Source: Blepharisma japonicum
Lineage: Eukaryota; Ciliophora; Heterotrichea; Heterotrichida; Blepharismidae
NCBI GenBank assembly: GCA_949751835.1
Contig: CATKHK010000032.1
Span: 372,001-436,000, forward strand
DNA length: 64,000 nucleotides
Reading direction: 5' to 3'
Of the stretch, positions 1 through 64,000 are shown in pieces (position 1 is the first letter of the stretch; each line of letters opens with the position of its first letter). The position numbers and the translations under genes were made by a program. The notes beneath the pieces were generated by a model. It was not told where the DNA came from. It searched no databases and worked only from the letters and a program-made list of their open reading frames with translations.

Positions 1-570
1 ATTCTTAAGCACTTAGGACTTCCTTTTGAAGACATCCGCCATACTCATGAATCATGGGGAAAACTGAAATCAAGTGGAGTTCCAGAATTCGGTCAGCTTC
101 CGATGCTTGAAATTGACAACCGTACTTTAGTCCAATCAAGAGCTATTGAAAAATATTTACTTCGGAGAGCTGGTCTTCTTACTAATGATCTTTATAAAGC
201 TTATCAATCAGAATCTATTGTAGGCTTTATAGATGATCTCAAATCAGAACTAGCAAAAGTTGTTTTTGATGAAAATAAAGAAAAAGTCGTCAGATGGAAT
301 AGTGAAAAGCTACCTGGAAAAATCCAAAAATTGGAAAACAGGCTAAATCAAAATAATTCTCATATTGTTGGAGATGAAATAAGCCATGCAGATTTTGTAG
401 TTTTTCAATGGACTTATGATTATTTCTTGAGAAAGAATAAAGTTGCTACAATGAAGCCAGTGCTTGAAGGAAACTCTCCAAGGCTTCTTAGATATTGTGA
501 AAATTTCAAGAGAAGTAGCCCAAATTTATCTGCTCATCTTGATTCAAGAGTAGATGATAAGCCATTCTAA
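1..570 (+). CDS. Glutathione S-transferase, sigma-like (5' partial)
   Basis: The frame is open from base 1, so the N-terminus lies outside the window; the protein runs to a TAA at 568-570. Seen: GQLPMLEI followed by LVQSRAIEKYL, the thioredoxin-fold glutathione-binding segment of sigma-class GSTs (cis-Pro loop, then the QSxAI motif that contacts the gamma-glutamyl group). An all-helical C-terminal half follows with ISHADFVVFQW, matching the usual 'SxADF' N-capping/hydrophobic-staple region. About 189 residues are visible of a usual 200-210, so only the first strand and its catalytic Tyr are missing. Known for the family: cytosolic conjugation of glutathione to electrophiles or prostaglandin-type isomerisation. 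The substrate cannot be told from sequence. Confidence 0.85.
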   Translation: MLKHLGLPFEDIRHTHESWGKLKSSGVPEFGQLPMLEIDNRTLVQSRAIEKYLLRRAGLLTNDLYKAYQSESIVGFIDDLKSELAKVVFDENKEKVVRWNSEKLPGKIQKLENRLNQNNSHIVGDEISHADFVVFQWTYDYFLRKNKVATMKPVLEGNSPRLLRYCENFKRSSPNLSAHLDSRVDDKPF

Positions 571-929
571 ATGCTTTATTCATAATCTAATATTAAAGTC
601 TTAAAGCATGGGATAGATAAATAATAAGCTAAAATATTTACTAAAATACCCTTTTCAAGAGTTAAAATAAAAATTATATTCCAAATATGCTTAATTCTGA
701 ATTTTCAAAGTAAAAAAGACTAGATAAAATTTTTCCCAAAATTATAAGATTTAAGAATAGATGTCTATGCACTAGTATTAGTTACTATTTGTTATGTCGA
801 TAATTTTTAATTTACTGTGGATATTCATCCAAACAAATTATTTTAAAATGACTTTTTCTCATGTGTTTTAAATTTCAATAAAATCCATTAATTAATCAAA
901 TTTTACGTTGATAGTCGTTTTACATAAAT
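571..929. other. Intergenic, AT-rich
   Basis: No open frame of convincing length, no RNA gene and no repeat recognised between the GST stop and the next start. It presumably holds the 3' end of one gene and the promoter of the next. Confidence 0.5.
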
Positions 930-1820
930 ATGGGTTGCGCTGGCAGCAGATCTGAGCTCACTCCAGAAGAAAGATGCATTGTGAATGCGGAAAATATTCT
1001 TCAATACAACCAATGCAACAGTCAAATGGTCGACTATTGTCACAGGAAATATTCATCAAACAATGAGATTAATCCAGAACAATGGAAAGACATCATTTTG
1101 ACACTAAATCTCAAAGCAGATAACACTGCTCAGAACAAAAAGATAGCAGACTTCTTCAACCTTTTCAAGGGCCCAGAAGGCAAATTCCACTTCCGTCATT
1201 TATTAGTGCTTGGAATTATGCTTAGTAATTCTGAATCAAAAGAAAAAGCCCGACTTTTGTTTGAGACCCGTGACAGCAACGACTCGAAAGCCATCTCAAA
1301 AACTGAGCTGTTTGGCTTAGTTGAAGACATGATTGAAATCTCAGTCAGTAGACTTCCTCGCTTATTCGTCCAAACACCTCACTTCCAAATGACAGAAGAA
1401 GATATGAGGAAGTACGTTTTAACTTTAACTCAGCTCAAAGATAAAGCTAAAACACCCATGGCCAACAGATTCATCGGACTAACAAAGACTTCTGAAGAAA
1501 CCGTATCATTAGCTAACTTTTTAAAGACTATTGAAGATGTGGAAACCGCAAAACTTTTAACTCCAACTGGAATTAGAACTTTTGTTTCTAAACAAAAGCC
1601 ATCAGCAGCTACAAGCTCCAAGTTCGCTGGACTATTAGGACAAAAGAAAGCAGCTGAGCCAGTAAAAGAAGAAAGCAAATCACCTAGCAAAGAAAATGGA
1701 GAAGCTCAAGCCAAGAAAGCTGAAGAACACCATCACCATGAAAAGAAACATAAGAAGTCTTCCTCTTCTAGTTCTTCTGACGAGGAAAAGAAAAAAAAGA
1801 AGCAAGAGTCGAAAGCATAA
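930..1820 (+). CDS. N-acylated EF-hand-like protein with lysine/serine-rich tail
   Basis: A 296-residue protein. It begins MGCAGS, a good N-myristoylation site with an adjacent palmitoylatable Cys, so membrane attachment is likely. Residues about 30-150 look like a calcineurin-B/recoverin-type EF-hand bundle: a helix, a GPEGKFHFRHLLVLG segment and a loop-like DSNDSKAISKTELFGLVE that resembles a Ca2+-binding loop (D-x-N-D-x-K-x-I-x-x-x-E). The last about 70 residues are low complexity: a His cluster (EEHHHHEKKHKK), a Ser run and Asp/Glu-Lys blocks. The family assignment is inference; only one loop looks capable of binding calcium. It converges on the RING gene with 65 bp between stops. Confidence 0.7.
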   Translation: MGCAGSRSELTPEERCIVNAENILQYNQCNSQMVDYCHRKYSSNNEINPEQWKDIILTLNLKADNTAQNKKIADFFNLFKGPEGKFHFRHLLVLGIMLSNSESKEKARLLFETRDSNDSKAISKTELFGLVEDMIEISVSRLPRLFVQTPHFQMTEEDMRKYVLTLTQLKDKAKTPMANRFIGLTKTSEETVSLANFLKTIEDVETAKLLTPTGIRTFVSKQKPSAATSSKFAGLLGQKKAAEPVKEESKSPSKENGEAQAKKAEEHHHHEKKHKKSSSSSSSDEEKKKKKQESKA

Positions 1821-1885
1821 ATATAAGTTAACTTCTAGAAAAAACTCGATAAGATTTTTCACCGTATTAATTATAATCTAGCACA

Positions 1886-2479
1886 TTATTTTTTCCTACA
1901 CATTGGGCACGATTTTTTCATGCTAAGCCATCTATCAATGCAGTCAGGATGGTAGAAATGGTCACAATACAGTACTTTTATGCTTGCACCATTATCGATT
2001 TCATCAAGACAAATTGAGCAGACTTTTGATGAAAATTCATCAGTCATCTGCTTGATTTTTGCCCTTCTATGGTTGTTAGAAGCTCTGTTGCTGAAATTGT
2101 TATTTGCCATCCGTGATATAGATTCAAATCTTGAGTTTGATGGTAACTCTTCTGACCCTGATTCAATTGAATCAATGTAATTCTCTAAATTCGAAGAGGA
2201 AGACGAGGAAGATGAAAAACTTCTGTCGAATTCTGACATGCTTTGTTCGTCATTGTAAAATGGATCGTCTGAGTCCTCACTGAGGTCACTGTCTGAGTCT
2301 AAAAGTGAATGTTCCGTCGAGTCATTTCGCTGGCGATACATACGGCTTAGGTCTATATTAACATGCTCAAGGAATTCGCCTCCACATCTAGGACAGATAA
2401 GCTCATTAGTGTAAATTGGGGAAGTTCTTAAGCAGGCATGGCAATAAAATTGTTGTCTATGTAGAATTGCTCCTTCCAT
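1886..2479 (-). CDS. RING-H2 E3 ubiquitin ligase with N-terminal zinc ribbon (RNF115/126-like)
   Basis: A 197-residue protein. Near the N-terminus CHAC and CPRCGGEF (CxxC...CxxC) form a small zinc ribbon as in RNF126/RNF115 (BCA2 zinc finger). The centre is acidic and serine-rich. The C-terminus has a complete RING-H2: CSICLDEI, then CDHFYHPDCIDRWL, then CPMC. This C3H2C3 order recruits E2 enzymes; known members transfer ubiquitin to cytosolic or trafficking substrates. The architecture (ribbon, disordered linker, terminal RING) matches RNF126 but is shorter. Its start lies 279 bp from the divergent start of a Ubc4/5-type E2, the class of E2 such ligases normally use; that proximity may be chance. 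Confidence 0.88.
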   Translation of the reverse strand: MEGAILHRQQFYCHACLRTSPIYTNELICPRCGGEFLEHVNIDLSRMYRQRNDSTEHSLLDSDSDLSEDSDDPFYNDEQSMSEFDRSFSSSSSSSSNLENYIDSIESGSEELPSNSRFESISRMANNNFSNRASNNHRRAKIKQMTDEFSSKVCSICLDEIDNGASIKVLYCDHFYHPDCIDRWLSMKKSCPMCRKK

Positions 2480-2743
2480 TTAAATCAAGTTAAGATAAAA
2501 ATCTAAAAATAAAAAGACTGTAAATGTGTCAATGAATTAACGAATTTCTTAGTTTTATCAGCAATTTTCTATAAAAATAAAATTTATCGTCATAAAAATT
2601 TCTTTTTTCTTTTCAACAGCCTCAGCTTCTTTTCTGCTTTTTTCTTAGCTTTAAAAAGCCCCTTTAAAATCCCTTTTCGTCAGAAGAAAATAGGGATAGC
2701 ATTTTATACAAAAGAGGTAGATAAATTCAATTATAAAAATTAA

Positions 2744-3205
<462 letters not shown>

Positions 3206-3599
3206 ATAATTTTATCACTTATAAGTTTGATTTAACTAAATTCTGGATTTTCTTATTGAGGAATATTCTATAATAGAAAATTCTTTTTGGAGTTTCGATA
3301 ATAACTAAAGTTATTATAAAGCAAGTAAGGGCAATTTATTAAGAGTAATATTCATAGAATAGAAGGTAGCTAAATATTAGTAACTATGTTCAAAAAAATT
3401 AACTTTGCATGCTATGCATTTTACTCAACTGGAGATTAGATTTATGAAATTTTGCTCTGCAAAGGTTATAAAGACATTAATATTTATTATGTGTGCGATA
3501 ATATTCAAATCATCATCTCGAGCTGAGCCCAAAATATGTATTTAAAAGCTGACATAGGCATTCGCTATATTTATTGTTATTTTAGTCATATTGTGAATT

Positions 3600-3716
3600 C
3601 TGAAATATCCTGATTCAGCACATCCTGAACATATTAGAGTGAATCGCTATATGAAGAATATATTAGAGTTTAATTAAATCAGTCACTATACAGAATGGAC
3701 AAACTTTATGCATATA
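3600..3716 (+). pseudogene. Decayed E2-like copy (3' end only)
   Basis: Read in frame from 3600 this gives LKYPDSAHPEHI, then MKNILEFN, a TAA, and then TEWTNFMH. It lines up base by base with the C-terminal 40 codons of the intact E2-like copy at 3817-4281 (LKYPDLADSENI ... VENIEEFY ... AEWTRLYA). An in-frame TAA and substitutions in the last codons show it is not functional. Sequence upstream of about 3590 no longer aligns by eye. Confidence 0.72.
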
Positions 3717-3816
3717 AAATACAGTCTCATTAGCAGTTATTATTAGTAAGATTATTATAACTAATAAATATTATAAAAGTATACTATTAATCACCAAATG
3801 GGCATAATAAATTACC

Positions 3817-4281
3817 ATGATGAAGTGCTCTCCAAATTGTTATACTAGACCAAAGCTTATAAAAGATCTAAAAGAACTCGAAAATACTCTGCCAGTGAAG
3901 TATTCGTTATGGCCCATATCTTCTCAAAACATTTATGATTGTATTGGCGCAATAATTGGCCCTGAAAACACTCCTTATGAAAGTGGGGTTTTTTATGTAA
4001 GAATATCGTTGCCTTCTCGCAATCATGGCTCTCTTGCTGATATTAAATTTCTAACAAAAATTTACCATCCAAATATAAACACACAAGAAGGAAATGTATC
4101 TCCATGCAACTTAAGAAAAGCTAGAAATGATATAATGCAAATAATAGAAACGCTATACAGCATCCTGAAGTATCCCGATTTAGCAGATTCTGAAAATATT
4201 GAAGCTAGAGATTGCTATGTAGAGAATATAGAAGAATTTTATAAAATTGCGGCAGAATGGACAAGACTTTATGCATCATAA
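3817..4281 (+). CDS. E2-like protein lacking the catalytic cysteine (tandem copy A)
   Basis: A 154-residue protein. It keeps the UBC fold landmarks: IGPENTPYESGVFYV, FLTKIYHPNIN with the HPN triad intact, and the terminal helix AAEWTRLYAS. In the active-site loop, counting from HPN, the position of the catalytic Cys holds Val (EGNVSP instead of GGICLD), and the following DQWSP segment is lost. The conserved [10 protein letters not shown] loop is also replaced. It should therefore not form a ubiquitin thioester. UEV proteins (UBE2V/MMS2, TSG101) are known precedents for inactive E2 folds acting as partners or ubiquitin binders. The next gene is a near copy with start codons 570 bp apart, and about 35 bp of 5' flank and the 3' flank are shared, so this is a tandem duplication. 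Confidence 0.82.
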   Translation: MMKCSPNCYTRPKLIKDLKELENTLPVKYSLWPISSQNIYDCIGAIIGPENTPYESGVFYVRISLPSRNHGSLADIKFLTKIYHPNINTQEGNVSPCNLRKARNDIMQIIETLYSILKYPDLADSENIEARDCYVENIEEFYKIAAEWTRLYAS

Positions 4282-4386
4282 AAATTACTTTAATAAAATG
4301 GGTTATAAACCAGCACATTATTGATAAGGAAGTAATAAATTTAAAGCATAATATTAGTCATCAAATGGATATAATAAATCACTATA

Positions 4387-4845
4387 ATGCAGTGCTCTTC
4401 AGATTGTTACACTTCACCAAAAATTAGGAAAAATCTAAAAGAATTAAAAAATACTCCGCCAGTGAAATATTCAGCATGACCAATATCTCCTCAAGGCATT
4501 TATGATTGTATTGGCGCAATAATTGGCCCTGAAAACACTCCTTATGAAAATGGGATTTTTTATGTAAAAATATCGTTGCCTTCTCACAATCATGGCTCTC
4601 TTGCTGATATTAAATTTCTAACAAAAATTTACCACCCAAACATAAATGCACAAGGAAAAATATCTTCACATGTGTTGAGACTATCTGGGAATGATTTAAA
4701 ACTAATATTAGAAATGTTATACAGCATCCTGAAGTATCCCGATTGAAAACATATTGAAAATATTGAAGCAAGAGATTATTATAAAGGGAATATAGATGAA
4801 TTTAATAAAATTGCCACAGAATGGACAAGACTTTATGCATCATAA
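4387..4845 (+). CDS. E2-like protein lacking the catalytic cysteine (tandem copy B)
   Basis: Read with TGA as Trp this is an intact 152-residue protein; with the standard code it would look broken. Two TGA codons fall at Trp positions, one of them the aligned TGG Trp of copy A (SAWPISPQ against SLWPISSQ). It starts MQCSSDCYT and ends ATEWTRLYAS, like copy A. HPN is kept, but the catalytic Cys position is Ser (GKISSHVL). It could in principle be an oxyester-forming mutant, but the surrounding loop is also degenerate, so a non-catalytic E2 variant is more likely. Its 5' flank (TCATCAAATGGATATAATAA) nearly repeats that of copy A. Confidence 0.82.
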
Positions 4846-5559
4846 GAAGCAATTTAATAAAAATGCATTATAAATCAGCGATTTAATAATATAAAGTTAT
4901 TAATTTTTTTTAAGATCTTCATACTTATAGGTGGTTTTTCTATCTTTGAGTTCAAATTATATACGTTCTTAAGACGGGAAAGTCTGCTAGCAATCTAATC
5001 TGAAATTTAGCAATTAATACTAGTGTTGAGAAATAAAAATTTTAAATAAATCTTTTTTCATATTCCCATATTTATTTTCAATTATATTAAGCATTAAAAA
5101 AATTATAATCCGGTTATCTTATATCTTTGAGCTATAAAAACCGATAAATTATATAAATTAATAGCATTTTTAAAATAAGATGTTCTTTATACTGCTAACT
5201 AAGCCAAAGCTTTGAAAGGCCTAAAGCACATATAAATACTTTGCCAGTTAATTATCTATATATTCTAAATATTCATGACTGATTAGTTAGATAATTACTA
5301 CTTATGATAATAAGATATATATGACTGAATAACGATGCCTACACACATATCATGATATTATCTAATTGTCAAGTATCTTGCAAAAATGAATTTAAGAATT
5401 CCTGAAAAAATTAGATTTGATACTGCTAAATGCATGCTAAAATCGAATTTTCAACTAAGTGATAAAGAATATATACGCTAGCAATTATTTTTAATTCAAA
5501 ATTATTTAAACCAAATCAAATAAAAATAAAATACTAAGAGTTGTGTTTATAAATAACTT
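4846..5559. other. Intergenic with a decayed E2-like copy
   Basis: AT-rich spacer between E2-like copy B and the stop of the helicase on the other strand. The only structure recognised is the decayed E2-like 5' end at about 5180-5300, listed separately. The remainder shows no gene. Confidence 0.5.
5180..5300 (+). pseudogene. Decayed E2-like copy (5' end only)
   Basis: From an ATG at 5180 the DNA tracks the start of copy A: GCCAAAGCTTTGAAAGGCCT against GACCAAAGCTTATAAAAGAT, then ACTTTGCCAGTTAATTATCT against ACTCTGCCAGTGAAGTATTC, then ATTCATGACTGATTAG against ATTTATGATTGTATTG. Frameshifts and TAA/TAG codons are scattered through it. It is a relic of another tandem copy and is recognisable for only about 120 bp. 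Confidence 0.6.
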
Positions 5560-6921
5560 TTAATCTGAATCACTGCTATTTGCACTACTGGTAATAATAT
5601 TATCTTCTTCTCCACTGCTTGCTGTGTACTCTCCTAAATTCTTTTTGATGATTCTTCCTGGCGGACTTACACTTTTCAAAAATGCTCCTGGTTTAAGCCT
5701 CTCCATGATTCACTCGTCTCCTGGCCTTATAAAGCAAGTGACTTTCCCTTGTTTTTCTCCCCTTCCAATCCTTCCCACTCTTTGCAGTAACGAAGAATTA
5801 TTTGATACTGAATCAAAAAGCACCACATGTTCCACATCTAAATTTAGCCCTCTTGTAACAATTTCTGAAGCCACTAGTACCTTTGCTTCTCCTCTCAAAA
5901 ACTTATAAAAGTCATCTGCTCTACGTTCTGCAAGCATATGTGTATTGGTTGTTGCATAAGTAATGCCACAATCATCAAGCATATTTTTAATGCTTTCAAG
6001 CTTATTCTTAGTATTTGCATATAAAAGGAATTTTTTGGATCTGCTCACATTTATTAGATTTTTTAAATGCTCAATGTCTGTCATGTTATTGCGTGTATCT
6101 TCGCCAAGCTGAATAAAGTCAATTTTTAAGTTCGGGCTGACTCTTTCATAGTTTTCTGACTGATATATATGAGTTGGCCTTATTATACTTGTCATAGACC
6201 TTATATCATCGTTAGAAGATGACATAGAGCACACAAACTGTCTACCTTTAGTACCAATGCTTTTCAGCACGTTAAATATAGGATCCACATAATATCTATC
6301 AGTCAGCAGCAAATCACATTCATCAAAAACCACAGTACGTGGATCAAAATTGAACTGCTTCACATGCTTCAAATAATTTACTATTACTTCGATACCCCTT
6401 GCCCCAGTAATCACAATATCCCATACATTTCAGTTCAAATTGCGGGCCATATTGATTAATCCTAATTTTCTTAGCTGGCTTGCATTAGCAGATTCTGCCT
6501 TGAAGAACTGAATAACTCCAGCCAGATCATGCATCCCTGTTGTTCGAAAAATTGCTAATTCTGGAAAAAGCATTCTCAGAGTTGAATAGGTCTGAAATAT
6601 CAATTCTCTGTTAGGTATTACTATTAAAGCTCCATGTCTACCTAGATTTTCTAATTTATCATGCTCTTTATTGAAAGCTCACTGCAGATTTTGTTCTTTG
6701 TAGAGATCGAGAATTTGAGATCTGTTATTTTCTTGGGAAATTTTTTGGGCTAGCGCAATCATTCATGCTAAAGATTTACCACAACCTGATTCTCCAGCCA
6801 TTAAAACGTTTTGGTCACTGAGTAAGCCTGGCAGAGCTTGTTTTTGATAGGTATTCAAAGCTTCGACACCCAATTTTTTTAAGTTTGCTTGGAGAATTGG
6901 ATTAAGGCCAGAGAGAGCCAT
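5560..6921 (-). CDS. Divergent DEAD-box RNA helicase (DECD motif)
   Basis: A 453-residue protein when TGA is read as Trp; it begins MALSGLNPIL at 6921 and ends SSDSD-TAA. Helicase motifs occur in order: a Q-motif-like NTYQKQALP, Walker A GESGCGKS (residues 43-50, a variant of AxTGSGKT), motif Ia IPNRELIFQ, Walker B DECD (200-203), SMSSS in place of SAT, ASEIVTRGLNLD (motif V) and QRVGRIGRGEKQG (motif VI). Both RecA-like lobes are therefore present. It would couple ATP hydrolysis to RNA duplex or RNP remodelling. The changes in motifs I, II, III and VI are unusual together, so activity may be altered. The start is supported by the upstream AT-rich region and the complete Q motif. It separates two parts of the E2-like cluster. 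Confidence 0.85.
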
Positions 6922-6997
6922 TATCAAATATTTTAATCGTAAAATGCACTAAAGGAACTTAAGCAAATATTATTTATGGAAAATAATTTAAAGCAAT

Positions 6998-7441
6998 ATG
7001 CATCTAAAGCTACTTAATAGAGAACTATATCAGTTTAGAATGCTTGGCAACGAATTTTATAATGTATGGCAAGTTAATGATAATGACATTGAGAATTTAA
7101 TTGGAGCAATTGCGGGACCTATTGGAAGTCCATATGAAGGAGGAATATTTTTTGTCAAGATAGCAATTTCAAACATTTTTCCACTGAAAAGTCCGAGTAT
7201 TACTTTCCTGACTAAAATTTATCATATCAACATATGTGGATCTTCAGGGGTTGTATCTCCAGAGTATGATTTATGATTTCCTTTAACAACTTTGGTAGAG
7301 ATGATGGAAAATTTGCTAACTCTGCTAAGAGAGCCTGATCCTGACTGTGCTTTAAATCAAATAAGCTATGATCTATATAAAAGAAATAGAGAGAGTTACG
7401 AAAAAATAGCTAAAGAATGGACAAGGCTATATGCAATTTAA
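6998..7441 (+). CDS. E2-like protein lacking the catalytic cysteine (copy C)
   Basis: A 147-residue protein with one TGA read as Trp (EYDLWFPLTTL), which lines up with the DQWSPALT of active E2s. Landmarks: GPIGSPYEGGIFFV, FPLKSPSITFLTKIYH and the C-terminal KEWTRLYAI. The HPN triad is degraded to HIN, and the catalytic Cys position is Val (SSGVVSPE). It is closer in length and in the FPLKSP loop to the active E2 than copies A and B are, so it probably diverged independently. A UEV-like, non-catalytic role is inferred. It starts only 76 bp from the divergent helicase start. Confidence 0.8.
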
Positions 7442-7881
7442 TTTTAAAAATAGATGCGCATGCAATATTTTTTAATTTATTGTTTTTGTTGTGAATTTTG
7501 CTATAAAATTTGGCAAGATAGTGTAAAGCACTATATTATATATTTAAGTGGGTTTTAATTTTCAATAAAGATGATCACGCTCTTTAAGGAATGCCTCTTG
7601 ATTGCTAGTCATTTATAGTTTGCATCAGAATGGGAATAGTTTTTAGATAATTAATTTATTTCAATTAAATCTTAGCCAATTAAGACACTCTTATATTTAA
7701 TTTGCAATGATTATAAGTTGCATTCTTTGATTCGCAAGCTTAAGAAAATTATTAAATATATAAATATTATAATTCAAAGATTTGATAATTTTTTAGATTT
7801 AATATTAGAAAATAATATTTTAGGCTTAAAGATAAATCTGCTTACCGACCTTAAATATTCCAGGTATTTTATAATATTTAA
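7442..7881. other. Intergenic, AT-rich
   Basis: No gene recognised. A 72-codon open frame overlapping the ARF start in another frame is very A/T- and Ile/Asn/Lys-rich and looks like chance. Confidence 0.5.
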
Positions 7882-8433
<552 letters not shown>

Positions 8434-8862
8434 TGCTATTAATTATTATCTGAAATAATCATAAAATTTAATATAAAATATATAAATAAAGTTAAGAATA
8501 AACTAAAAGAAAAATATAGATTTTGTTCTTGAGAATTGAAGCGATTAAAATGAGTATTAAAAATAATTTATTTATAAATTAATAGAGGAAGTAATCATTG
8601 AAATAGATAATCAGAGTTTTGAAACTAGTTTTTAGATTTTTAATCTACTTTTAGGAGAATACTAAATTAATTTAAGAAGAGTTAATAATCAATGCTAGAA
8701 AAAAAATTTCCGCTTATTATCAACTGATACTAGCCAGAGAATATATAATTATTAATGTCTTTTATTCATTTTTTGGTTTCAATGACCATTTTAATAATTA
8801 TTCTTATTAATGGAAATTAATAATAATTAGCATACCATCATTGAATTTTTAGTAAATTAGAA
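8434..8862. other. Intergenic, AT-rich
   Basis: No coding frame, RNA gene or clear repeat seen between the convergent ARF and propeller-like genes. Confidence 0.5.
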
Positions 8863-9972
8863 TTATTCCAGAACTATGATCTGTCCTTTCTTTGTCCCCA
8901 AAAATATTTGATGAGTATCTTCATTTATCCCAACTATATTTATGCACTGCTCTTTTGGTATACAAATAGTGCTTATGAGATTTAATTCTTTTTTATTGAT
9001 TACATGAGCAAGTTTCAACACTTTATCAAATATAACCACTAAATCTTTATCACTGCAGGCAATAATGCAAAAGCCACTTGAAGGCACAAATCTCTCAAAA
9101 TTAGACAGAAAATATATTTTTCCAGTTGAAAAATTAACGACCAGATCATCCCCCTCTATCTCACAGATGTCAATAATTGATTCTTCACCTAGGATTTTTG
9201 TTTGGCAAGTAGTATAATTAATAGCAATGATTTTATTTCCGAAGAAGCACATTACACAGCCATTATTAATTTCATATTGAACTGAACTGTTCAGGCCCAA
9301 AACCTTTATTTTTCTTATCAATTCTGAATTAATTGTATAGATTTCTATAAAAATTCCATCAATTAAATCTCTTATAACTAAAATGTAGCCATTAGAATAT
9401 TTTGGACTTCCTTGGGAATTTATTGGGAATATGGATAGGGTTCTCGCTGTAATAATATCTCATACTTGGAATTCAGTTACATCTTTGTATGTGAAAATAC
9501 CTCTTTCACAATCTATTTTGTCAAAGTGACTATATAAAATTTGAGATGAGAAAAAAATTTCCGTTCTAGAATTGAGTATTTTTCCTAAAGAATTTAAAGA
9601 AACCGAATAAAATTTCATGAGTTCCGAAGTTTTATTTCTGAGTAAGAGAACAAGGGATTCTTCTAGAAAGCAAACTTTGAAACAGATCTCAAAAGACTCT
9701 GTTAATGGAAAGGATTGAACATTAGGAAGAACCGAGTGATATGCGCATCTGCCGAGCTTATCAATCGTAATAAGATGGCTTGCTTTGCTTTTAAGGAAAA
9801 CAATAGGAGATTCTGGCTTAGCAATTCTTAAGCTATGATTAGGTATTATGCGCTAAATAGTAGTTACAGATGAATTTCATACCCGCTGGTTAAGGAATTG
9901 CAAACTTGGAATAAAAGAACACCCTTTTATTTCTCTTTGTAATAGGTATTCAGAAATAAGACTTTCCTCCAT
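8863..9972 (-). CDS. Beta-propeller/WD40-like protein, unassigned
   Basis: A 364-residue protein after removing one 15-nt intron (9853-9867) that otherwise gives an in-frame TAG; TGA is read as Trp. It begins MEESLISEYL. The sequence is a run of short hydrophobic strands separated by turns, with EFQVWDIITARTL resembling a WD-repeat d-strand and a C-terminal IFLGTKKGQIIVLE resembling the closing blade. No catalytic motif or membrane segment is visible. Canonical GH...WD repeats are too degenerate to count, so the propeller assignment is an inference from strand pattern. Orthology is unknown; a scaffold role is usual for such folds. Confidence 0.6.
9853..9867 (-). other. 15-nt intron (propeller-like gene)
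   Basis: Minus-strand GTAACTACTATTTAG. It contains an in-frame TAG; removal joins WNSS to RIIPNHS and keeps frame with the remaining 8863-9852. Confidence 0.85.
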
Positions 9973-11041
9973 AAATTATTATTTTTTAGCAAATATTTTA
10001 TCAAATAAAACAAGAATTGCTTTAATGTCATTCAAAATTATAAATAAAGCATCATGGATTAAAAAATAATTTTCTGCATAAAAAATGGAATTACCATTAA
10101 TTTTTTAATATAAAAATTATGTATGATGTGACAGCCAGGGCTATAATATCGATAAAAAATTACAAAATTATTATCCTTTTAAAATCTATTAGATGGATAT
10201 CAAGTTTTTTAGCTATATTTTGCATGGAGAAATGAGAAGAGTAAAGATTATTTATTTTCTCCTTGCCAATATCTCTAAAATTGCTAATTAATTATATCAA
10301 ATATTCCTCCCAAACATTGGACTTGATAAATGCCAATAATAAAATAATTATAAATTGTAGCATAATTTTAGGGAGATTTTTATATTTCCTTTATTTTATA
10401 TATTACACCTCTACCAATATTATTTTAATAGCTTTGGAAATTTTTAAATAACGGTCAAATATAAACACCTGAACTTGTAAGTAATCAGCCAACAATCCAT
10501 GCTATTTCAAAGAAGATGAAGAGCTATTCTTTATCTTACCTTATTGCTATTTTAGCTAGGATTTTATAATTTATAAATGCATAAAGATATTATTTATATT
10601 ATTTTGGTTCGCCAACTCATTTATATTACTTAAATTTGAATTCTTAGACATCAATCTTAAAGTCATTTCGCTTAGAATATTCAAATACATTATAGAAGAA
10701 GCAAATATACAAGAATTAAAAAAATTATTATTCTACGATTAAAATTTAATTCAATAATTTTACTAAAGATAAGTTTAAAAATTGATCATATTATCAAATA
10801 ATTGTTTTTTAACTTTGCTATGAAATTTGAAAGAATAACATATTCTCAAACAATATCAAGATTTTATGCTTTAAGCCATATTTAAATCCAACAACTATGC
10901 ATTTTCAAAATTTATGTAAATCCAAAAATAAAATATAATTCTTCTTTATCCCAATAAAATACTTCACAGCTTTCCTTCTTCCTCTAAAACATTTTTTGTA
11001 AATTCACATTTTACATATATCTTTCCTATCTTTTATATTAA
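9973..11041. other. Long intergenic region with no recognised gene
   Basis: About 1.07 kb, the longest unexplained spacer here. It is strongly AT-rich. The best open frame (10263-10451, 62 codons) is an Ile/Leu/Asn/Tyr-rich hydrophobic string typical of chance frames in AT-rich DNA. No tRNA-like or repeat structure noticed. It lies between two divergently transcribed genes, so it contains both promoters. Confidence 0.5.
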
Positions 11042-11755
11042 ATGGAGAGAAAACATCTTTACTGCATACGGCATGCTCAAAGTACATACAACCAAGCAGC
11101 CTTGGAATATGAAAATCAAGGTAAAAAATCACAGATTCACGAACTCAAGTGGAACATCGAATATATGGACGCTGAACTTTCAGCCTTTGGAGAACTCCAA
11201 GCTCTTAATGCAGTTCCTGAAGCTCACGCACTTCGGGTTCAAACAGTATTTGTTTCTCCATTCCGTCGGGCGCTTCGCACTGCTCAGATATTATTTGAAA
11301 ATCACCCAGACAACCCAGATATCATCGTTCACCCACTTTTAGCAGAGAAATTAAAAAACGTCCCTGATGTTTCTGTGTGGCAAGGCACTCCATACCCTCA
11401 ATACCCCAATTTTGACTGAAGTCTAATGCCAAACAATTACTTTTTGTTCGACATGGTGCGAAATGCACATACCGCAAGACTTAAAACTCTCCCAATAGAG
11501 CAAATCCCTAGGAAACTTTTAGATGAAATGGTTTCAATGATTCCTGAAAAAATTGAGCCAGCAGAGGACATGTATAAGAGAGCTCAGGAATCAAAAGAAA
11601 TCTGGAAAAAGAGCGCACTCAGTGGAAGTGTTGCATTGGTGTCACATTCTAACTTTTTTAAGTTTTTCACGATGAAACATGACGAAAATGGGTCCACTTT
11701 TAGGTGGCTGAATAATTGTGAAATTTATGAGTACGAAGAAGTCGATCTGGATTAG
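11042..11755 (+). CDS. Histidine phosphatase / phosphoglycerate mutase-like protein
   Basis: A 237-residue protein with one TGA as Trp (FDWSLMP at 11420). The family signature appears as IRHAQSTYN with the phospho-accepting His at position 11; the classical RHG is RHA here, a variant also seen in the plant/fungal mutase-like branch. Further family motifs: VSPFRRALRTA (second Arg of the phosphate pocket), AEKL and VSHSNFFKFF with the second catalytic His. All catalytic residues are therefore present. It should remove phosphate through a phosphohistidine. It is more likely a small-molecule or protein phosphatase than a glycolytic mutase, because the long dPGM insertions are absent. The substrate is unknown. 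Confidence 0.85.
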
Positions 11756-11989
11756 ATAATATTTATTAGTAACCTTAAAGATTTTTTAGGTTTAGATGTA
11801 TGATAGGTATTTATAGTGATTGAATGCATTAAATATTTAAGATTAGATTGTTAATGATTAGCTAGTTATAAAGAATTATGAATTATATTTTTTAGACATA
11901 ATTATATAATATTAATTATTTATTAACATTTATAAAAACATATTCAGGCTAAATTTATTTATTTTAGCAAAAGGGGGATTATAATTCAA

Positions 11990-12937
11990 ATGAGAGAGGT
12001 CGCACTTTTAGCTTTAATGAGAGGAGTTTCCAATACATCCCGAGTTCTCGGTCTCGAAGAAAAGCAAGTCCAAGAATGAATAAGACAAATTGGAAACGAC
12101 GACCCTTTTTTTGATGCTCTCCGTGGCTTACTCTATGAAAGTATCAAGCAATCTGGAATTGAAGGAACTTCAAAAACCTTCAAAGTTGCAGTCGCCACCT
12201 TAGAAAAGCTCCAGTTTTATTTCGAAAATAATTCAGGATGCCCCCCGCTTATTACTCCTGACTATGCTAAAACCTATCCAACAGACAATAAAAATGCAAA
12301 TGAAACTGCACCAAATTATTACTCAGCTCCCTATCGGCCTAAATCAGAAGATTTAAAAGTAAAAAAGAACGAAGATGATATGGATATTGAAAAAGAAATA
12401 ATCCCTAACTTACCTCCTGCTATAAGACCTATAAGAAATATAGAAATAAAAAGTAATGCACTAAAGCAACCAAATAATGAAATAAAAAGACCTGAAAGAA
12501 GCGCATTTTTAATATCAGAAGACGATTTATTAGAAGAATGGTTCGCAGAAGATGACGTTGAAATTTTTGAAGATATGGAAGAAGAAATACAAGAAATTGA
12601 GGAAGAAAATGACTCCAGCTCAGAAGAGGAAGAAATGATGAACACCCAAGGATTTTTAAGCACGATCAAAACAGATTTTAAGGCTGAAAAAGATTCTATT
12701 GATGCTGCAACGAAGTTAATGCTTGTAGGAGAAGCTTTGAAAGAAGGAGGAGGGAAGTTTGCAGCAACTGCGAATAGATATGGAGTAAATAGGAAGCAAT
12801 TGAGGAGATGGGTGCTCACATTTCAGACTAATGGAAATGTTTTTCCTACACTGCTAAAAGGAAAAGCGGCTTCAGAAACTTTGCAAGCGGTTGCAAAAGA
12901 TTTTACTGATTCTGAAGGAGAAATCTCAGTTTTATAA
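11990..12937 (+). CDS. Protein with two HTH-like segments and an acidic centre
   Basis: A 315-residue protein; one TGA is read as Trp in VQEWIRQIG. The N-terminal 28 residues (LALMRGVSNTSRVLG then VQEWIRQIG) and residues about 245-275 (KFAATANRYGVNRKQLRRWV) both look like homeodomain/psq-type helix-turn-helix units of the kind found in transposase DNA-binding domains and in regulators derived from them. Between them lies a highly acidic stretch (EDDVEIFEDMEEEIQEIEEE). That layout suggests a nuclear DNA-binding protein with an acidic region. No DDE catalytic domain is visible, so it is not a complete transposase. The call rests on pattern resemblance only. Confidence 0.6.
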
Positions 12938-13352
12938 TTGGTTATTATGAAACAATATATAAATCACAGTGATAGATTTTTTAATTTATTATGTCATATA
13001 ATTTAATATTCCTCTTGTAGTATTAATGCTATTAAATATGAACATCCTTTATATTCATAATGTTATTATGAAAAAGTTTTAAAGAGTACGAAAACAATTA
13101 AATAATCCATGTTGGAGTTATAAAATAAAACATCCTATTAATAAACTTCCGAGTATTTATAATTATTTTTATGTGTCTTTTAACTAAATCATAACAAAAT
13201 CTCTGCAATAAAAATTAAATTTCAAAAAATTTAACAGTTTCCAGTTGAAGTTATTTTATCTATAATACCCAATGCTTTATGCAATTTAACTCCTTATCAT
13301 AATCAGCAATTTCATGAACATATGTATTTATTATAGAAATGCTTACTTAAAA
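12938..13352. other. Intergenic, AT-rich
   Basis: Spacer between convergent genes. No coding frame, RNA gene or repeat recognised. Confidence 0.5.
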
Positions 13353-14213
13353 CTAGGTAAATTTAGGACTATTAAGAAAATTATCGAAGTAAGGCATGAA
13401 TTGGGATGTTTTTAGTGAGTATCTGAGGTATTCTTCTCCAAAAAAATTTATCAAGGTATATTCTTCGTAGCTGCATAAAGGTTACTAGATTCTTCCGCTA
13501 AAAAACTTCCTAGAGGCTATGAAAAAACCAAGTGTGCAGATAGGGTTGCCTAACATTATTTGTGTACCAACTGACCAAAGAAACCAGCCGAGATAGCTAG
13601 GATGGCGGCATATTCTAAATAGTGGTTACTTGTATAATCCTGATGTGACAAGTGTGTGGGTTTCTTTCTTGCTATTTTGTATCAGATGAGAGAAATTCGA
13701 GCCTGCGTTTATTTCAGCGCCAATTCTGAAGAAATGTCCAGCTGCTACAACAAGAATCCCAATATACAGCGCAATTCAATTATAGAACATTTCTGAGAAC
13801 GGAATTGCTAGCTTTACAGCATGCTCAACAAAAGAAATAATAATAGCTAGGTTATACTCTTTGCTGTGATTTAATAGATAAGCTATATTGAAATTACATG
13901 AAAATTTTGCTGTTTGGGGGTGGAAATAAGATTGCGTCAAGAATTCTGATACATGAAATATGCAGAGAGAAAGCAAGTAAAGCTTCAATGATGTTCCCCA
14001 GCATGAGTCTGGCAGATATTCAAATCCTAGCTGGGTAATAGTGCATAGAGCAAATGAGGTAAACGCTATGAGGGTGCAGGATTTTACTTTTTCGGGCTTT
14101 AATATCAGGAGGTCAAATAGAAGAGGCCCTGCTAAAATAAAAATTGCAAAATAGCTATTGAATAGTGAAATAATAATTCCTATACAGCTGCACAAGCATA
14201 AAATTCTTTCCAT
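13353..14213 (-). CDS. ICMT: Protein-S-isoprenylcysteine O-methyltransferase
   Basis: A 276-residue protein once two 15-nt introns (13615-13629 and 13472-13486) are removed. An N-terminal set of hydrophobic helices (MERILCLCSCIGIIISLF..., LAGPLLFDLLIL) is followed by HVSEFLTQSYFHP, then GHFFRIGAEINAGSNFSHLI, and the signature RHPSYLGWFLWSVGTQIML with GNP, then RIYYEEYTLINFFGEEY. These are the SAM/prenylcysteine-binding blocks of the ICMT family (human about 284 residues). It methylates the C-terminal prenylcysteine of CaaX proteins at the ER membrane. Both introns fall inside the conserved core, and splicing restores GLYK-ICRHPSY and RIY-YEE exactly. Its start codon is 10 bp from the divergent RPA43-like start. 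Confidence 0.92.
13472..13486 (-). other. 15-nt intron (ICMT, second)
   Basis: Minus-strand GTAACCTTTATGCAG, the only 15-nt intron here ending CAG. Removal converts an in-frame TAG-TAA into RIYYEE, matching the ICMT family block. Confidence 0.92.
13615..13629 (-). other. 15-nt intron (ICMT, first)
   Basis: Minus-strand GTAACCACTATTTAG. Removal joins GGA TTA TAC AA to A ATA TGC CGC and recreates the conserved GLYKxxRHPSY segment. Confidence 0.93.
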
Positions 14214-14223
14214 AGTAACATAA
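14214..14223. promoter_or_regulatory. 10-bp divergent intergenic between ICMT and RPA43-like starts
   Basis: Only AGTAACATAA separates the two ATG codons. Core promoter elements for both genes must overlap the opposite coding region, or one transcript must have an essentially absent 5' UTR. Confidence 0.6.
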
Positions 14224-14763
14224 ATGGAAGAGCCTCATGTTACCAGAACTGTAACAAGAAAAATTCCGCTAGAGTTTATACACATAAAAAACCCGATAGA
14301 AGGTGTCAAAAAAAAGCTTGATGAGACTCTAAATGTATGAAATGAATCTCTTCAAGGGGTAATGGAAAGCTATTCAAAAGTGGTGATAAAGGATAACAAA
14401 GCACGCATTTTAGATGAGTATGGCTACTTGCTGGTCACTATAGAGTATAAAGGAGAGTATTTTATTCCCAAAATTGGCCAGAAAATGAAGGGAAAAGTGA
14501 CAACAATAAGTCCAGACCAAATTGCTTTACTAGTGGATGATGTATTCAATGCTGTGATTCCAAAGGAAAATGCTGGACCATGGAAATATAAAGAAGAAAG
14601 CTGAAAACTGGGAGGAAGAAATCTGGAGCAGAATGACGAAATAAAGTTTGTGGTCCAAAAGTAAAAATTATTTAGGATTGAGGTCCAATCTGAGTATATG
14701 CTAATTGTAGGGCAGATCTCTGTGGAAGTGGAAGAGCCGAAAAAGAAGCCAAGGCGCCACTAA
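14224..14763 (+). CDS. RNA polymerase I subunit RPA43-like (RPB7-type fold)
   Basis: A 174-residue protein with one 15-nt intron (14661-14675) and TGA read as Trp. The N-terminal half (residues 1-70: RKIPLEFIHI, VKKKLDETLNVWNESLQGV) fits the tip domain of RPB7/A43 proteins. The centre has the S1/OB-fold-like IGQKMKGKVTTISPDQIALLVDDVFNAVIPKE, matching the 'GKV.....HI.LLV...FNASIP' block characteristic of Pol I A43. It ends in a basic KKKPRRH. With A14 the protein would form the Pol I stalk that binds Rrn3/TIF-IA. RPB7 or RPC25 are alternatives, but FNAVIP favours A43. It is short compared with yeast A43 (326 residues) because the C-terminal extension is absent. Confidence 0.72.
14661..14675 (+). 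other. 15-nt intron (RPA43-like gene)
   Basis: GTAAAAATTATTTAG. Unspliced, the frame stops at once after FVVQK; spliced, it continues VQKIEVQSEYMLIVG to a TAA at 14761-14763. Confidence 0.9.
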
Positions 14764-14877
14764 ACACACACAAATAATTTATTTTTACAAATTTTTATCG
14801 ATTCATAGTAATTCAAATAGATTATTTATTATAAAACTTATACAAAACTCGTGCTTTAATTCAGTTATATGCCTCTT

Positions 14878-15375
14878 TTACAAATCACCAAAATCTTCAA
14901 ACCCCTGAGTCCTGTTCTTAAGCAATTTGTCTTTCATTTCCGCAATCCATTCAAGCATTGATTGCCTTGACAGCGTTCTTGGTGTGCATCCAATATTAGA
15001 AAGCGTTCTTTTATCCTGAAAGCTTCTGTCTAAATTGAAATCGTCCATTAAGTCTATGAATCAATAAGGTAATTTTGCGTCTGGGAGCTTAATTGATCTA
15101 ACAATATCATTTTTTTTAAATTCTGCTAAAGCTAAGCTGTCATCAGATATTTCATATCTTCCTTGGGATTTAAGTGAACTCAGAGGTTTCAAAAATAAAT
15201 TTTTAGGATGTCTTTTGAAACTCGTCGAATGAGAAGCTGTAGATGTGGTTGATTCAGGCATTATCTTTGGTAACGACTTGATTTTTGGGAGGGTATTTAA
15301 CTTAGGAACGAATTTAATTGGAGGTTTTTCAAAGGAATTCAGAGTTTTTTGGGAGCCTGGGTTTCTTTTTAGCAT
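14878..15375 (-). CDS. Unassigned basic protein
   Basis: A 165-residue protein with one TGA as Trp (LPYWFIDLMDD). The N-terminal 70 residues are Lys/Pro/Ser-rich with a short repeat (LNTLPKIKSLPKIMPES) and are probably disordered. The C-terminal part (RTLSRQSMLEWIAEMKDKLL) looks helical. No known domain, signal peptide or membrane segment is recognised. It converges with the RPA43-like gene (114 bp between stops). I do not recognise it. Confidence 0.65.
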
Positions 15376-15460
15376 TACTGTTAATAAAATACTGGACTAG
15401 CTATTATAAATAGAATAATAAAGGAATATTTTTTTTGTGTAGAGATTATTATGAACTACA

Positions 15461-17479
15461 TTAATTAGGAGCTTGACCAGCAGAAATACTGAATAATTTT
15501 ATTGCGCTTAAGTCAAATATAGGAAGAATTTGTCCTCTGATATAAATAGTTCCCCATAATAGTGATGTAAGCCATCCGAAAATCTGCTTTGTACCATGGA
15601 ATTTTCTGAAAAATAAAGCATGTGGGACAGGAAAAATTCCGACCATTGTGCTTTCAGATAAAAAATCAATGACTTCAACGTCTGTCGTTTGGGTGTTTAA
15701 GGTGCACAATTTTTCTATTCTCGGAAGCATATCTCGGTATAATGCAATTATTAATCCAATAGGTAAATCATTTTTCCATTTTCTGAACCAATCTTCATTA
15801 ATATCCCAACTGCTATCACTTGGATGTTCATATTTCATATTCATCAGTCTATCAATAGAATTCTTATTGCTTATAATCAAATAAATAAGGTTAGAACTTC
15901 CATCCCATTGATACTGAAGTCTATGATTAAAAACCTCCAAAATTTGATATAAATATCCATAATTTCCAGGCTCTTTATATAAAAATTTTTTCGTTGCAAA
16001 ATGTTCAAAAATCGCAAAAAGCTTTAAGGCAGAAGAATTACTGATTCTCTTCACATATGCTGAATGATTAAGGATAATAATCATCAGAGTAGAAATCGCT
16101 TCTATTAAATAACTTTGGTTTATAATAACATTGTGTGCAATCCCTATAATTAGATCGTAATAATACTCTGCGCCTGGAATATCTATATTTAAATGCCCAT
16201 CATATGGCTCAGCGATCTTTATCGAATACTCTCTTTCGCTTGAAAAATGAAGCAAAATAAAAATACAAAGCTGTGCGACCCCCACTTTTCCTGGATTGTC
16301 TTTTAAATTTCATATAGAAAAAATAAGCGAATCAACAATTCCAAAAATATTTTTCTTTTTAATCAAATATTTTTCAAAATTTGGGTTATTGTCTATAGCT
16401 TGTCATAGTAAAACCACTAACTCTTGATAAAATGGCACTTCTGCAATAGAGCTAAACAAATAAGATGAGTTATAAGCGACTACTGTATTAAGTTGTTCAC
16501 TGAAGCTTTTTGCAATAAACTTAAAATGCGAGGAGTCATTTATTTCACTTAAATAAGTAACAAAAGCATTTTCCAGCTTCAAAGGAGAAAGCTCAGCAGA
16601 AAATCCTTGTAGTTCTGAATGTAAATTTTGTAAGTTTTCGTAAATTCCTTTTAACTCTCAATATTCTTGTATTTGTTGAAGAGTTGGAGTTTTGGAGTCT
16701 AATAGCATAATTAGTACTTGGCTTGACAATGAAGCTTCTTTTTCTACCATTCCTAAAGGATCAGAAAGTGCCGCATTAAATCTATCAGTAGGATAAGCAA
16801 AAACAGTATTTAGCAAGCTAAAAAACAGTTCTTTACTATATCTCATCTCATTAGAAGTTATCATTCATGCCCAAGGATTCACATAAGTTCCAGCATTATC
16901 TATATTTTGGTATAAAGTTTGACAGCAGCAAGCTAAAATTGCTCTGAGTATTTCAACACGATTTTCATTCATCAGGATTGTTGAATAAGAAATTTCTTCA
17001 GAAAAAAATCCAGAATGTCAGCATCTATTTGGGTCAAATTCATAAGGACTAAAACTACTTTGATAGCTTATACTAAAATTTTTGGTAAATAATAAGCCCA
17101 TAAGTCCATCAATAATTTCAAAACCTATACCGTTTTCTCATATCAGATCTTTAGTTTCCTCTGTTTCCAATAGAATAGGGAGTAATTTTGAAATGATTCT
17201 TAAGGAGTTTAGCACAATGATTCTTTCACATTCAGTTTCTTGCTTAGATACACATTGGATTATATTTGTGGCTAATCTAAGCATATTGGCCAAATTTGTT
17301 GGTTGCTTATTTAGGAGTTCTTTTACAAAAGCTGGGGTGATTTCAAAATAAATATCTTCAGCTTTTTCAGGGACTTTAAATATGTCAATTCAATAGTTTT
17401 CGTCCAATTCACTGGCAGGGCTTGTGAGCATTTTATCAATTGTTTCTCTGAAAGTCGACCTGCTGTTGCTATTCCCCAT
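15461..17479 (-). CDS. HID1: HID1-family protein
   Basis: A 672-residue protein read with several TGA codons as Trp and no intron. It starts MGNSNSRSTFRETI, an N-myristoylation site, as in HID1 (MGSTDSKLNFRKAV in animals). Further family-like blocks: LDENYWIDIF, KQPTNLANMLRLA, RIIVLNSLRIISKLLPILLE, NPWAWM, a middle all-helical HEAT-like region, KFHGTKQIFGWLTSLLWGTIYIRGQILPIFD, and the C-terminal IKLFSISAGQAPN, matching the 'IRLFSI' end of HID1. Known role: a peripheral, myristoylated Golgi protein needed for dense-core granule/secretory cargo sorting. That would fit a ciliate with abundant extrusomes, but this is inference. It is shorter than the animal protein (about 790). Confidence 0.8.
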
Positions 17480-17585
17480 TTATATAATTATTTAGCATTT
17501 TTTACTGCAGTATATCTATATAAACTCCAATTTTGGGCTAATTTTTTCATTAAACCATTTTATGTAAAGAATAATCATACCTGAG

Positions 17586-19109
17586 ATGGTGTCCAAAACT
17601 GATTATTATGAGCTTCTTGGTGTGACCGCTTCAGCCACCCCAGATGAGCTGAAGCTTGCATATCGTAAAAAAGCTCTAGAATGGCACCCTGATAAGAACC
17701 CTGATAAAATCGATGAAGCTCATGACATGTTCAAAGCAATCAACGAGGCTTATCAAGTTCTTTCAGATACTCAGGAAAGGGCATGGTATGATTCTCATAA
17801 AGATGAAATCCTAACTGGAAATAAGACTGAAGAGATGGATCTTTGGCCTTATTTTTCAGAGGCTGCATTTCCAGGAGGCTTCACTGATGAAGCAGATGGC
17901 TTTTTTACTGTTTATAGGGAACTTTTTGAAAATATTGGCTTGAAGGAAAATAGTGAGGCAAAAAATAAAAACGAAGTGCAGCAGAGACCAAAGTTTGGAA
18001 ATTCCACATCTTCCATTGAAGAGGTCAAGGAATTTTATAATTTTTGGACCCATTTTTCAACTATCAGAGAGTTTACGTGGGCTGATGCATATAACCCTGC
18101 AGAAGCGCCGAATAGAAACATAAGAAGGCTTATTGATGCTGAAAATAAAAAAGAAAGAAACAAAGAGAAGCGAGCTTTTAATGAAATGGTCAGAGACCTC
18201 GTAGCATATTTAAAGAAAAGAGACTCAAGATGGATGTCTTACCAAGAAGATCTAAGAAACGAAAAAATTAGAAAGGCAAATGAAGAAGAACAAAGAAAGA
18301 AGGAAGAAACTGCAAAAAAGAAAGAAATTATGGAGCAATTCAGAAAAGAACAAGCTGAAAGATACGCGAAAGAATACGAAGAAAAACTTAAAAGAGAGAT
18401 GGATGAAAATGGAGAAGCTGCCGAATATAGCAGTGAAGAAGAAGTCATTTATCTATGCGAGCTCTGCAAGAAAAACTTTAAGACAGAAAAACAGCTTCAC
18501 AACCATGAAAACTCGAAAATACACAAGCAAAAGCTTCAGCAGCTACAAAAGGAGGAAGAAACTAAGAACCCTCCTGAAGAAATCAAAAATGAAGAACTTC
18601 CCAAAAAGAAAAATAAAAAAAATAAAAAAGAGCAAAAAGAAGAGATTGTCATACAAAAAGCAGAAGTGCAAAAAGAATCTGAAGAAGAAACTGAAGATCC
18701 CCATGAAAATGAAGCTGACCATATGCATAAGCTCCTTAAAAATAGACAAGCATTTGTAGAGGAGCATGAAGAAAGCTCAGAAGACGAAAGAGGGAAAAAG
18801 AAGAAAAAAAATAAAATTGAAGAAACTAAAAATGAAGTAATAATACCTGAAAAAAAAGTCGGCAAAGCCAAACAAAAAAGAAATAAAAAAGAAGCCAAAA
18901 ACGAACCTAAATTGCTTGAAGAAACGGAAGAAATTGAAGAAAAGGAGGAAGAAGAACAAAAGAAAGGCAAAGCTAAGCTCAAAAGGGAAAAGAAAGCACA
19001 AAATCAAACCTCGTCTGAATTTAAATGCAGGACATGTGGGAGTGACTGTGGTTCGAAGAATAAATTATTTTCACATTTGAAAGAAACAGGCCATGCTATT
19101 GCTAAATAA
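17586..19109 (+). CDS. J-domain protein with two C2H2 fingers (DNAJC21/JJJ1)
   Basis: A 507-residue protein. The J domain covers residues 5-70, with HPD at 34-36 (EWHPDKNPD) and [20 protein letters not shown] charged helical region follows, then C2H2 finger 1 (CELCKKNF...HNHENSKIH, about residues 290-313), a long Lys/Glu-rich low-complexity segment, and C2H2 finger 2 at the C-terminus (CRTCGSDC...HLKETGH). This order is diagnostic of JJJ1/DNAJC21, which stimulates Hsp70 to release Arx1 and other factors from late cytoplasmic pre-60S ribosomes. A 15-nt string that looks like an intron lies in the J domain (17663-17677) but encodes conserved residues, so it is exon. HID1 starts 106 bp away on the other strand. 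Confidence 0.92.
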
Positions 19110-19145
19110 TTTTTCAACAGAAAACAAATTAATTAATTAGTTCTA

Positions 19146-19931
19146 CTATAGTAGATGCCTAGCCCTGATACCTAGGCTAATATTTGGCTCTCGAAATAGC
19201 GAACTATGCCTCGTATGATCGAACTTCTTCAGAGAACGTTGCCTCTGAGGCAAAATATTGTCAAATCCTATCATTTGAGCATTTAATACTTTCGGTGTTT
19301 TAGAGTTTTCTGATGTTTTTTTCGGGAAATCGTGCTGTTTAAACGAATATACAGCTCTTGGAATTATAACCACTTTTTTAGGCGATTTAAATACTGGAAA
19401 AGGCCCATCGCTCTTTTCTATAGGATCCAAAAATAGAGTCTGTCTACATGAGTCAAAATTTCCTTGAGAATTTGTGTTTCTCTTTAAAACTTTTTGTAGC
19501 CTCTCTCTTGTTTTGATTTCAATTTGCCGTAAATTTTTATATACACTGCTGGCTGGCTTTAAATTTTCAGATGAGCTTGAAGGTTTTGGAGAAGAGCTTG
19601 TTTTTATTTGAATTTCAGAGACAGGCTGGAAATATTCAATTTCTTCATCTGACATGGTTTGAGTTTCTTGTGATGACATTTCTGGGGAGGGAGTTCAGAA
19701 ATTTTTGTGGGTTTTTCTTTTATCAGGAGTGTAGGAATTTATGTTTGGAAGCTTAGGAATTTCCAATCTGTTTGATTTTCCTGGAATAAGTTGATCAGAT
19801 GTTTCAGCAGTTCATCTTCGAGACTTTCTGGGGTGACTTGGGGCATCCTTTCACAAGTCTGATTTTTGTAGTTTGGTCAAATTTTTGAGCGAAACTTTTG
19901 ATTTTTTGAGTTGGACGCTTTCATTATTCAT
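19146..19931 (-). CDS. Unassigned Ser/Lys-rich protein
   Basis: A 261-residue protein; three TGA codons are read as Trp in the N-terminal third (e.g. DLWKDAPSH, KNFWTPSPE). The composition is low complexity: Ser/Pro/Lys-rich with KTSSSPKPSSSSEN and several RSLKKFD-like basic patches. No domain, signal peptide or membrane helix is recognised; it is probably disordered and possibly phosphorylated (many SP/TP). The stop is 36 bp from the convergent DNAJC21 stop. I do not recognise it. Confidence 0.65.
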
Positions 19932-20166
19932 TTCCACGATATAAAATTTGCATAATTAAATATTAATTTTCTTCTTTACATTTTCATAATACTGAATTTC
20001 AGCTTATATCTTAAGACATCAAGTGAAAATAATTAAGTTTTCCTTGAAATCTGTGTAAAAATAAAAATTTAATTTGAATTGAAAGTTTCTGAAATATAAG
20101 ATACATAAATCACTTATGAAATTTACTGACATATATAACTCATTCAAATGTTGTAAATATAAATAA

Positions 20167-20694
20167 ATGGTCGGCTGGGGAATAGACTCAATTCTATCAG
20201 GAAGATTCATGAAAATCTTCAGGATGGAAGGCTTTATAAGAACTCTCGAAAGAGGCAGAATTGTGCGTTTTAGAAATATCACTGATCATGTAGGCTCAAG
20301 AGGAGTAGCAAAGTGTGTTGGGCAGGATTCTTATGGAAATCGTTATTACGAAGACTTTCATGGCGACGACTGTAACGAAAGCTTTGTCTGCCAGCGCTGG
20401 GTGGAATATGCTGACAGGCACGATATGTGGCAAACAGGCAGAAAAGTTCCAGCAGAATGGCACGCATGGCTTCATAGAATCAATGACGAAGTGCCTTCTC
20501 CTGACAACTCTAACTACCATCATCCAATCTATAAAAGAAAACATCTTCCAAACCAATCTGGCTTTCCTGGTGCAACTTTCCCTCTTGGAGATGGCAGACA
20601 CGAATACGCCAAACAATTCCAAACCTATCTTAAATCAAGAATCTATACCTCCTGGGAGCCTCAAGAAAACGCTCCGAAAAAGAGGTATGACTAA
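20167..20694 (+). CDS. NDUFA12: Mitochondrial complex I subunit NDUFA12 (B17.2)
   Basis: A 175-residue protein. Family blocks: VGQDSYGNRYYED, RWVEYADRHD, VPAEWHAWLHRINDEVPS and HHPIYKRKHLPNQSG. NDUFA12 has the same DxxGNxYYE, RWV.Y and VP.EWH.WLH signature. It is an accessory subunit at the junction of the matrix arm of NADH:ubiquinone oxidoreductase, where it replaces assembly factor NDUFAF2. No obvious cleavable presequence is present, as in other eukaryotes, where the protein is imported without one. The next gene starts 43 bp downstream on the same strand. Confidence 0.95.
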   Translation: MVGWGIDSILSGRFMKIFRMEGFIRTLERGRIVRFRNITDHVGSRGVAKCVGQDSYGNRYYEDFHGDDCNESFVCQRWVEYADRHDMWQTGRKVPAEWHAWLHRINDEVPSPDNSNYHHPIYKRKHLPNQSGFPGATFPLGDGRHEYAKQFQTYLKSRIYTSWEPQENAPKKRYD

Positions 20695-20737
20695 ATATTT
20701 AGCAAACTAAACTAAATAGAATTCAAAAAATTAATAA

Positions 20738-21562
20738 ATGTCATCTGACCAAACAAACGAAGCACCTACTAATTCCAGCCCAGGCTTAATTTGTGAAGAA
20801 CTCAGTCATCTTCCAAAGCCACTGCGAACTGACCTAATTCCTTTTGAACTGAAATACACAAGTATCGAAAAGTAATATCTAGATAGAACCAAATTATTAG
20901 AAAAGCTGAAAGAAGCAAGAAATGAGCTGATCAAAGCAAAAGCAAAGCGAGAAGAGCGAAAAGACAAGTACGGCTCGCTACAAAATGAAGTCGAAGAATT
21001 GAAAAAGAAGCTTGAAATCGTTAGGGAAGAAAGAGACCAAGCCATTGGCGAAAGGTTTATGATGAAAGCTAAGATCTTAGAACAGGACACGTATCATGAC
21101 ATAATAAAGAACAATTTATTGCTTGAAGAAAAATTGGTTCAGATTAAGCTAGAGCATGCCACGCTGTCACAGGAGCTTGAATCCTCATTGGATGACTTGG
21201 AATGTCTGAAATCACTTGTGAAGATTAGGGATAATGAGCTATTACACATTTCAAAGGAAATGGAAAAAGCTATTAAGCAGAAAGACTTGCTAAATGAAAA
21301 ATTAGGAAACTACCCATCACCTATGAATCAGAAATTAGCACCGAAAGGACGATTTGGAGTTTCATCGATTGCGCATATTGGTTCCATGTTTTCAAAGCCG
21401 CCAGTTACTTCTGGTTTAGCTCTTCGAGTAGACAATTCTAAAATTTTGCCAACAAATAGCAGGATTATAAAGAGCAGAATTGATATTGATCAAGGGAGCA
21501 AAGATTGAAGCTCTAAAAAATCATACAAAGCAAAAGAAGAAAACACTTCATCGTTGAATTAA
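20738..21562 (+). CDS. Coiled-coil protein, unassigned
   Basis: A 269-residue protein with one 15-nt intron (20872-20886) and a TGA as Trp near the end. From about residue 35 to 185 the sequence is an almost uninterrupted heptad-like coiled coil (TKLLEKLKEARNELIKAK, NEVEELKKKLEIVREERDQA, VQIKLEHATLSQELESS). The C-terminal 80 residues are Ser/Lys-rich and basic (PKGRFGVSSIAHIGSMFSK). Such proteins in ciliates are often cytoskeletal or basal-body associated, but nothing here proves it. Confidence 0.75.
20872..20886 (+). other. 15-nt intron (coiled-coil gene)
   Basis: GTAATATCTAGATAG. Removal joins exon 1 (134 nt) with the long downstream coiled-coil frame; unspliced, the frame hits TAA. Confidence 0.92.
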
Positions 21563-22198
21563 TAGCAATTAAATATATAAATATTACTAATAGATATTAT
21601 AAATTGTGAGAGTAACTTATTTAGTTTCTTTATTTTTGAATTATTTTTATACGCTTAAATCCATCAAATTTTCGGTGTAATATATATTTACAGGTAAAAT
21701 TCTGAAGTTTATTCTACGAAGAATGAAGATTTGATTAACAATTTATTATTGTTTATGATGAGTCATTTATGAAAATTTAGCTTTTATTGACAGATTTGTG
21801 GAAGAAATTAGCTAATTGAACTAAGCCATTTAGATGGCTTCCTATTTTATTTCTTCAGTATTCTTAAATTCAATCACTCCTTTAGCTAATTTTTAATAAT
21901 TGAACAAAATTTCACAGAAGATTATTAATTATTAATATAATTTTATAATTCCTCTCCTTCTGTGTTTGAGTAAAACTTGTTTGATCACTCATAGAGGTGA
22001 TTAATTATTTTTAAATCAATTTTACTGTTTATTGATAAATATTACTAAAAGTATTAGAGCAATATCTTTGAAAATCATACATCACAAATTATTATGGTGA
22101 AATAGACACTAGCTACAAATAAAATAAATTTCAAGGAAAAGAATGATTTAACCAAAGTTCAAATATATATATAATTCACCATTTTCTTTATCTGACCT
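21563..22198. other. Intergenic with an interrupted inverted repeat
   Basis: No gene seen. It contains a nested inverted repeat at 21801-21856 (listed separately). The remainder is AT-rich, with short reading frames only. Confidence 0.5.
21801..21856. repeat. Nested inverted repeat / hairpin
   Basis: Outer arms GAAGAAAT (21801-21808) and ATTTCTTC (21849-21856); inner perfect stem AAGCCAT (21823-21829), loop TTAG, ATGGCTT (21834-21840). It could be an RNA hairpin in a 3' UTR or a remnant of a small element; no target-site duplication was recognised. Confidence 0.5.
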
Positions 22199-23242
22199 AT
22201 GCATAATTTGGTGAGAAAATTCTTTACTAAAAATATGAACCTTCTTTTATTGTTCGGTTTCTTTATTTCTTCAACACTTGCTTATCGGGTCGTTCCTCAT
22301 TATACTGTAAGTCTTGATGATCCTCCATCAACCAGGTGGGCCCATGTTCAAGCTCCATACGCTTCTTTGATCAAGCCATTTGCTGAGAGCTATACCAAGC
22401 AATACATTTCACCTCTCAAGCTTAAGCTCTTGGTGGAGTTATTAGAAGTTGGCTGGATTTCTCCAGAACTCAAATTGGAGCTTCAAGGGCTAGCCCAGAC
22501 CTGCAATATCACTTACAATGAAGCAGTCTTTATCAACTATATGTATGAGTACCATGCATACTGCACTTCAATTGTGGCTAGACTGCAAAATGGCACAATT
22601 ATCCATGGAAGGAACTTAGACTATCACTTTATTGACTTTATCGACCAGACCACAGCATACGTTGACTTTGTCAAAGGCGGCCAGCTCATTTTTTCAGAAA
22701 CCGCTTTCATTTGGTACTTTGGGGTAACTACTGGGATCAGCTCAAAAGGCTATTCGATTACCTTAAATGAAAGAAACTCAGGCTCTGCCTTTGATAATTA
22801 TGTGTCCTTGATGCGCGGCTTTAAAGGTGACTTATGGACTATCAGACAAGCACTGATAAATTCAAACACTTATCAAGAAGCCTCTCAGTACTTGCACGAT
22901 GCTAAAGTTGCAGCTCCAGTTTACTTTATTCTTGGTGGGTCAGGGCCTAACGACGGATCTGTGATTGTAAGAGATAGAGCTCGTACAGTTTATACTGAGT
23001 CCTTGAATTCAACCACTTGGTTCTTGGTTCAGACTAATTATGATCCTTGGCTTGCTGACCCAACCGACGACCCAAGAAGAACTGTTGCTACTCAGTTGAT
23101 GGAAGAAGTTGGGCAGGCTGATATGAACATTGATAGACTGTTCGATATCTTGTCCACTGCCCCTGTCCTTAATAATGCGACAGCATTTACGACAGTGTTT
23201 GTTCCTGAAACTGGGTACCAAAACACTACTATAAGAGGGTAA
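22199..23242 (+). CDS. Acid ceramidase / NAAA-type N-acyl amidase
   Basis: A 347-residue protein. A hydrophobic signal peptide (NMNLLLLFGFFISSTLA) precedes the mature chain; a second Met at residue 13 is an alternative start giving a tighter signal. The catalytic Cys is C122 in YHAYCTSIVAR, the self-cleavage site at which ASAH1 and NAAA split into alpha and beta chains and expose the N-terminal nucleophile. Also conserved: NGTIIHGRNLDY (Arg/Asp of the active site), TGISSKGYSITLNER and FILGGSGPNDGSVIVRDR, and late TNYDPW with DDPRR. It hydrolyses amide bonds of ceramide or N-acylethanolamines in an acidic lysosome-like compartment. The C-terminus is slightly shorter than in animals. Confidence 0.92.
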   Translation: MHNLVRKFFTKNMNLLLLFGFFISSTLAYRVVPHYTVSLDDPPSTRWAHVQAPYASLIKPFAESYTKQYISPLKLKLLVELLEVGWISPELKLELQGLAQTCNITYNEAVFINYMYEYHAYCTSIVARLQNGTIIHGRNLDYHFIDFIDQTTAYVDFVKGGQLIFSETAFIWYFGVTTGISSKGYSITLNERNSGSAFDNYVSLMRGFKGDLWTIRQALINSNTYQEASQYLHDAKVAAPVYFILGGSGPNDGSVIVRDRARTVYTESLNSTTWFLVQTNYDPWLADPTDDPRRTVATQLMEEVGQADMNIDRLFDILSTAPVLNNATAFTTVFVPETGYQNTTIRG

Positions 23243-23404
23243 TTAACCTTTCTTTAGGAAATGTTAAATAATTATTAATTGACTTGAAAAATAGTGGTAT
23301 GTTTTTGAGAAATTTCATTTTTGAGATTATATAAAAAATTGTTTGAAATATAAAATAAATTGCATAAAATTAAAATAAAGAAATAATATTAGCTTATTCT
23401 AAAT

Positions 23405-26400
23405 TTAAATAAAGACTAGAGCTACTGCAGCCCAGATGACTGAGAGTTCAAAAGCTGCATCTGTAATAAGAACAAGAGTAGGTCTTTTCTTTTCTGCAAG
23501 ACAAATTATGCTTTGAATGTTGCTATCAGCCATTAAATCAGGATCTAAAGGCCTATTATTCGCTCCTGTGAACCAAAATTCATAGTTTCTATTGGTAACA
23601 TTCTGAAAAGTGATGTTAATTGCGTTTATAGTTGAGATATCTATATCTTGGAAAATATCCACTTTGCTGTTTGTTGAGTTAAAACCATTTGAGATTTGCC
23701 ATGAATTTGGCATTGCCTCTCCTAAAGGAAGCGCAATTACATAAATTTTCCCCAAGCCATTGAGCTTTACATTGAATGTATATATATCTGAACTATTGTA
23801 AATAAGGCTTGGAGATATAGAAAATGATGGATTTTTATATGTAACTTCCTGTGCATTAGAAGTAACTGAATAATTTGTATCAAGATTAGACAAGTGATTT
23901 TTCAACAAATCTAAATTATTATCCAAAGTTTGAATGTAACTTAATGGAGATTGCATATCTAGGCTTCTATTAGCCACCATTGTGATTTCATAGTATAAAA
24001 TACTAGTCAATCTTCTATTGAAAATATCATATGATGCTGGATCAGTTCCTGTATGATAGAATAAAGAGGCTGGCAAAGCAAGAGTACTGGATACAGCATC
24101 AATTACTTTTGTTGGAGAAGATAAAGATGTCGTGTAAACATTAAACTTGGCTGGCTTATAAGAAACCAAAGTTGTAAAATATAAGGTTTTTACCGTTTTG
24201 GAAGCAAGTCCATTGATCCCCATAGCAGCAAATGATATCATATAATTAGTGTTGTCGCGAAGGTTTGGAATTGATATTATAGAGCTTATTAGCAGAGGAG
24301 AGGTAGAAGAGGATCCAAATGTTTGATAATCATCATTATTTACTCTAATCTTTTTGATAATACTAGTTGCATTTGGAACCACTGAGCCTGGATGGGTCAG
24401 CATATAATAAACTGTCCCATATTGACTTAAGGAAATTTTGATTTCAGCATTTACCCTTCCTATTTTAGTCATGCCAGCACTTAATATTTCAGGGACTTCA
24501 GTTGAGGATGAGGTGATAACTAACCTTGTCTTTGATTCTTCTAAATAGAAGCACGGAGAAGATGGCCCACTTATTTTAAAGTCAATAAAAGTAGAAACTG
24601 CTCCAGGCTTTGCTGTAATTGTGAATGATTTCTTATACTCTCCATCATTGAAAGCTAAATTGAATGGGTCAAAAATAAAAGAATCTACAGAATCTTCAGC
24701 AGACAGGGACACTATTAGGTAGTCAGCAACAGGGCGCTCTAGTTCAACATTGATAGGAACCGTTGCTCCATTTATAGGCAAATTCCCAATATTATCTATA
24801 GAGATTTTATAAGTTTGAGTTTGAGGCAGCACATTTACAATGATATCCTTTGGAGTATAATAAGTAGCGGAGTTCGTAGAATCTGCTTCAAGCTGCCAAG
24901 AAAGAGTGTAATAACCAGAGTTAAGAGTAGACAAAGCTCCAATTCTGAAAGATTTAGTCATGTCCCAGGCATATTGCATAGATATCTTTGATGGTGATAG
25001 CTTTAGTTGGGAATTTGAAGAAGATAAGATAAGGCTTAATGTGGTATATGATGGTAGTTGAAGGGTTATAGAAAGAAAATCTGAGTAAGTACCTTGGAGG
25101 ACAGAGACACTTGTAGGGGATGAAATGCTATAGCTACTGTTGCTGAAGCTTAAAGATGGGATTTGGGTAAGCATAGGGAAAGATCTGTATTTTATATGTG
25201 TAGAATCAGCAAACCTCAAATAGAACCTTTCTGTGACTCCTGCTGAGCTTGGAGTGGGGGTGTTAAATACAGTAAGATTCACAATGGTGTTTGGGCTTTG
25301 AAGACTAGGAAGATTTGATATTTCAGTCCTGGTATATCCAGTATATGCTAAAAGTTTACAATCTAGTTTATAAGTTTTAGACGAATAAACCATATCTGCT
25401 GTGCAAGTTGTTTGGGTAAAGATTCTCGATATTTCTGTCGGTCAATCAATCCACACAACATCAGTCGTCAAAACAGTTTTTTCAGTTAAATCAATTGAAA
25501 AAGTATAGGAGGTTAAAGTATTTGCAATTGATTGCTCTGCATTTATTGAGTTCAGAGGAACAATGTCAGCAGCATGCGTTATATTAAAGATTAGAGCTTT
25601 TCCTGAGTCACTTAAGGCGACACCTGCAGTTTGATCGACTATAAAAACTTCCAAGTAGCTGGTAAGTCCTGCAGATGGATTTCCAATTCCATACATGCTT
25701 AAATCTATTTCTCTATTCTCAGTGAGATTGTAGTTTAAAATGCTAAAACTGACTTCTTTGTTTCCGTTCAAATTGCAATTCGTAAATGTCCCTGAAGAGC
25801 CACATAGGAATTTTACATCATTAGGGACTAGGTCATCAGCGTATTCTTCTGGATATCTAATTATAAGCCCAATGCTGTTACTTTTAGCTAAGCTAATACC
25901 AGTTTTGATCTTAAAGGTGTAATAGGCTTGCTCGCCACTATTTGTAGGGTAATAATTTCAATTAGTAACTATAGCATTTGCAGGCTTTGGATAAATTTGC
26001 ATAGTACTATTATCAGACGTTACAATTAGAGTCTGATCATAATAAATTCTTACATAAAATGGACTTACTGCTTTACTTGTTAATCCTTGGTCAATTGTGA
26101 CTGTAGGATTGACAACCTTTGATAAATGTATATTAACTGTGGAATAAAGAGCTACAGTTTCAAGTGTTGTTAATGTCACTTTAGAAGTTTGAGCAGAGCA
26201 AGTGGATAGAAAATCTGATGTGCAGCTTATGGATGAGCTTAAGTCATAAGAGTCAGGAAATCCAAGGACTATTTGAGTCCCGACTTGCAGCATGACAGGT
26301 ACAAATATATTAAACGTATAAGTATCTGATACCCCAATTGCTTTAAATCTAGCATTTACTGTAAACTGAGAGTTTGACTCAGAAACTTTACTTGTAATTG

Positions 26401-29400
26401 TTACTGTATTTGTTAGTTGGCTGAAAATGACTAAAAAGCTATTTGAGTCATAAGCATAAATTTTGAAGCCTTGTGAGCCTGTTGAAGTGGCTCCAATCTT
26501 GCTTGGGTTTTTTAGCCCAGTTACAATTATATCTAGATTTCCACTATAGTCAGAATTAAATCCAGATACCTGGATTACTCTGTCATAGACAGTGCATTGG
26601 TATATTGATGAACAACTAGGAACTGGGCTACTATCACTAAATCTTGGAAACTCTGCTGGCATATAAACTTGAAGATATCCTCCTTTAGGAATGGAAATGC
26701 TTGGTGCAACAGTCATTGAAAGCTGGACATAAACAGCACTAGCAGAGTAGTCAGATAAAGCAAGGACTGAAATTGCTGCTGTTTGAGCTGTCAACCCAGG
26801 ATTATTTGAAATGGCATAAGTAGTAAAAACTTCTGCGACATTATTTGATTTTACTGTATAGTAGTTAACGTAGCAGCTAGAACAAGTAAATACTGAGGTA
26901 GGGTTTTTCATGTTTTGCAGCTCGATAGAATAGGAATCAGAATTAAGAGAACCACCTAAATATATCACTATTATACCTGTCTGTGAATATGAGTTATATG
27001 AAAGATTAGATAAAACGTCTGATGATCCCCTCTTTATATTTACAATCAAACCAGAATCTGGGATAGGGTAAACTGATGGGAAGGTAATGGTAATCAAATC
27101 GTATGCATTTAGTGCAGCTAAAATATAGAAGCCTAAGGTTGCTGTGCATGTTTCTCCAACCATATTTTGAGATAATGATAAAATTTGGGCTGAATAAGAG
27201 GCTTGAGCTGTAGTAGAAATGGCTGAAAGGGTCTTATAGGATATATCGTAGATTCAAGAAATTGTTCCATCTGAGTAAGTTTGATATATCCCAACACCAA
27301 CTGTTGGCTTGTAAGTATCATATGCTCCATTTTTAAGTCTGGAGAAATGGATTTCTATAAATGTGTTCTCATGAATTTCTTGGAAATTAGTGATAGATAT
27401 ATATGAATTTGATGGTCTGGTCAAAGTTGAATCCCCCTTCGTAAAAATGCACTTCAAGCTTTCACCTTCTTTTGGAATGATTCCTTGTATCTTAGCGCAA
27501 GGCACAGAGTCTCCTGTGGAATAGTATCCCAAGTTATCTGAAAAGCTTTGGAAAATCTCAAAATTTATTTGCATAGTCCCTTGCGGTCCTGCTTCATTTT
27601 TAACAGTATTTGGATATCCAGGAGGAATATATTGTGATGTTGTGAAAGAAACCTTTAGGACAGTTGGATAAGTTGTTTCTAAATTTGTTAAAGAAATCGA
27701 TAGATCTGCAAAAGTTGACGAAGGTGAGATATATAAGGATGGGAACGAAATTTCAATGAGACTGTTATCATACATAGCATAAGCCTCTAGTTGATAGTAT
27801 CCTGGGATCTCTGGAACTCTATACCCATTCACAGTCTGCCCTGTTGTAGTTAATTGTAGAAACGCACATTGATTTTTGAAAAATCCAGAAAACTCGCTGG
27901 TATCCTCTGATTGCAGCAAAATTTCTAATGTATCTTGCTTTCATGTGCAGGATTTGGAAACAGGATGAGTGTAGTTTCGGCTTCAGTATAGAGGGAAATT
28001 ATCATAGTATAAATCTCCTTCCCCAATAACACAATATGGGCTTCCACCTGCAGGTCCAAATCCTGCTGGAAAAGTGATATATAGCGTTGTACCCATCGGC
28101 AAGTCAATATGAGGCTGGATCCTCAAATATATATTTCCTATCTCTCCTGCTCTGATTTTTCTTGAATAAAGATCAGTTGTTACTCAGTCAACCCAAAAGT
28201 CATAAGTACTCGAATAGCTTTGAACTGTTCCTAAAGACTGAGAAGAGTCTTCCTGTGCAAATAAGCTTGTATCAGTAGAATCATATAAACGTACTATTAA
28301 ATTTCCAGCAGCTCCAGCAGCACTTGGAGATAAAGCACCGATAGAGACTTTTATATGAGATGCGTTATCATAACTGAAATTTGTCAAAATCACATGCTTA
28401 CTTGTGCAAGAAGTTGAGGTGCAATCACTTTTACATGATAAGGGCGGAGTTGCTATTGTGGTGATTCCTGAATAAGATCTGCATTGGGAGTCGATAAACT
28501 GGAAAGAATTTGGAAAAATGATATCAACTCTCTTTAATGGAGAGCTTGAGGAAACTGGAAGAATATCAATTTCATAAATGTCGTAGTAGTTTTTAGGGAT
28601 TGCTAGTCCTTGCTGATTTGTTATTGTTACACTTGTGGGAGCTCGAGCATTGAAGGAATCTAACTGTATGGTATGGATTTCAGTCAAAATTCGCTTTGAG
28701 ATGATGTATAGAGTTAGAGTGTATGGTGAGTTTTGATGATAATTTGCAGAGATAAAGCCTGTGTTTGAGTTTAAAGTAAGCGTTTTACCGTTAAGATTAT
28801 AATTAGCTGATAAAGATATGTCAGTTGTTATTCATTGAGAGGATCCAAAAGATAATGATTTGCAAGTAGCAGAGCCGTCGCAGCTCCCTGCCACTTTATC
28901 CCCTGCAAATGCTGGCAAGTTGAATGCAGAGTCCATAATGAGAATATATGAGCCCCCTGATGAGTCAATAGTTCCTGAAGATGAAGAAAGAGTAATGACA
29001 ATTCCATTGCTGTCAAAATCAGTTAAAGTCAGAGTTGTTGATGAAACTGCAATTGAGTCTGATCTAGAAGTTGGGGAAGAAGTACTCAAACTTGTATATA
29101 AAAATACATCATCTTCACATTCAATCAAATCATAATCGAAATACTCTTGGACTATTGTTATTTTTGCTATGCAATTTAAGTCCTGTGAAAATATTGTATC
29201 AACTGCTAGTGTTGGATTCTTAATATTTGCAATTCTTATAGTAGAGCTTGTTCCTGAGGATATTGTTAATCCTGTAATTTCTATATTAACTGGGTTATAA
29301 GAAGTAGAAATATCTGGAACTGTAAACTTACAAGTAGCAGCTTGAAGAGAAGATCCCTCAAATTCGCCGCAGTTAAGTGTGACTGATTTACCAGTTATTG

Positions 29401-32400
29401 CCCCAATTCCGAGATCAGGATCAAAAAGCTTATCAAGCCCATTAAACGTAGGGAGAGAAAGACGAATAACATCAGTTGTGCTAATGCTGCTTGGAAGAGT
29501 CATTGCTATATCAAGAAATGTGAAATACCCCTTATTTGTATGGCCAAGCTTTATTGATAAAGCTGACATCTTAACCCCATACAAAAGCTTAGTGAACTTG
29601 TACATTTGTACACTTGAAGTAGAGGCAATGTTAGCCTTCAGGTACCAAGAAGTTCCATAGGCTTCAGTAATTGAGTTTGGTAATAATATTCCATTATTGC
29701 TATCAGAGTCTGCGAATCTATATGAAATTTGAATTTGTCTGGAGCTTGCTGCAGGAATTGTCATTTGTTCAGGGATTTCTATTTGAATATAGTTTGGAGT
29801 GCCATATGAAGTGCATTTTTCTGCTCTGACATAGTTTATTCCATCAGAAACAATACACTGAAGCTGAAGATACTGATTGGAGGATGAAGTACTTAAATAG
29901 GAAGCAGAAGAATCTAAATAAAAGTCAATTGTGTCATGGAAGCTGTAATCGTTAGTTCTAGGCGTTATGTCAAAGATAATACCTGAATACTCTCCAGGTC
30001 TTGATGGATATTGTGGTTTGTATTGCTGACTGAAGATTGCTGAGGCCAATACTTGAGGGGCGCTTAAAATAGATAATGAGAGACTCGCTGTGTTAGACTC
30101 AATAAGAGTATTTGCGTCATCATTAATTCCATAGATTTGAACTTCAAAAGAACCAATTGTAGTTGAGGTTGACGTTGTAGCTGAAGTTAAAGTTCCAGAA
30201 ATAAATATAGGCTTTGAGGAATCAGTGTATGCTGAGAATCCAGTTATTTGCCATCTTTGAGGACTTGAGGATGATTGGCAGTTCCAGTTTCCTGTTAAGC
30301 CACTTTGAACCCAGCAATTAGAACTGAGAGCTGTGAATTGGCTAGGAATCAAAATTCGAATACTTCCTCCTTCAGGGATTGACCTAATTGGAATTATCTT
30401 TATAGTATACGTATCTGTTCTTCCTGAATAGGGCCCATATGTTCCTTCTTTAAGAAGCTCTGGGGTAATACCAGTTGTGACCTCTTGATCTAAATTGAAG
30501 GATTTATAAGTCAGTGAATCTGTGTATACTCCATTATACCATATCCATCCAATCCATGAGACTGGAGCTCCATAAGCTGGAGTTTTAAGACTGAGATAGT
30601 TTTGGGTTGGTGACGAAACCAAACTTCAAGTTGACGACGGAAATGTTGCAATATAAGAATGGATTGGAAAAATGTAAGTCTCTGTAGGGCCTGTAATCCC
30701 AGATAAACTGAAGTAATTATTGTTCATCTTTAAAACATAAGCACCAATTTTTCCATTGGAAGGATCATATCTTATATCTTGAGAGCCTGTAATAGTGAAG
30801 GTTGCAGTGGGAGTTGTACTTGATATAGCTTTCGAACTATATGAAACATCTAAGGATGTTTGAGAAGCTGGGGAGCTTTGAGGATTTTCAGTCATATAAA
30901 TGTAATTGAATTCTCGATAGAAGACATATTGAAAATCATATGTTGTACTTGATGTTCACTGCCTTGCATACATTTTGATATTAATTATCTTTTCATTATC
31001 ACTTGGATTTGTGACTGGCAAAATGATTATTTTTGAAGCCGCAGATCCCAATATGGTACCATATTTTCTTATCCATATTTCTGAATTAGTATTCGTATCC
31101 GAATGGCCTCTTCTCAAGTAGCAGGTTGACGAAAGTCCTGCACAATCAGTAGCTCCCCAATCATCTGTATAGTCCGTATTACTCACAGAAGTTCCTAAGT
31201 TTTGGCTTCATACTGAGCTATCAAATTCCAATATAATTTCTGACTTTCCATTAGAGGTAGAAGTGTAGCCAATTCCCTCATCTATTGGTTCCTGAAAAGA
31301 TATGTAAAACCCATTCATGGTATCTTTTGCTTTAACAAAATGCTCAAGAGTGCAGGAAGCAAACTGAGGAGGAGCGATGAAAAGTTCAGTCTTATAATAA
31401 TAGTCAGGGTTCTGAATTATTACTTTATACCGATAGTTTGAGCTAGGATTTTGGAACAAAAAGCCTTTATTTTTTCCATTTATAGATGTAACGACGACAT
31501 TCCAGGTTTGAGATGTCGATATATCGTTTGTTTCTGGAGTAAACACTTTGATTTGATTATATGTCGTGCTTCCAGATGTAACCTGGCTATAAGTGCAGTC
31601 ATAAGCCATATAAATGGTTGAGCTTATAATTCACAAAGCCCTGCAGGTATATAATTCTGGTGATGTTGGCGTCACAAACACTTCAACAGCTGTGGTGATT
31701 GTGATATATCCAGTCTTTTTGGTAATTGATGTAGTAGAGTCAGTTTGGATTGAAAATTGAATATCCCCATACTCGTTTTGCCTAATTGGAACTTTTGAAT
31801 CAAGCAGCCCAGGAGAAACCACTGAAGATTTCTTTAAAGCAATATTAGAAGAAATTGTAATAGTTTTGGTATCTGAGTTCATGATTGAGTTGGTGCACGT
31901 TTGTTCTTGGCAAAATTTCAAAGTGATTGTTTTAGCCCCTGAAGAAGTTGGATTTGTAACAGGAAGTAGCATTTCAATTGATTCTTGGTTATATTCGAAG
32001 CCTGATACTAAAAAATAGTTAGATGCGCTATTTCTTTGGCATGACCCAAATCCATTCTGATTGTCTCGCCCAGTGCTAGTTGGAAAGATAAAATCACACC
32101 TAAATCCAAGAGTAAACCCAGCAGGAAAAATGACTTGAAAATAAGAATTTTTTGAGTAAACTTGGTTTACTTTCATTGTAAGCTTATATCGCATTGCAAG
32201 ACCCTGGGAAGAGTCAACTGAATCATATGCTGAAATGCTAGTAGTACCATCAAAAACATCAGGCTCGTACTCGGCATCATTCGCGCTAAATGTTATTATA
32301 GATCCTACCTTCTGATTCTTTATAAATGTGGCGACAACAATATTGGTTGATGGATTATAATTCAGATTAGTCCAAGACCCAAAATGTCAGGTTGTTGTTG

Positions 32401-35400
32401 AAGATGTAATTGATGAAGTCGGTTCACAAATAATGCTGTATAAAGGCTCCAAAATCAAGCTTGTTGGTGAACACTCTTGAATTGATAGACTTGTTCCAAT
32501 TGCATATGGGAACTTAAAAATTATATATTCAGATCCTGCAAGAACATTAGGACTGTTTACAGTAAGAGAAAATGTTGTGGAAGAAGCCCAAGTTTTTTTG
32601 GAGCTTAAAGATGAAATATATGAATTTTCAGTTGAGGTAGCTGGACTTTGTGCTGACGAAGTTGTCAGAGCATATCAAATAATCCCCTCTGCAATGTATT
32701 TGTCTCATTTATCAGAATCCAGAGTTATTAGCCTTACCCTGACATAAGATGTTAACCCAGTAATAGAATAAAGAGTTATTTGAGGAATGAAAAGATCAAT
32801 TTGGCCAGAATCGGAGGCTTTTACAGGGATTATAATAATTGCAGGCCGATAATTGAAGTCAGTATCTGAGGAGTCTTTATTCTGACCAAATCTGATATAG
32901 CAGCTAATCTGAGTAGTAATTTGATGAGAGTCACTGTATGCACATCCAAGAGAAGTTTGAGATGCCTTGCCAAGTGATTGATCATAATAATCTATGCCAT
33001 TAAAATGTGTAGGAAATTCAGCAATTAAATAGCTTTGATCAGAGATTGTAGTACTAACGGAAATCTTAAAAACAGATATAGAGCCTGCATTAGCAATTAA
33101 TGGAGTAATTTTTAGCTTACTGAAGGCTGTTTGACCTAAAATGTCTACAAAATCAGAAACCATCCATTGTGTTGCACCAGATGAAGTAGAAAGGGAAACA
33201 GTTATGTACGGCTTTCCTGATGCAGGAAAAGCTACGCCATTACCATTTATAAACTCTCCAGCAGTGAATATTTGTAATATTCACTTATCATTATATGTTA
33301 TTACCTTTGTTGATGGCATAGCTATTTTTCACTTATTCGAAGTTGAGTCGAAAGAGCATTTCTGTGAGCTGTATTCAAAGCCATTAGAATCAATGAACTT
33401 GCAGACTGCTCTGCCTTTTGATGAGGAATAAGAAAAAGGATAAGGAGTACTACCAGTAGTAGGAATAGCTATTAGTATATTGTCTGTAGATGATGGAGAG
33501 GCTGCTAATTTAAAAATTAGTGTTAACTGCCCTTTGGATCCTCTTATAGGTATCAAAGATGATTTCATAACATAATAACTGGTAAATAAATCATCTGCAA
33601 ATAATATATTATACTGAGAGTTTGTTGTTAGTTGGCCACTCACATATTTATCTATAGTATGTGAGTCATCAGAATCTTTATGCGTACTTATTGTATATGA
33701 ATCTCCTATTGAAGATGAAATAGTTACCATTCCTTGAACAGTTAGAACACCGCCTCCATCGCAACCTTCAAATCCACTTATAAGCCACCTCTGATTTGTG
33801 TTTGTTGGTACACATTTTAGAAGTGTTCCATCAAAGGAGGTTCCACAGCCAGTAGCTGTCATTTTACAAGCTATCGATGATGAACCAGTAATAGTTGAAG
33901 AAATCCCTGATGGAAATAAAATGCTTGTACTTCCTTGGCTTGGGATTGCATTAACGATTTTATAAGTGAAAGTTACTTCCCTAGTATATTGGTAGACATT
34001 ATATTGCTCTATGGGACTTGAATTAAGTGTGATTGCTCCGGGATTTATATTAAGAGTACCAGAATTAAAAGTGTATTTATCTAGGAGCATCCCATTTAAA
34101 ATTGCATAACCCTGAATTAATTGTGTTGCGTCCGTGGAACTATAATATACATTTGAAAAAGCAAAAGTTGTTGCAGTTGCAGATAACCCATTTATCTGCT
34201 GCTGAGGGATATAAAGCATTCAGCCGCTACTTGGCACCATTTTGCATATTCCAGTGTCGCTTGAAGTTATAGAATTGCTGACAGATGCTTTACTAGACGA
34301 AGATAATGCAAAATCTGTTGGACTAAAAATGAATAGAAATGAGCCATTATTTGTTCCGATATTTTGAGAAGGACTAAAAGCCAAGTTAAAATTAGTGAAC
34401 ACTTCTTGGATATCAGGGTATGGCTTTTGAGTCGTTGAAGGGTTTGAGCCAGTTTTTATTGTGAAAAAATTTTTGAGAGCTGAACCAAATCCTTTATTAG
34501 CTCCCAAAGCATAAACGAAAATATCTGTAGAATACTGACCTGAAGGATTAACAATATTTGCAATCCACAAAGCTGTTAGTGTTCCACTATCAATTTTATT
34601 ATTAACAAATACTTTCAAGTACAACATTTTTGGCAGGGTATACCCATCCCCATTATGACTCAAGAAAGTACAAATTTGTTCACTTTTTAGATTGCCTGTG
34701 GATGTATAAGTCAGATAACAGTTTCCATTCATGTTACTGGGAGTCGTTGAACTGAATAGAGAGTTTGAAGCAGCATCAACAAGGGGAAATCCAACTAAAA
34801 TTTCACTAGATGCAGTTATGTCATCATTCGCATTAAAGTTGATTTCAATGAATGTTGAAGATCCGGTATCCGAAACATACGATGTTCCATATAACTTGGA
34901 AAATGGGTAGTAAATTTGTAAAGGAGCTGATTTTGCCGAATAAGTGCTTGATGTAGTTGAGCCAGATGTGAAGATATCCAAGCTCGCTTTAATATTACTT
35001 GAAAGTAAAAATCCAATGTTTGTACCATAGGTTCCAAATGAAACTTTATATTTTGTAGACGAAAGTAATGCGAGGTTTAGAGGAGCATATATATCCGTTA
35101 TTTTACCATCTGTAGAAACTAAGACTCTTGCAGCAGAATATATATCTACTGCTGATACATCTTGAAAAGTGGCCCAATATGTTGGCGGATCATTTGTGGT
35201 TATGCTTGAATCAAAAGTCAGACGAATTATGCCATTGCCTTGATTTATAAGACTTTGAAATTTGATCTGAAAAGTAATTGGTGAATAATCTTGAATGGCA
35301 GCAATTTTGACTGGAGTTTCAAAAGAAGCTGGAAAACGTAAGTTTTGAGATGAGATATATGCAATACTGTTAGATACTAAATTCATGGAAATTTGAGAAT

Positions 35401-37939
35401 CACTATACCACTTTGTTTCTGAAAATGAAGAAGGTGCTGAATAAAATGCACTAACACGAACTGAGCTATCACTAGTTGATGATAGCATAGTCACATATAA
35501 ATATAGCTTAAAAAGGTTTGAAGATGTTATTTCTTCGAAGTTTGTAAACTCTAAGTATGCTGTGCTTGATAAAGTTGTTTTTGCCATTATTATTCCATAT
35601 TTTCTTTTGTTATCTACGAGAACATATGATTTTGAATTGCTGATAGTTAATGTGTTAGAATTAAAAGAAACCATGAGGGCACCCAAGTGTGCGAGATTAC
35701 TATCGAAATTCCCTGATATAGTAAGCTGAGTGTCTTCAGTAGTTCAGATTACTGAATGCAGGGTATTTGTATTTGCTATTGAATATGTTGAGATTGGCTG
35801 ATTGGCCGAAAAGCTATTGGTGCCAGAGAATGATTGGAAGCCGTAACTATTTGAATAGAGATAGCCCTTATATGAATATGTGCCACTATTTCAAGGATTC
35901 CTTATGCTTAGGCTTAAGGTTGAATGCGTATTCACAAGGAATTTACCATAAATGCAGGGACATGGGTTATTGGAAAATGATATTATCCCTGTAAGAGTTC
36001 CATCAGAAGTTGCTGGCGCTGCAGAACTATCCAAATCTTTGAAGGTCATCAGAACATAATCGTTTGGATTATAGTTTAGGCTGCTCAATGTAAATACTCA
36101 TGTAGATGCAGCACCTGCATTAGATGGGGTAGGTGAATAATTAACAGTTGCATCAGTTGAACTACTTGCGGATGCGACATTAACAGTTAAATAATAGGAC
36201 TTATAGTACAGTTTTTTTAGTCCATATAGTATCAAATTAACTACTATTTTAGAGTTCCCACTAGAAGGAAAAATTACCATAGGGAAATACGCATTCAGAT
36301 TTGTTGCACCATTAGGTGTGTCCACTAATCAGCATGAAATAGTTCCTCGAGTAGAAGAAGACATTCCGTTTCGAACTGTGCAGGCCCAGTTCGAGTTCTG
36401 AGAGTTAGAACTCACAAATTTGAAAGGAGGAAAATCTCCAGTGTTCAAACCAAGACCCAATTTATTATCCGTGCTATCAAAAGATATTTCTATAGCAAGA
36501 GTCATTGTGTTACCAGTGCCAGCTAGAGTATTGTAATCTACATTTGTTATTGAGAATTCATTCATACTCAAATTTACATTTAGGACAGTAGGCTTTCCTG
36601 CATATAGGTAGTTAGTGCTTACTGAGCATGTAGTTGTACCACTAGAAAAAGTAACTGGCCATGAATAGCCTTCACGAAGAGAGCTGCCATAATAAGTTAA
36701 AATATTGATAAAGCCATATCCTTTATAACTGATGAGTGAAGAACAGGGAAGATACAAATATAATGTTAGTGATTGGGTGTTTGAATTGGATGGCAAGTCA
36801 AGTTCAATGCTAGTTCCAGATCAATATGGTGAATCTGAATACAAAGTATACGATTGGTAAACTTCCGATGTGCTGCAGGTTCTTGTGGACCCTGACGAAG
36901 GAACTGAAAAAATATCTGTTGAAATTATGATTTTGTTTATTGAGTAAGAAGGGGTAAAGCCGATATTAAGATATGTTGAAGAGGTGCTATAAGTTCCTGC
37001 ATATCCATCATTGATTTGTACTGTAGGTGTTGAAGACAAGGCATAATAGCTATAGCCGCTTGGTGGGTCTAAATTATCTGTCCATTTCAACTGTGTAAAC
37101 AATTTCTCACATACAGTATCTTGATATACCTCTATCATCACACTAGCATCTGATGCTGGATTTGTTACAAGCAATGAAATAGTGAAGGGATTGGTTAAGG
37201 TCTCTCCAAAAATATATGCAACTCCTCCACTAATGCTTCAAGTTACATTTTTTTCTTTGGAATCATTCCCAAATACAAGAAATGAGTTATCAAGCCCACT
37301 ATATTTTCCGTTTGCACCATCTGCAATATAAAATTTGATTGTACCTTTTCCAAGTGCATTTCATGCATCAGTTGATCCTGATCCCCATGAAAAACGTCAA
37401 CTATAATAGCGTTTCATCCCAGGGTAGTAACTTGGATTGGGATTGCTTAAAGTTTCAACTGAATGGGTCAAAAAATCTTTATTTATTTTGTTAGAGTCAA
37501 TGCTAATATTCCCCAATAGCGTATACTTATTTGTGCATATTCTATTCTTTGAAACAATCATCATAAAACTATTTGATCCACCACCTATGCTGGAATGCAT
37601 TGGCCCTTGAGCTTGAAAAGGCGCAGTGCTTACTGCTGATGCTGTGATGAGTATTCAAGGAGCTTTAGTAAATATTGTTACTGAATTCCCTGCTGTGGCA
37701 ACAATGTTTGAGGATGAGTAATCGAAACCATTTAGCCCAAATTTTATTAACATAGAATCACTGTCTTGTGGGATATTTGAAAATGTGAAAAGATTGTTTT
37801 TATTGTATAAAGATGAGAATGATATATCTGCAGGAGTAGATGATGAATAAGTTCACGCCGCTGAAGTTGTTACTGATCCTGAAGCGGCAAATACATTTTT
37901 TGCAGTTCTTTCTTCGAGGACTTGAAAGGTCTGCGACAT
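23405..37939 (-). CDS. Giant modular surface protein, C-terminal part (frame continuous with 38042-47212)
   Basis: The frame runs without TAA/TAG from 38041 down to a TAA at 23405 (4,878 codons; the first ATG after the upstream stop is at 37939). More than a dozen TGA codons are read as Trp. It continues the same modules as the upstream part: strand-rich units with IP.GGSI.I..PS.F, two Cys, I.ITG and (G/N)IxNPS endings. A possible FN3-like stretch (LRDNTNYMISFAAMGINGL) lies near the end. The last 17 residues (FELSVIWAAVALVFI) are hydrophobic after a polar spacer, fitting a GPI-anchor signal or a tail anchor. It has no signal peptide of its own at 37939, so on its own it would not be secreted; it makes sense only joined to the upstream part. 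Ser/Thr/Asn-rich with many NxS/T sites. Confidence 0.75.
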
Positions 37940-38041
37940 CCTCACAACTCTTATGTCAACAATTCCTTTATCATAATTAGCAGAGCTGGGAGATGGATTG
38001 ACAATCCCTGGTATTATTATTATAAAAGTATTCTCGGAGGT

Positions 38042-38044
38042 TTA
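38042..38044 (-). other. Single in-frame TAA inside the giant reading frame
   Basis: The frame reads HIVNLVTVD, TAA, TSENTFIIIIPGIVNP. The spacing from Pro to the closing NP is 30 residues when the TAA is counted as one, the same as in sister modules (for example PSYIEV...IVNP), so nothing else is missing. No 15-16-nt intron covers it; the only GT...AG span is 18 nt and would shorten the module. Confidence 0.85.
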
Positions 38045-41000
38045 ATCCACAGTAACAAGATTAACTATATGGATTTCAGTAGGATGATATAGAGCTTTAT
38101 CTCCATAGTATAGATAGCATTTCATATCTGTTAAAGATCCTCCAGAACAGCCAATCTCGCCACCATTACTGATTCCTGTGCCCAAATCATATGCAAAAAG
38201 TTCTATTGAGCTGTCTCTGTTTATGGTTGGAAATTCAATAATAAAAATATCAGTCTTAGTGGGTTGGGATTTTACCTTAATTGTAAAAGCATTCTCGACA
38301 CCAGCTGTAATATGCATCACACTCACACTTAAGTATGAAAACAGACTATTTGGCGAGGAATAAAAGTTAAACCCTTCCTGTAAGTCATTTCCACTGTTGT
38401 CTTTGACAGAGACTTTGATATAGTATTTGTTGGTTGTTGAGCTTTGCAATCCAAAGCCGTCATTTCTCCCGTCAGCTCCATGTGTTTTTACAATAAATCT
38501 ATACTTTGTATTTGTTGTTAGTGCTATGCTTGGTATGATTTTAATATTACTGGTATTTTCGAAGGTGCAGGTCGCAGAATATTGGGTTTGTACGCTTAGA
38601 ATACTACAATCAAGAGATGCATCTGAAGCAATTGATGAAAAAGCTGTGCTTGGCGTTAGCAAAATATAAGAGCCAACAGCTACGTTACTGCTTGGCGAAA
38701 AGAAGAATTCTATTTGAACATTATCGCCAGCCTTTGCTGTTGTTGAAGGCAGCTCTTGAGTCTCGAAGTTAAAATAAGAAGGAGCTGAAGGCGAAATTGC
38801 TGGCGTAACTGCATTAGTGCTGGCTGAATAGAAAAAGAAAGTGCTGGTACAGCTCTGATCAAGGTATAAGGATGCTGTGATTGTTCCACTTCATGATGAA
38901 CTTGGCTTGTAGGTTGATTTAACAGCAATTATGCTTGAGGGATTGGTACTATCGGTATCAGTGGAAAATCCAATAATCTTCAAGTTCAAGTCAGTAGAAC
39001 TTGCTGAGCAGCTCCAGGATCCTCCATTATCAGCAACTATGTTTGATGATGAGTAGACATTTGTGCAGTAATCAATAATTGCAGCTTCAGGAGTTGTGAT
39101 TTTCAAGCAATTCGTGTTCATTAGCTTAATGGGAGGAATCTTTACTGTAAATATCAAATCTACGATTTGGCCTGGGCTGTAATTTGTCAGAGCAGGGGCT
39201 ACAGTTAATAAAGAGTTTGCAGTCAATGCAGAAGGCAGGGTGGATGGAACAGTATACTTGTATGTTCTCTTTGAATATAAAGAATTGAAGTCTGTTGTGG
39301 TAGGAGCAGAGAGGAAGTAAGCATAAATATTAGTTTCTCCGCTATTAAAATATGATTTTCCCACACTCAAAGTCAAGCCCAGAGAGCTAGTTGCGGTAGT
39401 CGTAATAGCCAGGACTTTAGAAGATGCATGTTTTTGGTTTATTGTTCCACTTGATGAAGACGCGATAGCAGCTCCCGATATATCAAATGTTGATGGAAAA
39501 CATAGGTATAATAAGTTTCATTCACTTGTAGAAGGTAAGTTGAAAGAAAAACTTATAATACTTTGATCACTATCTGCGAATACAGGGAAATATGTCGAGT
39601 CAGCTGTTCCACCATTATTAGTGACTGTAAATACGTCATAATAGGTTTGTAAATACTTCACAGCACCACTATAATATCCCGCAACAGTGATATGGACATG
39701 AGTACGATCATCTGCCGTCCATGCAGGATTCACAATGTTATCAAGATAAAATGTAATTTGTGAATTGCCTGCTATACTTCCATCATATCCAGGGGTTACT
39801 TCAATATAAGAAGGGCTCATCTGATTAGTATATCCATGATTAATTGTGCAAGTTGCAGAGTTAAGTATAGATGAAGAGTCTATATCGCATGGATAATTGT
39901 ACCCACTTGCAAGTCCAGTCCCTAAATCAACTGAAAATAAGCTTGTCCCATGATTATCTTTTGTCGGAAAATACACCCTAATTTTGTCCATATTAGATGC
40001 CAAAGTAGCACAGTTGCCACATGAGATTTTAATTGTGAAGAAATTTGGCATTGATGCAGAAGTATGTGCTGGAATTACTTCTAAATTTGTTCATTTATCA
40101 GTAGTATCAGTAGGAGCTACGTTAATATTTAAATTTCCAATTTCATCATACGGGCTTCCTCCAGAGTAAGAAACAGAAATTTGAATTTGCATTTTTCCTG
40201 GAGTTGAAGGAAGCTGCAGTCCTTCTTGTTCAACAGTATCTGAATTAGTTGTCGTGAAGTTTAAATCTATTTTTGATGAGGCTGAATAGCTAACAGGAGC
40301 ATAAGTAGTAATTGTTAAAGTTGTGTCTGCAGATGAAAAAGAAGCTTGGCAGGAAGTGTCTACTTTTAAGTTCCATAAACAAATAAGTGTAGAGCCTGAT
40401 TGAAGATTTTGAAAGCCTGGAAGAGTCACTACTATTTTTCCAGTTGAGGCGCTTATTGTGCCTTTAGGAGTATAAGAGAATACTAAAGGAGCATATGAAT
40501 TTGTAGGAGCTTCAATAGGAAACTCATACTGTCTTGGAATTTCAAAATAAGTAGGAGCTTCAGAACTACTATCAACTGAATTGATTGTTATGCTATTTTT
40601 CTCGCTTTGGGTTGTGCTTTTTTTCGTTTTATCCCAAACAGTATAAACATCAATTGAGTTTGTTGAAGATGAAGTTGTTTTTGAAGCCATCGTCACAGCT
40701 ACAAGAATCTTATAATCTTGGGACGCCTGAAATCCAGAATCAGGAGCATATGTCAATACCTTGCTAGAAATTGTGCAAGAATATGATTCAAGACTGTCAT
40801 AGTGGACATAACAATTTCCTTCAGGGAGAATATTATTTGCAGAAAAATCAGCAATTATTGCTCCGCCTGTAGGTATATCAAATTTTGGGTTCACAGTTAA
40901 TAGCATATCAAATGTATCTTTTCCATAATATGTAGTAGGCAAACTAGTAGTTTGATAATATCTTACTATTGTTGGAGATGCTACAAAATGAATAGTCGTC

Positions 41001-44000
41001 AAACTATTGAAACATGAATCAAACATAAAGGTCTGAGTCAAAGTTCTGTCTTGCATATAATATATTGTGATCTTAGGATTATTTGAATTATCATAATCAT
41101 GGTTTGGATTTATAACATCACTAATTTTGATTGTCAAAGCACCAGCTGGGATAGAGCTGCCGATTTGGATAATAAGTATCTTTGCAGAAATATCAAGAAT
41201 GCACATACTGCTAGTGGCAGTGTCCTCACATTTTGGATTTGTAGAAAATGAAGTATCAGCAGGTAAGTCTACTAATAAATAGTCAGATGTACTTCATCCA
41301 GAAGCTGCAGGATTAGATCGAGGCTTTTGATTTGTTGGCGCTGGAATTGCAAGCTCATAAAAGGTGGTTGCGGCAACAGAATAACTGTTAGCTGTAATTG
41401 CTGGAGTTCCTGAAGGAGTGCTTTGTGTATATGAAAATAAGTACCCAAGATTATTTACATAACTCTGGCATAATTTTGTGCCTGACAAATTGGATGTCAT
41501 TGTAGCTGCATATATTGAAAGAGAGAATATTTCAGAATCAAGATTCGAATTCTTATTTGGGTTCATGAATTTACTTATGAAAAAATGAAAGGCAGTCCCA
41601 GAGGTGATAACTGATGCCGGACTGACAAAAATTCTTGCGGGTTCATTATCCAAATTTGAGCCTAGCTGAAAAGTGCATTTTATACTAATAGAGTTATCAC
41701 TCCCAGCTATGCATGGAACATCGCTATCATCAGCATACCCAGATCCCAAATCATCGTCAAAAAAAGTTGTTGGGAATTCTATCACAATTCTTCCTCCACC
41801 GCTTGTAGATGCAGCTGGTATATCATGATCGCATTTTAACGAAATATCCAATAAGTTTCTTGAGTTTGGAATAAAGTTACCAGGAATTACAGTAATACTT
41901 GTAAATTCCTCAGGCAATGTCTCTACATATAGTGTTGAAACATAATCAACAGTACTACTTCCATCATAGTTAAGGCTTAAATCTAATTTGACTTGACCTA
42001 TAGAGCCTCACTGTAAGCCTTGATAATTGTCTCTGTTCACTGTTGTTATTGTTAGCTGCAAATCTGTATTTGAAGGAAGGTCTGAGTCTGCAGGGGCGTA
42101 TATCTTATAGAGCGTGCTTGCGCTATCATATAAGCAATCTGAAGCAAGCTTTTCAATATTATTGCTCTTTCAAATACATCTCAAGCCATAAGGGTGAGAA
42201 TATGTCATTGATCCTACGACTGTAAGGAATCCATTTCTTTTAAGAATGTCACTTGCTGAAGATATTGTCAGCACCAAAGGTCCAATATTATTTGTACTTC
42301 TTATTGGCTCAGCTCTATGATACATTAATCCCTTGGTTCCAAATTCAGTTGGCAAAAGCTTCACTGACGATGGACTCATTACAACAGAAATGACTACCTC
42401 TGAATCTCCATCTATAAGTTTATCAGTGTTGGTATTTTCCCAATATGTATTGAAGTAAAGAGTATATGTTGCTGCTGCTATTTGAGCATTAACAAATAAA
42501 CTTATAGTATCAGTATCCTGGATATCTGAAGAAAACCCATAGATTGTAATGACTACATTTGTTGAAGAAGGTGAATCGGTTAAAACAAACTTTAATCCTT
42601 CAGGATTTATGGTACTCTCCGGTGTTAGCCGAATACTGTTCTTGTCGATTCCAGATGCCAAACCACCGAATTCAATTTTGATTTGACCAGTGGAAGGAAT
42701 GGGATGGATCGGTTGGAGCGTTATTCTATACAATTCTGGCTGGTTGGGGAAATAATCATAGTAGTTTGATATTGATACTTTAGCTGGAGAAGTAGATTTA
42801 AAGCTTCCGGCGTTTAAATAATTTGATTGATCAAAGCTATAAGATGTTATCACTTCTAGTTTTCTATCTCTTATTATCATTGAAGAGCCTGTTATTTGAT
42901 ATTTATATCCAGGCGCTTTTATCCCGCCTATCTGAATTATGAAGTGATTTCCGGCTACAATATGCGTAAGTTGAACTAAAGCATAGTTTGATATAGGGAA
43001 GCTGATGCAATAGCTCTGAGTGTTACCGTTTATTGAGCAAGTCATACTTACTGCAGTATAGTCAATGGGGAGCTTTATCATTACATAGTCAGTTATACCC
43101 ACATCTTTAGTGCTATGCACCAAGTTTATGTTCAAAAATAATCCACTTGCATAAAGTTCAGGGCGTTTACATGCACTTGTATCATAAAAACAATCTTTAG
43201 TTGGATCAGGAGAAATAGTAGAGCTTATACTAGAAGGGAACGTTAAGGTAGTGTCTATATAAGAGACCAGTTCTTCAGCTTTGGTTACAAAAGTTGGTGA
43301 TGTTAGAGTTTGCTCTTCAGCTCGAACTCTTATTTGCATATCATAATTTGAGTTAGAAGGATTTTTTATTGGGCCAAGGTAAAAGTGGAAAATTGTTGAG
43401 GCTTGAGAAGAGCTCGTAGACAAGCCAGTGATTTTAATTCTAACATAATCAATATAGCCATGAATAAGTGTGCAAGTAATCCCTTGTTCTGTTGAATCAG
43501 AAAAATAAGGACAATCAATTGGACTGTTATTTGCCAAGCCTGTTCCCAAATCAAACGCCCATGAAGGGTAAGGGAATTCAAGCCACACAACTTTTGTGTT
43601 AGACAAAGAAATTCCAATCATGAAATTAAATTCAAGGAAATTCCATTGGCCCGCGTATTTTTGAAGCGAGTTGATGTAGATATATTTGAACCCAATGGCT
43701 TGAACATGCATCCAAGGATTCGCAAATCCATTGCTATTATCAAGATTTGAAGTGGTTATCTTGAATTGATAGTCCCCTGCTGCTGAGGGATATTGAATTC
43801 CGACCTCATCTGCAGTGGCGTCATTAAGAGTGCTAATATAAAGTTCATGCAAAGCACTATAGCTCACATCAGTATCTCTATTAGTATATACAGTTATATC
43901 ATTTCCGCTATTTTTGCACCAACTTGATATCTTGCCATCAATATAGCAATCTAAAATTGTTGATGAAGGCACTGAAAAGTCAGCAGGAAGGGTAACTAAA

Positions 44001-47000
44001 ATTTTTGCATAATTACTGGCGTTATCAGATTTTGTCAAAGTGACACCTGAAGGTAGCTGAAAATTGAAAACTATTGGGCCTATACTGCCAGCTCTGGCAT
44101 TAATTTTTGGAGAAACAAAACTGTGCAAGTTTGCTGAGGTTGGAGAATTTAGAGCTGATGAATAATCAAACATAACTGTTGTCTGCTCAATTAATTTATT
44201 AAGAGTGTCATCTTCGTCATTAGACGATATTGTAATACTGGTTGATGAAAGACTTGAGGGGGTATTCACGAACCCTAAAAAATTAAAAGATGTGCTAGTT
44301 GGCAATTCTCCTGAAAAGCTAAGAACATATCTATAGCAGATGCTAGGAGAGGTGCAAGCATCATCTTTTACGTAACAATTGGCATTGACACTACTAGGAG
44401 AAGTAATTTTATAGCAAGAGGTTTCTGAAATTGAATAATCAGTAGGAAATGCAACTGAAACTGTACCTCCAGCTGTAATTCTTTTAGTGGTTTTGAATTG
44501 AAAATTAAGTAAAGCTTTATTAGAAAGAACTTTATCTGATGTTGGAGTTAGCATTTCAGTGATTGTAGGAGTAGATCCAACTGTACTATCAAAGGTCCCA
44601 AGCGTAAAATCGGTTGTAGAAATTTTAGCACAATAGGCTACCTCAGAATTGCTAATTTGGTAAACTGTAAAGGTAGTTGTTCCTTTATATAGCCTATTTT
44701 TTAAACTAATGCATGGGTTGATAGAGCTAGAACCAATGCTTGAAGATGGATTTTTGAAAATTATCACTTTAAAATTGTCTGATATATAAAAGTTGTAGCT
44801 CCCAGTAGTTCCCAAGGAACTTGTACCTCCACAAATAGAAATGTTAGTACTAGTCAATTTTTTGAATTCGTTAGGGATTATAATGAACAGTTTATCGTTA
44901 GTTTCGAGAGAAATTCCTGAAGAAATAGTGAAGGTGTATTCAGTGTACTCATATTCAGGGGTTGTAGTTCCGGTGGCAGTAACAGTTCCAGTGCTAGTGC
45001 AAAGAGAACTTTTTTGTTTCAATGGAGAATCTCCTGCAAGATCTTTATATTCTAATGGCACTCCATCTGGATCTATAGTTTTTACTGTTGCTTTAGGCAC
45101 ATAGCCAATAAATTTATTATTTTTAATTCAGTAAAACAAAATATTTGTTGGACTTTGACCAGCTGAAATAAGTTTCTGTGAAATAAGTTTTACTTTGGCA
45201 GGAATTAAAGGAGTTCCAGCAGTTATTGTACAGCTAGCACTCGTTCCCCAAACTGAAGTATCGAAAACGCATTGAAATGAAGAGGTCTCAAGTGAATGCA
45301 AGCCTGTTCCAAGAGTGTTTGGAAACCCAAAATTACTAGTCATGAAATCTATTTCAACTCCTCCTCCGATTTGAATATCAAGCCCATTGCTTATTGATAT
45401 AGATATTGTATTTTGGTAGTCCACTGAGTAATGCATCAAGTCCCAGCTTGCAGAGCCTTTATTATTTAATGAGGCCAAATCAGAAGTACTGCCAAGTTCC
45501 CTAGGAGCTTGCAAGTAATTGTAGTTCATTACTTCAGTTAAGCTTAGTCCACTTCCACTGTCAATTGAAACTTCAACTTTTATTGTCTTTTGTCCGCCCA
45601 TAGTGGCTAAAAATCCAAAATGTGTTTCGGTTGGATCTCCTAATGTGGTTACTGTGATTGCTAGCGGACAGCAGCCAAATTTCTCAGCTGCTGGAGTAGT
45701 AATTGTTATGGTAGGAGGAGATCCAGATGCATATAGACAAGAAGAAGCTGGGATTTGAGCAGACCCAAATAAGCATGAAAGCTGAGTATAGCTTGGAGGA
45801 ACTTGAATATCGCTTGGAAGATACAATTTTATTTGACCAGTTTTTCCATTGGCTGTAGCAGGCAATTCAGTTCGGGTTTGTAGATAAAATTCGAAAGGCG
45901 CATAATTTCCTAATGGAGGTGTAGTCTTAGCCTTAAACATTTCCGCATTTATTTCTGTAGGTGCACTTATACTGGAAAGTATGATTGTAGCTGCTTCATC
46001 ATTTTCATCAATTGTATACCCATCTGATGTAAATGTTGATATCTTGAAATAACTAGAAGTACCTGAGATTTTTGAATTCATTGCCACTGCTTCTAAAAAA
46101 ACTAAGCCAGCTTTAAAATCGTCAAATTGAGTTATAATGATTGAATTTCCTGAAGGAGAGCATGTCACAGAATCTAATGGAGTAAGCCCATTTAAAACCT
46201 TACAATATGAAACTGACTGATATTCAGAAGGGAATCAAACTTTTATGCTTCCTCCAGCAGCAATATCCCCATGAGTCTTAAACTCAATATTATAAGTTCC
46301 TTCAACTGACAAGTGTAAAGGCTTTCCACTAATCTGGACGCTTGAAATTACTCCAGGGACTATATAAGGGCCAGAAATTTCGCTTGAAATCTGCTGGACT
46401 GTATAAGTTCCTTTTTCCATGATTTCAGCCAAAAAATATCCTGTTGATCCACTGTGAATTGGATTTAAAATTCCATAAATTCTTATAGTTATAGTACTTG
46501 GCAATGCTGGTAAGCTGCTTGTTTTTATTTTTAATAAGTCAATATTATCCTGGCTGCATGAAATATATGAGCTTGTCTCTTCAATATAGCATTTTAAATT
46601 TGAGCTGATTGAAAACTCATTTGGCAGTGTAATTCTTATCCATGAACCAATTTTTGCATTTGAATCTGGAGTTATTGTAAATTTGAGTAAAGGAGAATAA
46701 TTCGCCATCAAACTTCCGTCGACTTGCATGAAGCAATTAAGTGAGGTTGGCGAGTCAAAAATTCCAATTGAAGGATAGAGCTCGTTAGAATCTTGGATTA
46801 TCCCATTGATTAAAGTATAGACTTTAAAATATCCTGTTCCTTGCATTGATAAAGGATTTTGAATATTTTCGACTCCTAGAGATATTGCTCCAGCTCTTAG
46901 TGAAGCGAATGATCATATTATAATATTTGAATCTCTTGTACAAGGAATTGAAGTTTTTGAGAGCTGAGAATACACAAAACCATTGCAGGACGCGCTCTTG

Positions 47001-47212
47001 AGACTTGGAAATTCCTGTGGAAAATGAATTGAAATCTGGGCTGACTCTGAGATGCGACTTGGAAGAATGAATTGAAATACATAAAGAGAAAAGAGACCTT
47101 TGTTGGTTCGATAAGCTGTTATTGATGTATTTGGGTCTGGAGTTATTAAAGCAGAAAGAGCCAAACTAATAAGTAATTGAAAAAAAGTGACTCTTATCAT
47201 TAATTTTGACAT
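38042..47212 (-). CDS. Giant modular surface protein, N-terminal part (3,056 aa to the in-frame TAA)
   Basis: It starts at MSKLMIRVTFFQLLISLALSA, a clear signal peptide, and runs 3,056 codons to TAA at 38042-38044. Numerous TGA codons are read as Trp; there is no intron. The protein is a chain of diverged 130-200-residue beta-rich modules. One class is marked by a DLGTG(L/I) turn, a Cys, a second Cys in C(T/Y)(I/L)..G, then P..I.(I/V) and an (I/F)xNP end; copies lie near 45310, 43550, 41750, 39910 and 38190. Another class carries (I/F)P.GG.I.I.FP. The fold looks like Ig-like/adhesin sandwiches, but no named family is recognised. Inferred role: an extracellular or cell-surface scaffold. The in-frame stop removes the C-terminal anchor unless it is read through. 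Confidence 0.8.
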
Positions 47213-48114
47213 TATATAAAATTTATATTCATATAAAAAATAATAAAAGTTTAAATGATATCTTCTGTCTTAATAATTTAAAATAAAACATTCTTCTTTA
47301 TCTCTTCAACGTTAATCTTTTAATATAATTTTTGAAAAACCCTGATGGCACTATCAGAAAGGAATATTAAATTTTTTGCTATTAATAAATATTAAATATT
47401 TCAAAATTATCTCCTATAATAGAAAATAAAATTCATGGAATAGTTATAAAATATTTTATTTGGATGCAGATACTTGATGAGAAATTATATAATCAATTTT
47501 AATTTTCTTAAATATAATAATTTAATTTCAATATAAATTCAATTGCATACATTATTATTTTCTAAAATAATCTTTTATGCAATTGACAATAATTTATTTA
47601 TTACAAATATACAATTTTTGTGTTGGAAAAGATTAAAACATAAAAATTAAAATATTTCTAATAAGATTTCTTATTATATTTACTTCAATTGATATTTAAA
47701 ACTTCTCATGAAATATTTTCCTCTCAAATTTCCTACCCCTTACAGAGATAAAAAATATAATAAAAACTAAGTGGCATATTACAAATTTCTATTTCTGCCA
47801 CCCAAATTGCATCGTTCTTATTTTCGTTTATAAATCTATGAAAAGAAATCAAAATTAAAAAATTTTTGGTATGCTTAGGCTTAGGCTTAACACTTCAAAT
47901 ATTAAAAAGGACATTTTGAAGTGAAAGACTCAATTTTTTATTCTTAAAAATCTTTAAAAATCTTTAAAAATCACCAAAAACTTTAATTTCTTTCCAAATT
48001 AATAGATTTGAAAGTATTTTTTCTTTGCATTTGTGATGAAAGAAATTTAAAAATATGTGCACTCACAAAAAAATCGAAATCATCACTATCAAAGAGAATA
48101 AAAATGATAATAAT
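47213..48114. other. Intergenic between divergent giant gene and receptor gene
   Basis: About 0.9 kb of very AT-rich DNA. It holds a short direct repeat of CTTTAAAAAT units near 47945-47972 and two and a half TTAGGC units near 47874-47889. No gene recognised; it must hold two divergent promoters. An in-frame extension of the receptor back to ATG at 48055 is possible. Confidence 0.5.
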
Positions 48115-51100
48115 ATGAATTTTATATGCTATCTATGCCTAATTAAGCTAGTATACTCATTTGGCACTTTATCAATATTAGTGCTATATTCTGAGCAAAC
48201 GAATTTAAGCTTAGTAGAAGTTATAAAAAAAAGCTTATCAAGCACAATTAACCGAAACGAAACGTTTTTTGATGTCGGATTCTTTGATGTTAGAAAAATG
48301 AACTTGGCTGATATTTTAGAAATTGAACAGTCTGATATTACTATAGATGCAACCTTTGATTTATATTGAAATAACATTATTTTTCAATACACTGAGAATA
48401 ACAAAATAGTGAATATTCTATTGAGTAGTTCTGGTTATGATGGAGAATGGCAATTTTTTATCCACAACTCTTTCGATCAACATCAGCAAGTTGCAGAATC
48501 GCTTATTAATTTCTTTGGCTGAAAGAATTTAGGAGTCATATCAAATGATTTTCCCATAAATGTAAAAATTTCATCATATATTGAGGAGCATTTCAAAAAT
48601 CAAATTTCCTTAAAAGTGATACTTCCAGACTCTTTAAACGAAGAAAGGATAAAAACATTAATTGCCAAAATCATAAAACCTAACGGCATTCATATGTTTT
48701 TTATTCTTGAAGAGGGAGAGTATTTCAAAAATTTTATTGAAAGTTTGAAGAATAATAAAATCTATAAAAAAGGTCTCGGAATTTTAGCTGGAAGCTCAAG
48801 TATTTGGGCTTCAGGTGAGAGTGGGATTATTTTATACGTTGAGAAAGGATTGGAAGTTGCTCAATCATATTTCGAGTATGAAATCCTAGCTATAAAGCAA
48901 TTCACTGATATTATTCTCGAGTTTAAATCGAATTTTATTAACCGCAACCTTAATTCAGTGCTTCTCAAGCAATTATTTGAGTCTAAAACACTTAATCATA
49001 GAAAATTACCAATATTTTCAATAGTTAACATTGCAGATAATCAAAGGATGGTAAAAGGAGAAGTGAATAACTTAGATATTACAATTTTTAACAGTACATT
49101 TATTTATCCTGGAAATTCAGTTGCCTTACCTAAAGTATCTGAAACAGAAATCGTTTTATCAGTTGCTTCAGGGTCAACTGAGCCAAACAATTTGCCTAAT
49201 AACATTTATAACGCCCAAAATTTTTTAGGTTCACTTTATGCTCAATGAGTCGTGAACAACTCGACCTCTTTACTCAAGAATTTCTATATTTCTCAGTTTC
49301 AAACAGACTGCGGCTCAGAAACTTTTGATTTTAATTTTTATTATAGCTGCATGAGCGCTTACAAAGATCAACTTGGAGTTGCATTTCTTTCTCCTTCATT
49401 CGAATCTGGCGCTATTGGCTATGTCTTAGTTTTAAGGAGCTTAGGCTTGGAAATACCCCACTGTGGCGCCAACACTAGACGAGCGGCACTTTCTAACAAA
49501 ACTGAATATCCTGAGTTTATGAGAGTCACATCCAATGATGAATATTTTGCAGTGATTATGGCCAAAGCCATCACCTATTTTGGATGAAATAATGTGGCTA
49601 TTATTTACTCCAATAAGACATCATTAATTTCTGTATATAACAAATTTGTCAAGCAATGTGCATTGCTAGGAATATCAATTTTGAATGATGAGGAAAAACG
49701 GATGATATCACCAACATATTCGAGAACTGATTTTAAGCAGTTCAGGTATATATTTCAAAATATTTATCAATCCCAGGCTAGGATCTGTATCATTCTTATG
49801 GGCAACCCATTTTCCTTGTACTTCATTGAAGGCTTATATGATATTGGATTTCGAAAAGGAGACATTATCCCAATTTTCAATAGCAAAACTGGAGGGCCAC
49901 AAGCTGCTTTTGATGACCTTGCTCATTATATTCATAAAAGGAAAGAGCTTATGCTCGGATCTTTGAGCCTTTCCAGCAATGAGTACTTTGGAGACTATGG
50001 AAAACAAATTAGAGCAGAAATAGTTCAAGCATTTTACCCTGAAGATCCGAGCTATAAATGCTTTTCCTTTGACGCTTTTATGCTTGCAGCTTATGGGCTT
50101 GACTACACAATTAATCAAGGTGGAGACATAGAAAATCCATCAGTATTAAATAAAAATTTGAGGAAGCAAAGATTTGTTGGCTGTAGTGGTGTGATTTCTA
50201 TTGATTCAAATAATAACGATAGAAGCTCCGCTCCCATAGATCTCTTGAATTTTTATTACAATAAAACCGAAAAAACCTATATTGAAACGACAGTTATAGT
50301 TTTTAATCTAGTTTCATCAATGCCTGTGAATGTGATACATCAGATAATATGGCCAGATACATCTCATATAACTCCTAAAGACATAAGAAATGATAATTTT
50401 GATTGTCCGTTTGAAAAAAGGCTTGCAACTAGATCGGATATAGGGATTTGAATATTCATTGGGCTCTGCTTTTTTATCTTTGCGATATCAGTGATTTTTT
50501 CTCTATTGATATGAAATAAATGAAAATCAGCTGATTTTCCTAAACTAACAAAAGCAAAGAAGATGAAATTTGCAGATATAATGGTTTACTCGATTATTAC
50601 GATAGATTTTTTTCAATATCTTTATTTAGGTCCACTAATATCATCAATGAATCCTGGAATAGCTTTTTTAAGTGAAATAGCTTCTGCAGACTTCTCAAGT
50701 TTAATTTCTTTGAAAAGATCAAATTTTTGGATTGCAATGATTTTAACTCTTTTGGCAGTTTATTTAAGCATAATTATGAATGTATTAACCACCACAAAAA
50801 TTAAATACTATATTCAAAAGGGAAACCTTGTTTATTTAAAAATTTCTATAGAAGCATTTATGCCCTTGATTGGAAATGCTTTGTTTATTCCAATAAATCT
50901 GTTTTTAATAGATATCTTTTCATGCACTCATGCAACAGGAAATGATATTTCTGAAACATACCTAGACAAAGATTGCTACCAATATTGCTGAAGAGAAAAG
51001 CACTTAGTAGCAGCCTTGCTGTCTATAATAGCATTTTTTATCTATTTTCCTCTAACAGTTTATTCCCGACCACTATACCAGGAATCTCAAGAATCACTAC

Positions 51101-51666
51101 ATATTAAAGCAAGTCCAAAATACTTGATCATCAAAAGTGAAGCCCAAATCTTATTTGTTGTGCTCAAAAAAACTCTTGGGTACTTTCAGGATAAAATATA
51201 TGGATTCATATATTTAATCCTATTTATAATTTACACATTAGCTGTTTATCATATAAAACCATATAATTATGATAAAACCTGCTTTGCGCTGCTTATATCA
51301 ATGATAATGATTCTTTGGTCTATAATTTGAACATCTATATCAAATTTGCTTGATTTAACGAACATTCCTTGACTATGCTGCCAAATGATTGGTTGAACGG
51401 CAATTTTAATTTGGGGGACCATGAGGTCCAATAAAATTCCGTCTCTTATTATAATTGACAAAGGACTTGATATATCTATTTTATTTAAATTTATGCTTGG
51501 ATTGATTGAAGCCGATAAAATACACAAAAAACCCCTTAAACTTGCTTCTAAGAAAAGTACAATGCGCACCTACAGAATTGATAATTTAAATATGACAGTA
51601 GACAAATCCGAATTTCAAATTGAGTCTTATTCTTCAAATTCCATCAATATAAGGCTGGAAGTTTAA
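48115..51666 (+). CDS. Receptor with two tandem PBP1/ANF-type ligand-binding domains and a 7TM-like region
   Basis: A 1,183-residue protein, continuous when about ten TGA codons are read as Trp. A signal peptide (MNFICYLCLIKLVYSFG) supports the start at 48115 over 48055. Two copies of the type-1 periplasmic-binding fold follow: the first with NFFGWKNLGVISND (about residue 135), the second with CGANTRRAALSNK, YPEFMRVTSNDEYFAV and YFGWNNVAIIYSN (about 450-500), the typical ANF-receptor lobe sequence. After about residue 780 there are seven or eight hydrophobic helices (IFIGLCFFIFAISVIF, FWIAMILTLLAVYL, IYGFIYLILFIIYTL and others). The layout resembles class C GPCRs, but with a duplicated sensor. 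No kinase or cyclase domain follows. Ligand unknown. Confidence 0.82.
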
Positions 51667-51859
51667 GAAAGTGAAGAAATAAAATTTTGTCAAAAAAAAT
51701 TAAATAGCTTTAATAAATCTCTTTTATATCATTCTTTATATTATATTAAAAATTTATTATATCATGAGAATTATAAATAAAAAATACCGCTTTGAAGAAA
51801 ATCTATGGGTAATGCTCATATTTTTATCTTTAATTCTAAAATAAATATTAAATAGCAAA

Positions 51860-53149
51860 ATGGAAAATAAAATTATCAAAAAGCTAGAATGACTTACAAT
51901 TTCCCCAGAAAGCATTCAGTACCAAATTGATAAATACAGTCAAATGCTAATCTCAAATAATCCTACTGAATTAAATAAATCACTGCAGTTCTTTGATAGC
52001 TTACTATCAAAGAGGAAATTATATACTAATTCTATTCCTATAGAATGCATTATATCCCTTCCTAAAACATTACTCCAATATTTAGATACTAGAAATATCT
52101 TAATAAGTTGCCTTGCCAAAATTTCTAACTTGGGAAGAGAAGAATGCAGCAGAATTGTAATATCTTACTGAAGAGAGAATTTTGAATTATTTATGCTATG
52201 TGAAGACTATAATCTTGTCGATTCTTGTTTACTTGGAATAGGAGGAATAATAAAATACAATTTTTATCCAAATCACTCATATTCTCAACTACTTCTAAAT
52301 TTAATGAATATTTATAATGGAGTGAATATGCAAGGAATTAAAAGATATATATGGCTACTTTACCACATAATAAACGATTGTGAATCAATTAGATTTGAAG
52401 ATGTTAAAAATTTTATTGGATTCATATTAAATTTACTTGGCAACTATAATAATAATGATGATGCCCTCTATTATGCTTTGAATTGCATTTATGTAATTTT
52501 CAAAAAATTTCGATTTTTAGAAATAAATTCAATATTTTCAATATCAAGATTTATACTAAGTCAGGATTATGATATTTCATTCGCATCTGTAAAAATATTT
52601 CAAAAAATAATTTCTGAAAATTTCCTTGAAATTAATTTATTATTTACATCTGGTGCTTTCAGTAGCCTTGCCACTCTATTGGCATTGACAAATAATCTGA
52701 AATTGAAAAATAAAATTGAAAATATCTTATCACATTTGTTTCAGGATGCAAATATCGATGATTTCTTAAAATCAGTTAGCTATTTAGATTCACTCATACT
52801 CATTGCAAAAATTTGTGATACAAATTTAGGGTTATGTGCATTACAAATCCTTTGCTATGTCATTTCTAATTATGAATGATTAATTCCATTACTAATAAAG
52901 CACAATATTGTTGATACTCTTATGATTAGGTTTCGTTTCGAAGTTTATGAAATTCTAGAAGATATATTGAAAGCTTTGCTGAAAATAATGACATATTTAA
53001 AACTTAGTGATACAGATTTTTTCACAGAATTTCATCACTTACAAAAAATAGGATTCATTGACTATAATGAGAGCCTGATGAAATGCTCGAATTTGAATGT
53101 ATCTACTCTTGCTAAAGATTTAGATAAAATCTTATGATATTCACATTAA
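51860..53149 (+). CDS. Armadillo-like (importin-alpha-like) helical repeat protein
   Basis: A 429-residue protein with five TGA codons read as Trp (first LEWLTISPES). It is all helical, with repeating units of the ARM type: LLNLMNIYNGVNMQGIKRYIWLLYHII, YALNCIYVIFKKFRFLEIN, FASVKIFQKIISENFL and LGLCALQILCYVISN. The pattern 'G.....L.CL..I' and alternating long helices suggest importin-alpha or another ARM protein. The Trp/Asn ladder that binds nuclear localisation signals is not clearly preserved, and no IBB domain is seen, so cargo import cannot be claimed. Very A/T-rich codons and Ile/Asn/Lys-rich composition hint at fast divergence. Confidence 0.65.
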
Positions 53150-53794
53150 CTAAATTGATAGATAAATTTGTTTTTGAATAATAACTAAAATATAAATTGA
53201 ATTACATTTGCAAAACTCTTATATTTTAAAAAGTAAAATAAATTTATGTAATTACGCTATAAAATATAAAATTTGTTTATAAATTAAATGATTTTACATC
53301 TCTGCATCATTCATTTCTTGAACAAATTTGATTAGGAAATCATAAAAGAAACAAGCTAATTTATTTGATTGATTAAGAATCTGTATGCTATTACTTGTTA
53401 ATAAAATTTAAGAATTCGTCATCTTATTATTTGTGCTTTAAATTAGATAGGCTAATCTATTATAATTATGAAACAAAAAAAGCAAATTATTAATTCTGCA
53501 GCAAGTTAAAAGGATGAATAAATATCTAATACTGTAAGGTCCCTTAAATAATAGATGCCGCCTTTTCGTATGATAAATTTAAGGCAAGCCAAGTTAATGA
53601 AGAAGAATTTTAATGTACCAACTCATTTGGTCAATAACGAAAGATTGATATGCTCTATAGAAAAGAGAACTGGATTTTAATTTATATCATGATTAAATTC
53701 TTGAGACCTATTTACTTAAATTTAAAATAGCATTTTCTTGCAAATAATGATCATTGAAATAAGAATCTAGCAACGGTAACTAACTATTAAAAGA
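53150..53794. other. Intergenic with one possible small ORF
   Basis: AT-rich. The only frame that stands out is 53555-53680 (listed separately), which has less biased composition than its surroundings. Confidence 0.5.
53555..53680 (+). CDS. Possible 41-codon small protein
   Basis: ATG at 53555 to TAA at 53680. Peptide MPPFRMINLRQAKLMKKNFN then VPTHLVNNERLICSIEKRTGF: basic, with balanced composition unlike the Ile/Asn-rich chance frames nearby. It resembles no family I can name; it may be a small mitochondrial or ribosomal protein or chance. Confidence 0.3.
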   Translation: MPPFRMINLRQAKLMKKNFNVPTHLVNNERLICSIEKRTGF

Positions 53795-54841
53795 ATGCTT
53801 AAGAGGTCAAATTCACATACACCTTCTCGAGAAAATATGCTAAAAGCTCTCCCAAAGCCTCCTTCTCGTACCAGATATAAAAGTAAAGTACCTCATATTT
53901 CAAAAGAATCACAAGAGAATATTGGACAAGGAAAAAATATAAGGAAAGAACAAGGGGACATTGAATTTGGAATTACTTGTATGAATTGCCAAGAAATAGT
54001 GCCCGAGAATCTCATTGAATCTCATTCAAAATTTTGTTTAACTATAGCCGATGAAGTATTTAAAATTGATAGCTGCACAGAAATTGAACAATTTGAATTT
54101 CGAATCAAAAAAATGATTAATTTTTTAAAAGATAAGGAATTGCAATGCAATTATAGGCCGATTGAAAAAAATATCATTTTGGTTTTACAAAAAGCCTGCC
54201 AAAACCTAATGAATAGTAATAAAATGGCAAGTAAAGAAATAAGCATTGAAGTTAGAAAATATATTGAAGGAATGCTTGAAAAATTCAAAGCATCACTATC
54301 TTTAAGGATCTACGCTGAGAGATTGCTAGTACTATGTAAAGAGCAATTATTAATGCTAGATCGATTAGATCAAAAATTATCAGAACAAAAAATAAAAGAA
54401 GAATCTAAAAATCAAGTAGGAGACTGCACAGAGAAGACCGAAATTAAAGGAAAATCGATTATTAGAACAAGTAAAAATATATTCGTATCTGATTTTGAAA
54501 AAATAACAAATGTAAATAGTGATATATCAAGTAATCAAACCTTTAATTCTAGATTTTCAACAATAAGTGATTGTAAAGAATCTGATTTAAGCATGATAGA
54601 TAATCTGAATGATCTTGAATCTAATCCTTCCCCTTTTGGCAATTCTCAAGAAGAATTACAGAAATATTTTTATTCTAAATGTTTACTCACTAAATTAATG
54701 GAAAACAAAGTGCTATACTTTGTTTCATATTGAGTTATAGCTTTCAGAATTTTTTGGAAATATTCTTTGGGCTGAAAATATTATGCATTAAAGAAATTTT
54801 GTAAAAAGCAATATCAAATTCTAAGCCCTATGCTAAATTAA
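53795..54841 (+). CDS. Unassigned protein with a C2HC zinc knuckle
   Basis: A 348-residue protein; two TGA codons near the C-terminus are read as Trp (SYWVIAFRIFW, LGWKYY). A basic Ser-rich N-terminus is followed by CMNCQEIVPENLIESHSKFC (residues about 63-82), a C-x2-C-x12-H-x3-C zinc-binding motif common in ciliate proteins. It then runs into helical, partly coiled segments (FEFRIKKMINFLKDKE, LRIYAERLLVLCKEQLLMLDRLDQ) and a Ser/Asn/Asp-rich linker. There is no enzymatic motif. The last 60 residues are aromatic and basic. Function unknown. Confidence 0.65.
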
Positions 54842-55042
54842 AAATGAATTCTTTAATGATTTTGGATAATACCTAGCTGCACTGATTGAAAACATCTTTA
54901 GTTGCTGGAATTTTTTATTTTCAATAATAAGAATTCAAAATAAATTAAAAAAATACTATATTACTATTAAATACTATTTATTAAAAGGTAATAGTTTTGT
55001 TTGCGAGAGTTAGAGCTAAAACTAAAATATGCTTCAAAAAAC

Positions 55043-55249
55043 ATGGTAAAACTAGTTCCAATTGCAAAACTATACAGTAAAGTAATTGAAAAAAATACCC
55101 CTGCACAAGAGTGAGCTGAGTTCATTGAAGAAGAACTCAAGCACCCTGAAAAATGAATTGTCAAAGAAAGGAAGAGATATCAAAAATTCAAGCTTGGAAA
55201 CGATCAAAACTATCAACAATTTGAATCAATTATCGAGGAAAATTTATAG
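55043..55249 (+). CDS. Small unassigned protein (68 aa) using TGA as Trp
   Basis: Starts MVKLVPIAKLYSKVIEKN and continues TPAQEWAEFIEEELKHPEKW then IVKERKRYQKFKLG, ending in TAG at 55247-55249. Both internal TGA codons give Trp in an amphipathic, charged context (QEWAEF, PEKWIV), which argues for a real protein that standard-code ORF finding would split. An in-frame TAG lies about 50 bp upstream, so the start at 55043 is the only ATG available. No domain recognised. Confidence 0.5.
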
Positions 55250-55643
55250 CTTTGAACAATTATATTTAAATTTTGGTATTATATTTAACTTTTACAATAA
55301 TTAGCAATTTATATTCAATATATCCTCCTATTTTAGCTTTAATCTTATTCAGATATGAAAACTATAATTTAAAAGAATGTGATATCCTAATTTACATTTA
55401 TTTTGATCAACCATAACCCTTTCGCCGCCCCACCTACTCGTTTCAATAAATAATAAAATTAGTACTGCTTATCATAAATTTGCTTGCAATTATTAAATTT
55501 CAAGCAACTAATAAATCTTAATTATAATCATATGCTATACATCTCAGATGTCTTTTCTATTGGACCTAGTTCAGGCTTGTTAGCGATTAAAAATAAGAAT
55601 AAATTAAAGCAGTTTTGAGTTAGATTAATCCATAAATATAAGC
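55250..55643. other. Intergenic, AT-rich
   Basis: No gene, RNA or repeat recognised. Confidence 0.5.
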
Positions 55644-56221
55644 ATGGGTAATGAGTTGGGGTGTGAATGCCTTGTAAAAGATAAGCCAGACTTTCAGTAT
55701 AAAAATCATACAAACAGCCATATAATTATTGATGGGCCAGTTAAGATAGTTGATGATTCAAGACTCTTTGAAGAAGCTCACACCTTAATTGAGCTGAAAA
55801 CTAAAATGAAGCACTATGTGCCTTATGAAATCAAGTGCGTCAAAGACAAAACTATTGATGTGTTCCACAGCTTCGTTCGAGTTATCGGAATGAAGCAAAC
55901 GAAAGAAGATATTATCGCAATTGTCATGGAAATTATTTTCAGTTCTCTTGGAAATTTCTTAATCTGTATTTCTGATTATGATGAAAGTATCAATGAGTAC
56001 AAGCTCGGAGGCGTTCTTGAGTTGTCATATGTTTTTCTTCAGAACACTGTAATCTTTATGCATAGATTTTCCAAAGAAACTTTAAAGATTTTTTTGAATG
56101 GCTCGACGCATTTAAATCTCGACAAATTCAGGTAGACTTTGATGAAACCTTCAATATGGGGAGAATTGTCTATGGCATTTTTAAATCGATGGGAAATAAA
56201 GAAGTGAATGATGAATTTTAA
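55644..56221 (+). CDS. N-myristoylated unassigned protein with a probable 17-nt intron
   Basis: Starts MGNELGCECLVKDK, a myristoylation plus Cys-palmitoylation signature. The first 135 codons are in one frame (YVPYEIKCVKDKTIDVFHSF, KEDIIAIVMEIIFSSLG). The continuation FKDFFEWLDAFKSRQIQVDF ... IFKSMGNKEVNDEF is in another. Removing GTAATCTTTATGCATAG (56049-56065) joins them into 186 residues ending in TAA. The alternative is a one-base error in the T7 run at about 56090. Without either, the protein ends at TAG 56133-56135 (163 residues). No domain recognised; the stop is 42 bp from the convergent MFS gene. Confidence 0.6.
56049..56065 (+). other. Probable 17-nt intron
   Basis: GTAATCTTTATGCATAG has the GTAA start, TAG end and A at position 10 of the 15-nt introns but is two bases longer. 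It restores frame between two coding segments. A homopolymer indel is the competing explanation. Confidence 0.5.
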
Positions 56222-56263
56222 ATTAAATAAACTGACTGTATGTTAAGGGAGCATAAGTTATTA

Positions 56264-57736
56264 TTATGTTTCTGCAAGAACACTCTTGGCAAGTGATTCT
56301 CGGAGATCTCGGTTTTTTACTGTTCGAGTTTCTCTTAAGAATAGTGCACAAAACGCTGAAATTGCGAAGCATACCGCAAATGTTTGTAATGCTAGATCTT
56401 CTCCATTTGGCAAATCTAATATATATCCTGTACAAAATGGAGACAAGGCACCACCAAGTCTTCCCCATGCAATGCACCAGCCACTTGCAATACTTCTGGT
56501 TTCGGATTCATATGACTCCGATAAGATTGTGTACATAGCTCCATAACTAAGGAGGCAAAACAGGTTCATAAATATCACAAAAAAGGTCTAAATAGTTCTT
56601 ACTTCGACTAATCCAGTCGTCCAGTAAAACATAAATGAAAGGAAAGCCGCTATTATCATGGCGATGACAAAAGTGAATTTTCTACCTAAGCATGTTTGAA
56701 CCAAAAATCCTCCTATCAGGTTTCCTGGGATTGCACATGCTGCTTGAATCAGAATTATTGTTGATGCTATAACACTTGGGAAATTTGATAAGAGAACAGG
56801 AAGGAAAGTTATCAAACTAATATACCCCCATGTCAGAAAGAAATTTATCAGAGTCAGCAGAATAGTTGGTCTTCTATAATTTTTGCTAAAAGCATAAGCA
56901 AGAGACTTCTTGTTTACAGGCTTTTTTACTAAAGCTTCTTTAACACCTTCTTTGTCGCCACCCTTCTGCTCTTCTTCAATTTTTGGTTCGCTACGTTCAA
57001 TGATTGATTGTTTGTGCTCTTGATACAATGCTTCTTTTCCGTTTTTAATTGCGATTTTTCTCATAACTTCATCAGCTTCATCGTATTTTCCAACGCTTGC
57101 CAAATAATACGGGGACTCCAATAAAAATTGTCTTCAAAGGGAAAGAAAGATTTCAAGTGCAAGCATAAGAGCGACTAAGATTCTCCAATCGTCGTCTAAG
57201 TAATCGACTAAATCTACAACTATTAAATTTGCCAATGACATAAACGTTCCTCCCATAGGCATGAACATTGAAAGAATAGAAAGCACCCACCTGCTTTTTG
57301 GCGGACAAAATTCTGTAAAGTAAGTTCCAGATAGCGCCAGTTCTCCTCCAATCCCAAAGCCCACAAATAGAAGAATTATCAGCATAAATATATAGTTGAA
57401 TGAGAATGCCAGCACTAGACAAAAAGCCATTCCAAAAATCACACACCTTCTATAAGCATAATATCTTCCTCTACGGTTTGCTAGAGATCCCCAAAAGAGT
57501 GAGCCAAAAAGCATTCCAAGCTGAAGAGAGCTGCTCCACATTCCTCTCAATAAGTGGCTGATATCTCAGACTGTGCCAGCATCATTAAAAATAAATCCTT
57601 GTGCACGCATTCAGGTTTGGTAGCTAAACCACGCCTATGTCAAAATTACCAAGCCGCATTGGAAAAAGACGATTTTCTGGTATTTGCCAAAGCCCATGGT
57701 ATCTAGGGCTGCACTTATAGCAGCTTCATTTTTCAT
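56264..57736 (-). CDS. Major facilitator superfamily transporter (SV2/organic-ion or sugar porter type)
   Basis: A 480-residue protein after removing two 15-nt introns (57635-57649 and 56588-56602), with TGA as Trp. About 12 membrane helices. The signature loop between TM2 and TM3 is GSLANRRGRYYAYRRC (G-x3-D/N-R-x-G-R-[RKY]); TM4 has FVGFGIGGELALSGTYFTEF, typical of the SV2/SVOP and SLC22 branch; TM10-11 have GWCIAWGRLGGALSPFCTGY. A hydrophilic central loop (KIEEEQKGGDKEGVKEALVK) divides the two six-helix halves. It should move a small solute by proton or facilitated exchange across a membrane; the substrate is not predictable. Confidence 0.88.
56588..56602 (-). other. 15-nt intron (MFS gene, second)
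   Basis: Minus-strand GTAAGAACTATTTAG. Removal joins TTGLVE to TFFVIFMNLFCLL and continues the transmembrane helix. Confidence 0.92.
57635..57649 (-). other. 15-nt intron (MFS gene, first)
   Basis: Minus-strand GTAATTTTGACATAG. It contains the in-frame TAG; removal joins FFQCGL to AWFSYQTW within the first membrane helix. Confidence 0.92.
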
Positions 57737-58238
57737 TACTGGTAATTTACTAGTACTCAATAGCTTAATTAGATTGAAATCATGGCAGAAAGTGTTGCAC
57801 TATTTTACAACAATTTATATTTTGTTGGCCTTGTTAATTTAAGTCATTAATCTCTTAACTAATTTGATGAATCGATGTTAATAATGGTAAATTTTTTGAC
57901 ATTTGAGATAATTTGAAACTAGAAAATAATAGAAATCATAAAGATAAATATTTGTTGAAATCAGTTTTGAGCAAGGTAATGTTGGTCCTTTGCAATCGCT
58001 CTCACATTTGCTATTAAAAACTATATGTAGAGCAATATCACTTTCCTATTGCTCATATGGTTAATTAAACTAAGTTTAATTTTTAGAATCAACTTTAATA
58101 AGTAATTAAATTATCATTTTGCTTGATTTGCTATTATTTGAGTTTCATTTGATTAAAATGTAAGCTAAAATTTAAAATGACAAGAAAAACTAAATAGCAT
58201 TTTATTTATGCTATCACTTAAATGATTAGAATAAAAAT
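57737..58238. other. Intergenic between divergent genes, with a short stem-loop
   Basis: AT-rich. One perfect inverted repeat, GAGCAATA (58030-58037), 9-nt loop, TATTGCTC (58047-58054), lies about 185 bp upstream of the next start. Nothing else recognised. Confidence 0.5.
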
Positions 58239-59111
58239 ATGTTCCTGACATTGTTGGTATTTTTCCTATCGAACACTTTTGCATTTGATATTCAAGAAAT
58301 AAAATTAGGAACAATCAACGACTTCAATCTCAAAGTAGGATCTCATGCCTTCAAAGCAAGAGCAAACTTTCACAGGGTGAAAATTACATCAATGCCAAAT
58401 GGAGAGGGAATCGACCAAATAAGGTGGACAGATAAATTATCAACATCCCTTGACGATACTACATTTCAGAAATGCCCAAAGGACTCTGCAATTTGCGGAG
58501 ATGCAATAGACCCAAACACAAATGTTCAGATAACCATTGGAGCATGTGTGGATGAAATTTACATCTATGTTAAGATTTCTCGTGATTCTATGATTTCTTT
58601 CTCCGGCAGTTACTATCAGGGAGATTGCGATCCAATTGAAGAAAACCTCTATACAAGGTGTGGAGCCATGACCTATGATCAGTGTGATGTCTGTGGTGAT
58701 GAATGCAGACTAGCATTTTGTAAAAAGCGACAATATGAAAAAGAGCCAGAAGTAAAGACATCGCTGTGCTTGCCTTATAATGTGACAGCAGAAGAAATTA
58801 ATGACAGATGTGATGATTATATGGGGGTTGATTATGGAGAATGGAAAGAATCCTGCAATAAATCACTCGAAATCGGGAATATTGGTGCGCTCACAATCAT
58901 TACCCTTGTATTAATGACTATTGCATTTTTTGGCTTCATCGGCACTGTTACATGGTATAACTTTAAATTGAGAACAACTGGAAAAGCTCCGATTAAATGC
59001 TTCAAATTCTGCCCTGAGATTCTTTTCCCTCGTCCAACAAGACAGGCGCAGTCAGCTCAGCCTTTAAGAGGATATCAACCACCAGACATTGAAATACCTG
59101 ATAGAAGATAA
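58239..59111 (+). CDS. Cysteine-rich type I membrane protein, unassigned
   Basis: A 290-residue protein. An N-terminal signal peptide (MFLTLLVFFLSNTFA) is followed by an extracellular part of about 190 residues with 14 or more Cys, many in C..C arrangements (CGDAID, CDVCGDECRLAFC), so disulfide-bonded. One membrane helix (ALTIITLVLMTIAFFGFIGT) precedes a short basic, Pro-rich cytosolic tail (QPLRGYQPPDIEIP). It is topologically like a receptor or membrane adaptor, but no known ectodomain is recognised. Confidence 0.75.
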   Translation: MFLTLLVFFLSNTFAFDIQEIKLGTINDFNLKVGSHAFKARANFHRVKITSMPNGEGIDQIRWTDKLSTSLDDTTFQKCPKDSAICGDAIDPNTNVQITIGACVDEIYIYVKISRDSMISFSGSYYQGDCDPIEENLYTRCGAMTYDQCDVCGDECRLAFCKKRQYEKEPEVKTSLCLPYNVTAEEINDRCDDYMGVDYGEWKESCNKSLEIGNIGALTIITLVLMTIAFFGFIGTVTWYNFKLRTTGKAPIKCFKFCPEILFPRPTRQAQSAQPLRGYQPPDIEIPDRR

Positions 59112-59326
59112 TTGATTTAGCTTAATTATTCCTATAAATTGGTATTTTGTACTTGAAGGTAAAAGGAAAATAATATTAATTTGAAATCTTATCTTTCTAC
59201 TGATAATAAAATTTCGATTGCGTCTTTAATATAAAGTCAGCAGTCTTATTCATATTTTCAGTTTCTGGTATTAAAATATTAAGCTTCTATTTTCGAAAAA
59301 TCATTGATGTGTTATAAATTAGCTAA

Positions 59327-60859
59327 TTACATTAAGAGGCACATTTCACAAGCAACTCCTTTTGGCTCTTCAAAATATAATGTTTCAGGACTCAATTGAA
59401 ATCTTGGTGAATAATATTTTTTATCCTGCTCAAGTCGATTTAGGATTTTCTTGCGGTATGCTGCAGTTTTAATTTTTAGATCTTTTTCAAGAATTTCATG
59501 TGTCATTTGCCTATGTGTGAACATCATCAGCATCATACTTTCATAGTCGTCGTACCCAGACTCAATAAAATTTTGAAGCAAAAATCCTAAACTCATTGTG
59601 TCAAGCCATTCTTTTATTGTTGGGGGACTATAAATTCCAGCCGTAGCTCCATCAGGAGTTGTACAGCATTTTAAAACTCCCTTATTTCCTGATCATTCTG
59701 CTGATTGAGGTTTTCTATAAGGGTTAATGTGAAATAGGCCCGCTTCCTCTTCAAGTTTCATTAAAATCCTTCTGTAATGTCCTGGCTTTGCTATTCCAAT
59801 TGAAGCAAGATGCTGCTCAGTTATAGGCATTGGAGTCAGCATTTGAGCAGACATTGACTGCACATCATCATAGCCAGCAGATATCATGATTTCGTATAAA
59901 TCTGAGAGATCCAATTTGTCGAGCCAGTTAAAAAGAGGTTTTAGCTCATAATCTTTATTTACCCTATGGCTTTTAGTACTGCTCTGGACTGTAGTATCGT
60001 GATAAGAGTTATTTTTCGTCTCTTGGCCTTTATCTTTTCCAAAAGTGTCTAGAACTTGGCCTTGAGTGGTGTTGATTTTATCGCTTACCCCAAAATCGCT
60101 AAAGTCATAAGAAACAACTTCGCTAATTGGACTAAGTGCTCCTTGAGAAGAAGGGCTCATAAATACGCTGTTAGGACTTAAAAATACAGCACTTTGTTCT
60201 TCAGTGTGTTCTTCAGTTTGATCTGTATTGCACGACTTTCTGTTTAAAAGTTCAAATATTTTCCCATCATTGGTAAGTTCATAGGCAGATTTCCCTTGTT
60301 TGTCCCTTATTGAAGGGTCAGCTCCATGAGTAATCATAATTTTGACACAATCCAAATACCCACAGTCAACTGCATAATGGAGTGGAGTTCTCCCGAACTA
60401 GGTAGAAATTACCATATAATTTGGCAAGTTAGGGTCTGCTCCAAATTCAAGCAAGAGTTTGATCATTTTTGCATCTCCTCTGAACGCAGAATGATGAAGC
60501 GGACTATCACCATCATTTTGCTGAAAATTGGGATTGGCTCTATTTGCGAGTAATAATTCTGCCATTTGATATTGGCTGTTATCAGCAGCCTGATGTAACG
60601 GGGTTTCTCCCAGATTATTCGAAATATTTGGGTCTGCGCCTTTACTTAACAAATATTCAGAAGCTTCGTAGTGCCCACATATTACGCTTCTATATAAAGG
60701 AGCCCATCCTAACTGCATATTTCTTACACCTGCATCTTTCTCGTTGATTTTTTGTGGCTGAGCTTCATATGCTAATTGGATTGCATGAAGGTCGCCGATT
60801 CTGCAAGCTCTGTGAAGGTCCATTGCTTGCTGTTCATAGTTGATTTCAGCATGACTCAT
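59327..60859 (-). CDS. Ankyrin-repeat protein with two SAM domains and a CaaX box
   Basis: A 505-residue protein after removing one 15-nt intron (60398-60412) that sits inside an ankyrin repeat. The N-terminal half has at least four or five ankyrin repeats (LGWAPLYRSVICGHYEASEYLL, NLGETPLHQAADNS, DGDSPLHHSAFRGD, FGRTPLHYAVDCGY). A Ser/Thr/Gln-rich linker follows, then two SAM domains (LFNWLDKLDLSDLYEIMISA ... GHYRRILMKLEEE and IKEWLDTMSLGFLLQNFIES ... YRKKILNRLEQ). The C-terminus is ACEMCLLM: CLLM is a CaaX box predicted to be farnesylated, with a second Cys three residues upstream. It is likely a membrane-tethered scaffold. Its start is 47 bp from the divergent SMARCD-like gene. Confidence 0.88.
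60398..60412 (-). other. 15-nt intron (ankyrin/SAM gene)
   Basis: Minus-strand GTAATTTCTACCTAG. Removal joins DPNLPNYM to FGRTPLHYA and completes the repeat consensus G.TPLH.A; unspliced, TAG ends the frame. Confidence 0.93.
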
Positions 60860-60906
60860 TTAAGATAGTCAATAAAATTTAATAAGATTTTCATTTGAGT
60901 AATAAA
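60860..60906. promoter_or_regulatory. 47-bp divergent promoter region
   Basis: All that separates the ATGs of the ankyrin/SAM gene and the SMARCD-like gene. It is A/T-only in large part (AAAATTTAATAAGATTTTCA), so both promoters must share or overlap. Confidence 0.6.
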
Positions 60907-62274
60907 ATGGCTATGTCAATTGCACCATCAGGCCCTCCAAAGAAGAGAGGGAGTGCTGGAAGTGTTTATAGGATGGCAGGCAGAAGAACTTCAGGCTTTG
61001 CTGGCTTTTCTCGCAAGAATAAGAACTCAAAAGCACAGCAGGAATCAGAAGAGTTTATATATAAAAGAAGAAAAATCGACGCAAGTCCATTTGATATTTT
61101 GACCACAGGAGAAAAAGCTGACGTTTTTAGAGATCTTATTGATATAGAAAGCGAACTCGACATGCAAATTGTTGAAGAAAGGAAAAGAATGCAGCAATTG
61201 CTGACTATGCCAGCACAAATGCTTAAGGGTGTGCTTAGAGTCCATATCTATAACACAAGTTCAAAACAGCCGGGAAGAGAGGACCAGCCAGCTTGAAATC
61301 TCAGGCTTCAGGGAAGACTCATTTCTCCGGACCTGCGAGGACTTTATGGTAAACCCAACACTCTCCCTGGCTACGTTCCAAAATTTTCCTCATTTTTCAA
61401 GATGATCCAAATTTTTCTGCCAAACAACGAGAAGCTGGAATGGCAGAAGCAGCAACTTCCAAGAGAGACAGATGGAATCGAAATAAAAAGAGTAGGCACT
61501 GGAGATAGCGAAGTAAGAATTGTGCTTCACTTAGACAACAAGCCGCCAAGGTACAAACTTTCTGATCAGTTGGCTGGGTTTCTTGGAACAAGTGAAGAGA
61601 CTCAAGAAAATATCCTTTACACCTTATGGGAATATATTAAAAAATACAAGCTACAGGATTCAGAAGAAAAGCGGTTTATTAATAATGATGCCGCGTTGAA
61701 TGAGATCTTCAAAGAAGAAAGAACAGATATCGCTACAATCCTCCTTAAAATCAAAAAGCATTTGGCAGAGTCTGACCCAATTGAGATAAAGCACCAGCTG
61801 AAGATAGGAGGAGACTGGACTGAGACAGAGCATATTTATGACATCGCAGTGACTTTTGAAGACCCTCTTCAGTATGAGATGACTTCGCTGTTAAAGGAAA
61901 GCTCCTCAGTGATTTTTTCTGAAAACGCATTTACGAATTATATTCCTGCCCTGAGGTCAGCTAAAGGAATGGACATACCGAAGAACCCAATCGAACAGCC
62001 GATTGAAGACCTAAATAAGCAGATCTCTTCTTTGAAGGACGAGCTAGACAAGTACCAGAAAAGGAAGGATTTCTGCTGTGAGTTCTTGAATAATCCAAAA
62101 AATTGCATAGAGAAATTCATTTCTGATCAAGAGTTCCATATGCAAGTACTGCAAAATCTTGAGAAGTATGACGAAATCAACCAGGAAATTGTAAAAGAAG
62201 AAAAGTCAGCTCAATTCTATAGGCAGTATTGGGTGAAAGATCTAGTCGATAGATATGTTGAAATTAATAAGTAA
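60907..62274 (+). CDS. SWI/SNF chromatin-remodelling subunit BAF60/SMARCD (SWIB domain)
   Basis: A 455-residue protein with one TGA as Trp (QPAWNLRLQG). An N-terminal basic Gly/Ser-rich region is followed by KIDASPFDILTTGEKADV and LRVHIYNTSSKQP, WNLRLQGRLI, FSSFFKMIQIFLP: the SMARCD-specific region with the 'R.....N....W.L...G..L' block. The SWIB/MDM2-type domain lies at about residues 218-270 (YKLSDQLAGFLGTSEETQEN, LWEYIKKYKLQDSEEKRFIN). A C-terminal coiled region (IEDLNKQISSLKDELDKYQK) completes the SMARCD/Swp73 architecture. It is an accessory subunit that links remodelling ATPases to transcription factors. The start at the ATG in 'AATAAAATGG' is preferred. Confidence 0.9.
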
Positions 62275-62824
62275 AGCTTATTGAGTGTTAGTAATAATGC
62301 TTTCTTTTCTAATACTATGCTTTAAATATATTGATCCTACTGCTTATATCAAACATTGGTAATTCATCCAATTACAATTTTGGAATGCGGCTATATTAAT
62401 TATATATTGAGGATGCATTTAAATTGATTGAATATCATTTTTTTATTTGCCTTAATATAAGCCTAAGTCTCTTTTTAATCTAGGTATTATAAATCGATTC
62501 AAGAAATTTCAAGTGTTATCAAGAATTCTTATATTTCTCTACAAAGAACTAATCAAAATATAATTGCAATCTCATGAATGGCTTTTGTTTTGAGTCTAGT
62601 TTTTATAATTGCTTCATATTACGAATAAATAACTCCGCTCACTTAAAAAGCTCTGATACATTCAAACACTGAACTTTTGAAGTGCTATTTATCTATCTAT
62701 TCATTGCAGTATGATATATTTGAAGCTATCATTTCAGCCGCATAATATTAAGCATTTCTTAAATCTGATCTTATCTGTAGTGAAACAATGTAAATATGGT
62801 TAATAATAATAATAATAATCAACT
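62275..62824. other. Intergenic, ends in an AAT microsatellite
   Basis: AT-rich spacer. Six AAT/TAA units (62802-62819) lie directly before the ABC transporter start. No gene recognised. Confidence 0.5.
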
Positions 62825-64000
62825 ATGAAGGTTGGTGAAGACATTGAAAACACTCCCTTGAAAGATCAGAAAAAGACAGTGCAAATGAAAAAAGCCCCGT
62901 TTTCATCAATGTTTCGGTATGCTACCAAAGTTGATTATCTATTTATCCTGATTGGCACAGCAGGAGCTATGTGTATGGGAGCAACCCAGCCGTTCTTTTT
63001 CTTTTTGATGTGTAGCATCTTTGGAGAAATGGGTCCAGATACCACTCACCAAGAGTATTATGACAACGCTGTGACTTTAACCTATGCCATTCTTGCAATT
63101 GGTGGCATCTTTACGATAGCTAGCTACTTAGCTGTTGCCAGCTACATTCATGTTGGGTCAAGGATGTCATATCACTATCGCATTGCTTACTTCAAAGCTG
63201 TGATGAATTGCGACCCAGAATGGTTCGACCTCAAGCAGATTTCTGAAATTCCTCAGTCAATTACCTCCGACACTTTGAAAATTGAGCGAGCGACTGGTGA
63301 TAAGCTAGTCATTTTGATTTTCACTGCCAGCATGATTCTCGCCTCATTTATTCTTGCTCTTGTCCGTGGAACCCAGCTCACATTAATTTGTTTCCTTTTT
63401 GGACCTCTTGCTGGAGGTGGGATGTATTTAACGAACAGTGGAATGGAGCAAAGTGCCAAGGCTGCTGACACCTCATACAAGACTGCAGGAGGAATTGCAG
63501 AAGAAGCTCTTCAGGAGGTCAAAACTGTCAGTGTCCTCAATGGGCAAAAGCACGAAACGAAAAAGTATTCAGAAGCTATAGAAGAGTCAAGAAAAGCTAT
63601 GCTTGTGAGTGGCCTGAAAATTGGATGTGGCACAGGGATAGGAATTGCCTCATTTTTATTTTTATGTGGGGTAATTTACATCGTTGGAGCTATTGTTGTG
63701 GACAGAAATGAAGATAACTGGGCAGATGGAGAACCTTACGATATCGGAAGAGTTATGATGGTCATCTGAATTACAATCATGGCCTTCAATAATATAGGTA
63801 CATGTGTCCCTAGTCTCAAAATCGTGCTTGATGGAAGAACTGCTGCGTATAATATTCTTCAAGTTTTAAATACGAAAAGTAGTCTTGACAATGGAAAACT
63901 CTCCACTGAAATCAAAGGCTCTATTGAGTTTAACGATGTTAAGTTTAGCTATCCATCTTCTCCAAGCTCTGAAATCCTCAAAGGAATAAGCTTTACTTTA
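62825..64000 (+). CDS. ABC transporter, ABCB/MDR type (3' partial)
   Basis: 392 codons are visible and the frame is still open at the window edge. The first membrane domain is complete: six helices (VDYLFILIGTAGAMCMGATQ, AILAIGGIFTIASYLAVASY, LVILIFTASMILASFILAL, CLFGPLAGGGMYL-like), with intracellular-loop motifs DPEWFDLKQ, IPQSITSDTLKIERATGDK and AGGIAEEALQEVKTVSVLNGQ. These are the ABCB signature (FD..., G.l....r.a.GDK, A...A.EaL..irTV...g.e). The sequence then enters the first nucleotide-binding domain (IKGSIEFNDVKFSYPSSP, EILKGISF); Walker A lies beyond the end. One TGA encodes Trp at 63768. An ATP-driven exporter of hydrophobic compounds is the usual role. A 20-residue N-terminal cytosolic extension precedes TM1. 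Confidence 0.93.

Follow-up and report, generated by a model that had tools for sequence, protein, structure and literature searches.

Surface proteins and filaments built from tandem immunoglobulin (Ig)-like domains are already known from bacteria, animals and algae. In the MSCRAMM/Clf-type adhesins, the N2-type domains have a DE-variant Ig fold. For the Chlamydomonas mastigoneme protein MST1, which forms extracellular filaments, nine Ig-like domains in tandem are described along with a Cys-rich domain of the GFR type (PMC11015965). The Tetrahymena proteins MTA, MTB and MRC1 are described with a GFR domain and five transmembrane (TM) helices (PMC10901506), and furin-like repeats are reported for MTA and MTB (PMC3608545). 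In Blepharisma, both mating types are reported to secrete gamones, and for B. stoltei the same source gives TGA as a Trp codon and introns of 15-16 bp (PMC9942806). Here we analyzed a window of 64,000 nucleotides of Blepharisma japonicum (contig CATKHK010000032.1, positions 372,001 to 436,000 of the forward strand; coordinates without a contig label refer to this window). It contains a giant gene predicted to encode a eukaryotic tandem-Ig protein of ∼8,000 residues with a GPI-like tail, from a module family without a match to a Pfam model.

Results

The giant reading frame

The whole reading frame (23405..47212, minus strand) comprised 7,936 codons with the final TAA counted and TGA read as Trp, and was colinear with a second frame of the same genome (C126, see below). 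It contained 36 in-frame TGA codons, no TAG and two TAA, namely the final stop and one internal TAA at codon 3057 (38042-38044, minus strand), and each of the other five frames at the locus carried 261 to 498 TAA and TAG codons. The probability of 7,934 codons without TAA or TAG at this base composition was log10 P ∼ -175, a value that leaves out the freedom to place the single TAA; chance as the origin of the frame is excluded. The single minus-strand frame that had been proposed in the earlier note from the letters alone was thus borne out, as was its lack of introns, since the frame needs none, the question of the TAA aside. The gene had a GC content of 36%, and both the 5' flank (400 bases) and the 3' flank (160 bases) had ∼16%.

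The hydropathy of the encoded protein exceeded the threshold at residues 5-23 and 7915-7933, and weakly so in a single region at residues 2003-2030 (1.61-1.66). The first peak, together with inspection of the sequence, marked residues 1-23 as signal-peptide-like (47144..47212, minus strand), and the second lay in a hydrophobic GPI-like tail (residues 7915-7935; 23408..23470, minus strand) that is directly followed by the stop. Both the secreted-type start and the hydrophobic tail named in the earlier note were therefore recovered. By hydropathy, the protein has the GPI-type pattern of an N-terminal signal, a short C-terminal hydrophobic segment and no other strong TM helix. Cys made up 1.5% of the residues, spread over the chain and often paired, and proline 4.8%.

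Modules and predicted fold

The chain was found to be built from modules of ∼139 aa, of which 36 copies passed E≤0.01 and a relaxed threshold of E≤1 gave 42; this agrees with the dozens of diverged beta-rich modules suggested before. The number of about fifty modules used below is obtained by dividing the length by the size of a module; individually, 36 to 42 were detected. At E≤0.01, seven family proteins yielded 113 modules as compared to two in ten residue shuffles of those proteins. As judged from these profile matches, the modules of the giant are one homologous family. AlphaFold2 predicted an Ig-like beta-sandwich for the module (pLDDT 84), and the Foldseek search of predicted models, which had been proposed as a check, returned matches at the level of this fold. 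Diphtheria toxin structures among the Foldseek matches of the module were taken as common beta-sandwich topology only. The fold predicted in these models is common in surface adhesins and filaments, yet it is present in unrelated proteins too.

No Pfam family was found in three segments of the window protein at E≤1, the NCBIfam scan of the window protein gave no match and a PADLOC scan of block 1 returned nothing. When 74 single modules were compared with Pfam at E≤0.1, 18 families were matched, each in one or two members (DUF2808, Big_8 and fn3 among them, as well as several with plainly no relation), and these matches were read as noise and generic Ig likeness. DUF2808, whose function is unknown, was matched by 2 of the 74 modules (best E 0.0011) and by the family protein C2 with 26.3 bits (cut-off 25.3), where no single stretch passes alone, and none of the three segments of the window protein matched it at E≤1; a distant relation to the module is possible from these scores. 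In sequence searches of the PDB with five module and block profiles, A2 matched ClfA (E 0.088) and CfaE (E 0.95), whereas for A3, A5, A6 and A7 there were no more than a few matches, seemingly unrelated; ClfA was dropped as a sequence relative. The alignment of 74 tandem module pairs (A1) had 1,411 columns and was unusable. Searches for relatives gave 3 pattern stretches in viral contigs (modules of the family protein C6 as query) and 38 in GTDB genome contigs (modules of C31), none of them confirmed, and no match in plasmids (C6 modules) or phages (a 411-aa window stretch). The absence from viral and GTDB contigs is weak evidence, because those searches reach close relatives only. Among the literature titles and abstract openings, no paper treating this module family was found.

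A sister giant and shorter family members

Searching the same genome (45.2 Mb, 224 contigs) with three family proteins identified at least 22 family loci including the window. Half of these (11 of 22) were read; the weakest (C33 and C53), with E near 1e-5, were left unread. The description of the protein as being of unknown family holds with respect to Pfam and NCBIfam, but it is not an isolated protein, as it belongs to a multigene family.

A sister frame was found at C126:39748-63813, open for 8,021 codons with TGA as Trp. Counted from its first Met, it encodes a second giant of 8,017 residues, whose start is of the secretory type and whose end is GPI-like. The two giants were colinear over their length, with 2,048 of 7,523 aligned residues identical (27%). 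The best conserved part was formed by N-terminal modules 1-2 (residues 24-300; 46313..47143, minus strand) with 98/277 identical residues (35.4%), and the signal peptide shared only 4/23 residues. The window protein ended in post-block modules, recognized with the module profile (residues 6829-7380; 25073..26728, minus strand), and a C-terminal unit of ∼560 aa (residues 7381-7935; 23408..25072, minus strand) that was 29.8% identical between the giants. Modules 1-2 and the C-terminal unit contained few indels.

The C-terminal unit was common to seven members (window, C126, C87, C2, C22, C25 and C35); its profile was built from four of them, and C22, C25 and C35 were found with it. It was weakly fn3-like, with a fibronectin match at E 0.0072 for the profile and Pfam fn3 in one of six members at E 0.043. 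The shorter members had open frames of 2,044 (C87), 1,995 (C2), 2,004 (C22), 2,023 (C25) and 1,793 aa (C35, cut 5'). Terminal hydropathy peaks were also present in C126, C87, C22, C25 and C35, and the C2 terminus had a hydrophobic stretch by eye that stayed under the threshold. The window giant thus has the GPI-type plan seen in its own genome, consisting of a secretory N-terminus, ∼10 or more modules of ∼139 aa, the ∼560-aa C-terminal unit and a hydrophobic tail.

A secretory N-terminus and a huge repetitive extracellular-type sequence would also suit an extrusome or secreted-matrix protein held in cortical granules. The GPI-like tail in the members with the C-terminal unit (weak in C2) speaks against such a protein, as does the lack of a granule protein match in Pfam, NCBIfam and the PDB, which may hold few such proteins, and we regard this explanation as very unlikely.

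Block order, probable amplification and duplication

A repeat spacing of ∼590-600 aa and its multiples was seen in the window giant ahead of any block model. The block HMM was seeded with 11 window segments and one C87 segment, and the 11 contiguous window blocks are therefore obtained by construction. On the minus strand, block 1 (one of the seeds; four Ig-like modules, residues 301-890, AlphaFold2 pLDDT 80.8) occupied 44543..46312 and was followed by block 2 (42764..44542), block 3 (40940..42763), block 4 (39179..40939), block 5, which contains the in-frame TAA (37424..39178), block 6 (35723..37423), block 7 (33971..35722), block 8 (32195..33970), block 9 (30443..32194), block 10 (28586..30442) and block 11 (26729..28585). 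Compared with C126, block 11 was the best conserved (204/613 identical, 33.3%), blocks 1 and 4 were near 29-30%, and block 6, the most diverged (21.7%), and block 7 (22.9%) were the lowest.

Applied to C126, which lay outside the seed, the block HMM found 10 strong blocks, and a weak eleventh (E 1e-5) appeared in the right gap after an iteration that included C126. Also outside the seed, a single block was found in C25 (residues 329-889) and C22 (residues 312-879). Less clear were C2, with two matches (2e-8 and 4e-20), and C35, with none before iteration. A second, weaker match after the block in C87, C22 and C25 is expected, because the modules are generally similar. The two giants fit the plan of the shorter members with ten additional blocks: a protein of ∼2,040 aa lengthened by ten times ∼590 aa would reach ∼7,940 aa.

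Block scores between the window giant and C126 averaged 506 for pairs of the same index and 231 for all others, and the same-index C126 block was the best match for 9 of the 11 window blocks. In the block tree, where two C126 block borders had been placed by hand, 8/11 blocks formed same-index sister pairs (support for pair 6 was 0.32), blocks 3 and 9 cross-paired and block 7 was unpaired. As the blocks pair mostly by index, the amplification most likely preceded the duplication of the giants.

The internal TAA

The internal TAA lies in block 5 within a module that spans residues 2976-3128, at a place where C126 reads through; the ORFs on its two sides measure 3,056 and 4,846 aa. These could be two adjacent genes (38042-47212 and about 23405-37945). 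However, the split falls inside a module, the GC scan revealed no AT-rich gap at the TAA of the kind seen in the gene flanks (∼16% GC against 36% in the gene), the first in-frame ATG past the TAA is located in the same module with no hydrophobic stretch after it, and C126 runs unbroken over the corresponding place, so that two genes appear extremely improbable. By eye, the local sequence contained no 15-16-nt GT..AG interval across the TAA; the shortest local GT..AG interval measured 18 nt, and an intron there was rejected since it would delete residues aligned with C126.

The window copy might instead be a recent pseudogene or truncating allele, in which the TAA is real, only a secreted fragment of 3,056 aa is made and C126 is the working copy. 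This would fit the single in-frame TAA with no 15-16-nt GT..AG interval over it, and two further family loci close to C6 in the same genome (C5:418283-421165 and C13:259252-262083) also had one in-frame TAA each in the matched stretch. Against it, no further stop occurred up to the frame end, and both the coding signal and the homology to C126 persisted past the TAA: codon usage 5' and 3' of the TAA correlated with r = 0.97 (0.29 between the part before the TAA and the +1 frame), and the GC content per codon position was nearly equal on either side. Any loss must therefore be recent, and a single base error explains the TAA equally well. We consider a truncating allele somewhat unlikely; in the case of a recent nonsense allele, C126 would be left as the giant without a break. 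None of the findings on the family, the blocks and the duplication depends on the internal TAA.

Receptor-like relatives

Four further family members (C31, C108, C6 and C73) had 7, 6, 7 and 7 modules, respectively, followed by a Cys-rich part; that of C73 was judged by eye in a frame cut at the stretch end, and the C108 frame was cut 5'. Pfam Furin-like_2 scored above the cut-off in C108 and C6 and below it in C31, and R-spondins (furin-like) were the best matches both of the C6 protein and of the Cys-rich part of C108. When hydropathy peaks were grouped by eye, C6 and C108 each had five helices and C31 had four.

The giant might act with, or have evolved from, the receptor-like members resembling MTA, MTB and MRC1, as a receptor component in cell-cell recognition. 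The common module family and the furin-like Cys-rich part with four to five TM helices in the relatives, as described for the Tetrahymena proteins, are in favor of this. The giant itself, however, has neither part: Pfam found no GFR or furin-like Cys-rich domain in its three segments at E≤1, and hydropathy revealed its two ends and one weak region in place of five TM helices. In addition, the Blepharisma mating types are reported to secrete gamones (PMC9942806). A role in recognition is therefore unlikely in our judgment.

Genomic surroundings

Head-to-head with the giant lies a gene for a 1,213-aa ANF_receptor protein (48025-51663, plus strand) with several hydrophobic stretches by eye. This family is very large in the genome, with 309 candidates at first look, of which 38 were scored. 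Its members flank the C126 giant as well, at C126:31045-34512 with one ORF in between and from 65446 onward as the next ORF, and none were seen in the stretches examined around C87, C31, C108, C6 and C2. Their place beside both giants may reflect chance or an old segmental link. Just downstream of the giant and convergent with it is an acid-ceramidase/NAAA-like enzyme (22199-23239, plus strand). Ordinary eukaryotic-type genes in the window included a DEAD-box helicase (5563-6927, minus strand), a Hid1/Dymeclin-like gene (15464-17479, minus strand), a DnaJ/Zuotin-like gene (17586-19106, plus strand) and a SWIB domain gene (60895-62271, plus strand).

On the minus strand, at 60398 and 56588, two 15-nt GTA..TAG intervals were observed whose removal joins open frames, and they are candidate mini-introns outside the giant. 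The test was crude (2 candidates at 15 nt versus 0 to 3 at other lengths from 12 to 23), so that the 15-nt introns reported earlier for the neighbors are weakly backed; none was found at the end of the Hid1-like ORF. The window gene contained fewer 15-nt GTA..AG strings than expected (3 versus 13.3), but C126 did not repeat this (12 versus 13.3), and the observation was discarded.

Discussion

The explanation that we favor, and hold to be probable, is that the gene encodes a GPI-anchored surface protein of ∼7,900 residues, with about fifty Ig-like modules between an N-terminal tip and a C-terminal anchoring unit, both conserved, that serves as an extended stalk, adhesin or coat and arose by block amplification and subsequent duplication. 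A four-module internal block (∼590 aa) of a ∼2,000-aa surface protein would have been amplified in tandem to eleven copies, and the whole giant gene would then have been duplicated, both copies retaining their length and, largely, their block order. The modules may form an extended stalk that holds the N-terminal modules off the membrane, where they could serve contact, adhesion or a coat layer, and the stalk sequence would drift while its length stays. At an assumed ∼4 nm per module, the stalk would measure ∼200 nm. The analysis establishes the frame, the family, the homology of the modules, the block architecture, a duplication that preserved the order of most blocks and the prediction of an Ig-like fold, and from these GPI processing, surface location, stalk shape and an adhesive or coat role are inferred. 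The model is supported by the near-equal length of the giants at 27% identity, the scarcity of indels both in modules 1-2 and in the C-terminal unit, and the GPI-like tail. Of the roles listed in the earlier note, cell-surface coat or adhesin fits best with the GPI-like tail and the Ig-like fold, the extrusome matrix is disfavored by the tail, and a link to mating or recognition is suggested only via the furin-like, multi-TM relatives.

Two paralogs that differ at 73% of the positions aligned have both kept eleven blocks, and this suggests that the physical length of the giants is under selection. A bolder version, which we think quite unlikely, is that mating-type-like receptors and surface hairs both draw on the module as an Ig-like extracellular unit of protists that is ancient and uncurated, and that the giants are length-conserved, GPI-anchored rulers of ∼200 nm in which the eleven-block length, not the sequence, is under selection. 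As the module family also occurs in receptor-like proteins of mating-type architecture, its profile would allow ciliate surface proteins and mating proteins to be compared directly in their extracellular parts.

Comparison with known systems

The Gram-positive adhesins and pilin shafts (ClfA/ClfB, Srr, SdrE, UafA, SpaD and PilA) showed no significant sequence similarity to the family (ClfA, E 0.088), and the window giant differs from them in being eukaryotic, in its GPI-like tail and in the Cys pair of many modules. The calf and thigh Ig-like domains of integrin alpha chains were matched only as beads on a string, with ∼10% identity and a TM-score <0.25, and the giant has neither a comparable TM helix nor a recognized propeller. 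C6, C108 and C31 share with MTA, MTB and MRC1, as these are described, a plan in which a long extracellular region at the N-terminus is combined with a furin-like Cys-rich region and four to five hydrophobic helices, a likeness of architecture, whereas the window giant ends in a GPI-like tail.

MST1 (PDB 8wa2 and 9b4h) was a Foldseek match of the four-module block (1.6e-8 and 1.3e-7, with TM-scores of 0.15-0.17 by query) and was absent from the sequence matches of five module and block profiles, C6 and the C108 Cys-rich part. The window giant differs from it in having no GFR Cys-rich core (no Cys-rich family match; Cys 1.5%), and a C-terminal poly(hydroxy)proline helix is a trait of MST1, as compared to an overall proline content of 4.8% in the giant. 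The domain order described for MST1, with Ig-like domains and a GFR Cys-rich domain, also recalls the receptor-like members of the family, a likeness of plan.
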